Below the pieces are notes generated by a model, which had not been told where the DNA came from, did not search any database, and saw nothing but the letters and a program-made list of their open reading frames with translations. DNA of 64,000 nucleotides, from the NCBI RefSeq assembly GCF_003122385.1, contig NZ_CP029255.1, positions 1,674,001 to 1,738,000 on the forward strand, read 5' to 3'. Made by a program: the position numbers and the translations under genes. Each line of letters opens with the position of its first letter. Within the stretch, counting starts at the first letter, position 1. This document shows positions 1-64,000 of this stretch, in pieces. The DNA comes from Flavobacterium crocinum. GTDB lineage: Bacteria > Bacteroidota > Bacteroidia > Flavobacteriales > Flavobacteriaceae.

Positions 1-104
1 TTAGAGAAATTAGATAATTTCTTTAGACAGTTTGAATTTTAAGTTTAGTAATAACTTGAAACATTAAACCTGAAACTTCAAACAAAAAAAACAAAAACAA
101 CACA

Positions 105-1277
105 ATGAATACAGAAGAATTTGGTTTTGAAACACAAGCCATTAGAACACATTTAGAAAAAACGCAATTTCAGGAACATTCAACGCCTTTGTACTTGTCT
201 TCAAGTTTTATATTTGAAGATGCAGAGGATATGAGAGCATCTTTCACAGAAGAAAAAGTTCGTAATATTTACTCTCGTTTCAGCAATCCAAATACAACTG
301 AATTTGTAGATAAAGTTTGTGCAATGGAAGGGGCAGAAGCGGGTTATGCTTTTGCAACCGGAATGGCTGCAATCTACTCTACGTTTGCTGCATTGTTAGA
401 TTCAGGCGATCACATCGTTTCAGCAGGAAGTGTTTTTGGTTCGACACATGCTTTGTTTATGACCTATTTTCCAAAATGGAATATTGAAACAACCTATTTT
501 GATATCAATAAACCAGAAACAATAGAAAGTTTCATTAAGCCAAATACTAAAATTTTATACGCAGAAACACCAACAAATCCTGGTGTTGATGTAATTGATT
601 TGGAGTTGTTAGGTCAAATTGCAAAAAAACACAATCTGATTTTAATAATTGATAACTGTTTTGCAACACCATATATTCAGCAACCTATAAAATATGGAGC
701 ACATATTGTAGTGCATTCAGCAACAAAATTAATAGATGGACAAGGTCGTGTTTTAGGTGGAGTTGCTGTGGGAGAAGCAGAATTGATTCGTAAAATTTAT
801 TTGTTTTCAAGAAATACCGGGCCAGCGATGTCTCCATTTAATGCTTGGGTTTTGTCAAAAAGTTTAGAGACTTTAGCTGTTCGTGTAGATAAACATTGCG
901 AAAATGCTTTAAAAGTGGCTGAATTTTTAGAAAGTCATCCAAACGTTCAAAGTGTGAAATACCCATTCTTGAAATCACATCCAAAATATGAAATCGCTAA
1001 AAAACAAATGCGTTTAGGCGGTAACATTATTGCAATCGAAATTAAAGGTGGTCTTGAAGCAGGAAGAAAATTTTTAGATAAAATTAAATTATGTTCTCTT
1101 TCGGCAAATATTGGTGATGTAAAAACAATTGTTACACATCCGGCTTCTACAACACATAGCAAATTATCTGAAGAAGATCAGTTAGCGGTTGGAATCACGC
1201 AAGGTTTGGTTCGTGTTTCTGTTGGTTTAGAAACTGTAGAAGATGTAATTGCAGATTTAAAACAAGCGCTTTCTTAA
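105..1277 (+). CDS. metZ: O-succinylhomoserine sulfhydrylase (Cys/Met PLP family)
   Basis: This 390-residue cytosolic enzyme of the Cys/Met-metabolism PLP family most likely condenses an activated homoserine with sulfide to give homocysteine. The PLP lysine lies in SATKLIDGQG, at K208. The loop YAETPTNPG and the substrate loop near YSRFSNPN are also present, and the length is normal for the family. The sulfide-using assignment, rather than cystathionine synthase or lyase, rests on the neighbouring sulfate-reduction cluster and on similarity to MetZ, so the acyl donor is an inference. The ATG follows an AAAC-type heptad array and an A-rich leader. A strong hairpin terminator follows the stop. 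Confidence 0.9.
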   Translation: MNTEEFGFETQAIRTHLEKTQFQEHSTPLYLSSSFIFEDAEDMRASFTEEKVRNIYSRFSNPNTTEFVDKVCAMEGAEAGYAFATGMAAIYSTFAALLDSGDHIVSAGSVFGSTHALFMTYFPKWNIETTYFDINKPETIESFIKPNTKILYAETPTNPGVDVIDLELLGQIAKKHNLILIIDNCFATPYIQQPIKYGAHIVVHSATKLIDGQGRVLGGVAVGEAELIRKIYLFSRNTGPAMSPFNAWVLSKSLETLAVRVDKHCENALKVAEFLESHPNVQSVKYPFLKSHPKYEIAKKQMRLGGNIIAIEIKGGLEAGRKFLDKIKLCSLSANIGDVKTIVTHPASTTHSKLSEEDQLAVGITQGLVRVSVGLETVEDVIADLKQALS

Positions 1278-1321
1278 TTTTAGATTGCAGATCTTAGACT
1301 TTAGATTTTCAATTTCTATAT

Positions 1322-1371
1322 AAAGACGATTTTTAATAGTAAGGTTTGCTATTAGGAATCGTCTTTTTTTT
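1322..1371 (+). terminator. Intrinsic terminator after metZ
   Basis: The arms AAAGACGATT (1322-1331) and AATCGTCTTT (1357-1366) pair perfectly. An inner AATAG/CTATT stem extends the hairpin, and a run of T follows. It lies 45 bases after the metZ stop. Confidence 0.85.
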
Positions 1372-1375
1372 ATGA

Positions 1376-1404
1376 TTGCTTTTTATGTAAAAAAGCTATT
1401 TTTG
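1376..1404 (+). promoter_or_regulatory. Flavobacterial-type promoter for the RDD gene
   Basis: TTG at 1376-1378, an 18-base spacer, and TATTTTTG at 1397-1404 match the Bacteroidetes consensus TTG-N17-23-TAnnTTTG. It sits between the metZ terminator and the RDD gene and implies a leader of about 40 bases. Confidence 0.6.
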
Positions 1405-1448
1405 TCAATAGTGAAGTTTATAGATAATAATTAAAAAACTAAATATAC

Positions 1449-1946
1449 TTGAGCGATTCTACTTATGTTCTACACAAGAAGTTATTGACGTCTGATCGTG
1501 ATCGTTTTTTTAACTGCATTATTGATTTTGTTTTTATTTCAGTTTTCATATTTGTTTTTTCATTTTTTGTTGTAATTATTGGCAATGTTTTTCAGTGGAA
1601 TGCTTATGGTGCTTGGGTAGAAATTATGATAAACCTTGGAGTAATAGGAACTTACCTTTCTTTTGCGATAATCTACTACTTGATATTTGAATCTCTTTTT
1701 CCCAGAACTATAGGAAAAATTGTTACTGGAAGTATCGTGGTGAATGAAAATGGAATAAAACCTAATTTTGAAATGGTTTGTCTGAGAACTGTGTGTCGTT
1801 TAATTCCTTTTGATGTGTTTTCTTTTTTAGGAAAATCGGGAAGGTTTTGGCATGATTCCTTATCAAAAACTTATGTTGTCGAGAAAAATGACTTGGAAAA
1901 AGACATGGAAATCTTTTATAATTTAGACGCAACAGGAAGTACATAG
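1449..1946 (+). CDS. RDD family membrane protein
   Basis: This 165-residue integral membrane protein has the RDD layout. An N-terminal segment with an Arg-Asp pair (TSDRDRFFNCIIDFVF) leads into hydrophobic helix 1. A second helix lies near residues 55-80, and then comes the conserved FPRTIGK loop and a polar C-terminal part (WHDSLSKTYVV). The start chosen is TTG, because no ATG lies upstream in frame and the first residues fit the family. RDD proteins have been linked to ion exchange, but the substrate is unknown. Its position beside sulfur genes may be incidental. It has its own promoter. Confidence 0.75.
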   Translation: MSDSTYVLHKKLLTSDRDRFFNCIIDFVFISVFIFVFSFFVVIIGNVFQWNAYGAWVEIMINLGVIGTYLSFAIIYYLIFESLFPRTIGKIVTGSIVVNENGIKPNFEMVCLRTVCRLIPFDVFSFLGKSGRFWHDSLSKTYVVEKNDLEKDMEIFYNLDATGST

Positions 1947-2076
1947 AAGTAATTTGATAGAATTAGTAGAATTTAATTTTATTCTGCTGTGATAGTTCAA
2001 ACAAAAAGCATATTTTTGTTGTTTAATAATTTGTAGATGTTTCATAATCATAACGACTACAATCTAAAACATAAAG

Positions 2077-2487
2077 ATGCTTTCAAAAAAGACAAAATAC
2101 GGAATCAAAGCTTTGACTTATTTAGCCAGACGCGAAAATAATGAACCAGTACAGATTGCCGAAATTGCGAAAAGTGAACACATTTCGATAAAATTTTTAG
2201 AAAGTATTTTACTGCTTTTAAGGAATTCCGGTTTTCTTGGAGCAAAAAAAGGAAAAGGCGGAGGTTACTATCTGATAAAAGACCCGAAAGATATTAGTAT
2301 GGCAAAAGTCTATCGTATTCTGGAAGGTCCAATTGCATTATTGCCATGTGCTAGTCATAATTTCTACGAAAGATGTGATGATTGTGATGACGAAGCAACC
2401 TGTGCAGCTCGTCGATTAATGACTGAAGTTAGGGATAATACACTTAAAATATTAGAAAGTAATTCTTTGGCAGATATTGCTTTTTAG
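2077..2487 (+). CDS. Rrf2 family transcriptional regulator, likely of sulfur genes
   Basis: This 136-residue winged-helix regulator begins MLSKKTKYGIKAL, a standard Rrf2 start. The recognition helix lies around ISIKFLESILLLLRNSGF and the wing is GKGGGYYL. The C-terminal part has four cysteines spaced as in IscR/NsrR-type sensors (CASHNFYERC, CDDEATC), so it may bind an Fe-S cluster. Other Rrf2 members such as CymR sense cysteine status through a partner enzyme. Sitting between metZ and the sulfite exporter/cysH genes, it is the obvious candidate regulator of this cluster, but that is an inference. A TATTTTTG element at 2011-2018 could be its -7 box, although no clear -33 TTG is present. Confidence 0.85.
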   Translation: MLSKKTKYGIKALTYLARRENNEPVQIAEIAKSEHISIKFLESILLLLRNSGFLGAKKGKGGGYYLIKDPKDISMAKVYRILEGPIALLPCASHNFYERCDDCDDEATCAARRLMTEVRDNTLKILESNSLADIAF

Positions 2488-2509
2488 AAATGTTTTAAAT
2501 CAAATAAAA

Positions 2510-2550
2510 AAGACCAATTCATTATTTTTTGAATTGGTCTTTCTGTTTTT
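2510..2550 (+). terminator. Terminator between convergent genes
   Basis: AAGACCAATTC (2510-2520) pairs with GAATTGGTCTT (2531-2541), and there are A-rich and T-rich flanks on both sides. It can therefore serve both the Rrf2 gene and the convergent exporter gene on the minus strand. Confidence 0.8.
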
Positions 2551-2565
2551 ATATGTTTTTGAATA

Positions 2566-3348
2566 CTAAAATACCAATTTATATCCAGCAAGGAAAAGCA
2601 TTACTGCAATGGCATTTCTAAGAAATTGATCTGGCACTTTTCCGCTTAACATACTTCCCATGTAGATTCCAGGAAGTGATCCCATCAATAATTGGCCTAA
2701 TAATCCTAAATCTAAATTTCCCATAGAAGCATGTCCGATTCCGGCAACTAAAGTTAAAGGAACTGCATGAGCAATTTCGGTTCCAACCAATTTTGGGGTT
2801 GGTAATAAAGGATAAAGGAAAAATAAAGTTACTGTTCCTAAAGCTCCGGCACCAATTGAGGTTAGAGTTACGGTTGCTCCTAACAAAATCCCAATTCCGA
2901 TAGTAAGCATGTTTTGAGTGTGACTTTCACTATGAAATTTATCGCCGGCATGTTTCTGTGAAAACTTCATTAATTTCTGTTTGAAGATAATCGCGACAGA
3001 AGTAAATAATAATGCCCAGCCTAAGCTTTGTTTGATAACACGATTTATAGTTTCGATATCTGTTTTAATGCTGTGAAGTATCCATAAAGTAACCAAAGCG
3101 GCGGGAACACTTCCTAATGTAAGCCAACCTGTAATTTTCCAGTTGATGTTGCCTTTTTTATTGTGTACAAAAATTCCTCCGGCTTTAGTAAATGCGGCAT
3201 AAAGTAAATCGGTTCCAACGGCTGTTGTAGGCGGTATATTAAAATATAATAAAATAGGCGTCATCAAAGAACCGCCTCCTACACCAGTTAATCCAACAAT
3301 AAACCCAACTACTAAACCCGCAATGACAAGACCAATCTGAAAATCCAT
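2566..3348 (-). CDS. TauE/SafE family sulfite or sulfonate exporter-like protein
   Basis: This 260-residue multi-pass membrane protein shows the two-fold TauE/SafE repeat. The first half has GFIVGLTGVGGGSLMTP and the second has GAGALGTVTLFFLYP, with about eight hydrophobic segments in all. The family moves sulfite, sulfoacetate and similar anions across the inner membrane. Here it is convergent with the Rrf2 gene and divergent from a second family member, so a role in balancing sulfite during sulfate assimilation is plausible. Direction and substrate cannot be read from the sequence. Confidence 0.85.
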   Translation of the reverse strand: MDFQIGLVIAGLVVGFIVGLTGVGGGSLMTPILLYFNIPPTTAVGTDLLYAAFTKAGGIFVHNKKGNINWKITGWLTLGSVPAALVTLWILHSIKTDIETINRVIKQSLGWALLFTSVAIIFKQKLMKFSQKHAGDKFHSESHTQNMLTIGIGILLGATVTLTSIGAGALGTVTLFFLYPLLPTPKLVGTEIAHAVPLTLVAGIGHASMGNLDLGLLGQLLMGSLPGIYMGSMLSGKVPDQFLRNAIAVMLFLAGYKLVF

Positions 3349-3567
3349 AAAAAAAATTTGGCGCTAAAATAATAACATTTTTATAATTATCCTATAGATT
3401 TGGTAGAGATTAAATGTGTATTTTTACAAATCACAAAATTAGGGTGTGCTGTTAAGATTTTAAGAGGCAGTACATAATTTGTTAAATTAATTTACTAATC
3501 GTTCTTTAAACATCTTTTATGTTGGTTTAGAGTAGAATAGCTGTTGTAAAAAAATAAATATATTGTT

Positions 3568-3596
3568 TTGATATTTCGAAATATGTAGTACATTTG
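3568..3596 (+). promoter_or_regulatory. Promoter of the exporter-cysH-cysD-cysN cluster
   Basis: TTG at 3568-3570, an 18-base spacer, and TACATTTG at 3589-3596 match the flavobacterial consensus. No other start signal is evident in the 313-base gap between the divergent exporter genes. Confidence 0.75.
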
Positions 3597-3606
3597 CAAA
3601 GTAATC

Positions 3607-3628
3607 TACTAAGCCGATAGGGTAATGG
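3607..3628 (+). promoter_or_regulatory. Possible Rrf2-type operator just after the promoter
   Basis: The sequence around CTAAGCCGATAGGGTAAT is an imperfect dyad of the form T.A.CC.AT.GG.T.A. It starts about ten bases after the -7 box, where a bound repressor would block initiation. It loosely resembles CymR-like Rrf2 sites, and an Rrf2 gene lies 1.2 kb away. There is only one copy in the window, so it is a suggestion. Confidence 0.4.
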
Positions 3629-3661
3629 ATTTTTAAGAACAAAAAAACAAATTCTTAAAAC

Positions 3662-4564
3662 ATGGAAAATGAACTTAAGTTAAACAACACAGCGGTAAAG
3701 TCTAATGCTTTATCAAAGGAGAATTTATGGGTTGTGATACCTGTAGTTTTGTTGTTAGGTTTGGTAGCTACACTAATCTATAATCATCATGCAGAGTTTT
3801 CTTGGGATGGTTTAGTACAAGGTTTTGATGAAAATCTTTTAGCGTTCTTTTTAATTGGTGTTTTTGCACAATTAGTAGATGGTGCCTTAGGAATGGGATA
3901 TGGAGCCACTTCAACATCGTTTTTATTAGCGTATGGAGTTCCGCCGGTTGTGAGCAGTACAGCGGTTCACGTTTCAGAAATGTTTACAACGGGAGCGTCG
4001 GCACTTTCGCATCATCGTTTTGGCAACATCAATAAAAAATTGGTAAAGCATTTGTTGATTCCGGGAGTTTTGGGTTCTATAACAGGAGCTTATTTATTGT
4101 CTGATGTAATTGACGGTGATGTCATTAAGCCTTTTATTGCAGTTTACATGATTGTTTTGGCTGCGATTATCATCAAAAAAGCATTGAAGAAAAATGTTGA
4201 GAAAAAGAAAACTAAAAAATTAGGCGTTTTAGCTGTCTTTGGAGGTTTTATGGATTCAGTTGGCGGTGGAGGCTGGGGGCCAATCGTAACTTCAACATTA
4301 TTAGGAAGAGGAAGAAACCCTAAATATACAATTGGTTCTGTTAATGCTGCTGAGTTTGCGATTTCATTTGCAAGTGGTATAACATTTATGCTTTTTGGAG
4401 GTATTCACGGTTGGCAGGTTATTATCGGATTAATTGCCGGAGGAGTTATTGCAGCACCAATTGCAGCATTTTTAGTAACTAGAATTAAAAGAAAACCAAT
4501 GATGATTGCCGTTGGGATTCTAATTATAATATTGAGTTTAAAAACATTATCTAAATTATTGTAA
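3662..4564 (+). CDS. TauE/SafE family sulfite exporter, cys-cluster member
   Basis: This 300-residue membrane protein belongs to the same family as the gene at 2566-3348 but to a distinct subgroup. A cytosolic N-terminal tail of about 20 residues precedes the first helix (WVVIPVVLLLGLVATLIY). The first family repeat includes QLVDGALGMGYGATSTS and the second includes GGFMDSVGGGGWGPIVTS. It lies 26 bases upstream of cysH and shares its promoter, which suggests handling of sulfite or a related oxyanion during assimilation. In some bacteria such genes were proposed to import sulfate. No other sulfate transporter is present here, so import cannot be excluded. Confidence 0.85.
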   Translation: MENELKLNNTAVKSNALSKENLWVVIPVVLLLGLVATLIYNHHAEFSWDGLVQGFDENLLAFFLIGVFAQLVDGALGMGYGATSTSFLLAYGVPPVVSSTAVHVSEMFTTGASALSHHRFGNINKKLVKHLLIPGVLGSITGAYLLSDVIDGDVIKPFIAVYMIVLAAIIIKKALKKNVEKKKTKKLGVLAVFGGFMDSVGGGGWGPIVTSTLLGRGRNPKYTIGSVNAAEFAISFASGITFMLFGGIHGWQVIIGLIAGGVIAAPIAAFLVTRIKRKPMMIAVGILIIILSLKTLSKLL

Positions 4565-4577
4565 AAGATAATTTTAG

Positions 4578-4584
4578 AAAGGAG
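4578..4584 (+). promoter_or_regulatory. Strong Shine-Dalgarno sequence before cysH
   Basis: AAAGGAG lies six bases before the cysH ATG. Nearly every other gene in the window lacks such a site, as is normal for Bacteroidetes, whose ribosomes hide the anti-SD. It is therefore worth noting and supports the start chosen. Confidence 0.6.
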
Positions 4585-4590
4585 AGATTT

Positions 4591-5301
4591 ATGAGTGCGA
4601 GTATTGTACAAGAATTATTAGAGAAAACTGCAGCTCTTTCGCTTGACGAAACCTTAGTTTTTTTAGCAAAAGAATTTCCGGGAAAAGTAACTTTTTCGAC
4701 TTCTTTCGGTCAGGAAGATCAGGTAATTACCGATTTCATTGCAAAAAGTAATACAGATATAAAGGTATTTACTTTAGATACAGGAAGATTATTTCAGGAA
4801 ACGTATGATGTTTTTCACAAAACATTGAAAAAATATAAAAGACCGATTGAGGTTTATTTTCCGGAAGCGGCATCAGTTGAAAAACTATTGCAGGAAAAAG
4901 GTCCTAACAGTTTTTACGATTCGGTAGAAAACAGAAAAGAATGCTGTTTTATTCGAAAAGTTGTTCCATTAAGAAAAGCTTTGGCAGGAAACTCAGTTTG
5001 GATTACGGGATTAAGAGCCGAACAATCAGAAAACAGACACGATTTAAATCTGTTTGAATACGATGGAAACTTCGAAATCATAAAATTCAATCCGTTGTTA
5101 AAATGGACTTTAGAAGAAGTTGAAACGTATTTGTCAGAAAACAATGTTCCACAAAATGCATTGCACAAACAAGGTTTCGTAAGTATTGGATGTGCACCTT
5201 GTACCAGAGCAATTTTCCCAGGCGAAGACATCAGAGCCGGAAGATGGTGGTGGGAATCAAGCCATAAAGAGTGCGGGCTTCACAGTGCGAAAAAAGAATA
5301 A
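4591..5301 (+). CDS. cysH: Phosphoadenylyl/adenylyl-sulfate reductase (APS-type)
   Basis: This 236-residue enzyme reduces activated sulfate to sulfite using thioredoxin or a similar donor. The nucleotide-binding loop is at FSTSFGQEDQV (residues 35-45). The catalytic cysteine is in KECGLH (C228). Two extra pairs, CC (C118, C119) and CAPC (C201, C204), are the 4Fe-4S ligands that mark enzymes accepting APS directly. This fits the lack of an APS kinase (cysC) gene and the absence of a CysC domain on CysN. It follows the exporter gene by 26 bases and has an unusual strong Shine-Dalgarno site. Confidence 0.92.
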   Translation: MSASIVQELLEKTAALSLDETLVFLAKEFPGKVTFSTSFGQEDQVITDFIAKSNTDIKVFTLDTGRLFQETYDVFHKTLKKYKRPIEVYFPEAASVEKLLQEKGPNSFYDSVENRKECCFIRKVVPLRKALAGNSVWITGLRAEQSENRHDLNLFEYDGNFEIIKFNPLLKWTLEEVETYLSENNVPQNALHKQGFVSIGCAPCTRAIFPGEDIRAGRWWWESSHKECGLHSAKKE

Positions 5302-5340
5302 AGAATAAAGAAGCAAGAGCAAAGAAAATAGAATATAGAT
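5295..5340 (+). repeat. Heptad array (AGAATAA type)
   Basis: Six heptads in phase begin at 5295, just inside the cysH stop: AGAATAA, AGAATAA, AGAAGCA, AGAGCAA, AGAAAAT, AGAATAT. See the finding on 5409-5485. Confidence 0.7.
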
Positions 5341-5345
5341 TTAAA

Positions 5346-5390
5346 GTTCCGAAGGAACGATCCATATTGTAGTGCCGGATTTTAATCCGG
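5346..5390 (+). repeat. Two-hairpin dispersed repeat, copy 1
   Basis: GTTCCGAAGGAAC (5346-5358) is followed by a conserved spacer containing CCATATTGTAG and then CCGGATTTTAATCCGG (5375-5390). Further copies lie at 10710, 10785, 11504 and 14610. Confidence 0.8.
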
Positions 5391-5408
5391 GGGAGATTAG
5401 CGAGAATA

Positions 5409-5485
5409 GAATATAGAATATAGAATAAAGAGTGGAGATTTTAGATCAGGCAACTTGAAACCTGAAACTTAAAACTTGAAACTCA
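5409..5485 (+). repeat. Eleven in-phase heptads before cysD
   Basis: From 5409 the heptads are GAATATA, GAATATA, GAATAAA, GAGTGGA, GATTTTA, GATCAGG, CAACTTG, AAACCTG, AAACTTA, AAACTTG, AAACTCA. The period stays exactly 7 while the motif changes from GA(A/T)-type to AAACNTG-type. The array ends 22 bases before the cysD ATG. Confidence 0.75.
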
Positions 5486-5507
5486 CAAAATATCAAACAA
5501 AAAAACA

Positions 5508-6407
5508 ATGAGTTCAGTATTAAAAACAAACGCTTTAGAGAGTGAAGCGATATACATTTTCAGAGAAGTAATTTCACAGTTTGACAAACCGGTTTTGCTT
5601 TTCTCAGGAGGAAAAGATTCTATTACATTGGTGCGTTTAGCGCAAAAAGCATTTTTCCCTGCTAAGATTCCGTTTCCTCTTTTGCACGTTGATACGGGAC
5701 ACAATTTCCCTGAAACAATCGCTTTCAGAGATAAATTAGTAGAAGAATTAGGTTTAGAGTTGATCGTTCGTAATGTTCAGGATGCTATTGATGAAGGAAA
5801 AGTGGTGGAGGAAACTGGAAAATATTCAAGCCGTAACAGCTTACAGACAACAACACTTTTAGATGCCATTGAAGAATTTAAGTTTGATGCTTGTATTGGA
5901 GGCGCACGTCGTGATGAGGAAAAAGCAAGAGCTAAAGAACGTATTTTCTCTGTTCGTGATGATTTCGGACAATGGGACGAAAAAAATCAGAGACCAGAGT
6001 TGTTTGATATATTAAATGGAAAAATTGAAAATGGTCAAAACGTTCGTGTTTTCCCAATTTCAAACTGGACAGAATTAGATGTTTGGAGTTATATCGAGAA
6101 AGAAAAAATCGAGATTCCGTCAATCTATTTCTCACATAAAAGAAAAGTTTTTTTGAGAGACGGTTTAATCTGGTCACATTCTCCTTTTGTGTACCAAGAA
6201 GAAGACGAACAAATCGAAGAAAGAATTGTTCGCTTCAGAACCGTTGGAGATATGAGCTGTACAGCAGCTGTTGAATCTTATGCAGCAACAATCGAAGAAG
6301 TAGTTGGAGAAATTAGATCATCAACCATTTCTGAAAGAGGAGCCAGAATCGATGATAAACGTTCTGAAGCTGCAATGGAGAAAAGAAAACAACAGGGATA
6401 CTTTTAA
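5508..6407 (+). CDS. cysD: Sulfate adenylyltransferase subunit 2
   Basis: This is the catalytic subunit of ATP sulfurylase, which makes APS from sulfate and ATP with CysN. It has 299 residues, close to the usual 302. The PP-loop SGGKDS is at residues 33-38, followed by LLHVDTGHNFPET and the family signature GGARRDEEKARAKERIFS. The C-terminal GDMSCTAAV and the R-G-A-RIDDKR tail are typical. The ATG lies after a long heptad array. CysN follows after 103 bases of AT-rich repeat with no terminator, so the two are probably co-transcribed. Confidence 0.95.
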   Translation: MSSVLKTNALESEAIYIFREVISQFDKPVLLFSGGKDSITLVRLAQKAFFPAKIPFPLLHVDTGHNFPETIAFRDKLVEELGLELIVRNVQDAIDEGKVVEETGKYSSRNSLQTTTLLDAIEEFKFDACIGGARRDEEKARAKERIFSVRDDFGQWDEKNQRPELFDILNGKIENGQNVRVFPISNWTELDVWSYIEKEKIEIPSIYFSHKRKVFLRDGLIWSHSPFVYQEEDEQIEERIVRFRTVGDMSCTAAVESYAATIEEVVGEIRSSTISERGARIDDKRSEAAMEKRKQQGYF

Positions 6408-6410
6408 AGA

Positions 6411-6508
6411 TTGTATAATGTATGAAAGTATATTGTAAAACTGTTTTACGATATACATTTTATAAAAATACAATATACATTTTACAATAATTACAATATA
6501 CAATTTAA
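6411..6508 (+). repeat. AT-rich heptad-like array between cysD and cysN
   Basis: Units such as AATACAA, TATACAT and TTTACAA recur with a period near 7 across the whole gap and stop two bases before the cysN ATG. The array is less regular than the others. Confidence 0.5.
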
Positions 6509-6510
6509 GA

Positions 6511-7755
6511 ATGGACGTTTTAAAAATAGCAACAGCAGGAAGTGTAGATGACGGAAAAAGTACTTTGATCGGGAGATTATTGTACGATACAAAATCGTTG
6601 ACGACTGATAAAATAGAAGCAATCGAAAAAAGCAGTAAGCAAAAAGGATACGATTATCTTGATTTTTCTTTGGCAACTGACGGTTTAGTGGCAGAAAGAG
6701 AACAAGGAATCACGATTGATGTTGCGCACATTTATTTTTCGACTGCAAAGAAAAGTTACATTATCGCCGATACTCCAGGGCACGTAGAATATACAAGAAA
6801 CATGGTTACAGGAGCTTCGACTTCTCAGGTTTCTATCATTTTGATTGATGCCAGAAAAGGAGTAATTGAGCAAACATACCGTCATTTTTTTATCAATAAT
6901 TTATTGAGAGTAAAAGAGGTAATTGTTGCGATTAATAAAATGGATTTAGTTGATTATTCGGAAGAAGTTTTCAATAAAATCAAAGCCGATTTTCAGGCAT
7001 TAAATGCAAAAAGTACATTCAAAGAGCAAAACGTAAGCTATATTCCGTTAAGTGCAATCAACGGCGGAAACGTTGTGGACAAATCAGAGAATATGCCTTG
7101 GTATGAAGGACAAACGGTTTTAGAGCATTTAGAAGGATTGCATTCTCATGATGTTTTTGAAGCTGGAAAAGCACGTTTCCCGGTTCAGACAGTTATTCGT
7201 CCAAAAACAGAAGAATACCACGATTTTAGAGGTTACGCAGGAAAATTATATGGTAACTCAATTAAAGTTGGAGATGCCGTAACAGTTCTTCCTTCTTTAA
7301 CAGAATCAAAAGTATCTAAAATTCACTTTTTCGATAAAACATTTGACGAAGCTGTTGCAGGTTCTTCAATTACAATCGAATTAGAAAATGATATCAATGT
7401 TACAAGAGGCGATATGATTGTGAAATCAGATGAACTTCCAAAAATTGAAAAGGACATCACGACTACAGTTTGCTGGATGGACAGTAAAAAACTGGTTCCG
7501 GGAACTAAATATTTGGTACAACACAATACAAACAGAGTTTTAGCAAAAGTAGAAAGCATTAAAAATACAATTGCAACAGATTACTCGGGAACGACAGAAG
7601 CTTCACAATTAGCAATTAACGAAATTGGAGAAGTAACGATCAAATTAAGCAAACCGTTATATTTTGATTCATACAACGAAAACAAATCAAACGGAGCTTT
7701 CATCTTAATTGATACAGCAACTAACACAACAGCAGGAGTAGGATTCATTCGCTAG
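6511..7755 (+). CDS. cysN: Sulfate adenylyltransferase subunit 1 (GTPase)
   Basis: This is the GTPase subunit that drives APS synthesis with CysD. G1 is GSVDDGKST (residues 10-18), G3 is DTPGH (87-91) and G4 is NKMD (142-145), followed by EF-Tu-like domains 2 and 3. At 414 residues it is shorter than the E. coli protein (475) and carries no APS-kinase domain. That fits an APS-reducing pathway. It lies between cysD and the sulfite reductase gene on the same strand. Confidence 0.95.
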   Translation: MDVLKIATAGSVDDGKSTLIGRLLYDTKSLTTDKIEAIEKSSKQKGYDYLDFSLATDGLVAEREQGITIDVAHIYFSTAKKSYIIADTPGHVEYTRNMVTGASTSQVSIILIDARKGVIEQTYRHFFINNLLRVKEVIVAINKMDLVDYSEEVFNKIKADFQALNAKSTFKEQNVSYIPLSAINGGNVVDKSENMPWYEGQTVLEHLEGLHSHDVFEAGKARFPVQTVIRPKTEEYHDFRGYAGKLYGNSIKVGDAVTVLPSLTESKVSKIHFFDKTFDEAVAGSSITIELENDINVTRGDMIVKSDELPKIEKDITTTVCWMDSKKLVPGTKYLVQHNTNRVLAKVESIKNTIATDYSGTTEASQLAINEIGEVTIKLSKPLYFDSYNENKSNGAFILIDTATNTTAGVGFIR

Positions 7756-7830
7756 TTGATAGTTGATGGTTTTTGGTTGATAGATATTCTGCCAGCAAAC
7801 CAACAACCAGCAACTGACAACCAACAACTA
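7754..7830 (+). repeat. Eleven in-phase heptads between cysN and sulfite reductase
   Basis: From 7754, AGTTGAT, AGTTGAT, GGTTTTT, GGTTGAT, AGATATT, CTGCCAG, CAAACCA, ACAACCA, GCAACTG, ACAACCA, ACAACTA follow in one phase, ending seven bases before the next ATG. The two halves are roughly complementary (GGTTGAT against ACAACCA), so the RNA could fold. Confidence 0.75.
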
Positions 7831-7837
7831 AAGAGAA

Positions 7838-9928
7838 ATGGAAAGTTTTAGAACAGAAATAGAAAATCCGGTAGTTCAGAAGGAGATTATCGAATTAGAA
7901 AAAAAGATTCACTTATTCCGTGGAGGAAAAATTGATGATGAGCGTTTTCGTAGTCTTCGTTTAGCGCGTGGAATCTACGGTCAGCGTCAGGATGGCGTTC
8001 AGATGATTCGTATCAAATTGCCTTACGGTAAAGTTACCAGCGAGCAATTGGTGCGTATTACTCAGGTTTCTGATGAATATTCTACGGGACGTTTGCACAT
8101 TACAACACGTCAGGATATCCAGATTCACTATGTGAGTTTAGACAGAACTCCTGAGCTTTGGGCAGATTTGGCTAAAGACGATATTACGCTTCGTGAAGCT
8201 TGTGGAAACACAGTTAGAAATATTACAGGAAGCGAATTGGCTGGAGTTGATGTAAACGAACCATTTGATGTTTCGCCTTATGCACACGGGCTTTTTCAAT
8301 ATTTGTTAAGAAACCCAATCTGTCAGGAAATGGGACGTAAATTCAAAATTTCGTTCTCTTCTTCAGACGAAGATACCGCTTTGAGTTATTTGCACGATTT
8401 AGGATTTATTCCGAAAATTAAAGACGGACAAAAAGGTTTCAAAATCATGTTTGGAGGAGGTTTAGGATCTCAGCCAGCACATGCTGAATTGCTTTCAGAA
8501 TTCGTTCCAGTAAACGAAATCATTCCAACAGCAGAAGGAATCATTCGTATTTTTGACAGATACGGAGAACGTGCTAAAAGAATGAAAGCGCGTATGAAAT
8601 TCTTAATCAAAGAAATGGGAAGAGATGTTTTCCTTGATTTGGTTGAACAAGAGAAAAAAGCCATTGCTTTTGAGACATACGAAATTGATACAACTGCTTT
8701 TGATGGTCCAATTCCAGAGCCATTATTAGAAGTTCCGCAAGTTACAATCGAAGATACAAAAGCGTATGAAGCGTGGAAAAATTCGAATGTAATCAAACAG
8801 AAACAAGACGGTTATTATGCTATCGGAATCAAAGTTTTATTAGGTGATTTTTATACTGATAAAGCCAGATTATTAGCCGCTTTAATTAAAAATTACGCAG
8901 CAAATGAATTACGTTTTTCATTGCGTCAAAATATTGTAATACGTCACGTAAAAGAAGAGAATTTACCATTCTTTTACCAAGAATTAGCCAAATTGGATTT
9001 TGTTCAGTTAGGATATAATTCAGTTGGAGATATTACGGCATGTCCAGGTACTGATACTTGCAACTTGGGGATTGCAAGTAGTACTGGTATTGCAGAAGAA
9101 TTAGAAAGAGTTTTAACGGCTGAATATCCTCAGTATTTAAACAATCGCGAAATCGAAATTAAAATTTCTGGTTGTATGAATGCTTGCGGACAGCACAATA
9201 TGTCTGCAATTGGATTCCAAGGAATGTCTATCAACTCAGGAAAATTGGTTGCTCCGGCTTTACAAGTTTTACTTGGTGGAGGAAGATTAGGAAATGGAGC
9301 AGGACGTTTTGCTGATAAAGTAATCAAAGTGCCTAGCCGTAGAGGTCCTGATGCGTTGCGTACCATTTTAAATGATTTTGATGCTAACGGAAGCGGACAA
9401 AAATTCCTAGATTATTATGATACAAAAGGAGAAAAATATTTCTACGAAATCTTAAAGCCTTTTGCAGATGTAACCAATTTAACAGAAGCTGATTTTGTAG
9501 ATTGGGGTAATGCAGACAATTACGTAAAAGCAGTTGGAGTTGGAGAATGTGCTGGAGTTGTGATCGATTTAGTGGCGACATTATTGTTTGAAGCGAAAGA
9601 GAAATTGATTTTGGCTCAAGAATCTTTCGACGAGAAAAAATGGTCAGATGCAATCTATCATGCTTATGCAGGATTTGTAAATGGAGCAAAAGCATTGTTA
9701 TTGTCAGAAAACCAAAAAACAAACCACCACGCTGGAATTGTAGACTTGTTTGATACTGTTTTTATCGATACTAATAAAATTGAATTAAACTCAACTTTTA
9801 AAGACTTGGTTTACCAAATCAATAAAAATGAACCATCTGAAGCTTTCGCTAAAGATTACATTGCGCAAGCAACAGTTTTCTTTGATAAAATCGAAACTTT
9901 CAGAGCACAGGAATTAGCAAATGCATAA
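7838..9928 (+). CDS. Siroheme sulfite reductase with C-terminal HEPN domain
   Basis: This 696-residue protein joins an assimilatory sulfite/nitrite reductase (residues 1 to about 555) to a HEPN-like helical domain (about 570-696). The reductase part has two ferredoxin-like half domains and the siroheme/4Fe-4S ligands CPGTDTC (C402, C408) and CMNAC (C446, C450). It turns sulfite into sulfide with six electrons, here probably from ferredoxin, since no CysJ is present and a ferredoxin-NADP reductase gene lies downstream. The HEPN part reads AKALLLSENQKTNHHAG, typical of PF05168-like members. Its role in this fusion is unknown. The stop overlaps the next start by eight bases, so translation is probably coupled. 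Confidence 0.9.
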   Translation: MESFRTEIENPVVQKEIIELEKKIHLFRGGKIDDERFRSLRLARGIYGQRQDGVQMIRIKLPYGKVTSEQLVRITQVSDEYSTGRLHITTRQDIQIHYVSLDRTPELWADLAKDDITLREACGNTVRNITGSELAGVDVNEPFDVSPYAHGLFQYLLRNPICQEMGRKFKISFSSSDEDTALSYLHDLGFIPKIKDGQKGFKIMFGGGLGSQPAHAELLSEFVPVNEIIPTAEGIIRIFDRYGERAKRMKARMKFLIKEMGRDVFLDLVEQEKKAIAFETYEIDTTAFDGPIPEPLLEVPQVTIEDTKAYEAWKNSNVIKQKQDGYYAIGIKVLLGDFYTDKARLLAALIKNYAANELRFSLRQNIVIRHVKEENLPFFYQELAKLDFVQLGYNSVGDITACPGTDTCNLGIASSTGIAEELERVLTAEYPQYLNNREIEIKISGCMNACGQHNMSAIGFQGMSINSGKLVAPALQVLLGGGRLGNGAGRFADKVIKVPSRRGPDALRTILNDFDANGSGQKFLDYYDTKGEKYFYEILKPFADVTNLTEADFVDWGNADNYVKAVGVGECAGVVIDLVATLLFEAKEKLILAQESFDEKKWSDAIYHAYAGFVNGAKALLLSENQKTNHHAGIVDLFDTVFIDTNKIELNSTFKDLVYQINKNEPSEAFAKDYIAQATVFFDKIETFRAQELANA

Positions 9929-10694
9929 TATAAAACCCAAAATAACTTTAGTCGGTGCAGGTCCGGGCGATCCCGATTTACTGACGCTGAAAGCTGTAAA
10001 AGCATTGGCTGAAGCAAATGTGGTTTTGTACGACGCTTTGGCCAACGAAGAAATTCTGGATTACGCACCAAAAAATGCTATTAGAATTTTTGTTGGAAAA
10101 AGAATCGGAAATCATGCTTACTCGCAGGATCAAATCAATCAACTGATTGTGGATAATGCTTTGACTTACGGAAATGTAGTTCGATTAAAAGGCGGAGATC
10201 CATTTATTTTTGGAAGAGGAAGCGAAGAAGTGGAATTTGCAGAAAGTTTCGGAATAGAAACCATTGTAGTTCCGGGAATTTCATCAGTAGTTGCCGTTCC
10301 GGCAAGTCAGGGAATTTCAATTACAAAACGTGGAGTTTCAGAAAGCTTTTGGGTAATTACAGGAACAACTTCTGATAGAAAATTATCTTCGGATATTGCT
10401 TTATCAGCCAAATCTTCTGCAACCGTTGTGATTTTGATGGGAATGCACAAATTGCCTCAAATCATCGATTTGTTTCAAAAAGAAGATAAAGGGAATTTAC
10501 CCGTAGCAATCATTCAAAACGGAACAACAGCAGAAGAAAAAGTAGGCGTAGGAACCGTAGATTCGATTTTAGAAGTTGTAAAACAAAAAGAATTAGGTTC
10601 ACCAGCAATAATTGTTTTAGGTGAAGTGGTTCGGGAAAGCAATAAACTAAAAGGATTTTACGAAGAATTTCTATCAAAAGAAATCGCAAGATAA
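9921..10694 (+). CDS. cobA: Uroporphyrinogen-III C-methyltransferase
   Basis: This 257-residue SAM-dependent enzyme makes precorrin-2, the precursor of siroheme for the sulfite reductase just upstream. The tetrapyrrole-methylase motifs VGAGPGDPDLLTLKA (near residue 12), LKGGDPFIFGRG (near 90) and VVPGISSV are all present. It matches the C-terminal half of CysG, while the N-terminal half is a separate gene downstream. Its ATG lies inside the end of the reductase gene. Confidence 0.93.
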   Translation: MHNIKPKITLVGAGPGDPDLLTLKAVKALAEANVVLYDALANEEILDYAPKNAIRIFVGKRIGNHAYSQDQINQLIVDNALTYGNVVRLKGGDPFIFGRGSEEVEFAESFGIETIVVPGISSVVAVPASQGISITKRGVSESFWVITGTTSDRKLSSDIALSAKSSATVVILMGMHKLPQIIDLFQKEDKGNLPVAIIQNGTTAEEKVGVGTVDSILEVVKQKELGSPAIIVLGEVVRESNKLKGFYEEFLSKEIAR

Positions 10695-10709
10695 AGTTCC
10701 GAAGATAGC

Positions 10710-10829
10710 GTTCCGAAGGAACAATTCATATTGTAGCGTCGGGTTTCAACCCGATGTTGTCAAAGGGAATCGTCCGGAAATAGAGTTCCGAAGGAACGAT
10801 CCATATTGTAGCGCCGGATTTTAATCCGG
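10710..10829 (+). repeat. Two-hairpin dispersed repeat, copies 2 and 3
   Basis: Copy 2 pairs GTTCCGAAGGAAC (10710-10722) with a TCGGGTTTCAACCCGA hairpin (10739-10754). Copy 3 has the same first hairpin (10785-10797) but CCGGATTTTAATCCGG as the second (10814-10829). Both share the ATATTGTAGCG spacer, so the second hairpin looks exchangeable. Confidence 0.8.
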
Positions 10830-10913
10830 GGGACAACGATTAACATTGAAATATTAGATTTTCCTAATGTTCAATAAAATCATCTAATTTTGTTTAGATG
10901 AAATTAAATTAAA

Positions 10914-11489
10914 ATGGAACAAAACGAATTATATCCAATATTTCTAAAGCTTCACAATTTAAATGTACTGATTGTAGGCGGAGGAAATGTAGGTCTGGAA
11001 AAGCTTTCTTTCTTGCTCAAGTCAAGTCCGAATGCTAATGTTGAGGTAGTGGCAAAAGAATTTCATTTAGAAATTAAAGTTTTGGCCGAAAATCATCCTT
11101 CGATAACATTGACAAAATCGAAGTTCAAAAAGAAAATGCTCAAAAAACGTCACATGGTAATTGCCTGTACAGACGATTTGAAAGTAAATAAAAAGGTTTA
11201 CGATTTAGCGAGAAAACGCTATTTGATTTGCAATATAGCCGACACACCAGATTTATGTGATTATTATCTGGGCGGAATCGTAACAAAAGGAAATGTCAAA
11301 ATTGCGATTTCAACAAACGGAAAATCACCGACAACGGCGAAAAGGCTTCGAGAGTTTTTCGAAGAAGTAATTCCGGAAGATATCAATCAAATGGTTGAGA
11401 ATCTGAATGAATACCGAAAAACCTTAAAAGGTAATTTTGAAGATAAAGTAAAGAAGATGAATGAAATAACAGCTTCTTTAAAGAAATAA
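10914..11489 (+). CDS. Precorrin-2 dehydrogenase / sirohydrochlorin ferrochelatase-like protein
   Basis: This 191-residue protein resembles the N-terminal half of CysG (Met8p). A Rossmann start (LNVLIVGGGNVGLEK, about residues 13-27) is followed by VIACTDDLKVNKKV and the conserved NIADTPDLCDYYLGGIV and ISTNGKSPTTAKRLREF. It would oxidise precorrin-2 to sirohydrochlorin with NAD and perhaps insert iron. Together with the methyltransferase upstream it completes siroheme synthesis. The short C-terminus leaves the chelatase step uncertain. A TAATTTTG element at 10885-10892 may be part of its own promoter. Confidence 0.88.
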   Translation: MEQNELYPIFLKLHNLNVLIVGGGNVGLEKLSFLLKSSPNANVEVVAKEFHLEIKVLAENHPSITLTKSKFKKKMLKKRHMVIACTDDLKVNKKVYDLARKRYLICNIADTPDLCDYYLGGIVTKGNVKIAISTNGKSPTTAKRLREFFEEVIPEDINQMVENLNEYRKTLKGNFEDKVKKMNEITASLKK

Positions 11490-11503
11490 AGAACAACAAA
11501 AAA

Positions 11504-11582
11504 GTTCCAGAGGAACGGTTTATATTGTAGCGCCGGATTTTAATCCGGGGTACGCAAGATAATAACGTCGGGTTTCAACCCA
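11504..11582 (+). repeat. Two-hairpin dispersed repeat, copy 4, with extra hairpin
   Basis: GTTCCAGAGGAAC (11504-11516), a spacer with ATATTGTAGCG, and CCGGATTTTAATCCGG (11533-11548) are followed by an additional TCGGGTTTCAACCC hairpin (from 11568). Both alternative second hairpins therefore occur together. Confidence 0.75.
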
Positions 11583-11620
11583 ATGAATGAAATTTCAAAA
11601 GAAATGAATGATAAAAATCA

Positions 11621-11651
11621 TTGAAAGTAGAATAAATTATTCGTTTCTTTG
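11621..11651 (+). promoter_or_regulatory. Possible promoter of the ferredoxin-NADP reductase gene
   Basis: TTG (11621-11623), a 20-base spacer, and TTTCTTTG (11644-11651) match the flavobacterial consensus with one mismatch in the -7 box. Confidence 0.45.
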
Positions 11652-11684
11652 TATTATTAAGAATGATTATAAACAACAACCATA

Positions 11685-12737
11685 ATGATTAAAACAGATA
11701 TACTTATAATTGGAGCAGGCCCAACAGGTTTATTTGCCGTTTTCGAGGCAGGATTATTAAAATTAAAATGCCACATTTTAGATGCTTTGCCTCAGCCAGG
11801 CGGACAGCTTTCAGAATTATATCCTAAAAAGCCTATTTACGATATTCCAGGTTTTCCAGAAGTATTAGCCGGAGATTTAGTTGACGGTTTAATGGAACAA
11901 ATCAAGCAATTTGAGCCAGGATTTACATTAGGAGAACGTGCTGAAACTATTGATAAACAAGAAGACGGATCTTTCATTGTAACCTCAAACAAAGGAACTA
12001 AATTTCACGCGCCAGTTATTGCAATCGCGGGAGGTTTAGGGAGTTTTGAGCCTCGTAAACCACTTATCGAAGATATCGAGTTTTATGAAGATAAAGGAGT
12101 AAAATACTTCATCAAAAATCCGGAGAAATTCAGAGATAAAAGAGTTGTAATTGCAGGAGGAGGAGATTCAGCTTTAGACTGGTCAATTTTCTTAGCAAAC
12201 GTAGCTTCCGAGGTAACTTTGATTCACAGAAGAAACGAATTCAGAGGCGCTTTAGATTCTGTAGAAAAAGTACAGGAATTAAAATCAGCTGGAAAAATTA
12301 AATTAATCACGCCAGCTGAAGTTATAGGAATCAACGGTGCTGAGCATGTTGAATCATTAGATATCGAAGAAAACGGCGCACACCGTAAAATCGAGTGTGA
12401 CTATTTCATCCCACTTTTCGGATTAACACCAAAATTAGGTCCAATTGGAGACTGGGGATTAGAAATAGAGAAAAATGCCATCAAAGTAAATAATGCATTA
12501 GATTACCAGACGAATATTCCGGGAATCTTCGCTATTGGAGATATCAACACTTACCCAGGAAAATTAAAGTTGATCCTTTGTGGTTTCCACGAAGCAACTT
12601 TAATGTGCCAGGCTGCTTATTCAATCATCAACCCAGGTAAGAAATACGTATTGAAATATACAACAGTATCTGGAGTAGACGGTTTCGACGGAACTCGTAA
12701 AGAAGCGCCAAAAGCGGTTGTGAAGGCGATAGTCTAA
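11685..12737 (+). CDS. Ferredoxin--NADP(+) reductase, thioredoxin-reductase-like
   Basis: This 350-residue FAD/NAD(P) oxidoreductase lacks the CxxC redox motif of thioredoxin reductase and matches the YumC-type ferredoxin reductases. The FAD site is IIGAGPTGLFAV (near residue 7). The NADPH-binding GGGDSALDW lies in the middle, and a C-terminal FAD motif GIFAIGDINTYPGKLK follows. It is the likely electron supply for the sulfite reductase, an inference from gene order. A terminator hairpin follows about 45 bases after the stop. Confidence 0.88.
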   Translation: MIKTDILIIGAGPTGLFAVFEAGLLKLKCHILDALPQPGGQLSELYPKKPIYDIPGFPEVLAGDLVDGLMEQIKQFEPGFTLGERAETIDKQEDGSFIVTSNKGTKFHAPVIAIAGGLGSFEPRKPLIEDIEFYEDKGVKYFIKNPEKFRDKRVVIAGGGDSALDWSIFLANVASEVTLIHRRNEFRGALDSVEKVQELKSAGKIKLITPAEVIGINGAEHVESLDIEENGAHRKIECDYFIPLFGLTPKLGPIGDWGLEIEKNAIKVNNALDYQTNIPGIFAIGDINTYPGKLKLILCGFHEATLMCQAAYSIINPGKKYVLKYTTVSGVDGFDGTRKEAPKAVVKAIV

Positions 12738-12748
12738 GGTTTTAAGTT

Positions 12749-12770
12749 GCTAAGACACTAAGATTCTAAG
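12749..12770 (+). repeat. 8-bp period array, reverse CTTAG type
   Basis: TGCTAAGA, CACTAAGA and TTCTAAG show CTAAG every eight bases. This is the reverse complement of the CTTAGNNN arrays at 12999, 13504, 15876 and 55786. Confidence 0.65.
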
Positions 12771-12782
12771 ATTTTTATATAG

Positions 12783-12818
12783 AAAGCTCAAACTTTTAGT
12801 TTGGGCTTTATTTTTTTA
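12783..12818 (+). terminator. Terminator after the ferredoxin reductase gene
   Basis: AAAGCTCAAAC (12783-12793) pairs with GTTTGGGCTTT (12799-12809), allowing G-U, and a T run follows. Confidence 0.75.
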
Positions 12819-12832
12819 GAAAACACATAAAA

Positions 12833-12952
12833 ATATAGCCAGTGGTTTCAACCACTGGAACACAACGAATAGACACAAAGTATTACCGCAACATATAAAC
12901 ACAATGTATAATTACAATACGTTTCCCGTGGTTAAAACCACGGGCTATATTT
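12833..12952 (+). repeat. REPIN-like pair of inverted palindromes
   Basis: CCAGTGGTTTCAACCACTGG (12839-12858) is preceded by AAATATAG. CCCGTGGTTAAAACCACGGG (12925-12944) is followed by CTATATTT. The two palindromes and their tails form a 120-base inverted unit. It lies in the 813-base gap before metH. Confidence 0.75.
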
Positions 12953-12998
12953 GAAAACAAGAACTAAATTTCAAACTTGGGATCTCAGCATATCAAAA

Positions 12999-13035
12999 CT
13001 TAGAACCTTAGCATCTTAGTCCCTCAGCACCTTAC
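12999..13035 (+). repeat. CTTAGNNN array upstream of the metH promoter
   Basis: The units are CTTAGAAC, CTTAGCAT, CTTAGTCC, CTCAGCAC, CTTAC, an exact 8-bp period. Confidence 0.7.
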
Positions 13036-13046
13036 AAAAAAAACAT

Positions 13047-13077
13047 TTGCAAATCGAAACCCTATTTCATACCTTTG
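13047..13077 (+). promoter_or_regulatory. Promoter of the SAM riboswitch-metH transcript
   Basis: TTG (13047-13049), a 20-base spacer, and TACCTTTG (13070-13077) fit the flavobacterial consensus exactly. Transcription would start about 15-20 bases before the riboswitch. Confidence 0.8.
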
Positions 13078-13097
13078 CGCTGTTCTTAAAATTATTG

Positions 13098-13216
13098 TTC
13101 GTTATCACGAAAGGCGGAGGGATAGACCCGATGAAACCTTAGCAACCCTTTATCATAAAGAAGGTGCTAAATTCTACTTTATACGACATTTTCCAGTATT
13201 AAAGATAGATAACACA
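13098..13216 (+). ncRNA. SAM-I (S-box) riboswitch
   Basis: The closing helix P1 is GTTATC (13101-13106) with GATAAC (13208-13213). Between them lie the S-box core elements GGCGGAGGGA, GACCCGATGAAACC, TAGCAACC and AAGGTGCTAAATTC in the expected order. It would lower methionine-synthase expression when SAM is plentiful. No clear terminator or ribosome-site switch follows directly. Instead about 335 bases rich in dispersed repeats separate it from the metH start. Confidence 0.92.
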
Positions 13217-13320
13217 AATACATACTCGTATTTCTCAAAACTTTTCTCGATAACATATAATATTTACTGAAACAGATTCTGTATCAGGAGCGAATCATTG
13301 GCGCATTTTTGCAGTCAGTA

Positions 13321-13390
13321 GTTCCCGCTTTTCGTTGCAATCATTTTGTCCGCCGCGGCGGACAAAATGATTTCCACTTCAATCGGGGCT
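13321..13390 (-). repeat. Structured flavobacterial repeat, copy 1, in the metH leader
   Basis: Read on the minus strand it runs AGCCCCGATTGAAGTGG, then a hairpin, then TTGCAACGAAAAGCGGGAAC. The inner hairpin is a perfect 32-base palindrome (13340-13371) centred on CCGCCGCGGCGG. Related copies lie at 15729 and 29347. Confidence 0.75.
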
Positions 13391-13439
13391 AATGAGCCAG
13401 CAATAGTGCACTTTTGGAATTAATGTGAAAAAAATATCC

Positions 13440-13486
13440 GAAGTTTAAACCTAACAGGTTTTAAAAACCTGTTAGGTTTAAACTTC
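13440..13486 (+). repeat. 27-nt REP-like palindrome inside a 47-bp perfect palindrome
   Basis: The core at 13450-13476 is CCTAACAGGTTTT, one base, and its complement. It is identical in its arms to copies flanking the RAYT gene near 43.3-44.1 kb. Here the arms extend outward as GAAGTTTAAA and TTTAAACTTC. Confidence 0.85.
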
Positions 13487-13503
13487 ACAATCATAATAAA
13501 AAA

Positions 13504-13535
13504 CTTAGCATCTTAGAACCTTAGTGTCTTAGAAG
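13504..13535 (+). repeat. CTTAGNNN array in the metH leader
   Basis: CTTAGCAT, CTTAGAAC, CTTAGTGT, CTTAGAAG lie in one 8-bp phase and end 15 bases before the metH ATG. Confidence 0.7.
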
Positions 13536-13550
13536 CTAAAACAAAAGAAT

Positions 13551-14555
13551 ATGGCAATTACGATAAAAGAAGCAATAAAAAAAAATATCCTAATCCTTGA
13601 CGGAGCAATGGGAACAATGTTGCAGCGCTATAATTTCTCTGAAGAAGATTTTAGAGGAGAGCGTTTCAAAGATTTTCCGCATCCATTAAAAGGAAACAAC
13701 GATTTACTATCCCTAACACAACCACAAGCGATTCGCGATGTACATGCCGCTTATTATGAAGCCGGTGCTGACATTGTAGAAACCAATACCTTTTCAGGAA
13801 CGACAATCGGTATGGCCGATTATCACATGGAAGATTTGGTTTACGAGTTAAACTACGAATCGGCAAAAATCGCAAGACAAGTAGCCGATGAGTTTACCGC
13901 AAAAAATCCGGAAAAACCACGTTTCGTAGCCGGTTCAATCGGGCCGACAAACCGTACAGCAAGTATGTCACCAGATGTAAACGATCCAGGTTACAGAGCC
14001 GTAACGTTCGACGATTTACGAATTGCGTACAAACAACAAGCAGAAGCTTTAATGGACGGTGGCTGTGATTTGCTTTTAGTAGAAACGATTTTCGATACTT
14101 TAAACGCAAAAGCGGCGCTTTTTGCAATCGAAGAAGTAAAAGAAGAACGCAATCTTGATATTCCAATCATGGTTTCAGGAACGATTACAGATGCTTCAGG
14201 AAGAACACTTTCAGGACAAACTGTTGAAGCATTTTTAATTTCCGTTTCGCATATTCCGTTATTAAGTGTAGGATTCAATTGCGCTCTTGGAGCCGATTTA
14301 TTGAAACCGTATTTAAAAACATTAGCGCATAACACAAGCTTTAATGTTTCGGCGCATCCAAACGCAGGATTGCCAAACGCTTTCGGACAATACGATGAAA
14401 CACCAGAACAAACTCAAGTTTTTATTAAAGAATATTTAGAGGATAATTTGATTAATATAATCGGTGGTTGTTGCGGAACAACGCCAGATCATATCCGATT
14501 AATGGCTGAGGTTGCGAAGGATTATAAACCTAGAGTTGCGCCGGTTTTTGAGTAA
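13551..14555 (+). CDS. metH: Methionine synthase, homocysteine-binding module
   Basis: This 334-residue protein corresponds to the N-terminal barrel of cobalamin-dependent MetH. The start [11 protein letters not shown] is typical, and the zinc/homocysteine cysteines are C244 (GFNCALG) and the pair C307, C308 (GGCCGTTP). It binds and activates homocysteine. The remaining modules are encoded at 15920-18595, so the enzyme is split. In related bacteria the two parts usually lie side by side, whereas here a nuclease gene separates them. The transcript begins with a SAM-I riboswitch. Confidence 0.93.
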
Positions 14556-14565
14556 TATTCACATT

Positions 14566-14592
14566 CCTACAAGGTTTTCAAAACCTTGTAGG
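14566..14592 (+). repeat. 27-nt REP-like palindrome, CCTACAAGG variant
   Basis: CCTACAAGGTTTT, one base, and the perfect complement. It has the same size and centre as the CCTAACAGG family but a changed arm. It lies 11 bases after the metH module stop. Confidence 0.8.
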
Positions 14593-14609
14593 TTAGGATG
14601 AAGAAAAAA

Positions 14610-14652
14610 GTTCCGAAAGAACAATACATTTTGTAGTAAAGGAATTTATTCC
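14610..14652 (+). repeat. Two-hairpin dispersed repeat, degenerate copy 5
   Basis: GTTCCGAAAGAAC, a spacer with CATTTTGTAG, and AGGAATTTATTCC keep the architecture of the copies at 5346 and 10710 with several changes. It ends 22 bases before the nuclease gene. Confidence 0.65.
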
Positions 14653-14674
14653 GTTGAAATTGTAAAAGACAATT

Positions 14675-15676
14675 ATGAGTTTAGAGAAACAACCTTATAA
14701 TGAACTTATAGATAAAATTGGTAGTTTGTTGCAACAAGGAAGGCAACAGGCTGTGCAATCTGTCAATACAATTTTAGTGCAGACTTATTGGTATGTTGGT
14801 CAACATATTGTAGAGTTTGAGCAAAAAGGAAATCAAAAAGCTGAATACGGAAGTCAATTACTGGATACGCTTTCTAATGATTTGACACAAAAGTATGGTA
14901 AAGGTTTTGGTCGTTCGAATCTTTTTCAGATACGTCAATTTTATATCAAGTTTCAAAATATCCAGACACTGTCTGGACAATTAACTTGGAGTCATTATAC
15001 AGAGATATTAAAATCAAATAATGATTTAGAATTGGGTTTTTATGCTAAACAATGTCAGCATGAGCGTTGGAGCGTAAGAGAATTAAAACGTCAAATGAAG
15101 AGTTCATTGTTTGAAAGATTAGCTTTAAGCAAGGAAAAAGAAGGCGTTTTGAAATTGGCTAAAGAAGGACATATTGTAGAAAATGCAGAAGATTTGATTA
15201 AAGATCCATTTGTATTGGATTTTTTAAATATTCCTGAACAATATCAATATTTAGAAAATGAACTGGAAGAAAAAATCATTTCCAATTTACAGCAGTTCAT
15301 TATGGAAATGGGAAAAGGATTCGCTTTTATAGGCAGACAATACCGAATGAGCATTGGGGGAAAACATTTTTATTTGGATTTGCTTTTTTATCATCGAATA
15401 TTGAAATGTTTTGTTTTGGTAGATTTAAAAAGAGGCGAAATTGATCATCAGGATATTGGTCAAATGAATTTGTATCTGAATTATTTTAAAAAGGAAGAAG
15501 CAACAGAAGGAGATAATGAACCAATTGGTATTGTATTGGGAGCACACAAAAATCATATTTTGGTTGAATATGCAACGGATAGTATAACAAATAAAGTGTT
15601 ATTGAGTAAATATCAACTGTATTTGCCAGATAAAAAAACACTTCAAAATCAGTTGGACAGATTGTTGGAAGAATAA
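14675..15676 (+). CDS. YhcG/DUF1016 family PDDEXK nuclease
   Basis: This 333-residue protein has the DUF1016 N-terminal helical domain (residues about 5-150, with TYWYVGQHIVEFEQ and YGKGFGRSNLFQIRQFY) and a C-terminal PDDEXK nuclease domain. Catalytic residues are visible in HFYLDLLFY (D near 234) and VLVDLKRGE (D-x-K near 250). Family members are found near restriction systems and as lone genes; their cellular role is poorly known. No modification or restriction partner is adjacent. The gene sits between the two halves of metH with dispersed repeats on both sides, which suggests insertion. It lies in the same orientation, so it may be read from the metH transcript. Confidence 0.88.
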   Translation: MSLEKQPYNELIDKIGSLLQQGRQQAVQSVNTILVQTYWYVGQHIVEFEQKGNQKAEYGSQLLDTLSNDLTQKYGKGFGRSNLFQIRQFYIKFQNIQTLSGQLTWSHYTEILKSNNDLELGFYAKQCQHERWSVRELKRQMKSSLFERLALSKEKEGVLKLAKEGHIVENAEDLIKDPFVLDFLNIPEQYQYLENELEEKIISNLQQFIMEMGKGFAFIGRQYRMSIGGKHFYLDLLFYHRILKCFVLVDLKRGEIDHQDIGQMNLYLNYFKKEEATEGDNEPIGIVLGAHKNHILVEYATDSITNKVLLSKYQLYLPDKKTLQNQLDRLLEE

Positions 15677-15728
15677 AGAATAAAAAATAGGAACTCGGTA
15701 AACATAAACGTCTTATGAAACCAAGTTT

Positions 15729-15819
15729 GCGTGAGGGATAGAAGTGAAAAGCCCACAGCCTGACGAAGGAAGAGCGAGGACTTGTAACGGATAGCCCGGT
15801 TCGCCGCGGCGAAACACGC
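15729..15819 (+). repeat. Structured flavobacterial repeat, copy 2
   Basis: The sequence GCGTGAGGGATAGAAGTG, an inner region, then TTGTAACGGATAGCCCGG and a TTCGCCGCGGCGAA palindrome (15800-15813). The outer GCGTG and CACGC can pair. It shares the GATAGAAGTG...AACGGATAGC frame with the copies at 13321 and 29347. Confidence 0.7.
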
Positions 15820-15875
15820 CCAAAATATTAAAAGAATAGAGGTTTAAAAACCTTAAAAAATATAGAATAAAAAAA

Positions 15876-15908
15876 CTTAGAACCTTAGTATCTCAGGATC
15901 TTAGTAAC
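15876..15908 (+). repeat. CTTAGNNN array before the second metH gene
   Basis: CTTAGAAC, CTTAGTAT, CTCAGGAT, CTTAGTAA in one 8-bp phase, ending 11 bases before the ATG. Confidence 0.7.
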
Positions 15909-15919
15909 TTTAAAAAAAA

Positions 15920-18595
15920 ATGAAAGAAAAAAGAAGAGACCTTGTATTATCAGGATTAGAACCGTTGATCATCACGCCGGAAAGTGTTTTCGTGAATGTT
16001 GGTGAGCGTACAAATGTAACAGGTTCAAGAAAATTCTTGAGACTAATCAAGGAAGAGAAATATGACGAGGCGCTTGATATTGCAAGACAACAGGTAGAAG
16101 GCGGGGCACAGATCATCGATATTAATATGGATGAAGGAATGCTTGACGGTGTTACTGCAATGACTAAATTTTTGAATTTAATTGCGGCTGAACCAGACAT
16201 TTCAAGAGTTCCGATTATGATTGACAGTTCGAAATGGGAAATCATTGAAGCAGGTCTAAAAGTAGTACAAGGAAAAAGCGTTGTAAACTCGATTTCGTTA
16301 AAAGAAGGAGAAGAAGCTTTTATTCACCACGCCAAATTAATCAAACGTTACGGAGCGGCGGCGATTGTTATGGCTTTCGACGAAGTAGGTCAGGCGGATA
16401 ATTACGATCGTCGAGTAGAGATTTGTCAGCGTTCGTATGATATTTTGGTGAACAAAGTAGGATTCCCTCCGCAGGATATTATTTTCGATTTGAATATTTT
16501 CCCAGTTGCAACGGGAATGGAAGAGCATAGATTGAACGCATTGGATTTCTTTAGAGGAACAAAATGGGTTCGTGAAAACTTGCCTCATGCACATATTAGT
16601 GGTGGAGTAAGTAATGTTTCGTTTTCTTTTAGAGGAAATGATACAGTTCGTGAAGCGATGCACTCGGTGTTTTTATATCACGCAATCAAAAACGGAATGA
16701 CGATGGGAATCGTAAATCCGGAGATGTTGACGATTTACGATGATATTCCGAAAGACTTATTAGAACACGTTGAAGACGTAATTTTAGATAGACGCGATGA
16801 TGCTACGGAACGACTTTTAGATTTTGCCGACAGCGTAAAAGGTGAAGCAAAAAGCGATGAAAAAACGGTTCAGGAATGGCGTTTAGGAACGGTTCAAGAG
16901 CGTATTACACATTCTCTTGTGAAAGGAATTGACGCTTTTATTGAAGAAGATGTAGAAGAAGCACGTTTGGCAGCAACAAAACCTATTGAAGTTATCGAAA
17001 TCAATTTGATGACGGGAATGAATGTGGTTGGAGATTTATTCGGAAGCGGAAAAATGTTCCTGCCTCAGGTGGTAAAATCGGCTCGTGTAATGAAAAAAGC
17101 GGTGGCGTATTTATTGCCTTTTATCGAAGCGAGCAAACAAGCGGGGGACAAACAAGGAAACGGAAAAATCTTGATGGCAACCGTAAAAGGCGACGTTCAC
17201 GATATTGGTAAAAACATCGTTTCGGTGGTTTTGGCTTGTAACAATTATGAGATTGTAGATTTAGGTGTTATGGTGCCTCCGGAAAAAATTATTTCGGCTG
17301 CAATTGAGCATAATGTAGATATCATCGGATTAAGCGGATTGATAACGCCTTCGCTTGACGAAATGGTGTATTTGGCCAAAGAATTAGACAAACAAGGAAT
17401 TAAAATCCCGATTATGATTGGTGGTGCAACCACTTCACGCGCGCATACGGCCGTGAAAATTGCACCTCAATACAGAGAAACTGTAATTCACGTTAACGAT
17501 GCTTCGAGAGCCGTTACCGTTGCCGGAAACCTGTTAGATCATAACAGAAAAATATACGCGGCAGATATTCGTGCAGAATATGATTCTTTTAGAGAAACGT
17601 TCTTAAATCGTTCAAGAGACAAAAATTTCTTAACGATTGAAGATGCTCGTAAAAACAAATTACCATTGGATTGGAGTGAATATACTCCAGTTAAACCAAA
17701 AGTAATTGGTGCACAAACGATCGAAGTAGAATTGGATGTTTTGGTTCCGTATATCGACTGGACGCCATTTTTCCAGACTTGGGAATTGTACGGAAAATAT
17801 CCAGCAATTTTAACGGATGAGGTTGTGGGCGAACAAGCGACTTCGGTTTTTAACGATGCTCAAGCAATGCTGAAAGTAATTCTGGAAGAGAAAAAACTGA
17901 AAGCAAAAGGTATTTACGGAATTTTCCCTGCAAATCAGGTAAATGACGATGATATCGAATTACGCGATGAAAACGGAAAAGTTTTAGAGAAATTCTTAAC
18001 ACTTCGTCAGCAGTCTCAAAAAACTAAAGGTGCACCAAACATCGCTTTAGCCGATTTTATTCTGCCAAAAGAAAGCGGAATAGAAGATTACATGGGAGCT
18101 TTTTGTGTAACAACTGGTTTTGGTGTTGACGAATGGGCTGCGGAATACGAAAAGAATTTAGACGATTATAATTCGATTATGGTGAAAGCGCTTGCCGATC
18201 GTTTTGCTGAGGCTTTCGCCGAATATCTTCACGAGCGAGTTCGTAAAGATTTCTGGGGTTATGACAGCGAAGAATCGTTAACCAACGAAGAATTGATTAA
18301 GGAAAATTATAAAGGAATTCGTCCGGCACCGGGTTATCCGGCTTGTCCTGATCACTTAGAAAAACCAACGATTTGGAAACTTTTAAATGTAGCCGAAGAA
18401 ATTGGAGTGACTTTGACAGAAAGCATGGCGATGTGGCCAGCTTCATCGGTTTCAGGATATTATTTCGGAAATCCAAAAAGCCGCTATTTCGGACTCGGAA
18501 AAATAAAAGAAGATCAGGTTGTAGATTACGCCAAACGACGCAATGTTCCAACGGATTACGCCATGAAATGGTTAAATCCTAATATAGCAGATTAA
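15920..18595 (+). CDS. metH: Methionine synthase, folate/cobalamin/reactivation modules
   Basis: This 891-residue protein carries the rest of cobalamin-dependent MetH. The pterin-binding barrel starts at [15 protein letters not shown] (near residue 20). The B12 cap and B12-binding domains follow, with [10 protein letters not shown] placing the axial histidine at H427. The C-terminal reactivation domain contains [15 protein letters not shown] and binds SAM. It transfers methyl from methyl-tetrahydrofolate to homocysteine held by the separate N-terminal module at 13551-14555. MetF, which makes the methyl donor, follows. Confidence 0.95.
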
Positions 18596-18602
18596 AAATA
18601 TA

Positions 18603-18750
18603 GTCGAAAGTCAAAAGTCGTAAAGTCCGAAAGAAAAGGCTTTGGACTTTAGACTTTCAGACTTTAAACTAAAAGATTGATTTAAGTTTTTGATTTCAGA
18701 TTTTTTACACGAACTAAAAACTCAAAACACTTAACTCATAACCCATAACT
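18603..18750 (+). repeat. Heptad arrays between metH and metF
   Basis: A first array begins GTCGAAA, GTCAAAA, GTCGTAA (18603) and continues with GACTTTA, GACTTTC (18645). A second, AAAACTC, AAAACAC, TTAACTC, ATAACCC, ATAACTT (18716-18750), ends seven bases before the metF ATG. The stretch between them is only weakly periodic. Confidence 0.6.
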
Positions 18751-18756
18751 TAAAAA

Positions 18757-19713
18757 ATGAAAGTAACAGAGCATATAGAAAACGCCAAAGGAAAAACATT
18801 ATTCTCATTTGAAATTATTCCGCCTCAAAAGGGGAAGAGCATTCAGGAATTATACGATAATATTGATCCGTTGATGGAATTTAATCCGCCATTTATTGAT
18901 GTAACGACTTCTCGTGAAGAATATATTTACATTGATAAAGGTAACGGACTTTTGGATAAGAAATTAACTCGTATGCGTCCGGGAACGCTTGGAATTTGCG
19001 CTTCTATAAAACACAAATACAATGTTGACACTGTTCCGCATTTGCTTTGCGGTGGTTTTACCAAAGAAGAAACCGAGTATATGCTGGTTGATTGTCATTA
19101 TTTAGGAATCAACAATGTAATGGCGCTTCGTGGTGATGCAATGAAAGACGAACAGTCTTTTGTGCCAAAAGCAGGAGGAAATCATTACGCAGTTGATTTG
19201 GTGAAACAAATTAAAGATTTAAACTGCGGGCAATACCTTCACGAAGTAATCGATACCGATAACAAAGCAGATTTTTGTATTGGTGTTGCAGGATATCCGG
19301 AAAAACATTTAGAATCTCCATCTTTACAATCTGATTTAAAAAGATTAAAAGAAAAAGTAGACGCAGGAGCTGATTATGTGGTAACACAAATGTTTTTTGA
19401 CAACTCAAAATATTTTGCCTTTGTAGAAAAAGCAAGAGAAATGGGCATCACAATTCCGATTATTCCTGGAATTAAGCCAATTGCTGTTCAAAGACATTTA
19501 CAGGTTTTACCGCAAATTTTCAGAATCGATTTACCTGAAGATTTAATCGATGCGGTTGATAAATGCAAAAATAATGCTGAAATCAAACAAGTCGGAATCG
19601 AATGGGCGATTCAGCAGTCATTAGAATTAAAAGCTGCCGGAGTTCCGTTTTTACACTATTATTCAATGGGGAAGTCGGAGAACATTCGTCAGATCGCGAG
19701 TCAGGTTTTTTAA
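18757..19713 (+). CDS. metF: Methylenetetrahydrofolate reductase
   Basis: This 318-residue flavoenzyme reduces methylene-THF to methyl-THF, the methyl donor for MetH. The barrel begins with FSFEIIPPQKG, contains ALRGD (near residue 127) for flavin/folate binding, and has the conserved GADYVVTQMFFDN and IIPGIKPI. Length is normal for a bacterial MetF. It closes the sulfur/methionine block, followed by MITE-like repeats rather than a clear terminator. Confidence 0.95.
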   Translation: MKVTEHIENAKGKTLFSFEIIPPQKGKSIQELYDNIDPLMEFNPPFIDVTTSREEYIYIDKGNGLLDKKLTRMRPGTLGICASIKHKYNVDTVPHLLCGGFTKEETEYMLVDCHYLGINNVMALRGDAMKDEQSFVPKAGGNHYAVDLVKQIKDLNCGQYLHEVIDTDNKADFCIGVAGYPEKHLESPSLQSDLKRLKEKVDAGADYVVTQMFFDNSKYFAFVEKAREMGITIPIIPGIKPIAVQRHLQVLPQIFRIDLPEDLIDAVDKCKNNAEIKQVGIEWAIQQSLELKAAGVPFLHYYSMGKSENIRQIASQVF

Positions 19714-19740
19714 GGTTTTTTTCCTGATACAACGTTCGTT

Positions 19741-19842
19741 TTGTCATTTCGACGAAGGAGAAATCTTCACGAGAAGCTCGACAAAGATTGGATTCTCTTT
19801 GCGGAGTTACTTGCGAAGATTTCTCCTTCGTCGAAATGACAA
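19741..19842 (+). repeat. MITE-like 102-bp inverted-repeat element, copy 1
   Basis: The ends are perfect 28-base inverted repeats (19741-19768 against 19815-19842) built on GTCATTTCGACGAAGGAG. The centre contains GACAAAGATTGG and TTTGCGGAGTTACTTGCG. No coding capacity is evident. Confidence 0.85.
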
Positions 19843-19862
19843 GAATGTGACTAAAGTGTAGT

Positions 19863-19964
19863 TTGTCATTCCGAGGAACGAGGAATCTCACTCGGGTGTC
19901 GACAAAGATTGGCAATCTACTTTGCGGAGTTTTTAGTGTGATTTCTCTTTCGTCGAAATGACAA
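19863..19964 (+). repeat. MITE-like 102-bp inverted-repeat element, copy 2
   Basis: The same length and ends as the copy 20 bases upstream, with TTGTCATTCCGAGG at the left, CGTCGAAATGACAA at the right, and the same GACAAAGATTGG and TTTGCGGAG centre. The left arm has drifted. Confidence 0.8.
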
Positions 19965-20012
19965 AAAGCTTGGAATTTGGTATTTTTTTTATTGGAATTT
20001 AATTTAAGAATT

Positions 20013-20666
20013 ATGAAAAATGAAGAACTACAAGCCATAGCCTCTCAATTAAAACATCCATCGGGAGAAAAAGGAATCGAAATGGGAAATATGATGAACG
20101 AAACGAACATCAATATGACCAAACATTCGATTCTGAATCTAAATATTTCAAACGAAAATAGAATTCTGGAATTGGGTCACGGAAACGCAGGTCACGTTGA
20201 ATTTTTGTTTGAACAAGCCGAAAAACTTAAATATTATGGACTTGAAATGTCGGAACTGATGTTTCAGGAAGCGCGCCAGATCAACCGAAATTTTGTTTCT
20301 CAAAAACAGGCTTTCTTTTCACTTTACGATGGAAATACAATTCCGTTTGAAGATGAATTATTTGATAAAATATTTACCGTAAACACGATTTATTTTTGGC
20401 AGAAGCCGGAAGAATTGCTTTCAGAAATCTACAGAGTTTTAAAACCAAACGGTAATTTCTGTTTGACATTTGCCGAAGAAGATTTTATGAAGAAACTGCC
20501 TTTTACGCAATTCGAATTTGAATTGTATAGTACTGAAAAAGCACAGGATTTAATCAAAAAATCGGATTTTAAAATCGTTTATACCGAAACACAAACAGAA
20601 CAAGTAAAAAGCAAAACCGGTGAATTGGTTGAGAGAGCTTTTACTACTATTGTGCTAGAGAAATAA
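20013..20666 (+). CDS. Class I SAM-dependent methyltransferase
   Basis: This 217-residue protein has Methyltransf_11 motifs: the SAM-binding ILELGHGNAGH, the acidic YYGLEMS loop, DGNTIPFEDELFDKIF and YRVLKPNG. The frame is open from a TTG at 19977, but the ATG at 20013 gives the better N-terminus because the extension lies in repeat-derived sequence. The substrate is unknown. Its neighbours do not suggest one. Confidence 0.8.
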   Translation: MKNEELQAIASQLKHPSGEKGIEMGNMMNETNINMTKHSILNLNISNENRILELGHGNAGHVEFLFEQAEKLKYYGLEMSELMFQEARQINRNFVSQKQAFFSLYDGNTIPFEDELFDKIFTVNTIYFWQKPEELLSEIYRVLKPNGNFCLTFAEEDFMKKLPFTQFEFELYSTEKAQDLIKKSDFKIVYTETQTEQVKSKTGELVERAFTTIVLEK

Positions 20667-20670
20667 AGTT

Positions 20671-20788
20671 TTGCCACAGATTACAAAGATTAAAAGGATT
20701 TTTTTCTTTTGCCACTAATTTCACAAATTTCCACTAATTAATTTGTTCATTTTAAAATCTGTGTAAATCATTTTAATCTGTGGCAAAA
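20671..20788 (+). repeat. Inverted-repeat element with TTTTGCCACAGATT ends
   Basis: TTTTGCCACAGATT (20671-20684) and its exact complement (20775-20788) enclose AT-rich sequence with further CACTAATTTCACAAATTTCCAC motifs. A similar but diverged arrangement lies at 29575-29648. Confidence 0.7.
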
Positions 20789-20860
20789 AAAATTTTCGCA
20801 AGTTTTTCAGTACTTTCATTCTTTATTATTAACCTTTCTGAATTATAATTCTCTTCAATT

Positions 20861-22084
20861 ATGGAAGTTAAGAAAATCAATTTTTTGCAGAGTTACAGCA
20901 GTATTTTATGGCTTCTTGGCGGTATTATAATTGGAAGTATTTTCGGATTAGTGTTTGGGGAAGATGTGCTGATCATAAAACCGTTGGGAGACATTTTCCT
21001 GAATTTACTTTTCACAGCCATTATTCCGCTTATCTTTTTCACGATTGGTTCTTCGATTGCGAATCTGGAGCGAACAGAAAAATTAGGAAAATTGTTCTTT
21101 ATCATGATTTTGGTTTTTCTTGCTACAATCTTGATTTCGGCTATTGTAATGATTTGCGCAGTTTATCTTTTTCCAATTCATGAAGATATTGCAATTGCCA
21201 GAGTTCCCTTTGAAGAAATAACGTCAGGATCAGCTGGAGATCAAATTGCAAAACTGCTTACAGCAAATGATTTCTTCGAATTATTGTCACGAAAAAGCAT
21301 GCTGGCGTTGATTATCTTTTCATTTCTAATTGGTTTTGCCACATTACAATCGGGAGAAAAAGGGAATGCTTTCAAGAGTTTTCTAGATTCAGGAAACGAG
21401 GTAATGAAACAGCTTTTGAACATTATAATGAAGTTTGCCCCAATTGGTTTAGGAGCTTATTTTGCTTATCAGGTTGGTGTTTTTGGTCCACAATTGTTGG
21501 GAGTTTATGCAAAACCTATGGCCGTTTACTATGCAGCCTGTATTTTCTATTTCTTTGTCTTCTTTAGTTTATATGCACTTGTTGCTGGCGGAAAAATAGC
21601 TTTTAAAGTTTTCTGGAGCAATAATATTACACCGTCATTAACTGCAGTAGGAACTTGCAGCAGTATTGCCACGATTCCGGCAAATTTAGAAGCAGCAGAA
21701 AAAATGGGAATTCCGGCACATGTTCGTAATTTGGTAATTCCACTTGGTGCACCTTTGCATAAAGACGGTTCAAGTATGTCTTCTATCTTAAAAATAACCT
21801 TTTTGTTTGCTATGTTTGGTAAAGATTTTTCAGATCCGATGACGATTCTTTTAGTACTTGGGATTACAGTTGTAGTTTCAATTGTTGAAGGAGGAATCCC
21901 AAATGGAGGCTATATTGGCGAAATCTTAGCTATTACCGTTTATGGCTTTCCTATGGAACAAGCTTTACCAGTTGCCATGATTTTAGGAACTCTGGTTGAC
22001 CCCATTGCGACTTTACTAAATGCCAACGGAGACGTAATTTGTTCTATGATGGTTTCACGATTTTCGGAGAAAACCAAATGGTAG
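20861..22084 (+). CDS. Dicarboxylate/amino acid:cation symporter (DAACS/SDF family)
   Basis: This 407-residue protein has about eight membrane helices and the two re-entrant loops of the family. The serine-rich loop is GTCSSIATIPANLE and the last helix holds the conserved LLNANGD. The usual NMDGT-type segment is replaced by APLHKDGSSMSS, so the bound substrate or ion may differ from classic glutamate carriers. It imports or exchanges acidic or small neutral solutes across the inner membrane. A PLP decarboxylase gene follows after 108 bases, which hints at a shared substrate. Confidence 0.88.
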   Translation: MEVKKINFLQSYSSILWLLGGIIIGSIFGLVFGEDVLIIKPLGDIFLNLLFTAIIPLIFFTIGSSIANLERTEKLGKLFFIMILVFLATILISAIVMICAVYLFPIHEDIAIARVPFEEITSGSAGDQIAKLLTANDFFELLSRKSMLALIIFSFLIGFATLQSGEKGNAFKSFLDSGNEVMKQLLNIIMKFAPIGLGAYFAYQVGVFGPQLLGVYAKPMAVYYAACIFYFFVFFSLYALVAGGKIAFKVFWSNNITPSLTAVGTCSSIATIPANLEAAEKMGIPAHVRNLVIPLGAPLHKDGSSMSSILKITFLFAMFGKDFSDPMTILLVLGITVVVSIVEGGIPNGGYIGEILAITVYGFPMEQALPVAMILGTLVDPIATLLNANGDVICSMMVSRFSEKTKW

Positions 22085-22192
22085 CTTCATTATAAATACC
22101 ACATTTTTTACTTTAAATTATTATCATTTCATAACTAAAGGTTTCGACTCCCTCAGCCGGACATTAGTATGAGATCAATTACTATATAAATT

Positions 22193-23599
22193 ATGAATTC
22201 AATATTACAGCAGGATTTAAACAATTTCGAAAAAATTTTAGAAAAGGCGAAGCAGCAGGGAATTAATTTCTTGAATAACCTGGAAAATATACCAACTTCA
22301 AACAAAAACACAATAGATTCAAAACGTAATTTAAATGAATTAGGTTTAGGTTCTGAAGAAGCTTTAAAAGAATTTAATAATAGATTAGCTCCTTTATTAG
22401 TTTCTTCTCCTGGACCCCGTTATTGGGGATTTGTAACCGGCGGTTCAACTCCGGCTTCTATTGTGGGCGACTGGCTGGCATCGGTTTATGATCAAAACAC
22501 ACAATCTGTAACTTCACAGGGAGGGAATTCAGCTTTAATAGAACTTGAAACAATTAATTTACTGCTTCAGTTATTAGAACTTCCAGATTCCTTTTTGGGC
22601 GGATTTGTTACTGGAGCTACAATGTCAAATTTTACCAGCTTAGCCGTTGCCAGACAATGGTTTGGGAAACAATTTGGAAAAGATTATGCTAAAAACGGAA
22701 TTTCTGAAACCATCAATATTTTAACTGCAACGCCGCATTCATCTTCAATCAAATCATTATCGATGTTAGGAATCGGAAGTCAGAATTATACTGTTGTAAA
22801 AACAACTGAAGGGAACCGTGAAGCTTTAGATATAAATGATTTAGAAGAAAAAATAAAAGCTTTAAACGGAAAACCCTTTATTTTGATTTCGAGTGCAGGA
22901 ACGGTAAATACGGCCGATTTTGATGATTTTGAAGCGATTAGTGAGTTAAAAGAGAAATACAATTTCTGGTGGCATATTGATGGTGCTTTTGGAGGTTTTG
23001 CTGCGGTTTCAGAAAGATACAAACATTATGTAAAAGGCTGGGATGGAGCAGACAGTATTACAATTGACTGTCATAAATGGCTGAATGTCCCTTACGAAAG
23101 TGCTTTTTATTTAATTAAAAAAGATCATATCCATCTACAGATTGAAACCTTTCAAAATTCAAATGCACCATATTTAGGAAATGCATTGGAGAATTTTAAT
23201 TATTTGAATGTAGTTCCTGAAAATTCACGTCGTTTAAGAGCATTGCCGGTTTGGTTTTCTTTAGTGGCGTACGGAAAAGAAGGTTTTCAGGATTTGATTG
23301 AAAAAAGTACATTATTAGCACTTCATTTTGGAAATGCTTTGGTTGATGACGGAAGATTTGAACTTTTGGCACCAATCAGACTTAACAATGTATGTTTTAC
23401 TTTGAAAGGAAATGAAAATCAGGATAATGTAAATAGCTTTCTAGCAAAATTAAATGATACAGGAAAAGTGTTTATGACGCCGACTTTTTATCAGCATAAG
23501 AAAGGTATCCGCGCTTCTTTTGTAAATTGGAGAACAACTGAAGAAGATATTAAAATGGTAATGGAAGTGATGAAGAATATTATTAATGATAATTTCTAA
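22193..23599 (+). CDS. Group II PLP-dependent decarboxylase
   Basis: This 468-residue enzyme belongs to the aromatic/glutamate decarboxylase group. The cofactor lysine is K295 in DCHKWLN. WHIDGAFGG holds the aspartate that contacts the pyridine nitrogen. SAGTVNTADFDD and an N-terminal PRYWGFVTGG segment also match. The amino-acid substrate cannot be told. The upstream symporter may deliver it or exchange the product, an inference from position only. Confidence 0.85.
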   Translation: MNSILQQDLNNFEKILEKAKQQGINFLNNLENIPTSNKNTIDSKRNLNELGLGSEEALKEFNNRLAPLLVSSPGPRYWGFVTGGSTPASIVGDWLASVYDQNTQSVTSQGGNSALIELETINLLLQLLELPDSFLGGFVTGATMSNFTSLAVARQWFGKQFGKDYAKNGISETINILTATPHSSSIKSLSMLGIGSQNYTVVKTTEGNREALDINDLEEKIKALNGKPFILISSAGTVNTADFDDFEAISELKEKYNFWWHIDGAFGGFAAVSERYKHYVKGWDGADSITIDCHKWLNVPYESAFYLIKKDHIHLQIETFQNSNAPYLGNALENFNYLNVVPENSRRLRALPVWFSLVAYGKEGFQDLIEKSTLLALHFGNALVDDGRFELLAPIRLNNVCFTLKGNENQDNVNSFLAKLNDTGKVFMTPTFYQHKKGIRASFVNWRTTEEDIKMVMEVMKNIINDNF

Positions 23600-23606
23600 A
23601 ATATAG

Positions 23607-23634
23607 AAGAGCCTGTTTGAAGGAACAGGCTCTT
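23607..23634 (+). terminator. Hairpin between convergent genes
   Basis: AAGAGCCTGTT (23607-23617) pairs with AACAGGCTCTT (23624-23634). There is no T run on the plus strand and only a weak one on the minus strand, so intrinsic termination is uncertain. Confidence 0.5.
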
Positions 23635-23683
23635 AACTAACACAAAAAAAAACAAAAAACAAGGTATTTAAAGAACGAAACTT

Positions 23684-25798
23684 TTATATACGGTATGTAA
23701 ATGCAATTGTCGCAATTCGATTGTCAAGATCATATCTCTTGTCAATGCTTGTCTGCGCAACTACAGATTTGATGTAGAAATTATTGGTATTAAAAACATC
23801 GGTGAAATTCAATTTAATGTTTCCTTTTTTGGCTAAAACTTGCTTGGAAATTCCGATGCTGAAATCGAAGAATCCATCTCTTTGATAAACCCCCAGATTA
23901 GATTTCGATTGATATTGTGCATTTCCTTCTGCTTTCCAGGTATCTGTAATAGTGAAAGAATTCTGAACGCTTACATTTAACGTCATTATCGGATCGATTG
24001 TAGAACTGTTTAAGACATTCCCAGCAAACTTGTTCTCAAAAACATTAAATAAAGTATTTACAGACCACCATTTATTTAATTCGGTAGTATTAGTAATGTT
24101 TACTCCGTAATTATAAGACTTGTCCACATTGATCTGAGTCGTAATTGTCGTATTAGTGTCCGGGTTATAATTGTAAACTTCTGTGAAAACATCTTTTGTG
24201 CTATTGAAATAAACCGAAGCCATAAAATTACTTTTCCAGGCGTAACCAATTTCCATAGCATGCGTAATCTCTGGAATCAGGTTCGGATTTCCCTGTGAAT
24301 AATTGAATGAATCATCATAGAAACGAAACGGATTCAAATCAAACTGACTTGGTCTGTTGATTCTTTTACTGTAAGAAGCATGAGCCGAATGATTGCTTGT
24401 GAATTCATATTTTAAAGAAAGACTCGGAAACCATTTCAGATAATCATCCTTATGTTCTTCGTTCAGCGTTTTCTGATCAATGTTTATTGCAGTGTATTCA
24501 GTTCTTAAACCAGCCTGAATATTCAATTTTTCCAACTGATATTTATAATTCGCATAAGCAGCATAAATCTGTTCGTTATACTCAAAATAATTGGTCGAAT
24601 TAAAGTCGATTAACCATCGATTGTTGTCGTAATATTCGTAAACAGAAGGATTATCGTTATTCTTAATGCTGGCTTTGAAACCCCATTCAATACATTGTTT
24701 TTCTTTAAACGGATTTACAAAATCAACTTTTCCGGTGAAAACTTTTAGTTGTGAAGGAATATATCCTCGACGATCATTTACTGTTGTTGCATTAGCGCTG
24801 TTGTCAGCACTTTGAAATTGGTTCGATCTGAATTTTGAAGTTTCGTATTCAAAATCAAAAGACATGTTTTTTCCTTCTGTATTAAATTTATGTATTCCGG
24901 AAAAAGCATAGGTATAATCAAACCATTTTTCTTTACTGTCATTATAAGTCAGAGCATCAAAAATAGGCTGATTTGCTGTGTTTACAACCGTATTTGTTCC
25001 GTTGGCCATATTTTGATAACGACCAATTTTGGCATCAACATAAACTTCTAAATTAGTTTTAGGAGAAACTTCATATTGCGTTCCAATCTTGAAATTATTA
25101 GAAGTCAAAGGCTCGTCTGTAATTGAGGTCTGATGATTTTTACTGGCAATTTCCTGACGTGTCTGATCTGTAAACTGTATCTGATTGAATTCTTTATGTT
25201 CTTCTTCGCCTCGGAAAGTATAACTGTAGTTTCCAAAAACGCCCCATTTGTTTTTATTATAATTTAAATTAAAACCAGAATTCGTTCTGTTTTTTCTGCC
25301 TCGTCCATAACTAGTAAAAGCAGTTCCTTTTAATCCGGATGCATTAGGTTTCTTTAAAATAATATTAATGATTCCGGCTTTTCCGGCTGCATCATATTTA
25401 GAAGAAGGATTTGTAATAACTTCAATTTGTTTAATATTGGATGAGGTTGTAGCTTTTAAATAATTAGCTAATTCTTTTTGAGAAAGTTGGGTTAATTTAC
25501 CATTTATCATAACAGCAACACCTTGTTGGCCGCGAATAGACAAATCACCATCCTGAGACACCACAACGCCAGGGGCACGCGATAAAACATCAAGTGCGGT
25601 ACCACCTTCAGATACAATGCTGTTTTCTACATTAAAAACAAGACGGTCTGACTTTTGCGTATATAAAACTTTCTTTTTGCTAATCACAATTTCATCTAAT
25701 GCATTTATAGTGGTTTCAACAATACTGTCATTCTCTTTTTCTTGTGAAAACCCATATACCGAAAAAGCAAGCATAAGGGAGGTTATAATATTTTTCAT
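23684..25798 (-). CDS. TonB-dependent outer membrane receptor, outer-membrane beta-barrel family
   Basis: This 704-residue protein starts with a signal peptide (cleavage likely after SVYGFSQ, near residue 19). A plug domain follows (about residues 45-150: ALDVLSRAPGVVVSQDG, IRGQQGVAVMINGK, IEVITNPSSKYDAAG), then a large barrel of alternating beta strands. Unlike many relatives it lacks an N-terminal carboxypeptidase-regulatory domain. It would take up an unknown ligand with TonB energy. Neither a SusD partner nor a FecR-type regulator is nearby. Confidence 0.85.
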   Translation of the reverse strand: MKNIITSLMLAFSVYGFSQEKENDSIVETTINALDEIVISKKKVLYTQKSDRLVFNVENSIVSEGGTALDVLSRAPGVVVSQDGDLSIRGQQGVAVMINGKLTQLSQKELANYLKATTSSNIKQIEVITNPSSKYDAAGKAGIINIILKKPNASGLKGTAFTSYGRGRKNRTNSGFNLNYNKNKWGVFGNYSYTFRGEEEHKEFNQIQFTDQTRQEIASKNHQTSITDEPLTSNNFKIGTQYEVSPKTNLEVYVDAKIGRYQNMANGTNTVVNTANQPIFDALTYNDSKEKWFDYTYAFSGIHKFNTEGKNMSFDFEYETSKFRSNQFQSADNSANATTVNDRRGYIPSQLKVFTGKVDFVNPFKEKQCIEWGFKASIKNNDNPSVYEYYDNNRWLIDFNSTNYFEYNEQIYAAYANYKYQLEKLNIQAGLRTEYTAINIDQKTLNEEHKDDYLKWFPSLSLKYEFTSNHSAHASYSKRINRPSQFDLNPFRFYDDSFNYSQGNPNLIPEITHAMEIGYAWKSNFMASVYFNSTKDVFTEVYNYNPDTNTTITTQINVDKSYNYGVNITNTTELNKWWSVNTLFNVFENKFAGNVLNSSTIDPIMTLNVSVQNSFTITDTWKAEGNAQYQSKSNLGVYQRDGFFDFSIGISKQVLAKKGNIKLNFTDVFNTNNFYIKSVVAQTSIDKRYDLDNRIATIAFTYRI

Positions 25799-26103
25799 TT
25801 TGTTTGAATTTTGGCATCCTCTAAATCATGATTTAAAAAACAATCTTTATAAGTTTTTTTAATTAGAAATTTATTGCAGTACAATTTTTTCTAATCGATT
25901 TGAAAACTTCTTTTGAAGATTTGATGCATAAATTGAAACAGTAGAAATGTTCTTTTTAAAGGGGTGGAGTGTACGTAACATACTTGTGGCATTTATATTT
26001 TGATTTGCCAAAGATATAACTATTTATAATAAGTCTAAATAAAAATAGAAATTAATTTGTGTTTTTTTGTTTAGTTTATTGGTTAAGAGTGTTTAATGAA
26101 ATA
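25799..26103. other. Intergenic leader of the TonB receptor gene
   Basis: This AT-rich gap contains no gene. TATCTTTG on the minus strand (26009-26016) fits a -7 box for the receptor gene, but no matching -33 TTG is visible. No repeat family member was found here. Confidence 0.4.
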
Positions 26104-26143
26104 GAAAAGCGGTTTGTTTTTAATTAAAAACAAACCGCTTTTC
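26104..26143 (-). terminator. 40-bp perfect palindrome after gldA
   Basis: GAAAAGCGGTTTGTTTTTAA and its exact complement form a 40-base palindrome 18 bases beyond the gldA stop, with T-rich sequence on the minus strand. Confidence 0.75.
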
Positions 26144-26160
26144 TACTGATAACTGTAAAA

Positions 26161-27057
26161 TTACTTAGTGATTTCCCTAAAAACAGCTTCTAAATTTTTA
26201 TTTTTTTGATTCAGTTGTAAAGTTTTTAAACCATTTTCATTGGCAAAATCAAAAATAGCAGGACGCATATCTTTATCTGTAATAAAAGTTAATTCCCAGG
26301 TCATGTCATGTGTATTTATATAAGAAGAGATGTTTTCCAATTTAGCTAAAAGCTGTTCTTCTACTTTATAATCAAACTCAACTTCAATGACTTGCTCTTT
26401 ATCTGCAGAAACTAAATGATCTAATTTATTGTCGGCAACGATTTGTCCTTTGTCAATAATTATGACACGATCGCAGATTGCTTCGACTTCCTGCATAATG
26501 TGTGTTGACAAAAAAACAGTTTTATTTTTACCTGCATTTTTGATCACATTTCGAATTTCCATTAACTGATTCGGATCCAGACCGGTAGTTGGTTCATCCA
26601 AAATTAAAACTTCCGGATCATGAAGCAAAGCATTTGCTAAACCCACACGCTGGCGGTATCCTTTAGAGAGCTGGCTGATCTTTTTATGGCTTTCCGATGT
26701 CAGTCCTGTCAGTTGAATAACTTCTTCGATTCTTGATTTTGGCATATTATAAACATCGGCATTAAAAGCCAAATACTCACGAACATACAAATCTAAATAC
26801 AAAGGATTATGCTCCGGTAAGTAACCGATCGAGCGTTGTACTTCTTTGGTGCTTGTCATGACATCGTGACCATTTACAAGGGCTGAGCCACTATCGGCAA
26901 GTAAATAAGTGGTCAAAATTTTCATCAAAGTAGATTTTCCAGCTCCGTTTGGACCAAGAAATCCTACGATTTCTCCTTTCTCAATTTTAAAAGAAATTTC
27001 ATTTAAAGCTTTTTGCTCTCCGTAACTTTTTGATATACTGTTTACTTCTATCGACAT
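26161..27057 (-). CDS. gldA: Gliding motility ABC transporter ATP-binding subunit GldA
   Basis: This 298-residue ATPase has Walker A GPNGAGKST (residues 35-43), the signature LSKGYRQ (130-136), Walker B LILDEP (151-156) and an H-loop STH. Length and sequence match GldA, which works with GldF and GldG (encoded elsewhere) in flavobacterial gliding and type IX secretion-linked motility. It stands alone here, as it does in known Flavobacterium genomes. A TACTTTTG box on the minus strand (27074-27081) would give a very short leader. Confidence 0.9.
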   Translation of the reverse strand: MSIEVNSISKSYGEQKALNEISFKIEKGEIVGFLGPNGAGKSTLMKILTTYLLADSGSALVNGHDVMTSTKEVQRSIGYLPEHNPLYLDLYVREYLAFNADVYNMPKSRIEEVIQLTGLTSESHKKISQLSKGYRQRVGLANALLHDPEVLILDEPTTGLDPNQLMEIRNVIKNAGKNKTVFLSTHIMQEVEAICDRVIIIDKGQIVADNKLDHLVSADKEQVIEVEFDYKVEEQLLAKLENISSYINTHDMTWELTFITDKDMRPAIFDFANENGLKTLQLNQKNKNLEAVFREITK

Positions 27058-27205
27058 GACTTTTTGTTTGCTACAAAAGTAAACAGAAATAGTTTCGATT
27101 GCTACATTTTAGCTTCTAAAGTAATTATTAAAAAAAACTTAAAGTCCTTTATCCACGGCATTGTTATTGTTAAAGGAATGCTAAAATTAAAAATAAACCC
27201 AAATC

Positions 27206-27787
27206 ATGAAAAAAATTCTAGTGATGGCTGCATTAGCTATCTGCAGTTTTGCAAATGCACAAAAAGGAACAATCTTAGTTGGTGGTAGCATTGGTTACAC
27301 TTCTGAAAAATCAGAATTCAGATTTACTGAAGCTAAAGCAAGTACTTTTACTTTCTCTCCTAAAGTAGGTTACCAATTCCACGAAAACTGGACAGTTGGA
27401 GGAGAACTTTCATTAAGCTCAACTGATGTTGATAATCCAAATGAAAAATACAAAGACAATAAATTTAGAACTGGAGGTTTTGTACGTTATACAAAATCAT
27501 TAAGCCAGACTTTTTCTGTTTTTGCAGATATGGGAGCAGGTTTCCAAACTGTAAAAAACAAAGATTATGCTGCTAATAATAGTTATGTAAGATACAAAGG
27601 AGATGGTGCTTATGTAGATGTAACTCCGGCACTTTTCATCAACATGAAAAAAGGTTTTGGTCTTAACTTCAGTATTGGTGGTTTAGGATACGAAACATTA
27701 AGCTATGACGATAATGGAGAAGATTACAGTAATTTCTACTTCAATTTCGGTAAAACATTTAATATTGGAATTTCTAAAAACTTCTAA
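27206..27787 (+). CDS. Outer membrane beta-barrel protein, tandem copy 1
   Basis: This 193-residue protein has a signal peptide ending ICSFANAQ and then a small porin-like barrel of about eight strands ending in aromatic FNIGISKNF. Sequences such as GYQFHENWTVGGELSLSS are typical of the OMP_b-brl family. A closely similar gene follows at 27985. Function is unknown; relatives are structural or surface proteins. A terminator lies between the copies, so each is transcribed separately. Confidence 0.85.
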   Translation: MKKILVMAALAICSFANAQKGTILVGGSIGYTSEKSEFRFTEAKASTFTFSPKVGYQFHENWTVGGELSLSSTDVDNPNEKYKDNKFRTGGFVRYTKSLSQTFSVFADMGAGFQTVKNKDYAANNSYVRYKGDGAYVDVTPALFINMKKGFGLNFSIGGLGYETLSYDDNGEDYSNFYFNFGKTFNIGISKNF

Positions 27788-27815
27788 TCTTAAGTTTTAT
27801 AAAATTCAATTTCAG

Positions 27816-27846
27816 AAAGCATTCGCCATGGCGAATGCTTTTTTTA
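27816..27846 (+). terminator. Terminator between the two barrel genes
   Basis: AAAGCATTCGCCA and its exact complement (27816-27841) are followed by a T run. Confidence 0.88.
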
Positions 27847-27984
27847 TAACTATTTCTTTCATTTTTCTTAACCTTTTGTTGTTAATTGAAAGATTGATAT
27901 TAATTAATGATTAAGAAAATTACTACTGATTTATGTTGGTATTTTAATTGTTGTTTATATATAAAATTTAAATAAACATAAACA

Positions 27985-28566
27985 ATGAAAAAAATGCTAC
28001 TTATTCTTGCATTGTCAGTATTTGGCTTTGCAAATGCCCAAAAGGGAACAATTTTAGTTGGTGGAAATATTGGTTACACTTCAACTAACAGAGAATTTCA
28101 AACAGGAAAAGACAAAAACAATCAGTTTAATTTTTCTCCCAGAGTGGGTTATCAGTTTAATGATAACTGGACTGTTGGGGGTGAATTTGTTGTAGCTTCA
28201 ACAAAAATTGAGTCTGAAGGTGTTGCAGATTCAAAGTTAAATAATTTTAAAGCAGGTGCATTTGTTCGTTATTCAGTTCCATTGAATGAAACTTTTTCAG
28301 TATTTGCTGATTTAGGAGCTGGTTTCCAAAATGAAAAGAATAAATTAAATTCAGCAATAGGCGAAAGCGAATCCAAAGCAGACGGCTTATATGCTGGTCT
28401 GACTCCGGCACTTTTCATCAACATGAAAAAAGGGTTTGGCCTTAATTTCAGTATTGGAGGTTTAGGATACGAAACATTAAGTTATGACAATAACGGACCA
28501 GATGTTAATAGTTTTTACTTCAACTTCGGTAAAACAGTAAATATTGGGATTTCTAAAAACTTCTAA
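27985..28566 (+). CDS. Outer membrane beta-barrel protein, tandem copy 2
   Basis: This is a 193-residue paralogue of the preceding gene with the same length, signal peptide and barrel pattern. The middle has diverged, with residues 60-140 the most different. The segment TPALFINMKKGFGLNFSIGG and the ending are almost identical to copy 1. It ends at its own terminator and is convergent with the higA gene. Confidence 0.85.
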   Translation: MKKMLLILALSVFGFANAQKGTILVGGNIGYTSTNREFQTGKDKNNQFNFSPRVGYQFNDNWTVGGEFVVASTKIESEGVADSKLNNFKAGAFVRYSVPLNETFSVFADLGAGFQNEKNKLNSAIGESESKADGLYAGLTPALFINMKKGFGLNFSIGGLGYETLSYDNNGPDVNSFYFNFGKTVNIGISKNF

Positions 28567-28589
28567 TTTTAGCTTTTATTTAATGATAG

Positions 28590-28617
28590 AAAGCACTCCA
28601 AATTGGGGTGCTTTTTT
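28590..28617 (+). terminator. Terminator after barrel copy 2
   Basis: AAAGCACTCC pairs with GGGGTGCTTT across a short loop, followed by a T run that overlaps the end of higA on the other strand. Confidence 0.85.
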
Positions 28618-28915
28618 ATAAAAAAGTTAATCCGACTCTTTTGTTTAAGCCAGTTTCAAAGATTCTAATTAGAGTTGAAAGCTGGACATTGCCTTTTCCA
28701 TTTTCAAGTTTTGAGATGTAACTTTTTTTAGTTCCGGTTTTGTCTGCTAATTGTTCTTGAGTTAAATTAGCTTCTTTACGGGCTTCTTTTAGCATTTCAC
28801 TAATAATGAACATTTGTGATTTTTCTTCAAATTGGTTTCTGCTCTCGCTGCCAATTTTTCCATGCTCAACTTCAATGAGATCATCAAAAGATTTTATGTT
28901 TTTATAATTTTTCAT
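28616..28915 (-). CDS. higA: XRE-family antitoxin (HigA-like)
   Basis: This 99-residue DNA-binding protein has an acidic N-terminal tail (residues 1-30) and an HTH_3 domain (about 42-90: LTQEQLADKTGTKKSYISKL). It lies eight bases after the end of a frameshifted HigB-type toxin gene on the same strand. This toxin-first order is typical of higBA. In intact systems HigA binds HigB and represses the operon. Here the toxin is broken, so the gene may be a relic or may now act on other promoters. Confidence 0.85.
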   Translation of the reverse strand: MKNYKNIKSFDDLIEVEHGKIGSESRNQFEEKSQMFIISEMLKEARKEANLTQEQLADKTGTKKSYISKLENGKGNVQLSTLIRIFETGLNKRVGLTFL

Positions 28916-28923
28916 AGTGGTAT

Positions 28924-29255
28924 TTATTTTTGTTGAAAATATTCAGTCATTAATTTCTTTGCTTTGTCTAATTCTTCTTTTGGTGTTTTTTGTGACTTTT
29001 TTTGAAAACCATTAAACAGAATCACTAGTTTCCATGATCGAAACAGCAAAATATTCTATAAATATCTGATTTTACTTCAATTCTTATTTCATAAAGTCCG
29101 TCAGTGTCTGATATGTGTTTTAAAAATTTATCAGGAACTCTATCAACTTGTTTTATTAATTCAAGAACGTACTGAATTTTTAATTTAACCTTTTCATTTT
29201 GGGCTTGATAAAATTCAATGAAATAATTTTTATGAAACAGAATTGTTCTTGCCAT
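28924..29255 (-). pseudogene. higB: HigB/RelE-type toxin with a single-base frameshift
   Basis: Frame one reads MARTILFHKNYFIEF through to IFCCFDHGN (76 residues) and stops at 29025. In the next frame the sequence continues without a stop as VILFNGFQKKSQKTPKEEL and ends at 28924, eight bases before higA. Adding one base at the break would give 110 residues, the usual size of this mRNA-cleaving toxin family, so a one-base deletion is the simplest reading. The break is at GGAAACTAG, which lacks a proper slippery heptamer. Confidence 0.85.
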
Positions 29256-29346
29256 TTTACAGAGTTATCTTAAAAGTGAACATTTTGCAAATATAATATA
29301 TTTTATTATTTAAAGTAAATTCTTATGAAAATTAAAACTTCTACTC

Positions 29347-29414
29347 TAGCCCCGATAGGAGCGGTATCCTTTTGTGTTGGGGTTCAACACAAAAGATATA
29401 GCGGATAGCGGGAC
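29347..29414 (+). repeat. Structured flavobacterial repeat, copy 3
   Basis: AGCCCCGATAGGAGCGGTATC, an inner hairpin CTTTTGTGTT/AACACAAAAG (29369-29378, 29386-29395), then ATAGCGGATAGCGGGAC. The flanks match copies at 13321 (minus strand) and 15729, while the hairpin is different in each. Confidence 0.8.
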
Positions 29415-29574
29415 TGAACGTGATTTTGAAACTGGAAATTTTCTGCTCCAAAAAAAGAATAACAGCGAAAGTAAAAACGAAACGAATTATAACTAAATCC
29501 GGTCTCATTTGTTGGGATGAAAACACTATGGGAGAAATTAAGCACAGTACTGCATTAGAATTTTGGAATGTTTT

Positions 29575-29648
29575 ACGTCACAAATTTCACGAATTAATTT
29601 TAGTACAATCATTTGTGAAAATTCGTGAATTCGTGGCAAACAAAACTT
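29575..29648 (+). repeat. Imperfect inverted repeat, CACGAATT type
   Basis: CACAAATTTCACGAATTAA is answered by AATTCGTGAATTCGTGGCA. It resembles the element at 20671-20788. Apart from this, copy 3 of the structured repeat and a heptad array, the 497-base gap 29256-29752 shows no gene. Confidence 0.55.
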
Positions 29649-29710
29649 AAATCAAATTAATCTATAGCCTATTTTTATCCTAAAATAAAACGTATTTTTG
29701 ACGTTTAGAT

Positions 29711-29752
29711 GAATAATCTAATAATCTAAATTCAGAAATCTAAAATTCAAAA
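29711..29752 (+). repeat. Heptad array abutting the dgt start codon
   Basis: GAATAAT, CTAATAA, TCTAAAT, TCAGAAA, TCTAAAA, TTCAAAA run in phase and end exactly at the ATG at 29753. Confidence 0.65.
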
Positions 29753-31099
29753 ATGAACTGGGAACAACTTTTATCCTTAAGACGTCAGGGAGATACAAGC
29801 AAAAGATTACGTGTAGAACAAGATGATACTCGTTTGGGGTTTGAGGTAGATTATGACCGAATTATTTTCTCATCTGCTTTTAGAAGTTTACAAGATAAAA
29901 CACAGGTTATTCCGCTTTCTAAAACCGATTTCGTACATACCCGTTTAACGCACAGTTTGGAAGTTTCGGTTGTAGGACGTTCGCTTGGGCGTTTGGTTGG
30001 AAAAAAAATCATAGAGAAATATCCGTATTTAAAAGAAGTTCATGGTTATCATATGAACGATTTTGGAGCTATCGTGGCGGCGGCTTCTTTAGCGCACGAT
30101 ATCGGTAATCCGCCTTTTGGACATTCGGGTGAAAAAGCAATTGGAGAATATTTTTCTATCGGAAACGGGCAGAAATTTAGAAATCAGCTGACTGATAAAC
30201 AATGGCAGGATTTAATTGATTTTGAAGGAAATGCCAACGGATTTTCTGTATTAACAGCAAGCCGTCCGGGAATTGAAGGCGGACTTCGTATTTCGTATGC
30301 TACTTTAGGTGCCTTTATGAAATATCCAAAAGAAAGTCTTCCGAAGAAACCAACTAACAATATTTCAGATAAAAAATACGGTTTCTTTCAATCTGATAAA
30401 TTATTTTTTGAAGAAGTGGCCAAAGATATGGGAATGATTGCCAATAAATCCGGAGAGAATATTGGTTTTGAAAGACATCCTTTAGCTTATTTGGTTGAAG
30501 CGGCAGACGATATTTGTTATACCATTATTGACTTTGAAGACGGAATAAATTTAGGTCTGGTTTCTGAAGATTATGCTTTAGAATATCTGATTAAATTGGT
30601 AAAAGATAATATTGGTGTTGCTAAATACAAAACATTAGAAACCAAAGAAGACAGAATAAGCTACTTGCGTGCACTTGCAATCGGTTCTTTAATTAATGAT
30701 GCTGTTGATGTTTTTATTGAAAATGAAGAAGCGATTCTGGCTGGGAAATTTCCGTATGCTTTGACAGATAAAAGTAAATACAAAGCGCAGATGAATGATA
30801 TCATCAAATTAAGTATTGAGAAAATTTATCAAAGCCGCGAAGTGATTGAAAAAGAGATAGTGGGGTATCAAATTATCCAGACTTTATTGGACAAATTTAT
30901 TACCGCTTTCAATAATAAATATGAAGGAACGGCTTCAAACTACGATAAGTTGATTTTGAAAATGTTGCCGGAAAAACACCATTTAGACAAGGGGAATTTA
31001 TATGAACGTTTGTTGCACATTTGTCATTACGTTTCATTGCTTACAGATGGAAATGCATTGGAATTGTATGAAACAATTCAGGGACAGAAAAAGCGTTAA
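29753..31099 (+). CDS. dgt: Deoxyguanosinetriphosphate triphosphohydrolase (dGTPase)
   Basis: This 448-residue HD-domain enzyme hydrolyses dGTP or other dNTPs to the nucleoside and triphosphate. The HD ligands are visible in HTRLTHSLEV (H62, H67) and SLAHDIGNPPFGHSGE (H115, D116, H124), with a later D in EAADDICYTI. The N-terminal RSLQDKTQV is typical. It keeps dNTP pools in balance. A strong terminator separates it from the convergent DUF3078 gene. Confidence 0.92.
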   Translation: MNWEQLLSLRRQGDTSKRLRVEQDDTRLGFEVDYDRIIFSSAFRSLQDKTQVIPLSKTDFVHTRLTHSLEVSVVGRSLGRLVGKKIIEKYPYLKEVHGYHMNDFGAIVAAASLAHDIGNPPFGHSGEKAIGEYFSIGNGQKFRNQLTDKQWQDLIDFEGNANGFSVLTASRPGIEGGLRISYATLGAFMKYPKESLPKKPTNNISDKKYGFFQSDKLFFEEVAKDMGMIANKSGENIGFERHPLAYLVEAADDICYTIIDFEDGINLGLVSEDYALEYLIKLVKDNIGVAKYKTLETKEDRISYLRALAIGSLINDAVDVFIENEEAILAGKFPYALTDKSKYKAQMNDIIKLSIEKIYQSREVIEKEIVGYQIIQTLLDKFITAFNNKYEGTASNYDKLILKMLPEKHHLDKGNLYERLLHICHYVSLLTDGNALELYETIQGQKKR

Positions 31100-31118
31100 T
31101 CGGTATTTGTCTGAAATG

Positions 31119-31157
31119 AAAAAGCATCTTTTAGAATTCTAAAAGATGCTTTTTTTA
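31119..31157 (+). terminator. Bidirectional terminator between dgt and DUF3078
   Basis: AAAAAGCATCTTTTAGAA and its complement form a long hairpin with A-rich and T-rich ends on either side. Confidence 0.88.
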
Positions 31158-31170
31158 TATTGTTTTTTGT

Positions 31171-32172
31171 TTATTTGAAAGCATAAACCAAACCAACTCC
31201 AAGTACTTGTCTTAACTGCATTCTTGGTCCGTCGTTTACTTGTGTTTTTGTTCCTGTAGACGGATCAACAACATCTTTTTTAGTTTTAATATCGTCATCA
31301 TAAATTAAGTGAACGCCAATATTTGCTTTTACATAAGCATTTACTACAAGATCCAAACGGGTATCATAATCGATATCGACATTTCCGAATTTGTTCAAAT
31401 AATCGGTATATAAACTTAATCTGTTTTCGTAAAAGACATTTTTATAGATTTCATTTTTCATGTAACCTGTAAAAAGAATACCAAATTCAGCTTTTACTTT
31501 TTGACCTTCTTCAATTAATATTTGCTGTGTAGGATCAAGCGGATCAGCTGCATAAACCGCTTTTTTAACCCCGAAAGAACCTTGATTAGCAAGATATTGA
31601 TCTAATACTAAAGTGGTTTTTAACGTAATTGGAGAGAAGTAAAATACTCTGTTTTTAGCTTTATTCGCATTCTCGGCTCCGGCTCCCAGAAAGATATATG
31701 CCGGTGCAAAAGGTTTAGAGATTGCAACATCTCGGTTCGGATAATTATAACCGTTTGTAAACTGAGTATTGAAATTTAGTTTTGAAGAGTAGTACCAGTT
31801 TGAAGCTGTATCTTTTCTAAACCCGTAAGTCGAGTTAAACTGGAGAGCGTCATCGGTTTTTCTTAATTCGGTTCCGTCTTGTTTATTTAAACCATATTTT
31901 ACGATAAGTTCGTTTACCCATTTATGGTTTTTCTTTGCGTAAGTTCTTCCGAATTCTCCTTTAAAAAGACCTGAAATAGAGCTGGTTCCCCCGGCGCTCC
32001 AGTTCACAAAAGCAATTTCGGAAATATCAAAACCCAGTTGATTCTTTTTTGACCAGTTAGAAGGCGGTTTTGGCGCCTGATTCGGACTCAAAGTCGTTTG
32101 TATGATCTGTGCGAAACTGCTCGAGACAGATAAAAGTAAAAATAATAAAAGGGTAGAACGCAATAATTTCAT
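31171..32172 (-). CDS. DUF3078 family envelope protein
   Basis: This 333-residue protein has a signal peptide ending SVSSSFAQ and a DUF3078 region with features of a beta-barrel: alternating aromatic strands, FVNWSAGGTSSIS, and a C-terminus ending GVGLVYAFK. Members are restricted to Bacteroidetes and their function is unknown. It lies 31 bases downstream of dxs on the same strand and is probably co-transcribed with it. Confidence 0.82.
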   Translation of the reverse strand: MKLLRSTLLLFLLLSVSSSFAQIIQTTLSPNQAPKPPSNWSKKNQLGFDISEIAFVNWSAGGTSSISGLFKGEFGRTYAKKNHKWVNELIVKYGLNKQDGTELRKTDDALQFNSTYGFRKDTASNWYYSSKLNFNTQFTNGYNYPNRDVAISKPFAPAYIFLGAGAENANKAKNRVFYFSPITLKTTLVLDQYLANQGSFGVKKAVYAADPLDPTQQILIEEGQKVKAEFGILFTGYMKNEIYKNVFYENRLSLYTDYLNKFGNVDIDYDTRLDLVVNAYVKANIGVHLIYDDDIKTKKDVVDPSTGTKTQVNDGPRMQLRQVLGVGLVYAFK

Positions 32173-32203
32173 TAGGTAATTTTTTTTTGGTATCGCAAAA
32201 TAA

Positions 32204-33991
32204 TTATTTTGAACGGTTAGAAAAAAGGTTTACTAAACTTTTAACGTCAATTTTACAGATTTGTTGCAGTTGGGTTACTGTTCCATGCTCGATAAATTCG
32301 TCTGGAATGCCCAAAATTTCAATGCTGTTTTTGAAATTGTTAGATGCTGCAAACTCTAAAACTGCACTTCCGAAACCACCATTTTTAACCCCGTCTTCAA
32401 TTGTAATAATATGCTCGAAAGTTGAAAATATAGTTTTTAAAGCACTGATGTCTAATGGTTTAATAAAGCTAAAATTGTAATGGGCGATACTTTCGGAATG
32501 TTTTGATTGTTCCAAAGCTTCTATAACATTATTTCCAATTGTTCCGGCCGACAGAACTGCAATTTTCGTACCATCTTTTAAGCATTTTGCCTGACCAAAT
32601 TTAATTTTTTCGTAATGTCCGAAATTTTCTACTTCCCAATTTGCAATTACACCGCGTCCTCTCGGATATCGAATGGCGATTGGATGATTTATTCCCAACT
32701 GAACAGTGTACAAAATGTTTTGTAGCTCAATTTCGTTTAATGGAGCATAAATAATCATATTTGGAATAGAACGCAGATAAGCGATATCAAACACACCGTG
32801 ATGTGTTGCACCATCTTCACCTACCAAACCTGCCCGATCTAGACAAAAAATAACGGGCAAATCCTGTAAAGCCACATCGTGAATAACCTGATCGTAGGCA
32901 CGCTGCAAAAAGGTCGAATAGATATTGCAATATACAATCATGCCTTGAGTCGCCATTCCGGCAGCAAGCGTTACGGCGTGCTGTTCGGCAATTCCAACGT
33001 CAAAAGCACGTTCGGGCAATTCTTCCATCATAAATTTTAATGAACTTCCTGATGGCATTGCAGGTGTGATGCCGATTATTTTTTCATTCTTTTTGGCTAA
33101 ATCTAAAATGGTTAAACCAAAAACATCCTGATATTTTGGAGGAAGATTTTCTTCTGATTTTAAATGAATTTCTCCGGTTGAAGCATCAAATTTTCCGGGT
33201 GCATGATATTTCACCTGATTTTCTTCAGCCTGTTGTAAACCTTTTCCTTTTGTGGTAACAATATGGAGAAATTTTGGGCCTTTTATCTTTTTTAATCGGT
33301 TTAATTCTTTGATTAAAGTCGGAAAATCATGTCCGTCAATAGGACCGGAATAATCAAAATTCAATGATTTTATAATGTTATTTTGTTTTGGGTTTTTTCC
33401 GTTTTTAACAGCAGTAAGATATTTTTTTAAGGCGCCTACGCTTGGGTCAATTCCAATAGCATTGTCGTTTAAAATGACCAAAATATTGGCATCTGTAACT
33501 CCGGCGTGATTTAAACCTTCAAAAGCCATTCCGCTTGCAATAGAAGCATCACCGATTACGGCAATATGTTCTTTTTCGAAATCGCCTTTTAGTTTGGATG
33601 CAATCGCCATTCCGAGTGCTGCAGAAATAGAAGTCGAAGAGTGTCCAACGCCAAAAGTATCGTAAACACTTTCGGTTCTATTTGGGAAACCGGAAATTCC
33701 GTCGATTTGTCTGTTGGTATGAAAGATTTCTCTTCTTTCGGTTAAGATTTTATGACCGTAGGCTTGATGGCCAACGTCCCAAACTAGTAAATCGTCTGGA
33801 GTATTAAAAACGTAATGCAGCGCAATTGTCAATTCAATAACGCCAAGACTTGCACCTAGATGCCCTTCTTTTACCGAAACAACATCAATAATAAACTGAC
33901 GTAATTCTTGCGCAACCTGAGTAAGCTGTTCTTCTTTTAAAAGACGTAAATCGGCTGGATTGTATATGTTGGAAAGTAAATTGCTTTTCAT
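32204..33991 (-). CDS. dxs: 1-deoxy-D-xylulose-5-phosphate synthase
   Basis: This 595-residue thiamine-diphosphate enzyme condenses pyruvate and glyceraldehyde-3-phosphate in the first step of the MEP isoprenoid pathway. The TPP site is GDASIASGMAFEGLNHAG with NDN downstream. The transketolase central domain has DVGIAEQHAVTLAAG, and DRAGLVGEDGATHHG is conserved. It is slightly shorter than E. coli Dxs (620). It may be read with the TonB-domain genes upstream and DUF3078 downstream. Confidence 0.94.
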   Translation of the reverse strand: MKSNLLSNIYNPADLRLLKEEQLTQVAQELRQFIIDVVSVKEGHLGASLGVIELTIALHYVFNTPDDLLVWDVGHQAYGHKILTERREIFHTNRQIDGISGFPNRTESVYDTFGVGHSSTSISAALGMAIASKLKGDFEKEHIAVIGDASIASGMAFEGLNHAGVTDANILVILNDNAIGIDPSVGALKKYLTAVKNGKNPKQNNIIKSLNFDYSGPIDGHDFPTLIKELNRLKKIKGPKFLHIVTTKGKGLQQAEENQVKYHAPGKFDASTGEIHLKSEENLPPKYQDVFGLTILDLAKKNEKIIGITPAMPSGSSLKFMMEELPERAFDVGIAEQHAVTLAAGMATQGMIVYCNIYSTFLQRAYDQVIHDVALQDLPVIFCLDRAGLVGEDGATHHGVFDIAYLRSIPNMIIYAPLNEIELQNILYTVQLGINHPIAIRYPRGRGVIANWEVENFGHYEKIKFGQAKCLKDGTKIAVLSAGTIGNNVIEALEQSKHSESIAHYNFSFIKPLDISALKTIFSTFEHIITIEDGVKNGGFGSAVLEFAASNNFKNSIEILGIPDEFIEHGTVTQLQQICKIDVKSLVNLFSNRSK

Positions 33992-34058
33992 TGTAAGGTA
34001 AAAAGCAAATTTACGGTTTTAAATTTAATTTTAGCGATGAGATATGTTACAGGAATGA

Positions 34059-34913
34059 CTATTGCAGTGTAATAGGCAAAGAATATTGTCTTTTTACTTT
34101 CTTACCGTCTGATTGCCCCGGTTGCCATTTAGGACATAATTTTAAAACTCTGATAATTTCATTTTCAAGTGTTTGATCAACTGCAGGTGAACATTCCAGA
34201 AAAGATACGGAACCATTTTTTTCCACCGCAAATGCAAGTCTGGTTTTTGTAACATCAGAACTTTCCGGTTTTTTAAATTCTTTGGCAAAAAAGGTGTAGA
34301 ATTGATCAATACCGCCTGGGAATTCTGCATTGGTTTCGGAGGCAATTTCACCACTAACATAAATGGGTTTCTTTACAGAGCTGTTTTTTTTGCCACTGAT
34401 TTTATCTGATTTTGATTTGCTGTCATTGACTGGTTTTACAAATTTAACCTGATCTGTTTTGGGAGGCGGTGGAGGTGGTACAACAGCTTGTTTTGTGCTT
34501 TCTTCATCGATAGCTGGTTCTCCAACAGCTATATGTGAGTTTGCATCTGAATCTTTTACCACTTCAACTTTGTCGATTTTTTGTTTTTGTCCGTCTTTAT
34601 TTTGACAGCTAAACAAAGTGGTTCCCATAGCAACAAATAGTGCTAAAAGAAAAATTTTATAATAATTGGTTTGTGTATGCAAAATTCGATTTGGAATTTG
34701 AATTGTTATGCTGTCTAATTGCGATTTTCTAAATCTTCCGCAAATTTTATCATTTTTATTTTGAATAAAAAAATGCTGCATTTCTTCTGGAAGCATAGAA
34801 GTAAAGTCAACAACCGTTTTAGAACAGCTCATACAGAAACGACCATTTTCATTTGGTGTCATTTTGTTCCAATCTTCATGGCAGGGCTCAGGAATGGTTA
34901 TTTTATGTTTCAT
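34059..34913 (-). CDS. TonB C-terminal domain protein with Cys-rich N-terminus, copy 1
   Basis: This 284-residue protein has three parts. The first is a cysteine-rich module (C11, C27, C30, C58; signature GRFCMSCSKTVVDFT). The second is a hydrophobic helix at about residues 86-102 ending in LFSC (C103), which looks like a lipobox inside the protein. The third is a periplasmic linker with a Pro run and a C-terminal TonB-like domain (FPGGIDQFYTFFAKEF, LKLCPKWQPGQSDGK). It may pass energy or contact outer-membrane partners. No ExbB/ExbD is adjacent. It is a paralogue of the gene nine bases upstream. Confidence 0.75.
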   Translation of the reverse strand: MKHKITIPEPCHEDWNKMTPNENGRFCMSCSKTVVDFTSMLPEEMQHFFIQNKNDKICGRFRKSQLDSITIQIPNRILHTQTNYYKIFLLALFVAMGTTLFSCQNKDGQKQKIDKVEVVKDSDANSHIAVGEPAIDEESTKQAVVPPPPPPKTDQVKFVKPVNDSKSKSDKISGKKNSSVKKPIYVSGEIASETNAEFPGGIDQFYTFFAKEFKKPESSDVTKTRLAFAVEKNGSVSFLECSPAVDQTLENEIIRVLKLCPKWQPGQSDGKKVKRQYSLPITLQ

Positions 34914-34922
34914 TCTTTATAA

Positions 34923-35681
34923 TTACTTAAAGGGAATTTGAACAGCGTAAGTGGAGCGAACAATTCGATTTTTTCGTTTACCGGGAATCCACTTTGGCGT
35001 TTTTTCTAAAACTCCAAGAATGTCTTTTTCGCTTGCTGAAGTTGTATTTTTAAGGATGTTAAAATTACTAAGACTTCCGTCGCCTTCAATTACAAATAAA
35101 AGGGATATTTCTCCTTGTTTTGCAGTGATAAGTTTTCTTGAAAAATTAGATTTGAATTTTTTTATTCCGTTTTTTGGTAAAGATGCAACGTCTAAATCAC
35201 TTGAATTGTAAATAATTCCGTACTGTCCGGATTGAGGTTCTTCAGAATGTTCTTCGGCATTTAATTTGTTTACAGGCGTCAAAATAACTCCGGTAGTAAC
35301 GTGTTGCTCTGGTTTGACATCTTCTACAACTTCAACGTTATCTATTTTTTGTTTATTTCCGTCCTTGTCCTGACAGCTAAAGAGTGTAGTGCCCATAGTA
35401 ATAAAGAGTGCTAATAAAAACATTTTACGATAATGGATTTGGCTGTATACTATTTGAGACGGAATCTGAATATTTATTTTACCTAACTGTTCATTTTTAA
35501 GTCTTCCACAAACATTTTTGTGCGAACTAAAATACTGTTGAATTTCCTCCGGAAGCATTGACGTAAAATCCACAACCGTTTTAGAACAGCTCATACAGAA
35601 ACGGCCATTATCTTTTGGCGTCATTTCATCCCAATTTTCATGGCATGGTTCAGGAATTGTTATTTTGTAATTTCTTTCCAT
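34923..35681 (-). CDS. TonB C-terminal domain protein with Cys-rich N-terminus, copy 2
   Basis: This 252-residue paralogue of the next gene keeps the cysteine module (C13, C29, C32, C58), the hydrophobic segment and the internal LFSC at C103. Its C-terminal part is shorter and more diverged but still ends with a TonB-like LEKTPKWIPGKRKNR. The linker lacks the Pro run. The N-terminal 110 residues are far better conserved between the pair than the rest, which suggests that this module carries the shared function. Confidence 0.72.
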   Translation of the reverse strand: MERNYKITIPEPCHENWDEMTPKDNGRFCMSCSKTVVDFTSMLPEEIQQYFSSHKNVCGRLKNEQLGKINIQIPSQIVYSQIHYRKMFLLALFITMGTTLFSCQDKDGNKQKIDNVEVVEDVKPEQHVTTGVILTPVNKLNAEEHSEEPQSGQYGIIYNSSDLDVASLPKNGIKKFKSNFSRKLITAKQGEISLLFVIEGDGSLSNFNILKNTTSASEKDILGVLEKTPKWIPGKRKNRIVRSTYAVQIPFK

Positions 35682-35742
35682 TATTCAAATTTCAGAATTT
35701 AAATGTAATAAAAATAAAGTGTAAAGTTCTATTTTTGCAACT

Positions 35743-36186
35743 ATGATAAATCCTTTCACTGACGAATATTTCATGAAAAAAGCTTTACAGGAAGCCGAAG
35801 AAGCCTTTGAAAAAGGTGAAATTCCTGTTGGAGCTGTTATTGTGGTTGCAGATAAAGTTATTGCAAGAAGTCATAACTTAACAGAATTGCTAAATGATGT
35901 AACAGCTCATGCTGAAATGCAGTCTATAACGGCAGCTGCAAATTTTCTGGGAGGGAAATATTTAAAAGATTGTACGCTTTACGTTACGCTTGAACCTTGC
36001 CAGATGTGTGCAGGCGCTTTATATTGGAGCCAGATTTCTAAAATTGTTTTTGGTGCAAGAGACGAACAGCGCGGTTTTATCAATATGGGAACCAAACTAC
36101 ACCCAAAAACGACTGTGGTTTCGGGCGTAATGGCTAACGAAGCTGCGGATTTAATGAAACGCTTTTTTCTGGAAAGAAGAAAATAA
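35743..36186 (+). CDS. tadA: tRNA-specific adenosine deaminase
   Basis: This 147-residue deaminase converts A34 of tRNA-Arg to inosine. Zinc ligands and the proton-shuttle Glu are HAE (residues 56-58) and PCQMC (C86, C89). The N-terminal ALQEAEEAFEKGEIPVGAV is standard. TATTTTTG at 35730-35737 is only six bases before the ATG, so the mRNA may have little or no leader. Confidence 0.93.
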   Translation: MINPFTDEYFMKKALQEAEEAFEKGEIPVGAVIVVADKVIARSHNLTELLNDVTAHAEMQSITAAANFLGGKYLKDCTLYVTLEPCQMCAGALYWSQISKIVFGARDEQRGFINMGTKLHPKTTVVSGVMANEAADLMKRFFLERRK

Positions 36187-36197
36187 TACTAATTATC

Positions 36198-36830
36198 ATG
36201 ACGGATTTCTCAACAATAAAAAAGCTTTTTAATATTACCGAATCTAATGGATTTAGCTCAAATGAGATTCAAACGATAAAAGATATTTTTGGAAAGCTTC
36301 CAGAAGTTTTCATTGATTATTATACTGAATTGGGTAAAATCGAAAATCTAAATAATACACAGGATTCTTTAAACAAACCAGATCAATTTCAATATTTTAA
36401 ACATAATGATTATTTGATTTTTTATTGTGAGAATCAAAGAGTTTGTGTGTGGGGAATTCATAAGGATGATTTGTCACATCCAAATCCTCCTGTTTACATG
36501 AGTCATGATGAAAAAGAGTGGAAAAAAGAAACCGAAACTTTAATGGATTTCTTTATAGCGATGGCTTTTCTTCAGGCTGGTTTTGCTCTAGAATTTAATT
36601 CGGAGTGTTTTTATGAAATAGAGGATAATGAATTGGCTTTTATTAAAGAGAATTTTAAAAATAAAGGCGTGTCTTTTAAACAGTGGGCGGAAGGAATTAA
36701 TTTCTACGGAAATAACGATGATGATGTAATTGTAATAATGAGTGATTATCAAGTTTTTTATTCGTCGGCAAGTCAGGAACATTTTGATGAGCTGGATGAA
36801 GTTTTATCAAAACTTGGAACAGAGCTTTAA
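36198..36830 (+). CDS. SUKH (SMI1/KNR4-like) superfamily protein
   Basis: This 210-residue protein has the SUKH outline: LPEVFIDYYTELG near residue 35, then DYLIFYCENQRVCVWGI near 77. No membrane segment or signal is present. Many bacterial SUKH proteins are immunity proteins against secreted toxins, often as lone genes. No toxin is seen here. It follows tadA by 11 bases and may share its transcript. Confidence 0.65.
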   Translation: MTDFSTIKKLFNITESNGFSSNEIQTIKDIFGKLPEVFIDYYTELGKIENLNNTQDSLNKPDQFQYFKHNDYLIFYCENQRVCVWGIHKDDLSHPNPPVYMSHDEKEWKKETETLMDFFIAMAFLQAGFALEFNSECFYEIEDNELAFIKENFKNKGVSFKQWAEGINFYGNNDDDVIVIMSDYQVFYSSASQEHFDELDEVLSKLGTEL

Positions 36831-36838
36831 AAATTCTT

Positions 36839-37372
36839 TTAAAACAAATATCCTCCCATATAGACGCATATAAATATCATAAAGCAATTAAAACAAACTA
36901 TATTGTAAAATGTGTTTTCTGAAAAGCCTTTTTTAGAAAGTAGTATTTTTATACTTATTCCCAATGAAATAAGAAGTATAAGACAGGTGTAAAATTGAAT
37001 TCCATTAATACTTAAACCGTTAGAAAGTACATAATAATAATTTTTTGTTTGTGACTTTACCTTTGTTACAGATTTAAAGAATAAAGAAGTTTCAATTACA
37101 ATATTATTTTCGTCAATGAATTCTTTTGCTGTAGAAAAAGTAAATCCTTTTTGTGTAAAAAAATGATAAGAAACTTTCTCTTTGGATTTCCCTGAAGTTC
37201 GAACTGCATAATGAGTAATTACATCATTCGTCCGTGAAACAGGTAATACATAATAATCTGTAAAAGCAATTAAAACAAAAAATGCTATTGTGCCCAAAAG
37301 ATATACAATTACATTTTTGTTTTTTAAAATAAATTCATTCTCGAAAGAATATTGATTTGAATTCGTAGGCAT
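36839..37372 (-). CDS. Hypothetical membrane protein
   Basis: I do not recognise this 177-residue protein. It has a hydrophobic segment at about residues 17-40 (VIVYLLGTIAFFVLIAF), an exported or looped middle of about 70 residues, and two C-terminal helices (TCLILLISLGISIKILL and FNCFMIFICVYMG). It converges on the SUKH gene with only eight bases between stops. Confidence 0.6.
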   Translation of the reverse strand: MPTNSNQYSFENEFILKNKNVIVYLLGTIAFFVLIAFTDYYVLPVSRTNDVITHYAVRTSGKSKEKVSYHFFTQKGFTFSTAKEFIDENNIVIETSLFFKSVTKVKSQTKNYYYVLSNGLSINGIQFYTCLILLISLGISIKILLSKKGFSENTFYNIVCFNCFMIFICVYMGGYLF

Positions 37373-37585
37373 TCTTATTTTAATTTAAAAATGTGAATAT
37401 AATATTTTAGCAATTTGTTTTTGCAAAACTTCAACAAAAGTTAAATAAAAAAATCAAAGAATTTTCTTCTTAAAGAAATTGAAAAATACGTTACTTTTAT
37501 CCTAATTTAATTTGTATTTTGTTGTTATGACTTTTAGCAGCAAATCATATTTTTTTATTTGTTAACCAATTAATTCTAAATAAAA

Positions 37586-40500
37586 GTGAAAGTAAAAGGT
37601 TTGGTTCTCGTATTTTTCGTATTTTTTATTTTTCAATCCTGCGGCAGAAAATCGGCTGCCGATTTCAATTCGGATTTTTCATTATTCAAAGATTATATAA
37701 CCAGTTTCACAGGCGGAATTGTTTCCTCAGATTCTGATATCCGTGTGGTTTTGGCTTTTGATAAAAATGACTGGAAACCCAATCAGGAATTAGATGATGA
37801 TTTGTTCGATATTTCGCCAAGTGTGAGCGGAAAAGTCGTTGCGCTTTCGACCAATACCTTAGCTTTTATTCCGGAGAAAAAATTAAAACCGGGAACAGAA
37901 TATCAGGTTACTTTAAACTTAGATAAGCTGACTGCCCTTCCAAAAGAGAAAGAGGCAGCGCTTTCCAAATTCAATTTTACAGTTAAAACGGTAAAACAGG
38001 ATTTTACTATCAATACAGGCGATATTCAATCTTATAGCAAAGAATATCAATATTTAAACTGTGTTTTAAAAACAGCCGATAATATTGATTTGGAAACCGC
38101 TCAAAAATTGGTTGAAGCCAAACACAATGGAAATAATCTTAAAATTAAGTTTGAGAAAACAAACGGGCCAGCAAAAGAATTCCGTTTTATAATTGACAGT
38201 ATTCAGCGTCAATCTGAAGCTTCAAACTTGGAGATCATTTACGATGGAAGTGATTTTGATATTGACCAGAAAGGACAAATCGATTTTCCGATAACAAGTA
38301 TAAATGAATTTAAAGTCATAAAAGTTGAAGTTCCGGACGGAAACAATCAGCAGGTATTAATTAATTTCTCTGAGCCTTTAGAAAAAGGACAGGATTTTGC
38401 AGGATTAGTTTCGATTCAAAATACTAATAATCTTAAGTTTTCAACTCAAGGAAATTTACTGAAAGTATATTTTACCAATCAAAATGCGCCTAAAAAAGAA
38501 GAACCAGTTGCAGTGGCTGTTACAGAACCAGTTGCGGTTGCGGTAGATTCAGCTGCTGTTATGGTTGATTCGGCCGCAGTTGCAGTAGATTCAGCGGCCG
38601 CAGTTGTTGAGGATGCCGTTGAATATGTTCCGGATGAACAACCTGAACAAGTTGTAACAGGAGAATTGTTGCTTGAAGTTTTTGAAGGAATCGAAAGTCA
38701 ATACGGTAAAAAATTAGAATCAAATTATTCGGAGAAAATCTCTTTTGATCAGATAAAACCAAACGTTCGTTTTATTAAAAACGGAACAATTCTGCCAAGT
38801 TCAAATAATTTAAAACTGAATTTTGAAGCTGTAAATTTAAGTGCTATTGATGTAAAAGTTTATAAGATTTACAAAAACAATATTCTGCAGTTTCTTCAAT
38901 ACAATGAATTAAACGGTGGACAGAATCTCAAGAAAGTAGCGCAGCCAATTGCTAAAACCACTTTGAATTTAAAGGAAAGCACGCTCGTAAATCTGGCAAA
39001 ATGGAATATGTATGCTTTAGATTTATCTAAAATCATTAAACCAGAACCAGGAGCGATTTACAGAGTTGAGTTTGTTTATAAAAAGAAATATTCGCTTTAT
39101 AAATGTGAAACATCAGATAATAGTGAAGATGAAGCGGAGGAAGAAGAAGTTGATGAAAATGATGTAAACTACAGTGGAAACTCTTACGACGATTATTATT
39201 ACTACGATGATTACGATTGGAGAGAAAGTCAAGATCCTTGTACAGGTTCGTATTATTACAATGCGAGAATTGCAACCAATATTTTAGCTTCAGATTTAGG
39301 AGTTATTGCAAAAAGAGGCGAAAATAAATCGTATTTATTTGCTGTTAACAATATCGTTACAACAGAGCCGGTTTCAAACGCAAGAGTGGATTTATATAAT
39401 TTCCAACAACAGAAAATAGCAACTCAGGCCACGAGTAGTGAAGGAATTGCATCTTTCCAATTAGACAAATTCGCCTATTTTGCTATTGTCACTTTGGGAG
39501 ATCAGTCAACTTACGTGAAACTGGATGACGGACTTTCATTATCTGTCAGTAATTTTGATGTTGCGGGTGAGACTTTACAAAAAGGTTTAAAAGGTTTCAT
39601 CTATGGAGAAAGAGGCGTTTGGCGTCCGGGAGATAATTTGTATTTATCATTTATTCTGAATGATCAAGCGAATAAACTTCCGAAATCGCATCCAATTAAA
39701 TTTAGATTGAATGACCCGAATGGAAAAACAGTTTATCAAACCATTCAGAAAACAAACGATTTAAATCATTACTCTTTTATTGTACCAACCAATCAAGATG
39801 CACCAACAGGAAATTGGGAAGCAATGATAAGCGTTGGAGGAGCCAAGTTTTATAAGAGCATTAAAATCGAAACGATTAAGCCAAATCGTTTAAAAATTAA
39901 AAATACATTTAGCAGAAAAACACTTTCGGTTTCATATCCAAACACAGATAACCTTGAAGTGACTTGGCTTCATGGGGCTATTGCTAAGAATTTGAATGTA
40001 GAGATGCAGGCTAAATTCTCTCAGCAGGCAACCACTTTTAAAGGTTATGAAAAATTTAGTTTTGACGATTTAGCCCGTCAGTTTAGTACAGAAGAAATCA
40101 ATGTTTTCTCTGGTAAATTAAATGAAAGCGGAAAAGCTTCGGTAAATATTCAGCCGAGATTGCAAGGTCAGGCTCCGGGAATGTTGCGCGCTTCATTCAT
40201 GACAAAAGTATACGAAGAAGGCGGTGATTTTAGTACAGATGTGATGTCGACAACTTATTCACCATATAAAACTTATGTTGGACTTAAAACTCCTGAACTC
40301 AACAAATACAATATGCTTGAAACGAGAACAAATAATCGTTTTGAAGTAGTTACAGTTGATGAAAGCGGTAGACCAAAAGCCGTTAGAAATCTGGAAGTTA
40401 GAATTTATAAAGTAGACTGGAGATGGTGGTGGGATTCGTCAAGCGATAATTTATCGAATTACAATTCATCAAATTCAACAACAGCTTATAAATCTATTGT

Positions 40501-43270
40501 AATTAATACCAATTCAAGCGGGAAAGGAAGTTTCCAATTTGCTCTAACCGATGAAGAATGGGGACGTTATTTAATTCGTGTTGAAGATGGGGAAAGTGGA
40601 CACGCAACAGCCCTAACTGTAAACATCGACTGGCCAATCTGGTCTGGAAAAACACGAAACAGAGATGCTTCAACAGCCAATATGTTAGTTTTTTCTACAG
40701 ATAAAAAGAATTATGCGGTTGGAGAAAAAGCGCAGATTTCTTTCCCTTCCAGTGAAGGCGGACGTGCTTTGATTTCTGTTGAAAACGGATCCAGAGTGGT
40801 ACAGACCATTTGGGCAGAAACTCAAAAAGGAGAAACAAAAGTTGAGGTTCCAATTACAGGAGCAATGGCACCAAATGTATATTTTAATATTACATTATTA
40901 CAGCCACATGCTACAACCAAAAACGATTCGCCAATTCGTATGTATGGAATTGTTCCGATTGAAGTGGTGGATAAAAACACGATTTTGGCACCAACTCTGA
41001 ACATGCCAGATGTATTAAGACCTGAACAGCCTTTCACAGTAAAAGTGGGCGAAAAATCAGGTAAAGAAATGACCTATACTATTGCCGTTGTAGACGAAGG
41101 ACTTTTAGATTTAACCCGTTTTAAAACACCAAATGCATGGGATAGTTTTTATGTTCGCGAAGCACTTGGAGTAAAAACATGGGATATTTATGATGATGTA
41201 ATTGGCGCTTATGGCGGAAAAATAAATCAGATTTTCAGTATTGGTGGAGATCAGGATTTAGGTGGCGGAAAAGCTAAAAAAGCTAATCGTTTTAAACCAG
41301 TTGTATTATACTATGGTCCATTTAAATTAGGAAAAGGAGAAACAAAATCGCATGACTTAAAACTTCCAAAATATATTGGTTCTGTTAGAACAATGGTTGT
41401 AGCAGGAGAAGCAAATACAAGTGCTTATGGAAGTATTGAAAAAGCAACTCCTGTTAAGAGTCCACTAATGGTTTTAGCTTCGTTACCAAGAAAAATTTCG
41501 CCATCAGAAAAAGTAACACTTCCGGTAACGGTTTTTGCAACGGAAAACAAAATTAAAAATGTAACGATTCAGGTAAAAACCAGCAACGGATTAAAAGTAG
41601 CTGGAAGTGCGGTTCAAAAATTAAGTTTTGCACAGCCAGATGAGAAAATGGCTTATTTTAATTTGGTTGTTGGTTCTGCAACTGGGATTGCAAAAGTTCA
41701 GGTAATCGCAACATCTGGAAGCGAGAAATCAACTTATGATGTTGAAATCGATATGACGAACCCAAATCCAGTTACGAGTACTTTTACGGATGTTGTTTTA
41801 ACTCCAAATAGTCCCAAAACAATTTCATGGAAAACATTTGGTATTGCTGGAAGTAATAAAGCAAGGTTAGAAGTTTCATCTATGCCATCGATGAATTTGA
41901 ACGGAAGACTGCAGTTCTTAATTCAATACCCGCATGGTTGTGTAGAGCAGACTACTTCTTCGGTTTTCCCTCAATTGTATTTAAATGATGTGGCAGATAT
42001 TGATGCGAAACGAAAAGATTTAATTCAAAAAAATATTGCCGCAGGAATTGCCAGATTAGGAAATTTCCAATTGTCAAATGGTGGGTTGCCTTACTGGCAG
42101 GGGAATGCGGTTCCGGATGATTGGGGAACTTCTTATGCCGGACATTTCTTAATTGAAGCAGAGAAAAAAGGATATGTTTTGCCAATTAATTTCAAATCTA
42201 AATGGTTATCATATCAACAAAAAGAGGCGAAACAATGGCGTTTTGAGCAGAAGTACGGAAATGATTTAGCTCAGGCGTATCGTTTGTACACTTTAGCTTT
42301 AGCAGGAAATGCTGATTTATCGTCAATGAATAGACTTCGCGAGACAAAAGGAATTTCAAACGAAAGTATGCTTCGTTTGGCAGCGGCTTATGTTTTGGCA
42401 GGTCAGAAATCAGCCGGGCAGAATTTACTGTTGCGAACAAGCATTGATGGTTCTGATGGTTATAATTATTACTATTATGGTTCCAGTGAAAGAAACAGAG
42501 CAATGGCTTTGGAAACAATGTTACTTTTAGGGCAGCAGCAACAAGCATTTGCAATGGCTTCTAAGTTGGCTAAAGAAATGTCAGCTAATCAGTGGATGAG
42601 TACACAAACAACCGCTTATTGCTTGTATGCAATGTCGAAATTTGCCGTGAGCAATGGTCCAAAAGGAATCAATATTCAGTTTAGTAAAAACGGAAAAGGC
42701 GAGACGATAAACACAGGCAAATCGATTGCAGATCGTAGTTTGTCTGTAGCTTCTGGCACAAACAGTATTACTTTGAAAAACAATAAAAACAATACCGTTT
42801 ATGTTCGTGTATTGAATACAGGAATATTACCAATCGGACAAGAAAATGCAACGCAAAATGATGTTTCGGCAAGTATTGTATTCAAAAACAGAAAAGGAAG
42901 CGTAATCAATGTTTCCAGAATAAATCAGGGAACGGAGTTTGTTGCTGAGGTTACGATTAAAAACCAACGAAATGAAAGGGTTCAGAATGTAGCTTTATCG
43001 CAGATTCTGCCTTCAGGTTTTGAAATCGTAAACACTCGTTTCACAGATTACGGAGACGCTGTAAATAATATCGCTGATTATATTGATATTCGTGATGACA
43101 GAACGAATTTCTATTTTAGTCTGGCAAGCAGAGAAACAAAAGTTTTCAGAATATTGTTGAATGCATCATACTTAGGAAATTATTATTTACCAGGATTACA
43201 ATGCGAAGCGATGTATGATAATACATTCCTAGCCAGAACAAAAGGATTCTGGGTTGAGGTTGTGAAATAA
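37586..43270 (+). CDS. Alpha-2-macroglobulin family lipoprotein
   Basis: This 1894-residue protein is a bacterial alpha-2-macroglobulin. The signal peptide ends FQSC, so it is a lipoprotein (C19). Macroglobulin domains include the MG1/MG2 start and GERGVWRPGDNLYLSFILND. The thioester motif CVEQ is at C1452-Q1455, in PHGCVEQTTSS. Such proteins trap proteases in the periplasm and are usually paired with penicillin-binding protein 1C, as here. The start is GTG. Odd stretches are a VAVDSAA-type repeat near residues 308-345 and an acidic/tyrosine-rich run near 515-545. A RAYT gene lies between it and pbpC. Confidence 0.92.
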   Translation: MKVKGLVLVFFVFFIFQSCGRKSAADFNSDFSLFKDYITSFTGGIVSSDSDIRVVLAFDKNDWKPNQELDDDLFDISPSVSGKVVALSTNTLAFIPEKKLKPGTEYQVTLNLDKLTALPKEKEAALSKFNFTVKTVKQDFTINTGDIQSYSKEYQYLNCVLKTADNIDLETAQKLVEAKHNGNNLKIKFEKTNGPAKEFRFIIDSIQRQSEASNLEIIYDGSDFDIDQKGQIDFPITSINEFKVIKVEVPDGNNQQVLINFSEPLEKGQDFAGLVSIQNTNNLKFSTQGNLLKVYFTNQNAPKKEEPVAVAVTEPVAVAVDSAAVMVDSAAVAVDSAAAVVEDAVEYVPDEQPEQVVTGELLLEVFEGIESQYGKKLESNYSEKISFDQIKPNVRFIKNGTILPSSNNLKLNFEAVNLSAIDVKVYKIYKNNILQFLQYNELNGGQNLKKVAQPIAKTTLNLKESTLVNLAKWNMYALDLSKIIKPEPGAIYRVEFVYKKKYSLYKCETSDNSEDEAEEEEVDENDVNYSGNSYDDYYYYDDYDWRESQDPCTGSYYYNARIATNILASDLGVIAKRGENKSYLFAVNNIVTTEPVSNARVDLYNFQQQKIATQATSSEGIASFQLDKFAYFAIVTLGDQSTYVKLDDGLSLSVSNFDVAGETLQKGLKGFIYGERGVWRPGDNLYLSFILNDQANKLPKSHPIKFRLNDPNGKTVYQTIQKTNDLNHYSFIVPTNQDAPTGNWEAMISVGGAKFYKSIKIETIKPNRLKIKNTFSRKTLSVSYPNTDNLEVTWLHGAIAKNLNVEMQAKFSQQATTFKGYEKFSFDDLARQFSTEEINVFSGKLNESGKASVNIQPRLQGQAPGMLRASFMTKVYEEGGDFSTDVMSTTYSPYKTYVGLKTPELNKYNMLETRTNNRFEVVTVDESGRPKAVRNLEVRIYKVDWRWWWDSSSDNLSNYNSSNSTTAYKSIVINTNSSGKGSFQFALTDEEWGRYLIRVEDGESGHATALTVNIDWPIWSGKTRNRDASTANMLVFSTDKKNYAVGEKAQISFPSSEGGRALISVENGSRVVQTIWAETQKGETKVEVPITGAMAPNVYFNITLLQPHATTKNDSPIRMYGIVPIEVVDKNTILAPTLNMPDVLRPEQPFTVKVGEKSGKEMTYTIAVVDEGLLDLTRFKTPNAWDSFYVREALGVKTWDIYDDVIGAYGGKINQIFSIGGDQDLGGGKAKKANRFKPVVLYYGPFKLGKGETKSHDLKLPKYIGSVRTMVVAGEANTSAYGSIEKATPVKSPLMVLASLPRKISPSEKVTLPVTVFATENKIKNVTIQVKTSNGLKVAGSAVQKLSFAQPDEKMAYFNLVVGSATGIAKVQVIATSGSEKSTYDVEIDMTNPNPVTSTFTDVVLTPNSPKTISWKTFGIAGSNKARLEVSSMPSMNLNGRLQFLIQYPHGCVEQTTSSVFPQLYLNDVADIDAKRKDLIQKNIAAGIARLGNFQLSNGGLPYWQGNAVPDDWGTSYAGHFLIEAEKKGYVLPINFKSKWLSYQQKEAKQWRFEQKYGNDLAQAYRLYTLALAGNADLSSMNRLRETKGISNESMLRLAAAYVLAGQKSAGQNLLLRTSIDGSDGYNYYYYGSSERNRAMALETMLLLGQQQQAFAMASKLAKEMSANQWMSTQTTAYCLYAMSKFAVSNGPKGINIQFSKNGKGETINTGKSIADRSLSVASGTNSITLKNNKNNTVYVRVLNTGILPIGQENATQNDVSASIVFKNRKGSVINVSRINQGTEFVAEVTIKNQRNERVQNVALSQILPSGFEIVNTRFTDYGDAVNNIADYIDIRDDRTNFYFSLASRETKVFRILLNASYLGNYYLPGLQCEAMYDNTFLARTKGFWVEVVK

Positions 43271-43291
43271 AATTTATGTAGTTACAAGTAT

Positions 43292-43380
43292 CCTAACAGG
43301 TTTCCAAAACCTGTTAGGTATCATATTAAGTCTTTAGGAAAAGAAAAAACATACCTAAAAGGTTTTGAAAACCTGTTAAG
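43292..43380 (+). repeat. Inverted pair of 27-nt REP-like palindromes, left of RAYT
   Basis: The first (43292-43318) has arms CCTAACAGGTTT/AAACCTGTTAGG and TAT on both sides. The second (43354-43380) is degenerate, with ATA on both sides, so it is in the opposite orientation. Centres are 62 bases apart. Confidence 0.8.
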
Positions 43381-43400
43381 ATATTAAAAAGAATAAGATT

Positions 43401-43991
43401 GTGGAGAAGGACGTTTTTGAGGTAGGAAAATATTATCATGTCTATAACCGAGGAAATAATAGTGAGAATATTTTTATTGAAGAGAAAAATTACAATTACT
43501 TTCTGGAAAAGGTTAAAAAATATATTTTACCAATAGCAGATATTTATGCCTACTGTTTACTTAAAAACCATTTTCATATTGTTCTAAGAATTAAAGATAA
43601 AATTGATCTGCCTGAAAAGTTTAAAGAAAAAATTCACCTGCCATTTTCTAATTTATTTAATTCTTATTCTAAGAGTATAAACAAAGCTTATAATCGGACA
43701 GGAAGTTTATTTCAAGAGCATTTAGAGAGAAATAGAATAGAAAATGAAGAATATTTAAGGCAGTTAATTTTGTATGTTCATTTAAATCCAGTGAAGCATA
43801 AATTTTTAAAAGATTTCCAATCGTATAAGCATTCATCTTATTGCTCTTATTTATCTGATAAGCCAAGTAGTATTGATCGAGAGTTTATTATAGAATTATT
43901 CAACGATCTGGAAAATTTTATATTTTGCCATGATGAAAGAAAGTTGATTTATGAAGGTGTGCTTAGTGATGTAAATTTACTTGATCAATAG
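43401..43991 (+). CDS. REP-associated tyrosine transposase (RAYT, Y1/HUH family)
   Basis: This 196-residue protein is an IS200-like HUH transposase without IS ends. The HUH motif is HFH (H57, H59) in CLLKNHFHIVLRI. The N-terminal YYHVYNRGNN and the later EEYLRQLILYVHLNPVKHKF, with the probable catalytic tyrosine (Y118 or Y125), match the RAYT pattern. The start is GTG. Pairs of 27-nt palindromes flank the gene on both sides, and identical palindromes occur elsewhere in the window. That is the expected genomic signature of a RAYT and its REP substrate. It sits between the A2M and pbpC genes. Confidence 0.88.
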   Translation: MEKDVFEVGKYYHVYNRGNNSENIFIEEKNYNYFLEKVKKYILPIADIYAYCLLKNHFHIVLRIKDKIDLPEKFKEKIHLPFSNLFNSYSKSINKAYNRTGSLFQEHLERNRIENEEYLRQLILYVHLNPVKHKFLKDFQSYKHSSYCSYLSDKPSSIDREFIIELFNDLENFIFCHDERKLIYEGVLSDVNLLDQ

Positions 43992-44009
43992 AAAATTGGA
44001 TTCAACTAT

Positions 44010-44145
44010 CCTAACAGGTTTTAAAAACCTGTTAGGTATTTTATAGATATAGTGAAGTAATTTTTATTTTTTTTAGGAATAGAAAATGTTTTTTTCTTTT
44101 AGGAATGAATAAGGAATACCTAACAGGTTTTTAAAACCTGTTAGG
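44010..44145 (+). repeat. Inverted pair of 27-nt REP-like palindromes, right of RAYT
   Basis: Both copies (44010-44036 and 44119-44145) are perfect: arms of 13 bases, CCTAACAGGTTTT, around one base. The first has TAT flanks and the second ATA flanks, so they face each other. Confidence 0.85.
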
Positions 44146-44166
44146 ATACGAAACAATAAGATAATT

Positions 44167-46542
44167 TTGAAAAATAAACTAAAAGCGTTTCTTCAGCGCA
44201 TTATAAACTGGATAAAAAGAAACAAAATAAAATCAGCAATTGTATTTGTGCTCTTGCTGATTTACTATTTTTCTATACCTCGAACATTGTTTAAAGAACC
44301 TTACTCCACAGTTATAGAAAGCAAAGAAGGAGAATTATTAGGTGCAAAAATCGCACGTGACGGACAATGGCGTTTTCCGGCACAAGATAGTGTTCCAGAT
44401 AAATTCAAAAAATGTATTGTATATTTTGAAGACGAATATTTCTATAAACATCCAGGATTTAATCCCGGAGCGATGATTAATGCTTTTCAACAAAATAAAA
44501 AAGCAGGAAAAGTAGTCAGAGGCGGAAGTACATTAACACAACAAGTTATCAGACTTTCCCGAAAAGGAAAAAACAGAACCTATTTTGAGAAAATCATCGA
44601 AATTATTCTCGCCACCCGATTAGAATTAGGATATTCCAAAGATGAAATTCTCGAAATGTACGCTGCTCATGCACCATTTGGAGGAAATGTTGTTGGGTTG
44701 GAAATGGCCTCGTGGCGTTATTTTGGCGTTCAGTCCAATCAATTATCTTGGGCTGAGAATGCAGTTTTGGCCGTTCTGCCAAATGCACCAAGTTTAATTT
44801 ATCCAGGAAAAAATCAGATAAAATTACTTAATAAACGCAACCGACTTTTACTGAAACTTCACCAAGAGGGAATAATTGACAAGCAAACGTATGAACTTTC
44901 AATAGAAGAACCTCTGCCTCAAAAACCGTATGATTTGCCTCAAATTGCACCACATTTACTGCAAAGAGTAGCTAAAAATGAAGAAGGAACGCGAGTAAAA
45001 ACAACGATAGATTATGCGCTTCAAAATCGTGTAAATCAGATTGCGAGATATTATTACAATCAGTACAAGCAAAATGAGGTTCATAATCTGGCTATTTTGG
45101 TAATTGATGTTCAAAATAGAAATGTAATGAGTTATGTTGGAAATTCTCCAGCAGATTTAGATCATCAGAAAGATGTAGATATTATTGATGCACCAAGAAG
45201 TACTGGAAGTATTTTAAAACCACTTTTATACGGCGCAATGTTAGACGACGGAGAATTACTGCCTAATACTTTAGTGGCCGATGTTCCAACACAGATTTCG
45301 GGATATACACCGCAGAATTTCAATTTAACGTTTGACGGAGCTGTTCCGGCACATCGTGCATTATCACGATCTTTAAATATTCCAGCAGTTTTAATGCTTC
45401 AGGAATTTACGGTCAATAAATTTTATGAGGAATTGCAAAAGTTCAAATTGAAAAATATAAATAAAACTCCAGATCATTACGGTTTGTCACTTATTTTGGG
45501 TGGTGCCGAAAGCAATTTATGGGATTTATGCAGAACGTATGCAAATCTGTCTTCAACGCTGAATTATTTTACTAAACATCAGGCAAAATACAGAACAAAT
45601 GAGTTTACAGAACTAAATTATAAAAACGATTTTAAGTCTGATTTTGGTTCAGAAACAAATCAGAAAAATATTCTGGGTGCAGGGTCAATTTGGTTAACGT
45701 ATAATGCAATGGAAGAGGTTAACAGGCCAGAAGCAGATGAAGCTTGGAAGTTTTATGATAGTTCTTTGAAAATTGCATGGAAAACCGGAACAAGTTTCGG
45801 AAATCGAGATGCTTGGGCCATCGGAACCAATTCCAGATATGTGGTCGGCGTTTGGGTTGGAAATGCAACCGGAGAGGGAAGGCCAACTCTAACTGGAGTT
45901 ACCAGTGCAGCACCTATTTTATTCGACGTTTTTAACGTACTGCCAAGGCAAAGATGGTTTGATACGCCTTACAAAGATTTGGCTGAAGTTGAGGTTTGTC
46001 GTTTAAGTGGTTATTTAGCTAAAGACAACTGTCCGAAAATCAAGCAATGGGTTACTAAAAAGGGGAAATCAACCAAAGTTTGTCCTTATCATAAAACAAT
46101 TCATTTAGATAAAACGGAACAATTTCAGGTAAACAGCAGCTGTGAAAATATTGAAAATATTGTGACTAAAAACTGGTTTGTACTGCCTCCCGTTATGGCA
46201 TGGTATTACAAAAGCCAGCATATTGAATATCTGCCTCTTCCGCCTTTTAAAGAAGGATGTGAAGGAACACAAACCACCACAATGGATTTTATTTATCCGA
46301 AAGCTAACAGTAAAATTTATTTGACTAAGGATTTTAATAGTAATGTTCAGCCAGTAATTTTAAAAGTAGCTTATTCTGAAAGAGATAAAGAATTGTTTTG
46401 GTATGTTGATGATGTTTATAAAGCTACAACCAAAACCTTTCATGAACTGCCTATTACGCCAACAACAGGAACGCATTACATTACAGTTGTGGATGCTTCT
46501 GGAAATGAAATCAGACGCAGAATTGAGATTGTAAGGGAATAA
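44167..46542 (+). CDS. pbpC: Penicillin-binding protein 1C
   Basis: This 791-residue bifunctional peptidoglycan synthase has an N-terminal membrane anchor (about residues 20-38). The glycosyltransferase GT51 domain shows EDEYFYKHPG and GGSTLTQQV. The transpeptidase domain has the active serine in SILK (near residue 352), SLN, and KTGTS near 539. The C-terminal BiPBP_C domain is typical of PBP1C. The start is TTG, 21 bases after the last palindrome. It is normally paired with an alpha-2-macroglobulin lipoprotein, which here lies just upstream beyond the RAYT gene. Confidence 0.93.
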   Translation: MKNKLKAFLQRIINWIKRNKIKSAIVFVLLLIYYFSIPRTLFKEPYSTVIESKEGELLGAKIARDGQWRFPAQDSVPDKFKKCIVYFEDEYFYKHPGFNPGAMINAFQQNKKAGKVVRGGSTLTQQVIRLSRKGKNRTYFEKIIEIILATRLELGYSKDEILEMYAAHAPFGGNVVGLEMASWRYFGVQSNQLSWAENAVLAVLPNAPSLIYPGKNQIKLLNKRNRLLLKLHQEGIIDKQTYELSIEEPLPQKPYDLPQIAPHLLQRVAKNEEGTRVKTTIDYALQNRVNQIARYYYNQYKQNEVHNLAILVIDVQNRNVMSYVGNSPADLDHQKDVDIIDAPRSTGSILKPLLYGAMLDDGELLPNTLVADVPTQISGYTPQNFNLTFDGAVPAHRALSRSLNIPAVLMLQEFTVNKFYEELQKFKLKNINKTPDHYGLSLILGGAESNLWDLCRTYANLSSTLNYFTKHQAKYRTNEFTELNYKNDFKSDFGSETNQKNILGAGSIWLTYNAMEEVNRPEADEAWKFYDSSLKIAWKTGTSFGNRDAWAIGTNSRYVVGVWVGNATGEGRPTLTGVTSAAPILFDVFNVLPRQRWFDTPYKDLAEVEVCRLSGYLAKDNCPKIKQWVTKKGKSTKVCPYHKTIHLDKTEQFQVNSSCENIENIVTKNWFVLPPVMAWYYKSQHIEYLPLPPFKEGCEGTQTTTMDFIYPKANSKIYLTKDFNSNVQPVILKVAYSERDKELFWYVDDVYKATTKTFHELPITPTTGTHYITVVDASGNEIRRRIEIVRE

Positions 46543-46544
46543 GT

Positions 46545-47288
46545 TTATTGTATGATATTAAGTTTGGTATACACATCTTTATTTTTTGTAATTCGGAATG
46601 TGAGTGAAGTTGTGAACCCCTGATAAGCGGGGATTTTTTCTTTATTATATGGAAATGAATAACCAAAACCTAAATCCATCCTGTTAAATAAAGTAAAACC
46701 ACCCATTGCATAAGCATTTTTCGAAGAACTGCCTGCTTTTAAAAACAAAAGATATTCTGTATTGTATGATAGATGCACATCAGGAAGACCGTAATATTTT
46801 CTATTGTAGCTATTGGTAATTCCGTATCCAGCACCTAAAAAAAGTTTATTTTTATCTTTACAATTCAAACAAAATTCAAGACCACCTGTTAGAAGACTTT
46901 TGTTGACTATTGAATAATTTAAATTAAATATCAAGAAGTCGGATACGATATCTTGTTTTGTACGGAAGTAATCTAATTTTGTAATAGTTTCATTTTCATC
47001 ATACCATCTTGCATTTCCAGTTAGATGTTTTCCATTTTCATCTGTCGCATAACCTTCAAAATAAGGTTTGTTGCTTTTCACATAGTAATAGTTTATAGCT
47101 TGCAGTAATTTCTTATTAGATTCAAAAGAGGAATGTTCTGCAATATTGTTTTTCTCTTTAATTCTATAATAAACAGCAAATTCTCTAGTAGTATTCTTCA
47201 AATTGCTGTCAACAAAAATAGTGTCGTTTTGAGCTGTTATTTCAGCTGAAAAAAGTAATGTGATAATTATAAAGATGTATGTTTTCAT
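46545..47288 (-). CDS. Hypothetical envelope protein, paralogue A
   Basis: This 247-residue protein has a signal peptide (IITLLFSAEITAQ) and an N-terminal region of about 100 residues beginning NDTIFVDSNLK, with a short WYDENETI stretch. The C-terminal half has features of beta strands (KLFLGAGYGITNSYNRKYYG, MDLGFGYSFPYNKEK). I do not know the family. It is about half identical by eye to the next gene upstream and meets pbpC tail to tail with two bases between stops. Confidence 0.65.
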   Translation of the reverse strand: MKTYIFIIITLLFSAEITAQNDTIFVDSNLKNTTREFAVYYRIKEKNNIAEHSSFESNKKLLQAINYYYVKSNKPYFEGYATDENGKHLTGNARWYDENETITKLDYFRTKQDIVSDFLIFNLNYSIVNKSLLTGGLEFCLNCKDKNKLFLGAGYGITNSYNRKYYGLPDVHLSYNTEYLLFLKAGSSSKNAYAMGGFTLFNRMDLGFGYSFPYNKEKIPAYQGFTTSLTFRITKNKDVYTKLNIIQ

Positions 47289-47305
47289 TTATAGGATCAG
47301 ATTAT

Positions 47306-48124
47306 TTAATATCCAATGAATTGACTATAAGCTTTTTTGTTTCTCGTAAACCTTAAATTAAGGCTCATTGTAAATCCTTCAAATGCAGGAGCTTTATTTT
47401 TGTCATAAGATAATGAATATCCAAATCCTAAATCTATGAAATTCATTAGGGTTAATCCTCCCAATAGATAACTATTTTTATGGGTTGTTCCAATTTTTGC
47501 AAATAAAATAGAAACATTGTAGGATAGATGAAGATCGGGCAGACCATAATATTGTCTATTATAACTATTGGTAACACCGTAGCCAAGACCTAAAAATAGT
47601 TTTTTAGGAGTTTGACAGTCCAAACAAAATTCATAGCCTGCAGTTAAAAGGCTTTTATCAGCAATGCTATAATTTATGTAAGTGATTGGCGAACTAGGAA
47701 TTCTAAATGTACCTGGAGCTGGTTTGTTGAAATCTCTTGAGTACATAACGGTTCCGTCTTCTTTGTACCATTTGGCTTTTCCAACATTATTGTTTCCTTC
47801 TGCATCTTTTGTATAGCCTTCGAATTGTCGTATATTATTTTTCACATAGTAATCTTTAATAATATACAGTGAGTCTATGTCTGGTATTTTTCGCCCAATA
47901 GCTTTTTTAGTTTTTATTTTGACAGGTTTTATTCTATAATAAACAGCGGAATCTTTTGTGATAATTTTCCAATTTGAATTAAAGAAGATCGTATCATTTT
48001 GAGCGGATAATTTTGGTGTAAACAAAAAAAGAACAGCAATTAGAGAATATATATTCTGTGTTTTAAATAACGAAAAAAGACATGTAATTACGGTCATGTA
48101 AATCAATTGAAATTTGGCAAACAT
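47306..48124 (-). CDS. Hypothetical envelope protein, paralogue B
   Basis: This 272-residue paralogue of the previous gene shares QNDTIFFNSNWK, a YYVKNNIRQFEGY segment with WYKEDGTV, and the same C-terminal strand pattern ending FTMSLNLRFTRNK. The N-terminus may start later than 48124 (a second ATG lies at about 48097), since the signal segment SLIAVLFLFTPKLSAQ comes only near residue 27. Function unknown. Confidence 0.62.
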   Translation of the reverse strand: MFAKFQLIYMTVITCLFSLFKTQNIYSLIAVLFLFTPKLSAQNDTIFFNSNWKIITKDSAVYYRIKPVKIKTKKAIGRKIPDIDSLYIIKDYYVKNNIRQFEGYTKDAEGNNNVGKAKWYKEDGTVMYSRDFNKPAPGTFRIPSSPITYINYSIADKSLLTAGYEFCLDCQTPKKLFLGLGYGVTNSYNRQYYGLPDLHLSYNVSILFAKIGTTHKNSYLLGGLTLMNFIDLGFGYSLSYDKNKAPAFEGFTMSLNLRFTRNKKAYSQFIGY

Positions 48125-48206
48125 ACTATTCAGTAAATATTTTAATAGCTGTTAGAAGTCTTTTTTGTGCCATTATCAGACATAAAAATATTTTACAAAA
48201 AGACAC

Positions 48207-48240
48207 AAAAAAACCGCCAATCTCACGAAAGGCGGTTTTG
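48207..48240 (-). terminator. Terminator of the RNase G gene
   Basis: AAAACCGCC and GGCGGTTTT form a hairpin with TTTCGTGAGATT between them, followed by a T run on the minus strand. Confidence 0.85.
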
Positions 48241-48243
48241 TTT

Positions 48244-49788
48244 TTATTCTGAAATAACATTTCCTTTTTTATCGTAGAAATGGTATTCTAAGTACGTGTA
48301 AGCGTCACGAGGTATGATTTTCACCCACTTTTTATGTTCAAAAAACCATTTTGAACGTAATGATGGAAAACCTTTACTGAGGTATGCAGCCACAAACGGA
48401 TGTGTGTTTAGTACAACTTTATTGTGGGTTTTTAAAAGTCTTTCTAAATCAGAGGTGATCTTGTCAATTATTAATATTGGCGCTTCAATTTCGCCATTGA
48501 CTTTATTTGGATCTTCTTCTCTGGTTTTAATATTAACTTCTGGTCTTACGCGCTGTCTTGTAATCTGAACAAGTCCAAATTTACTTGGCGGTAATATTTT
48601 ATGCTTTGCTTTATCGTCGCTCATTTCTTCTCGCAAGAAGTCGAACAAAACTTTCCTGTTTTCAGGATTAGACATATCGATAAAATCAACAACTATAATT
48701 CCGCCCATATCTCGCAGACGTAATTGTCTGGCGATTTCTGCTGCAGCAATCATATTCACTTCCATGGCTGTGTCTTCCTGGTTGGTCGCCTTGTTGGAAC
48801 GGTTCCCGCTGTTTACGTCAATAACGTGCAGCGCTTCAGTGTGTTCTATGATTAGGTAAGCACCTTTGCTCATGGAAACAGTTCGGCCAAATGAAGTTTT
48901 GATTTGTCTCTCTATATTGTATTTCTCAAAAATCGGAGTGTCATTTGATTGATAAAACTTGACAATTGATTGTTTGGAAGGTGCAATTTCTTGCAAATAC
49001 TCCTTCGTTTGATGGTACAACTCTTCATCATCTATTTGAATACCGCTGAAGGTATCGTTGAATACATCTCTTAATATTGAAGAAGCTCTGTTAAGCTCTC
49101 CTAATACTTTTGATGGATGATGAGCAGTTGGTAATTTTTTACACATTGCAGACCATCTGCCAAGCAGGTTCTGCAAATCTTTTTCTAATTCGGCTACGTT
49201 TTTGCCTTCGGCTACTGTACGAACAATAACACCAAATCCTTTAGGTTTGATCGATAGAACAAGTTTTTTTAGACGATCCTTTTCTTTTTTGTCTTCTATT
49301 TTTTGAGAAATAGAAACACGATCAGAAAAAGGAACCAGAACGATAAATCTTCCGGCAAGAGAAAGCTCAGCACTTATTCTTGGGCCCTTGGTTGATATAG
49401 GTTCTTTAACTACTTGAACTAAGACAGATTGATTGGCACTTAAAATATCAGTAATGATGCCATCTTTGTCAATCTCTTTTTCAAACTGAAAGGTTTTTAG
49501 GGAGAAATCTTTTAATTTACCTGCGCTTACAAGTTTTATGAATTTCAGCTGAGAAGCTAGATTTGGACCCAAATCGTGATAATGTAAAAAGGCATCTTTT
49601 TCAAAGCCTACATTCACAAAAGCAGCATTAAGTCCTGCAACTGGTTTTCTGATTTTGGCAATAAAAATATCACCAACCTGAAAGTTGCTTTTTTCTTCTT
49701 CTTTGTGTAATTCAATTAGTTTTCCATCTTTTAATAAGGCAAAATCTACTGCTTCAGAACTAGATCTAATGATTAATTCTTTATTCAC
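48244..49788 (-). CDS. rng: Ribonuclease G/E family endoribonuclease
   Basis: This 514-residue RNase has an N-terminal S1-like RNA-binding domain (about residues 35-120: VGDIFIAKIRKPVAGLNAAFVNVG). An RNase H-like catalytic part holds the metal aspartates in VIDVNSG and VVDFIDM. It processes rRNA and turns over mRNA. After FGLVQITRQR the zinc-link motif CPxCxGxG found in E. coli RNase E/G is absent; REEDPNKVNGEIEAP stands there instead. A long heptad array lies upstream of its start. Confidence 0.92.
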   Translation of the reverse strand: MNKELIIRSSSEAVDFALLKDGKLIELHKEEEKSNFQVGDIFIAKIRKPVAGLNAAFVNVGFEKDAFLHYHDLGPNLASQLKFIKLVSAGKLKDFSLKTFQFEKEIDKDGIITDILSANQSVLVQVVKEPISTKGPRISAELSLAGRFIVLVPFSDRVSISQKIEDKKEKDRLKKLVLSIKPKGFGVIVRTVAEGKNVAELEKDLQNLLGRWSAMCKKLPTAHHPSKVLGELNRASSILRDVFNDTFSGIQIDDEELYHQTKEYLQEIAPSKQSIVKFYQSNDTPIFEKYNIERQIKTSFGRTVSMSKGAYLIIEHTEALHVIDVNSGNRSNKATNQEDTAMEVNMIAAAEIARQLRLRDMGGIIVVDFIDMSNPENRKVLFDFLREEMSDDKAKHKILPPSKFGLVQITRQRVRPEVNIKTREEDPNKVNGEIEAPILIIDKITSDLERLLKTHNKVVLNTHPFVAAYLSKGFPSLRSKWFFEHKKWVKIIPRDAYTYLEYHFYDKKGNVISE

Positions 49789-49814
49789 ACTGTAAATTTT
49801 TATCCAGACTTTTA

Positions 49815-49884
49815 GTTTCAGGTTTCAGGTTTCAAGTTTCAAGTTTTGCAACTCAATAACTCATGACTCATAACTCATAACTGA
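49815..49884 (-). repeat. Ten in-phase heptads upstream of rng
   Basis: On the plus strand: GTTTCAG, GTTTCAG, GTTTCAA, GTTTCAA, GTTTTGC, AACTCAA, TAACTCA, TGACTCA, TAACTCA, TAACTGA. The motif changes halfway but the phase does not. The array ends 27 bases before the rng start. Confidence 0.75.
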
Positions 49885-49944
49885 ATTGTAAGGATGGATT
49901 AAACAATATTTTTAACAGGTATTAACCCGGAGAAAACTAGCTGG

Positions 49945-50014
49945 CAGTTTGCAGTTTTAAGTAATCAGTGGACTGAACGCTAAAAACTGATGACTGAATA
50001 CTAATTTTCAATTT
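49945..50014 (-). repeat. Second heptad array, after the small basic gene
   Basis: On the plus strand: CAGTTTG, CAGTTTT, AAGTAAT, CAGTGGA, CTGAACG, CTAAAAA, CTGATGA, CTGAATA, CTAATTT, TCAATTT, ten in phase. Confidence 0.65.
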
Positions 50015-50029
50015 CAATGAACGTTTAAA

Positions 50030-50059
50030 AAGAAAAAAGTAGTTTAAAACTACTTTTTC
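50030..50059 (-). terminator. Terminator overlapping the small basic gene stop
   Basis: AAAAAGTAGTTT pairs with AAACTACTTTTT and a T-rich stretch follows on the minus strand. Confidence 0.7.
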
Positions 50060-50142
50060 TTTTTGTGGCGGTTAGCTCTCGCTCTTTTCTTACGTTTGTG
50101 AGTAGCTACCTTATGTCTCTTTCTTTTTTTACCACTTGGCAT
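50050..50142 (-). CDS. 30-residue highly basic protein, probable ribosome-associated protein
   Basis: The frame runs ATG-CCA-AGT-GGT and encodes MPSGKKRKRH then mostly Lys, Arg and His, ending in KKKK. About 60 percent of its residues are basic. It begins 27 bases after the HU gene stop on the same strand and ends at a terminator. Such tiny basic proteins are conserved in Bacteroidetes and resemble small ribosomal proteins such as the THX type. I recognise the pattern but cannot confirm the exact family. Confidence 0.75.
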   Translation of the reverse strand: MPSGKKRKRHKVATHKRKKRARANRHKKKK

Positions 50143-50169
50143 ATCGTGTCTGATTTATGTTAATTAATA

Positions 50170-50460
50170 TTATTTTGCTTCGTTGTTTGTTTTAACTCCT
50201 TCTACAAAAACTTTTGCAGGTTTAAACGCAGGAATGTTGTGTGCTGGAATCTTAATTGTAGTGTTTTTAGAAATGTTTCTTCCAGTTTTTTCAGCTCTAG
50301 TTTTAACGATAAAACTACCAAAACCTCTTAGGTAAACATTGTCTCCAGTTTCTAAAGAAGTCTTAACTTCTTCCATAAAAGTTTCTACTGTTGCTTGAAC
50401 GTCTCCTTTTTCAAGACCTAGTTTCTCTGAAATCTTCGCTACGATATCTGCTTTCGTCAT
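50170..50460 (-). CDS. hup: HU family DNA-binding protein
   Basis: This 96-residue histone-like protein shows the HU/IHF pattern: MTKADIVAKISEKLGLEKGDV, VYLRGFGSFIVKTRAEKTGRN and the DNA-binding arm IPAHNIPAFKPAKVF. It bends and compacts DNA as a dimer. A good promoter lies upstream and the small basic gene follows on the same transcript. Confidence 0.93.
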   Translation of the reverse strand: MTKADIVAKISEKLGLEKGDVQATVETFMEEVKTSLETGDNVYLRGFGSFIVKTRAEKTGRNISKNTTIKIPAHNIPAFKPAKVFVEGVKTNNEAK

Positions 50461-50509
50461 TTTCTTTCCTATTTTATTTTATAAATGGTGTACTATTTTT
50501 TTGAGTTTG

Positions 50510-50541
50510 CAAATATAGGAATTAAAAAAATAATTAATCAA
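50510..50541 (-). promoter_or_regulatory. Promoter of the HU gene
   Basis: On the minus strand TTG (50541-50539), a 21-base spacer, and TATATTTG (50517-50510) match the consensus. Confidence 0.7.
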
Positions 50542-50600
50542 GCTAATTCGTTAAATTTTAATTACATAAACATTTACTTTTGTATTCTAAGTATTTTCGA

Positions 50601-51647
50601 ATGGATTTTTCTAACATATTGATAAAATGGTATTTACAAAACAAGCGTGATTTACCATGGCGAAAAACGGTCGATCCGTACCAAATTTGGCTCTCAGAAA
50701 TTATGCTTCAGCAGACAAGAGTTGCGCAGGGAATGCCATATTTTTTTGCATTTACCAAGGAATTTCCTACCGTGAAAGATTTGGCTGATGCACCAGAAGA
50801 AAAAGTTTTGAAACTTTGGCAGGGTTTAGGGTACTATTCAAGGGCTCGAAATCTTCATAAAACAGCTCAATATATTGCCTATGACCTAAAGGGAGTTTTT
50901 CCGGATTCTTATAAAGAACTTTTAAAACTTAAAGGTGTCGGAGAATATACCGCTGCAGCAATTGCTTCTTTTTCTTATAATGAATCGGTTCCTGTGGTTG
51001 ACGGAAATGTTTTTCGCGTATTGTCGCGATACTTTGATGTAGAAACTGATATCGCTCTTCCGTCTGCTAAAAAAGAGTTTACTGCTTTGGCAAATGAAAT
51101 TATGCCTAAAGATAATCCGGCAGTATTTAATCAGGCCATAATGGAGTTTGGTGCTTTGCAATGTGTACCGAAAAGTCCGGATTGTACAAATTGTAATTTT
51201 AACGAAAGTTGTGCGGCTTTGCAAAAAGGAAAGGTGAGTCAGCTTCCTGTAAAATCTAAAAAAGTAAAAGTTACTAATCGTTATTTTAATTATCTGATTT
51301 TAGAAGATGTTTTAGGAAATACTTTAATTCAAAAAAGAACAGAAAAAGGAATCTGGCATAATTTATATGAATTTCCACTTTTGGAAACACAATCTGTTGT
51401 TGGTTTTGATGTGGTTTCAAAAAGAGGGAGGGAAGAATTATTTCCATTATATACTATTATAGGTATAGAAGAATGCAGTGAAGCTACGGTTGTGCATAAA
51501 CTTTCGCACCAACATCTGCATATACAATTTTGGAAAGTTAAAGTGAAAGAGAAAATTGAAAATGGAATCAATGCTGAAAAATTAAAAACATTTCCTTTTC
51601 CTATTGTGATTTATAATTTTATAGAAAAGCAGGAAATAAATTGCTAA
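50601..51647 (+). CDS. mutY: A/G-specific adenine glycosylase
   Basis: This 348-residue DNA repair enzyme removes A mispaired with 8-oxoG. The catalytic Glu is in LSEIMLQQTR (E33). The helix-hairpin-helix is LKLKGVGEYTAAAIASF, with the Asp in VVDGNVFRV. The 4Fe-4S cysteines are CVPKSPDCTNCNFNESC, spaced 6-2-5. A C-terminal NUDIX-like domain ends the protein. The frame extends to a TTG at 50580, but the ATG at 50601 gives the usual N-terminus. TACTTTTG (50575-50582) may be its -7 box. Confidence 0.93.
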   Translation: MDFSNILIKWYLQNKRDLPWRKTVDPYQIWLSEIMLQQTRVAQGMPYFFAFTKEFPTVKDLADAPEEKVLKLWQGLGYYSRARNLHKTAQYIAYDLKGVFPDSYKELLKLKGVGEYTAAAIASFSYNESVPVVDGNVFRVLSRYFDVETDIALPSAKKEFTALANEIMPKDNPAVFNQAIMEFGALQCVPKSPDCTNCNFNESCAALQKGKVSQLPVKSKKVKVTNRYFNYLILEDVLGNTLIQKRTEKGIWHNLYEFPLLETQSVVGFDVVSKRGREELFPLYTIIGIEECSEATVVHKLSHQHLHIQFWKVKVKEKIENGINAEKLKTFPFPIVIYNFIEKQEINC

Positions 51648-51683
51648 AAAAATGTATCTTTGGTAGAAATACCACCAAAAACT

Positions 51684-52124
51684 ATGAACGGAACATTAAA
51701 TAAAGTGATGCTTATTGGCCATTTAGGCGATGATGTGAAGATGCATTATTTTGATGGAGGAAACTGCATCGGACGTTTTCAGCTGGCTACCAATGAGGTA
51801 TATATCAACAAAACGACCAATGAAAAAATAACTTCCACAGAATGGCATAATTTGGTTGTTAGAAACAAAGCAGCGGAAATCTGCGAAAAATATCTTTCTA
51901 AAGGAGATAAAATATATGTAGAAGGCAGGATTAAATCTCGTCAATGGCAGGCAGAAGACGGAACTACTAAGTACACAACAGAAATTCAGGTGACAGAGTT
52001 TACTTTTTTGACTACCAAAAAAGAAACTGCTCATACCAGACAAAATCAGGAGGCAGAATCAACAAAAAATACTAACTTTGATGCTGCTAGCGAAGGGCTT
52101 CCAATTAATGATTTGCCTTTCTAA
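51684..52124 (+). CDS. ssb: Single-stranded DNA-binding protein
   Basis: This 146-residue SSB has an OB fold (residues 1-105: MNGTLNKVMLIGHLG, WHNLVVRNKAAEICEKYLSKG, YVEGRIKSRQWQ) and the acidic tip NDLPF that recruits partner proteins. The ATG at 51684 is preferred over an upstream TTG at 51660, because SSB proteins begin at this point. It lies between mutY and gldE, the same order as in Flavobacterium johnsoniae as I recall it. Confidence 0.93.
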   Translation: MNGTLNKVMLIGHLGDDVKMHYFDGGNCIGRFQLATNEVYINKTTNEKITSTEWHNLVVRNKAAEICEKYLSKGDKIYVEGRIKSRQWQAEDGTTKYTTEIQVTEFTFLTTKKETAHTRQNQEAESTKNTNFDAASEGLPINDLPF

Positions 52125-52150
52125 GCGATGTTTAACTAATTTCATACAAT

Positions 52151-53455
52151 TTGGACCCGGAGCCCAGTTTACTTTTTTCTACAAATCTAGACACTAATTT
52201 AATTATTGGTTTTGTCGGCATATTTATATTGTTATTTCTTTCAGCTATAGTTTCAGGTGCTGAAGTCGCTCTCTTCTCTTTGTCACAACAGGATATCGAT
52301 GATACTCTAAATGATCATCAGGCAAAAGGGAAAATTATTTCCAGTTTATTAGATAAACCTAAAAAACTATTGGCAACACTGCTTGTCGCAAATAACTTTT
52401 TCAACATAGGTGTTGTAATTCTGTTTGCTTACATAGGACAGAATATTTTTGAAGACATAAATTCGGCGGTGCTTAAATTTACTTTGGAAGTTATTTTAGT
52501 TACTTTCCTTATTTTGTTATTTGGCGAGGTTTTGCCGAAAGTGTATGCCAGCAGAAATAGTAAAAGTTTCGCAAAAAGAGTCGCTTATCCTTTAGCGTTT
52601 TTAGATAAAGTGCTTTCGCCAATAAGTTTGCCAATGCGTGCTGTAACGATCTATTTTCAAAATAAATTAGGAAAGCAAAAAAGTAACTTTTCTGTTAATC
52701 AACTTTCTCAGGCTTTGGAGCTTACCGATTCTGAAGGAACTTCAACAGAAGAACAAAAGATACTTGAAGGAATCGTTTCTTTTGGAAATACCGATACAAA
52801 GCAGGTAATGAGTCCAAGAATTGATATTTTTGCATTGGAAATATCAGAAACATTTGCTGAAATTTACCCTAAAATAATAGAAACAGGATTCTCTAGAATT
52901 CCAGTTTACAGAGATAATATTGACCAGATTGAGGGTGTCCTTTTCGTAAAAGATTTATTGCCTCATATTGATAAAGAAGAGTTTGACTGGACTTCTTTAA
53001 TTAGAGAAGCTTTTTTTGTTCCTGAGAATAAAAAACTCGATAATTTATTGAAAGATTTTCAGAGCTTAAAAAGTCATTTGGCGATTGTGGTTGATGAATA
53101 CGGAGGAACATCAGGATTGGTTTCTTTGGAAGATGTAATCGAAGAAATCGTTGGTGATATTAGTGATGAGTTTGATGATGAAAATCTGAACTTCTCACAA
53201 ATAGATGAAAATAATTTTCTTTTTGAAGGGAAAATAAACCTGAAAGATTTCTACAGAATTGTGGATGTTGACGAAGATGTTTTTGAATCTCATAAAGGAG
53301 AAGCCGAAACACTGGCAGGATTTATTCTGGAAATTTTAGGTAATTTTCCAAAAAAAGATCAAAAAGTGCCTTTTGAAAACTGTGTCTTTACAGTAGAAAC
53401 AGTAGACAAAAAGCGCGTAAAACAAATAAAGGTAACGATAAATAAAAATGTTTAA
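52151..53455 (+). CDS. gldE: Gliding motility-associated protein GldE (CNNM/CBS family)
   Basis: This 434-residue membrane protein starts with a DUF21/CNNM transmembrane domain (about residues 15-190, with SAIVSGAEVALFSLS and LLFGEVLPKVYA). Two CBS domains (near 210-330, with SRIPVYRD and DEYGGTSGLVSLEDVIEEIVGDI) and a CorC/HlyC C-terminal domain follow. Overlap with gldD by eight bases identifies it as GldE, which supports GldD in gliding. The start is TTG; no better ATG is in frame. Confidence 0.88.
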   Translation: MDPEPSLLFSTNLDTNLIIGFVGIFILLFLSAIVSGAEVALFSLSQQDIDDTLNDHQAKGKIISSLLDKPKKLLATLLVANNFFNIGVVILFAYIGQNIFEDINSAVLKFTLEVILVTFLILLFGEVLPKVYASRNSKSFAKRVAYPLAFLDKVLSPISLPMRAVTIYFQNKLGKQKSNFSVNQLSQALELTDSEGTSTEEQKILEGIVSFGNTDTKQVMSPRIDIFALEISETFAEIYPKIIETGFSRIPVYRDNIDQIEGVLFVKDLLPHIDKEEFDWTSLIREAFFVPENKKLDNLLKDFQSLKSHLAIVVDEYGGTSGLVSLEDVIEEIVGDISDEFDDENLNFSQIDENNFLFEGKINLKDFYRIVDVDEDVFESHKGEAETLAGFILEILGNFPKKDQKVPFENCVFTVETVDKKRVKQIKVTINKNV

Positions 53456-54008
53456 TAGAATACTTTCAGTAACAGCAATTTTGCTTAGTTTAACGGTTAT
53501 AAGCTGTAAAAATGATGTTCTGCCCAAACCGGCAAGTTTTCTGCGATTGGATTATCCGGAAGCGAAATATGTGAATTTTGAAAATAGTTGTCCGTTTGCT
53601 TTTCAAATGAATGAGGATGCGATTATTAAAGGCGAAAAAGAATGCAGTTTTGCTATTACTTATCCAAAAATGAAAGCGACTATTTATTTGACCTATAAGC
53701 CAGTAAATGGCAATATAGATAAATTGTTGAGAGATGCTCAAAAGTTAACTTATGAGCATGTTATAAAAGCTGATGATATTTTGGAACAGCCTTATATAAA
53801 TCAGCAGAAAAAAGTTTATGGTATGTTTTATCAGGTAGATGGAAATGCGGCTACAAATTCTCAGTTTTATGTTACCGACAGTACAAAACACTTTTTAATT
53901 GGTTCTATGTATTTTTATGCAAAACCAAATTTTGATTCGATTATGCCGGCCGCGAGTTATGTTAAGAACGATATGCAGCGTTTGATGGAAACATTGAAAT
54001 GGAAATAA
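53448..54008 (+). CDS. gldD: Gliding motility lipoprotein GldD
   Basis: This 186-residue lipoprotein has a signal peptide ending in VISC (C20). Mature sequence such as KPASFLRLDYPEAKY and IYLTYKPVNGN matches GldD, which is required for gliding and chitin use in F. johnsoniae. Its ATG overlaps the end of gldE. A terminator follows immediately after the stop. Confidence 0.9.
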   Translation: MFNRILSVTAILLSLTVISCKNDVLPKPASFLRLDYPEAKYVNFENSCPFAFQMNEDAIIKGEKECSFAITYPKMKATIYLTYKPVNGNIDKLLRDAQKLTYEHVIKADDILEQPYINQQKKVYGMFYQVDGNAATNSQFYVTDSTKHFLIGSMYFYAKPNFDSIMPAASYVKNDMQRLMETLKWK

Positions 54009-54013
54009 AAAAT

Positions 54014-54050
54014 AAAAGGGCTGTTTTAAAAATTGAAATAGCCCTTTTTT
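54014..54050 (+). terminator. Terminator after gldD
   Basis: AAAAGGGCTGTTTT pairs with AAATAGCCCTTTTTT. A near-identical hairpin lies at 54277-54314. Confidence 0.85.
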
Positions 54051-54083
54051 ATTGCAATTGTTTATGTTTTAATCTTGAACTTT

Positions 54084-54260
54084 CATTCCGTAGGAATGTT
54101 TCGTTGGTAGAAGAAAAATATAACCAGATGTATTTACGTTCCATAGGAACGTTTGACATGCAATTTTCAGAAAAAACAATTTAAAAATCATACGTTCCTA
54201 CGGAACGTAAAATCTGGATGATAATATAATTTTCTACCGACGAAATGTTCCAACGGAACA
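54084..54260 (+). repeat. Large inverted repeat made of four small palindromes
   Basis: The palindromes CATTCCGTAGGAATG (54084-54098), ACGTTCCATAGGAACGT (54136-54152), ACGTTCCTACGGAACGT (54192-54208) and TGTTCCAACGGAACA (54246-54260) lie in order. The left pair with its spacer (GTTTCGTTGGTAGAA, AACCAGAT) is the reverse complement, with changes, of the right pair. It fills most of the 324-base gap between gldD and the next gene. Confidence 0.8.
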
Positions 54261-54276
54261 ATGTAGAATAAAAATA

Positions 54277-54314
54277 AAAACGGCTGTTTCAAAAATTGAA
54301 ATAGCCGTTTTTTA
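54277..54314 (-). terminator. Second copy of the gldD-type terminator
   Basis: AAAAACGGCTGTTTC pairs with GAAATAGCCGTTTTTT, sharing the loop with the hairpin at 54014. It can end transcription of the heavy-metal-domain gene from the right. Confidence 0.8.
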
Positions 54315-54332
54315 TTTCGTTGAATTTTAAAT

Positions 54333-54710
54333 TTAAGATTTAAAATTCGAAACTTTATATGTTTTTCCATCTCCAGTTTCCTGAACCACTTTTGTTAAAG
54401 ATTCTGAGTTTTGGATGGTTTTATCAAAACTTACTGTTGCTGTTTTTTTATCAAAATCAACTGTTGCTTTTTCAACTCCGTCAAGATTGGCTAATTCTTC
54501 TTCGATTGTTTTAGCACATCCAACAGCACAAGTCATTCCGTCGATTGTAAAACTTGCTGTTTGTAAATTTTCTGCAGCAATTGGTTTATGTTCTTTTGGA
54601 GCGCTTTTTTCTGCATTTACAACCTGAAGACTTTTGTCTTCTTCTTTTTTGCAGCCAACGAATACCAAACCAGCGATTGTTGCGGCGATTAAGATTTTTG
54701 AAATTTTCAT
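54333..54710 (-). CDS. Heavy-metal-associated domain lipoprotein
   Basis: This 125-residue protein has a lipoprotein signal (FVGC, C20), a lysine-rich linker and one HMA domain (about residues 52-122). The metal motif is GMTCAVGC (C61, C65), with three residues between the cysteines rather than the usual two. It may carry copper or another soft metal in the envelope. No metal ATPase or efflux gene is adjacent. Confidence 0.82.
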   Translation of the reverse strand: MKISKILIAATIAGLVFVGCKKEEDKSLQVVNAEKSAPKEHKPIAAENLQTASFTIDGMTCAVGCAKTIEEELANLDGVEKATVDFDKKTATVSFDKTIQNSESLTKVVQETGDGKTYKVSNFKS

Positions 54711-54811
54711 TATATATAAATTTTAAATTGCTAATTAATTGGTTGCAAAATTAATAAAAAGAGCGCCGTTAGTTCGTAAAATAATTACAAATTTGCAGTA
54801 AAACTTGATCT

Positions 54812-55678
54812 ATGGATACAAAACAGTTAAAATGGCTGTACTTAGGGATTCTTTCTCTTATTTGGGGAAGTTCTTTTATTCTAATAAAAAAGGGATTAAT
54901 TGGTTTGACTGCCATTCAGGTTGGTTCCTTCCGAATCATTTTTGCCGCATTGTTTTTATTGATTTTTGGGTTTAATAGTTTAAGAAAAATTTCCCGCCGT
55001 CAATGGAAGTATGTTGCTATAACTTCATTTTTTGGGACTTTTATGCCGGCTTATCTTTTTGCTATCGCCGAAACCAAAGTAAATAGTTCGATTGTGGCAA
55101 TTTTAAATTCGCTAACGCCTTTAAATACATTAATTTTAGGAATAATAGTTTTTGGAATTCAGTTTCAGAAAAGACAGGTTTTAGGAGTTTTTATCGGTCT
55201 TGTTGGTTGTTTACTATTGGTTTTAAGTGGAGATTCTGCTGGCGGAACTCAAAATTATTTGTATGTGTTGTTGGTTGTTATCGCTACACTTAGTTACGCC
55301 ATAAACGTAAATCTTATTAAAAAATATTTACATGACTTAAATTCGATAAGCATTACAACCGGAAACTTTGCGGTGCTTTTTCTGCCTTCATTAATCATTT
55401 TAAGTACAACTGGAATCAGTCAGAAAATACATTTTGCAGAAACGCAACATTCGATATTTTTTGTAATGATTTTGGGAGTTTTAGGAACCGGTATAGCTAA
55501 TATTCTTTTCTTTAAACTGATTCAGATGTCATCTCCGGTTTTCGCAACATCGGTAACGTATTTGATTCCAATCGTTGCTTTTTTCTGGGGATTATTAGAT
55601 AATGAAATGTTGACGCCAATTCAGTCGGTAGGTGCATTTATTATTTTGATTGGGGTTTATTTGTCGGCTAAGAAATGA
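54812..55678 (+). CDS. EamA/DMT superfamily transporter
   Basis: This 288-residue protein has ten hydrophobic helices in two EamA repeats. The first starts LGILSLIWGSSFILIKKGL and the second YVLLVVIATLSYAINVNL. Members export metabolites such as amino acids or drugs; the substrate is unknown. It is read from its own transcript, divergent from the HMA gene. A heptad array follows the stop. Confidence 0.85.
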   Translation: MDTKQLKWLYLGILSLIWGSSFILIKKGLIGLTAIQVGSFRIIFAALFLLIFGFNSLRKISRRQWKYVAITSFFGTFMPAYLFAIAETKVNSSIVAILNSLTPLNTLILGIIVFGIQFQKRQVLGVFIGLVGCLLLVLSGDSAGGTQNYLYVLLVVIATLSYAINVNLIKKYLHDLNSISITTGNFAVLFLPSLIILSTTGISQKIHFAETQHSIFFVMILGVLGTGIANILFFKLIQMSSPVFATSVTYLIPIVAFFWGLLDNEMLTPIQSVGAFIILIGVYLSAKK

Positions 55679-55683
55679 TTTGA

Positions 55684-55711
55684 AGTTATGAGTTTTAGGT
55701 TATGAGTTATG
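55684..55711 (+). repeat. Short heptad array (AGTTATG)
   Basis: AGTTATG, AGTTTTA, GGTTATG, AGTTATG in phase. The unit is the complement of the ACTCATA unit seen near 49864. Confidence 0.6.
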
Positions 55712-55740
55712 GGGACGAAGGTACATTGTTAATAAAAAAA

Positions 55741-55771
55741 GCTTTGTCAAAGTTTTAAACTTTGACAAAGC
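55741..55771 (+). repeat. 31-nt palindrome, TTTGTCAAAGTTT type, copy 1
   Basis: GCTTTGTCAAAGTTT, one base, and its perfect complement. A second member of the family is at 61641-61671. It could also end transcription of the M16 genes. Confidence 0.8.
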
Positions 55772-55785
55772 CTATGAGAAAAAAA

Positions 55786-55826
55786 CTTAGCATCTTAGTG
55801 TCTCAGAACCTTAGCGTCTCAGTATC
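55786..55826 (+). repeat. CTTAGNNN array after the M16 genes
   Basis: CTTAGCAT, CTTAGTGT, CTCAGAAC, CTTAGCGT, CTCAGTAT in one 8-bp phase, ending one base before the M16 stop codon at 55828. Confidence 0.7.
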
Positions 55827-55827
55827 T

Positions 55828-57876
55828 TTAAAGAAAATCTGCATCAGAAACACCTTCATTAATTTTAATATCAGACATTTTGATATCTAATTCAAAACCA
55901 ACATTCTGAACTAAATTAAAAGGAACTTTGACGCCTTTTACTTCTTTATAATCATTGAAATTAGTGATTTGAGTTGCTGATTTTCCGCCTTGTTCGCGAA
56001 CTTTTGATTCCGCTGTTTTTAAACCGGATTTAACATCATAATAATAAGTTGTTTTGCCGTCTTTGATAACGTAGGCATCACTTCCGTTAACAGGTTCAAT
56101 TCCCTCTACTTTCAGGTCAGTTCTTTTTGCAAGTTGTAATTCTTCAAAAGGAGCGGCACTTGCTTTCATTTCTACTAAATCATCACCTTCAAGATTTTTT
56201 CTTTGACCTTGTTGTTCGATGTATGCAGTTTTGCCGTTTACAACCTGTTTCATCAAATTCATAGTTCCCATAGAAAGTGAAACCATCATTTTACCTTTAG
56301 CATCTAATTTCGAAACAAAAGTTAGTGGAGTGGGAGCCTGCGGAATAGTTGTTGATCCATTCATATAAAGAGTTTTTACTGCTGTAACCGCTTTTTCTCC
56401 TCCAATTGCTTTGATGTAATTTTCGAAAACAGTTTTGGCTGTAATATCTTTCGGAGCTTCTTTTTTAGTTGAAGGTTTTTCAACAGGATTTCCGTATTTG
56501 TCAAAATAGGATATCGGAATTTGAAGTTTTTCCAGAGCGGTAAGAACATCAGAACCTTTTCCTACAATTACAATTCGCATGTTGTCCAGTAAAAAGTATT
56601 TATTGGCAACACGGTAAATATCATCGGCAGTAACATTATTGATGGTCTGAATGTATTTTTCGTAGAAATCAGCTGGTAGTTTTTCTGTTTCAATGTTTAA
56701 TGCATAACGGGCAACAGCCTGTGGTTTTTCAACCTGCATTACAAATCTTCCAATATAACCAGCTTTTACATTTCTTAAAACTTCAGGATCGACTCTTTCG
56801 GTGCGGATTCTTTTAATTTCTTTAATAAACTGAACAACTGCACTATCTGTAACGGTATTTCTAACGGCTGAATTAGCTTTAAATTTAGTTACATATTTTC
56901 CGCTTCCAATGCTTGAGCTTGCACCGTATGTCCAGGCATGTTGCTCGCGTAAATTCATGTTTAAATAACTGTTGAAGTCGCCTCCTAAAATTTGATTTGC
57001 AATAACTGCGGGGAAGAAATCAGGATCGCTCATTTTTAAATTCACAGTATTTACCAATGAAATTTCAGACTGAACTGCATTTGGAACATCTACAAAATCA
57101 ATTTGTAATTTTGATGGGTTAGCAGGGTCAGGATAGGAATTTTTTGTTACGCTTTGTTTTTTCCATTTGCTGAATAGTTTTTCAACTGCTGATTTTGCTT
57201 CTTTAAATTTAATGTCGCCAATAACCACTAAATAAGCATTTTCAGGAACAAAATGAATGTTATAGTTGTTTTGAACATCTTCTAATGTTACGTTTTTTAC
57301 TGTTTCTTCAGAAAGATATTCTCCGTTTGGATGGTTTTTTCCAAATGCTAAAACATCAACAACACGGTTTGAAATTGCAGGAACGCTTTTTTCGTCTGCT
57401 TTAAGTCCTTCGAGTAGTTTTGCTTTTTCTTTGTCAAATTCAGTTTGAGTGAAATTTGGCTGTAAAGCACCTTCTGCCAAAAGCTCTAAAACTCGTCCGG
57501 AATATTTAGACAATGCACTGGCATAAGCACCCTGAGAAGTAAAGTTGATACTGGCTCCGTAAAAGTCAATTTCTTCATTAAAAGCTTCTTTGGTTGTTTT
57601 TTTAGTTCCATTTCCGATTAAGCTGCTGGTCAATTCATCAACACCTTTTTTATTGCCTTCAGTAAATGGTGGATTATCTAAGGTAAGTGTGAAACTTACT
57701 CTTGGTAATTTATGATTTTCAACAATCAAAACTTTCATGCCGTTTGCCAAAACAAAAGTCTGCGGTTTTTTGATGTTGACTACTGGGGCGTTTCCTGGTT
57801 TGGGTTGTGGACGATCTTGTGCTTGCATAATTCCAGTTAGGAATAAAAAGATTAAAAAAGTATATATTTTTTTCAT
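55828..57876 (-). CDS. M16 family protein, non-catalytic subunit with extra C-terminal domain
   Basis: This 682-residue exported protein (signal peptide ending LTGIMQAQ) carries two M16-like domains (about residues 35-460) without the zinc-binding HxxEH. The matching place reads GVDELTSSLIGNG. It therefore probably pairs with the active subunit encoded upstream. About 200 further residues (from TAKTVFENYIKAIGGEKAV) resemble LolA-like lipoprotein-binding folds, an addition not seen in simple M16 partners. It is 12 bases downstream of the catalytic gene. Confidence 0.85.
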   Translation of the reverse strand: MKKIYTFLIFLFLTGIMQAQDRPQPKPGNAPVVNIKKPQTFVLANGMKVLIVENHKLPRVSFTLTLDNPPFTEGNKKGVDELTSSLIGNGTKKTTKEAFNEEIDFYGASINFTSQGAYASALSKYSGRVLELLAEGALQPNFTQTEFDKEKAKLLEGLKADEKSVPAISNRVVDVLAFGKNHPNGEYLSEETVKNVTLEDVQNNYNIHFVPENAYLVVIGDIKFKEAKSAVEKLFSKWKKQSVTKNSYPDPANPSKLQIDFVDVPNAVQSEISLVNTVNLKMSDPDFFPAVIANQILGGDFNSYLNMNLREQHAWTYGASSSIGSGKYVTKFKANSAVRNTVTDSAVVQFIKEIKRIRTERVDPEVLRNVKAGYIGRFVMQVEKPQAVARYALNIETEKLPADFYEKYIQTINNVTADDIYRVANKYFLLDNMRIVIVGKGSDVLTALEKLQIPISYFDKYGNPVEKPSTKKEAPKDITAKTVFENYIKAIGGEKAVTAVKTLYMNGSTTIPQAPTPLTFVSKLDAKGKMMVSLSMGTMNLMKQVVNGKTAYIEQQGQRKNLEGDDLVEMKASAAPFEELQLAKRTDLKVEGIEPVNGSDAYVIKDGKTTYYYDVKSGLKTAESKVREQGGKSATQITNFNDYKEVKGVKVPFNLVQNVGFELDIKMSDIKINEGVSDADFL

Positions 57877-57888
57877 GATTCGATATTC

Positions 57889-59211
57889 TTAGTTTTGAGA
57901 TTTAGGCGTCGGAATATAATCTAAAATTAAGCGCTGATTTGGATTCAAATATTTTCTGGCAACTTCTCTAATTTCTTCTCTTGTTATAGAATGATAAATG
58001 TCGATTTCTGTATTAATTAAATTTACATCACCATATAAGAGATAATAAGAAGCCAGGTTTTCTGCAATTCCTTCAACACTTGCGTTAGCATTCACATAAT
58101 TATTATCGAATTTGTTTTGTAGTTTTTCATAATCTTTTTCAGAAATAAGATCGGTTTGGATTTTTACAATTTCTTCGTCTATTTCTTTTAAGATATCAGC
58201 GGTTGTGTTGGGTGCCATTGGTAAACCGTATAAAATGTAGGTTCCATAATCTTCCTGACTAAATCCAACAGCTCCAATTTGTAGTGCCATTTTTTTGTCG
58301 TCAACGATTTTTTTGTAAAGTTTAGAACTTTTCCCATCGCTTAAATAAGAAGAAATTAAATCTAAAACACGAGCATCTCTGGTTTTCATTGAAGGTGTTC
58401 TGTACGAAGCCACAATCATTGGTATCTGAATGTTGGGATCTTCGTAAGTAGCTTTAATGGTCTGTGTGATTGGCTCTTCGGTAAAAGTTTGTTTTTTAAC
58501 TTCTTCGCCTCTCGGAATTGGCCCGAAGTATTTCTGAATCCATTCTTTTGTTTTTGTTTTTTCGAAATCTCCGGCAACAACTAAAACAGCATTGTTTGGA
58601 GTGTAGAACTTTTTATTAAAAGCCTGGAATTCTTCAAGAGTTGCTGCGTCCAGGTCTTTCATAGACCCAATAGTTGTCCATCTGTAAGGGTGATTTTTGA
58701 ACATGTTTTTCTTAACCTCCGCCAGAATATTTCCATACGGCTGATTATCATAACGCATTCTTTTTTCTTCTTTTACAACTTCATTTTGAGTATCTACACC
58801 AACCTTATTGATAATAGGATGCATTAATCTTTCAGATTCCATCCATAATCCAAGTTCCAGACTGTTAGAAGGGAAAACTTCGTAGTAATACGTTCTGTCG
58901 TCAGATGTGTTGGCATTATTAACACCTCCGTTTGCGGTAACGATTTTCATCCACTCACCACGTTTGATATTTTGTGTTCCTTCAAATAATAAGTGTTCAA
59001 AGAAATGTGCGAATCCCGTTCTGTCAGGACGTTCGTCTTTTGATCCAACATGATACATTACTGATGTAATGACAACAGGAGCAGAAGGATCATTGTGCAG
59101 AATAACATGCAATCCATTATCTAAATTATATTCTTCAAAAGCTACTTTTTGAGCATGAGCTACTCCGCCAAGCATTAATGCAGCACTTAACATCATTATT
59201 GATTTTTTCAT
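57889..59211 (-). CDS. M16 family zinc peptidase, catalytic subunit
   Basis: This 440-residue exported peptidase has a signal peptide ending GGVAHAQ. The inverted zinc motif HFFEH (H69, E72, H73) lies in FAHFFEHLLFEGT. The distal glutamate lies in NEVVKEEKRMR about 70 residues later. It resembles pitrilysin-like periplasmic peptidases that act as two-gene heterodimers, with the non-catalytic partner encoded just downstream. Substrates are probably small peptides. Confidence 0.9.
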   Translation of the reverse strand: MKKSIMMLSAALMLGGVAHAQKVAFEEYNLDNGLHVILHNDPSAPVVITSVMYHVGSKDERPDRTGFAHFFEHLLFEGTQNIKRGEWMKIVTANGGVNNANTSDDRTYYYEVFPSNSLELGLWMESERLMHPIINKVGVDTQNEVVKEEKRMRYDNQPYGNILAEVKKNMFKNHPYRWTTIGSMKDLDAATLEEFQAFNKKFYTPNNAVLVVAGDFEKTKTKEWIQKYFGPIPRGEEVKKQTFTEEPITQTIKATYEDPNIQIPMIVASYRTPSMKTRDARVLDLISSYLSDGKSSKLYKKIVDDKKMALQIGAVGFSQEDYGTYILYGLPMAPNTTADILKEIDEEIVKIQTDLISEKDYEKLQNKFDNNYVNANASVEGIAENLASYYLLYGDVNLINTEIDIYHSITREEIREVARKYLNPNQRLILDYIPTPKSQN

Positions 59212-59424
59212 AAAGATTAATAATTTTATATATCAAACAAGAGTAGGTAGACCAGAGTTGATTTTAGTTACATCAAAAATAGTTTTTTTTAATTATCAAT
59301 TCCAGTTTTGTTTGTAATTAGATGATATTTTAACAATCTTTTACTTTAAATAAAATGAATTTTTAATTTAAAACGGCTTGATATACAGCGTTTTTTATGA
59401 ATAAAATATTTTTGCTTCTACGGG

Positions 59425-59454
59425 TTGCATAGTAAATTATTAGTTGTATATTTG
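59425..59454 (+). promoter_or_regulatory. Promoter of the rplU-rpmA operon
   Basis: TTG (59425-59427), a 19-base spacer, and TATATTTG (59447-59454) match the consensus. The ATG follows about 30 bases later. Confidence 0.78.
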
Positions 59455-59484
59455 CAACCTTAAAATTCAATAAATCAATTTGAT

Positions 59485-59922
59485 ATGTATGCAATCGTAG
59501 AGATAGCAGGGCAACAATTTAAAGTAAGCAAAGACTTAAAGGTTTATGTTCACCGTTTAGCTAACGAAGAAGGTTCAAAAGTTACTTTTGACAAAGTTCT
59601 TTTATTAGATGATAACGGAAATGTAACTTTAGGCGCCCCAGCTATAGAAGGTGCTTCAGTAGAAGCTAAAGTGTTACAACACTTAAAAGGTGATAAAGTT
59701 ATCGTTTTCAAAAAGAAAAGAAGAAAAGGATACAAAAAAAGAAATGGTCACAGACAATATCTTACACAAATTGTAATTGAAGGTATTTCTGCAGCAGGAG
59801 GAACTAAAAAAGCAGCAGCTAAAAAAGCAGTTGTAGCAGAAGAAGCAGCTACTGAAGAAGTAGAAGCTCCAAAAGCAAAAAAAGCAGCTCCAAAAGCAAA
59901 AAAAGAAGCTACTAAAGAATAA
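59485..59922 (+). CDS. rplU: 50S ribosomal protein L21 with Ala/Lys-rich tail
   Basis: This 145-residue protein has the L21 core in its first 100 residues (MYAIVEIAGQQFKV, KKRRKGYKKRNGHRQ). A C-terminal tail of about 45 residues rich in Ala, Lys and Glu follows, with repeated KKAAPKAKK units. E. coli L21 has 103 residues. It binds 23S rRNA. It is followed after 24 bases by rpmA, the standard order. Confidence 0.95.
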   Translation: MYAIVEIAGQQFKVSKDLKVYVHRLANEEGSKVTFDKVLLLDDNGNVTLGAPAIEGASVEAKVLQHLKGDKVIVFKKKRRKGYKKRNGHRQYLTQIVIEGISAAGGTKKAAAKKAVVAEEAATEEVEAPKAKKAAPKAKKEATKE

Positions 59923-59946
59923 TAACAATATTTAAACTCATACGTC

Positions 59947-60207
59947 ATGGCTCACAAGAAAGGTGTCGGTAGTTCGAAGAATGGTAGAGAATCAGAATCA
60001 AAACGTCTAGGCGTTAAGATTTATGGTGGACAAGCTGCTATTGCTGGAAACATCATCGTTAGACAAAGAGGTTCAAAACACAATCCAGGTGAAAACGTTT
60101 ACATTAGTAAAGATCACACTCTTCACGCAAGAGTTGCTGGAGTTGTTAAGTTCCAAAAGAAAAGAGATAACAAATCTTATGTTTCTATTATCCCATTCGA
60201 GGCATAA
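59947..60207 (+). CDS. rpmA: 50S ribosomal protein L27
   Basis: This 86-residue protein begins [17 protein letters not shown] with the conserved N-terminal tail that reaches the peptidyl transferase centre, and continues with [10 protein letters not shown] and ARVAGVVKF. No pro-sequence needing removal is present. A strong terminator follows. Confidence 0.96.
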
Positions 60208-60231
60208 TAATCACAAAGATTTACTTTTTAT

Positions 60232-60264
60232 AAAAAACCCGTTCTGAAAAGATCGGGTTTTTTG
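60232..60264 (+). terminator. Terminator of rplU-rpmA
   Basis: AAAAAACCCG pairs with CGGGTTTTTT around a short loop, followed by further T residues. Confidence 0.9.
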
Positions 60265-60326
60265 TTTTTAATGATTTTCATAAGACTTTAAAACTTACAT
60301 TTGTTTTGCTTCTTAAATAAAAAAGT

Positions 60327-61622
60327 TTGAAAAAGATCTTATTATTGTTTTTGTTGTGCTGCTTTAGTGCTTATGCAGAAACATCTTCAGAAAATATTGT
60401 AAGTCATTTGAGTTCATTGAATGAAAAACAAAAAAATGTTTTATATGAATTTGAAGTTTTAAAAAGGAATGGTTGTAAAACAGATCAGTTTTGGAAGGAA
60501 AACAAAAATCAGTTTTCAGAACTTGATGCTAAAACAAGAGACGAATTAGCACAGCAGATTTTTGAAAATTCTACTGTTGTTTATAAACCTCAAAAAAACT
60601 CTGCAGTTCAAATTTGGATGCAAACACAATTGTTTACCAATTGGATGTTTTATCTATCTGCCTTTATTGCGATTTGCGCTGTTATTGCCCTTTTTAAAAA
60701 ATACTGGAGTTTGTTAATTGGATTCCTTTTGAAGCGTTTAGAGCCTCTCTTAAGGTATTTATTTTCTCCTTTGTTGCTGACTTGTGAATTGTTGGCGCTA
60801 GGCATTGCTTGTGTTTTTTATGCCGTTACGATTGAAGATTTTGTATTACGAACCGTAATCATTCATTTAGGATTGTTCTTGTTGTGGAGTCAGTCTACAG
60901 CTTTGTTTACCAAAGAATATTGGGTAAAAAAATATATTTTTGAGATCGAAAGTAATTTCTGGGGAAAAGATCCCTGGGAAACCATCAAAACAATATGTCT
61001 GCCGGCTGTGTTGGTAACATTGGCTCTTTCTTATGTTTTGTATAAAGTTCCTGCTGATATTTTTTATAATTATGAAATTGTGATATCAGGAATTGCCTTT
61101 GTATATGCATTACCTTTTTGGCGTTTTGTAGAAAAGTATATTTATCCGGTTTTGTTTCCTTTTAAGAATGAAGGTTACAGGGCAAGAAGTATAAATTCTC
61201 TTGGAGCATGTACAGTGATAGCGCTTATTTTGACGGTTGTTTTGATTTTACAAGGGAATGCTGTTTTTTATAATGTTATTGCCGCATTCATAAGTTTGGA
61301 GATTTTTTCATTTTTGATTTTATCCTCAAAAGAGAATCATAAGTATAATTTAGGTAACTATTATTACTTACAGTTTGTTATCGTTCTTTTTCTCGTTTTG
61401 ACTTTTTTATATAGTTATCAGATACATTCAAACGAAATAATCTGGTTTTCGTTAATTGGAAGCTGTTTCTTTATAATTCTAAAATATCTGGAGATTTTCT
61501 CTTTCTTTTCAAGCTGGAAAAGAGGGAATTCTTGGGCTTGGAAATTGTTGGGACTTGCAGCTTTATTGTGGGTTTTAGGGAAAGGAATTTTGCTTGTTTC
61601 TAAACAATTTTTTACGGTTTAA
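60327..61622 (+). CDS. Hypothetical multi-pass membrane protein
   Basis: I do not recognise this 431-residue protein. It has a signal peptide (ILLLFLLCCFSAYA), a soluble exported part of about 75 residues (SLNEKQKNVLYEFEVLKRNG), and then about ten hydrophobic segments (for example TNWMFYLSAFIAICAVIALF and TVIALILTVVLILQG). The alternation of short loops suggests a transporter or channel. The start is TTG. It lies 63 bases after the rpmA terminator and converges on the AsmA-like gene. Confidence 0.65.
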   Translation: MKKILLLFLLCCFSAYAETSSENIVSHLSSLNEKQKNVLYEFEVLKRNGCKTDQFWKENKNQFSELDAKTRDELAQQIFENSTVVYKPQKNSAVQIWMQTQLFTNWMFYLSAFIAICAVIALFKKYWSLLIGFLLKRLEPLLRYLFSPLLLTCELLALGIACVFYAVTIEDFVLRTVIIHLGLFLLWSQSTALFTKEYWVKKYIFEIESNFWGKDPWETIKTICLPAVLVTLALSYVLYKVPADIFYNYEIVISGIAFVYALPFWRFVEKYIYPVLFPFKNEGYRARSINSLGACTVIALILTVVLILQGNAVFYNVIAAFISLEIFSFLILSSKENHKYNLGNYYYLQFVIVLFLVLTFLYSYQIHSNEIIWFSLIGSCFFIILKYLEIFSFFSSWKRGNSWAWKLLGLAALLWVLGKGILLVSKQFFTV

Positions 61623-61640
61623 TTTATCTTTAAAAGAAAA

Positions 61641-61671
61641 CCTTTGTCAAAGTTCAAAACTTTGACAAAGG
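61641..61671 (+). repeat. 31-nt palindrome, TTTGTCAAAGTT type, copy 2
   Basis: CCTTTGTCAAAGTT, a three-base loop, and the perfect complement. It lies between convergent genes, so it may double as a terminator, although no T run follows. Confidence 0.78.
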
Positions 61672-61727
61672 TCTAGAATTGTTAATTATGTAGAGATTTG
61701 GAATTTGGTACTTCAAATATTTGGAAT

Positions 61728-64000
61728 TTAATTCTCAGTATCTTTAGTCTCTTCTAAATCTTCAGTTTTGCGTCCTACTTTTACTTTAGGATTGTCCTGA
61801 GTTCCTGTAACAGTTAATGGAATTCCGAAAATTCCAAAAGGAGGAAGTCCTAAGCGCATTTTTAAGTTCAGTTTTCCGTCCAGACTTGTTGTGCCTTCAA
61901 TTCTTGGTCTAAATCCTGCAAATTTAAATTTAAAGCGATCTACAGTAATGATGTTGTTTTTAACTGTAGTTTTAATGTCAACTTTAGACAGATCCGGATT
62001 CTTCATAGATTCTGAATTGGTTTGTTTGCTTACAGCATTGAACATTTTCAGACCACGAACTTTTACATCTTTTACAGAAAGCGTTCCGCCTCCCACAAGT
62101 GAAGGATAAACCGGTTCCATGTTTGAGTTTAAACGTCCTTTTAGTTTATAATCTAAAGAAACAATTCCTTGTGCTTTTTCTGCAGCGCTAGCCATTTTTC
62201 TGAAAACTTCGATTTCATTGTAAGCTCTTTTAATGTCAAAATCATTAGCTTTTATGGCATAATCAAAATTGGCTTTTTTGGTTGTTACAGCCTGATAATT
62301 GGCTGTCATATCCACTTTACAGCCAATTAAATCAAAACCTGTATTTTGCATTGTCAGCTTTCCTTGTTTCATCTTTAAGTTTCCGACTGCATTGTTTAAG
62401 GTTAGTTTTTCAAAATTAACTTTTTGAGCATTTGCCAGTAACTGTAAATCTAAGTTGGTTGGAATTACAATTACACCAGTTTCATTTGTTGCTGTTTCTT
62501 TTTTAGGAGCAGCTTTTTCTGTCTGTGTTACCGGTGTGCTTTCCGGCGCGTTAGACATAAATTCATCAATGTTGATATATCGTGCCGAAACTTTAAAAGA
62601 ACCTCTTAAAACACCTGTATTTGTGGTAACATAATTAATGACATTCTGCAAATAACCATTCATTTTAAAATCAGACTGCCCGTAAGCGGCCAAGAAATTA
62701 TTGAAAGACATTTTATCGTTATTAATTTTGAAAATCCCTTCTTTAATTATGAATTTCTTTGGAAGAAATTCTGAGGCAATTCCGATGTTTCTCAATTCAA
62801 GAGTTCCTTTGTTGTGCAATTTGCTGTAATTTCCTTTTTCAGCATCGCTTTGTTTTCCTTTTAAAACCAAATCAGCTTTTATAAAACCATCTAAATCAAG
62901 TCCTTTTTGAGAGAAAACTTTATAGATTTTATTAACGTCCAATTCGCCTTTTGCTTTTACATCATAAGTCAAATCATCAAAATTGCTTAAGTCAGCTTCC
63001 ACAAAAACAGGTTTTCCTTCAAAAGTAAATTGAGTTGGTTTTAGGTTTACCTTCAAATCCTGAAAAGTTCCTTTTTGATTCTCAATTTTAGATTTGATGG
63101 TAATATTCGTAATTGGATTTGGGTAATATGGTGTTTTTAAATAACCATTTTCCAGATTAATTGTACCGTTTGTTGCCGGAAAACGTTTGTTTTTCTGGTC
63201 AAATACTCCGTTTGTTTTGATATCGCTTACTAAAGATCCTTTAAGTTTAATATCAGGAATTCCAAGTGCGTTTACTAGTTTTTCAAGATCAATTTTAGCT
63301 TTAAAATCTCCGTTAATATCGGGAGTGTTTACACCTTTAACCATAAACTTCGATTTCAAATAATCCTGATTAATGTTTAAAGATAAATTTTGAGCATCAA
63401 CAATTACTAAGTCCGGATTTAAAGACGGAACTTTAGTTTTGATGTCTAAATTAAGGTTGGAAACCGGAAAAGCGCTTTTGTTATAATTGACAAAACCATC
63501 GTTTATTTTTACATCTAGATTAAGATCTGGCGCTATATTTTGTGATGTGATATATTTGCCTTTCAGAGTAAAAAGAAGATTAGTGTTTCCTTTTAATTCA
63601 GTTTGAGCCAGCCAGGTAATGTATTTTGGAGGAAAAGCAGTAAAAACGTCGTACAACTTGCTGTTGTCAGATTTAATTACAAAATCCATGTTGTAACCAT
63701 CTTTTAAAATGTCAAATTTCCCTTTAAAATCGACCAAAAGCTGATTGATTTTTAGGTTATTCTGCTGGAAAAAGAACGAAAGCGAGTTGATGTTTACTTT
63801 AGTAATCAAATCGGCATCAATCTTTTTGTTCATTAAATACGGCTCATCTTCATAAACGATATTTAATTTTTCGATTTTGGCTTTAGAATACAAATCAAAA
63901 ACGGCTTTGTTTAAATCGCCTTTTCCTAAATAATTAAATCCAAAAGCATCAAAATGAACTTTTGTAGATTTGTCATCGTAAACAATTTTACTGTTTAAGA
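61728..64000 (-). CDS. AsmA-like protein, C-terminal part (runs off the window)
   Basis: At least 756 residues of an AsmA-family protein are encoded, and the frame is still open at the window edge, so the N-terminal membrane anchor lies outside. Repeated beta-strand segments are typical (LKTPYYPNPITNITIKSKIEN, LSVKDVKVRGLKMFNAVS), and AsmA_2-like C-terminal features such as GTTSLDGKLNLKMRLGLPPFG are present. The family bridges inner and outer membranes and affects lipid transport. A threonine/lysine-rich linker lies near TPVTQTEKAAPKKE. Confidence 0.85.
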   Translation of the reverse strand, partial: LNSKIVYDDKSTKVHFDAFGFNYLGKGDLNKAVFDLYSKAKIEKLNIVYEDEPYLMNKKIDADLITKVNINSLSFFFQQNNLKINQLLVDFKGKFDILKDGYNMDFVIKSDNSKLYDVFTAFPPKYITWLAQTELKGNTNLLFTLKGKYITSQNIAPDLNLDVKINDGFVNYNKSAFPVSNLNLDIKTKVPSLNPDLVIVDAQNLSLNINQDYLKSKFMVKGVNTPDINGDFKAKIDLEKLVNALGIPDIKLKGSLVSDIKTNGVFDQKNKRFPATNGTINLENGYLKTPYYPNPITNITIKSKIENQKGTFQDLKVNLKPTQFTFEGKPVFVEADLSNFDDLTYDVKAKGELDVNKIYKVFSQKGLDLDGFIKADLVLKGKQSDAEKGNYSKLHNKGTLELRNIGIASEFLPKKFIIKEGIFKINNDKMSFNNFLAAYGQSDFKMNGYLQNVINYVTTNTGVLRGSFKVSARYINIDEFMSNAPESTPVTQTEKAAPKKETATNETGVIVIPTNLDLQLLANAQKVNFEKLTLNNAVGNLKMKQGKLTMQNTGFDLIGCKVDMTANYQAVTTKKANFDYAIKANDFDIKRAYNEIEVFRKMASAAEKAQGIVSLDYKLKGRLNSNMEPVYPSLVGGGTLSVKDVKVRGLKMFNAVSKQTNSESMKNPDLSKVDIKTTVKNNIITVDRFKFKFAGFRPRIEGTTSLDGKLNLKMRLGLPPFGIFGIPLTVTGTQDNPKVKVGRKTEDLEETKDTEN

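Follow-up and report, generated by a model that had tools for sequence, protein, structure and literature searches.

Short-period repeat arrays between Flavobacterium genes are probably arms of small hairpin elements resembling rRNA intervening sequences

Introduction

What holds a tandem repeat to nearly one period when its sequence changes from gap to gap? The question is raised by a 64,000-nucleotide stretch (hereafter, the window) at positions 1674001-1738000 of a 5.88-Mb Flavobacterium chromosome, with F. anhuiense, F. resistens and F. johnsoniae among its closest named relatives when cysN loci are compared. A preliminary description had reported intergenic arrays with a strict 7-bp period whose motif changes without slipping out of phase, had taken them to point to a mechanism or constraint acting on the 7-bp spacing itself and had named the STRR arrays of cyanobacteria as the nearest analogue. 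STRRs are tandem heptameric repeats in the intergenic DNA of cyanobacteria; to our knowledge, such heptameric repeats are used for typing and have no accepted origin.

Repeats of the TAACTGA type occur in Beggiatoaceae, Cyanobacteria and five Bacteroidetes, and PMC4679880 puts forward translational regulators as an idea and cites Mrazek et al. 2007 for slippage. The Coxiella intervening sequence (IVS) is a stem of 28-bp terminal inverted repeats with the S23p ORF in its loop and is excised by RNase III; three tandem heptamers, two in some strains, precede the ORF (PMC4990558). In that source, S23p is held to be probably not produced in vivo, the RNA is perhaps more important, and the S23/IVP proteins (PF05635) are said to be of no known function. 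PF05635 has been reported to resemble Avd of diversity-generating retroelements (PMC10053308). REP and REPIN sequences are defined by a conserved palindrome tagged GTAG or CGTC, a definition that we take partly from PMC3733652 and partly from general knowledge. Apart from the heptamer remark in PMC4990558, a licence-limited literature search returned no link between heptad arrays and IVP genes.

Results

Period and abundance of the arrays

Heptad arrays were present at the positions given in the preliminary description, and the lag-7 autocorrelation on which it had staked its reading exceeded chance in the window. Intergenic identity at lag 7 was 0.328, compared with 0.302 in 100 dinucleotide shuffles (z = 5.65) and 0.269 in window coding DNA, and lag 7 ranked highest of lags 1-40. 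There were 14 lag-7 segments in the window gaps, a density of 14.1 per 10 kb; the corresponding densities were 1.0 in shuffles and 0.4 in coding DNA. Across 743 gaps from 60 stretches of the same genome, some of which were picked for containing hits, a stricter cut gave 48 segments at lag 7 (1.0 shuffled, 0.6 coding-normalised) and 33 at lag 8 (1.2 shuffled, 0.1 coding-normalised), with 5, 5 and 6 segments at lags 6, 9 and 10. At a looser cut, the periods formed a single peak at 7-8 with a fainter tail at 9-10; coding DNA showed little. Fourteen evenly spaced stretches of the genome showed a weaker excess, with 13 segments at lag 7 (3.9 versus 2.1 per 10 kb) and 15 at lag 8 (4.5 versus 1.7 per 10 kb), indicating that the window is unusually rich in arrays. 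Arrays become sparser elsewhere in the phylum: we found 10 lag-7 segments versus 1.2 shuffled in 8 stretches of the same family, 3 versus 0.2 in 11 stretches of the order and class, and 2 versus 0.8 in 20 stretches of other classes.

The preliminary description was right in part. Arrays beyond chance, with a common period and differing words, are borne out, and the strictness of the period is not. The array at 29711..29752 (plus strand), 5' of the start codon at 29753, has a period of 8, and the supposedly strict heptads at 6411-6508 contain slips (TRF period 7, 12% indels). The absence of slip claimed for 5409-5485 does not hold across species: among the 26 of 81 cysH-cysD gaps in which both of its arrays could be anchored, the offset between them modulo 7 was 4 in 11 gaps, 0 in 6, 1 in 6, and 3, 5 and 6 in one each (cysH, cysD, cysN, nir, metH and metF are names read off translations, not from a database). 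The window is among the six gaps with offset 0, and 'in phase' is itself barely defined for two arrays of different words. The interpretation fared likewise, with its likeness to STRRs upheld (below) and the constraint on exact 7-bp spacing unsupported, since period 8 is almost as frequent and phase varies between species.

Pairing, placement and orientation

The window and the 60 stretches together (61 sequences) yielded 178 segments in 130 of 785 gaps. Arrays sharing a gap were inverted relative to one another in 23 of 53 pairs and direct in 8, compared with 26 and 17 of 400 control pairs taken across gaps. They lie close to gene ends (median distance 14 nt versus 54 at random, for 141 arrays in gaps of at least 120 nt) and follow an orientation rule. 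The four main families were forward 36 times and reverse 5 times before starts, and reverse 61 times and forward 15 times after stops; over the nine families tested, 40 of 47 before-start arrays were forward and 64 of 87 after-stop arrays were reverse. The AGAATA family breaks the rule. The conserved feature is the architecture of two inverted arms fitted between gene ends, not the exact 7-bp spacing.

Of two other views of the arrays, the first was rejected and the second is kept as a lead. As flanks of single ORFs instead of gaps, pairs were inverted in only 1 of 5 cases, versus 13 of 21 for gap pairs. Stop codons in all frames were considered as the purpose of the period: the fraction with stops in three frames was 0.42 for before-start heptads (antisense 0.19, shuffles 0.17) and 0.20 for after-stop heptads (antisense 0.34, shuffled 0.17), so the latter fail to exceed antisense. 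Octads were above shuffles at both gene ends, with 0.72 versus 0.44 antisense after stops and 0.44 versus 0.56 before starts.

Elements in the window

Three heptad hairpins lie on the plus strand. A TACAATA-armed, ORF-less hairpin at 6408..6510 fills the gap between the stop codon at 6407 and the start at 6511 (32-nt arms, 72% complementary), and a GTTG/CAAC hairpin at 7753..7831 also fills its gap, its 5' arm starting inside the stop codon. An AGTC/GACTTT hairpin at 18601..18671, past the stop codon at 18595, has 31-nt arms that are 71% complementary with 9 nt between them; a CATAAC arm (18712..18749, plus strand) lies 5' of the start codon at 18757. Also on the plus strand are an AAAC-family arm at 52..83, directly 5' of the start codon at 105 (any partner would fall outside the window), a TAGAYTT arm at 1282..1315, 4 nt past the stop codon at 1277 (lag-7 score 9.2), and AGTTATG heptads at 55684..55711, past the stop codon at 55678. 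On the minus strand, GTTTCAR heptads with an adjoining AACTCAT array (49815..49882) lie upstream of a minus-strand gene starting at 49788, and CAGT heptads with inverted arms occupy 49939..50014; by eye, like words flank an IVP gene of the same genome (L290).

The array at the centre of the preliminary description consists of two plus-strand halves, AGAATA-type heptads at 5406..5446 (lag-7 score 17.6) and an AAACYTG arm at 5452..5483, 24 nt 5' of the start codon at 5508, whose family has many copies in the same genome. Further upstream, AGA-type heptads at 5295..5340 (plus strand) start just short of the stop codon with which a gene ends at 5301, and extend across it. No inverted repeat of at least 14 nt was found in this gap (5295-5510), nor an inverted partner for the AGAATA heptads.

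Octad arms, all on the plus strand, lie further along. A gene that ends at 12737 has its stop codon inside the first word of a CTAAGNNN arm at 12734..12780, and an inverted CTTAGNNN arm lies at 12996..13032; between the two arms are a terminator-like hairpin and REP-like palindromes. Additional CTTAGNNN arms lie at 13504..13532, downstream of a SAM riboswitch and 5' of the start codon at 13551, and at 15873..15910, 5' of the start codon at 15920. Rfam matches in the window comprise the SAM riboswitch and two Flavo-1 RNAs (13099-13215, 13317-13394 and 29344-29419).

REP-like palindromes (GTTCCGAAGGAACG, CCGGATTTTAATCCGG) are present within array-bearing gaps at 5341-5400 and 12830-12960 of the window, and those at cysH-cysD occur in some species only. 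An ORF at 43401-43991 resembles, by eye, a RAYT/Y1 transposase. A link of the arrays to the REP palindrome was set aside: a narrow pattern for it occurred in 2 of the 130 gaps with arrays and in 5 of the 655 without.

Octads and the spread of word families

Period-8 arrays are nearly as frequent as heptads and are of CTTAGNNN/CTAAGNNN and CTTTGNNN/CAAAGNNN types; CTTAG octads were found in 37 of 101 genomes of the genus. Among 116 convergent gaps, 17 contained octads and 12 heptads; the counts were 19 and 43 for 507 codirectional gaps, and 3 and 6 for 120 divergent ones. The arms straddle a terminator-like hairpin in each of the three octad gaps that were read completely. Adjacent NNN spacer triplets of octads differ above chance (Hamming distance 2.19 versus 1.84, z 5.6, 150 pairs in five genomes), which is not what plain slippage gives; the effect was smaller in fetched loci (1.95 versus 1.78, 321 pairs). 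In the window (12743-13532) and in genomes of the genus, the spacers are mainly A-first triplets alternating with others. Adjacent AAAC units are more similar than random.

A phylum search with AAACYTG arrays gave matches in 34 of 198 genomes, with at least six matches in 7 of 9 other genomes of the genus and elsewhere solely in G113. This 2.4-Mb genome, of the same phylum and another class, far from Flavobacterium, has 131 matches. In another genus of the family, there is a heptad array (L142:10351-10706) in whose part 10521-10654 all 19 heptads keep T and C in the same columns and vary in the others; a stretch of the array ending CTTTTTCC.GATTCTAT.TTCAAAAAATAATT is present twice. Unit number varies between species, the cysH-cysD gap of L009 having two 7-nt units more than that of L001.

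Different words in the same gap

Of 81 genomes, 70 have arrays or GC-rich hairpins in the cysH-cysD gap, 73 in the cysD-cysN gap and 71 in the cysN-nir gap; for two other cys-operon gaps of similar length, the counts are 2 of 77 and 4 of 76. Depending on the species, the cysN-nir gap contains heptads of the GTTG or AAGC type or GC-rich hairpins, and L040 and L041 differ in array family between 400-nt flanks that are 98% and 97.5% identical. GC-rich hairpins of the CCCCTCC...GGAGGGG type occupy these gaps in L054, L061, L068-L070, L189, L203 and L210. The metH-metF gap, read by eye in 30 loci including the own genome of the window, had AGTC arms in 8, AAAC-like arms in 8, solo GTTG arms in 2, GTTG arms with an IVP ORF in 4, GC-rich hairpins in 4, other arms in 2 and none in 2. 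Three of the four ORF-bearing loci (G245, G212 and G227) have a PF05635 match just upstream of metF; in the fourth, L191, only the 3' part of the IVP ORF is left, by eye.

Nearest neighbours by flanking gene shared an array family in 45 of 78 cases on the cysN side (38.6 ± 5.5 expected) and in 53 of 78 on the nir side (38.4 ± 5.3 expected), with families labelled by crude word counts that put GC-rich hairpins in either class. Exchange of the whole neighbourhood is thus only weakly indicated as the source of family change, the tie between flank and family being weak.

Hairpin folding in RNA

The median folding z relative to shuffles was -2.36 in codirectional gaps free of arrays (n = 283), -2.84 in those with a single array (n = 44) and -4.69 in those with at least two (n = 15). 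One-array codirectional gaps folded no better than array-free ones in the fraction with z below -2 (0.57 and 0.55). Long hairpins were also frequent without arrays, at 127 of 312 array-free versus 37 of 62 array gaps in codirectional and 59 of 73 versus 21 of 24 in convergent orientation. Mismatches in codirectional array hairpins showed no wobble asymmetry (42 G-U versus 37 A-C), which we counted against selection on the hairpins at the RNA level. Across 25 GTTG-type cysN-nir gaps chosen by hand, a stem of 11 pairs was formed in 94.9% of cells, with covariation equalled by 1 of 500 shuffles. This covariation comes mainly from one pair, UA in 12 species and GC in 10.

Arrays around IVP genes in Bacteroidota

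PF05635 was found in 60 of 61 genomes of the genus, 157 of 198 genomes of the phylum and 0 of 14 control genomes. An array was scored as associated with an IVP gene when it lay within 70 nt of the ORF, on either or both sides; the loci are the best-scoring matches and were thus not drawn at random, and the 55 include groups of 15, 10 and 6 with a common context. Control ORFs came from a crude ORF caller and may include IVP genes and their neighbours. Two of 30 genus loci (L221, L240) and two of 29 phylum loci (L243, L265) were left out because the central ORF was too long. Among genus loci, 22 of 28 had an array on either side and 11 of 28 on both, versus 210 and 20 of 978 control ORFs from the own genome. 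In other genera of Bacteroidota, the counts were 19 and 5 of 23, versus 31 and 0 of 486 control ORFs in 40 phylum stretches; keeping four same-genus loci in the phylum set gave 23 and 8 of 27. When each downstream context was represented by a single locus, 19 of 22 had an array on either side.

IVP genes are codirectional with both neighbours at 27 of 28 loci in the genus and at 24 of 27 in the phylum. Strict controls were limited to ORFs of codirectional runs whose gaps measure 25-250 nt. Against these, the excess was retained on either side (22/28 versus 36/132, p = 6e-7) and on both sides (11/28 versus 7/132, p = 1e-5) in the genus, and on either side in other genera (19/23 versus 4/57 strict phylum controls, p = 5e-11). 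A loose inverted-match score (11 of 13) separated IVP loci poorly from controls (22/28 versus 395/978), so a stricter alignment score was adopted, by which flanks had a strong inverted alignment in 17 of 28 genus loci versus 6 of 132 strict controls (p = 4e-11).

The own genome has six IVP genes. Five of them have detected arrays on both sides within 150-nt flanks, and at L290 AGTGGTC-type repeats are visible by eye below the detector cut. The 70-nt rule gave arrays on either side for 5 of 6 and on both for 3 of 6, and 5 of 6 have strong inverted flanks; the arms of L293 match better in direct (27) than in inverted (18.5) orientation. Window 6401-6515, the TACAATA hairpin, aligns with both flanks of L225 with a score of 28.5, the best of 200 downstream-flank shuffles reaching 21. 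In PDB, the L225 protein matches 2gsc (E 1.4e-22) and 2rld (E 1.1e-4).

An IVP ORF is absent from all elements in the window and present in related elements of the own genome and of two phyla; the genome has six IVP genes, compared with 130 array-bearing gaps among the 785 surveyed. The AAAC family, to which half of the array at 5409-5485 belongs, was on 0 of 57 IVP loci, as were the AGAATA and CATAAC families as typed. The AAAC array is tied to IVP elements through inverted pairs of its family elsewhere and through its use at the metH-metF gap alongside IVP-bearing GTTG elements. IVP genes flanked by CTTTG octads (L217, L229, L231, L238 and L267) and by CTTAG octads (L211-L213, L215 and L226) sit in apparently the same gap.

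Cyanobacterial plasmids and beyond

A plasmid search with the L225 protein returned 29 records, all cyanobacterial by name except Azospirillum and Gemmatirosa. Heptad or octad arrays flanked 12 of 14 cyanobacterial plasmid IVP loci on either side and 7 of 14 on both, although L280, L281 and L284 have similar arm words and may be non-independent. Of 165 control ORFs in 50-kb stretches taken from four of these plasmids, 12 had arrays on either side and none on both; for strict controls, the counts were 4 and 0 of 25. Long, near-exact STRR-type heptad arrays are present at L270, L271 and L276. The likeness to cyanobacterial STRRs is thus borne out and reaches further than the preliminary description supposed, as heptad arrays flank IVP genes both in cyanobacterial plasmids and in Bacteroidota. 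The Azospirillum plasmid locus (L282) has repeats on both sides, by eye, and the annotated plasmid IVP loci (L282 is without annotation) sit between CDSs.

Three IVP genes of cyanobacterial plasmids lie in cas operons (L271, L274 and L283; between cas6 and cas4, and between cas10 and a cmr3-like gene), with arrays on both sides at L271, on one side at L283 and an inverted flank match only at L274. These genes may be passengers and not immune genes.

Discussion

Arrays that pair in inverted orientation, sit at gene ends, differ in family at one and the same gap and are enriched at IVP genes in two phyla are probably the arms of small intergenic, IVS-like hairpin elements, most of them without an ORF and a minority enclosing an IVP gene. 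Such an element would have an arm of 7- or 8-nt units past a stop codon; the second, inverted arm would precede the start of the next gene or lie at the stop codon that faces the first. It would be the intergenic counterpart of the 23S rRNA IVSs, whose stem surrounds the S23/IVP ORF, and every copy in the window would be solo, lacking the ORF. We infer that the element is transcribed with its operon and that the arms pair in the mRNA; by analogy with IVSs, RNase III may then cut it, so that insertion between cistrons would be tolerated. Slippage in steps of 7-8 nt would add or remove units, and since both arms repeat one word, pairing would survive these steps; the period would thereby be preserved even as the word drifts or gives way to another. 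As a guess, the IVP protein might help the element spread or bind its arms.

Comparison with known systems helps to place the elements. They share with 23S rRNA IVSs the inverted terminal arms that form a stem, although not in every array, a small four-helix-bundle ORF between the arms in some copies outside the window and the heptamers that precede the ORF in the Coxiella IVS (PMC4990558). They differ in lying between protein-coding genes, in arms built of 7- or 8-nt units, in being mostly ORF-less and in using many word families per genome. The window elements lie between ORFs, with no rRNA in the window by Rfam, and being outside rRNA and without an ORF they are not filed as IVSs. Like STRRs and TAACTGA repeats, they are tandem intergenic heptamers above chance, several per region, found in Cyanobacteria and Bacteroidetes and often just before starts; the accessible accounts of those repeats describe tandem arrays (PMC4679880), whereas here they form inverted pairs at gene ends, also have period 8 and flank IVP genes. 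REP/REPIN sequences with RAYT transposases are likewise palindromic, intergenic and dispersed, but the REP-like palindromes here have a conserved sequence of their own and a separate site in some array gaps, and the arm families have no tagged palindrome or other core in common. With Avd of diversity-generating retroelements, the shared feature is the PF05635 likeness (PMC10053308).

Would neutral replication slippage that favours 7-8-nt units in non-coding DNA, and nothing more, leave the same traces? The single peak at 7-8, the little signal in coding DNA and the similarity of adjacent AAAC units agree with it. Inverted pairing within gaps, gene-end placement with an orientation rule, the scarcity of octads in divergent compared with convergent gaps, occupation of three cys gaps in 70 to 73 of 81 genomes, octad neighbours that differ more than chance and the IVP enrichment do not, and we consider this explanation decidedly unlikely; given the pairing, the octad spacers and the IVP link, plain slippage alone is insufficient. 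The constraint on 7-bp spacing first proposed was dropped as extremely improbable in view of the period-8 arrays and the variable phase between arrays, even with the T and C held at fixed columns in the heptads of L142. Hairpins useful to the host, intercistronic or 3', might instead stabilise or separate cistrons, with their structure under selection and the IVP genes incidental. Such selection would suit the persistence of arrays while words change, the strong folding of codirectional gaps with at least two arrays and the compensatory pair in the cysN-nir stem. We judge it rather unlikely, as the wobble asymmetry was not seen, the IVP enrichment is left unexplained and octad arms lie on both sides of a terminator-like hairpin in the gaps read, so that they may belong to different transcripts.

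The relationship could also run in the reverse direction, with independent heptad hairpins into which IVP genes, as mobile passengers, prefer to insert. Arrays are far more numerous than IVP genes, the metH-metF gap occurs both with and without one, and arm families and IVP genes sometimes part, as with the CTTAG and CTTTG octads; however, heptamers precede the S23 ORF within an rRNA gene, where no prior hairpin would be expected (PMC4990558), and we regard this direction as possible but doubtful. Binding sites for translational or transcriptional regulators, such as the S1, Csp or Csr proteins suggested for TAACTGA repeats in PMC4679880, seem very unlikely when one gap is served by many unrelated words and convergent gaps without start codons also bear arrays, although arms do lie upstream of starts, combine fixed words with variable spacers and, as before-start heptads, are enriched in three-frame stops.

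A broader reading can be put forward tentatively, and we would not yet bet on it: heptad and octad repeats of Bacteroidota, Cyanobacteria and some Proteobacteria might form one mobile family, spread by the Avd-like IVP protein, acting in cis or trans, through an RNA or single-stranded intermediate, with slippage during arm copying making the 7-8-nt units and RNase III excision keeping the insertions harmless. On this view, STRRs, TAACTGA repeats and rRNA IVSs would all be instances of a single phenomenon.

Seen side by side with IVP genes in two phyla, the arrays would become the arms of an element with a candidate protein. IVP genes that lie in operons, for example between the cas genes at L271, L274 and L283, should accordingly not be assumed to be functional parts of those systems; they would become parts of hairpin elements in operons, a context that can be tested.
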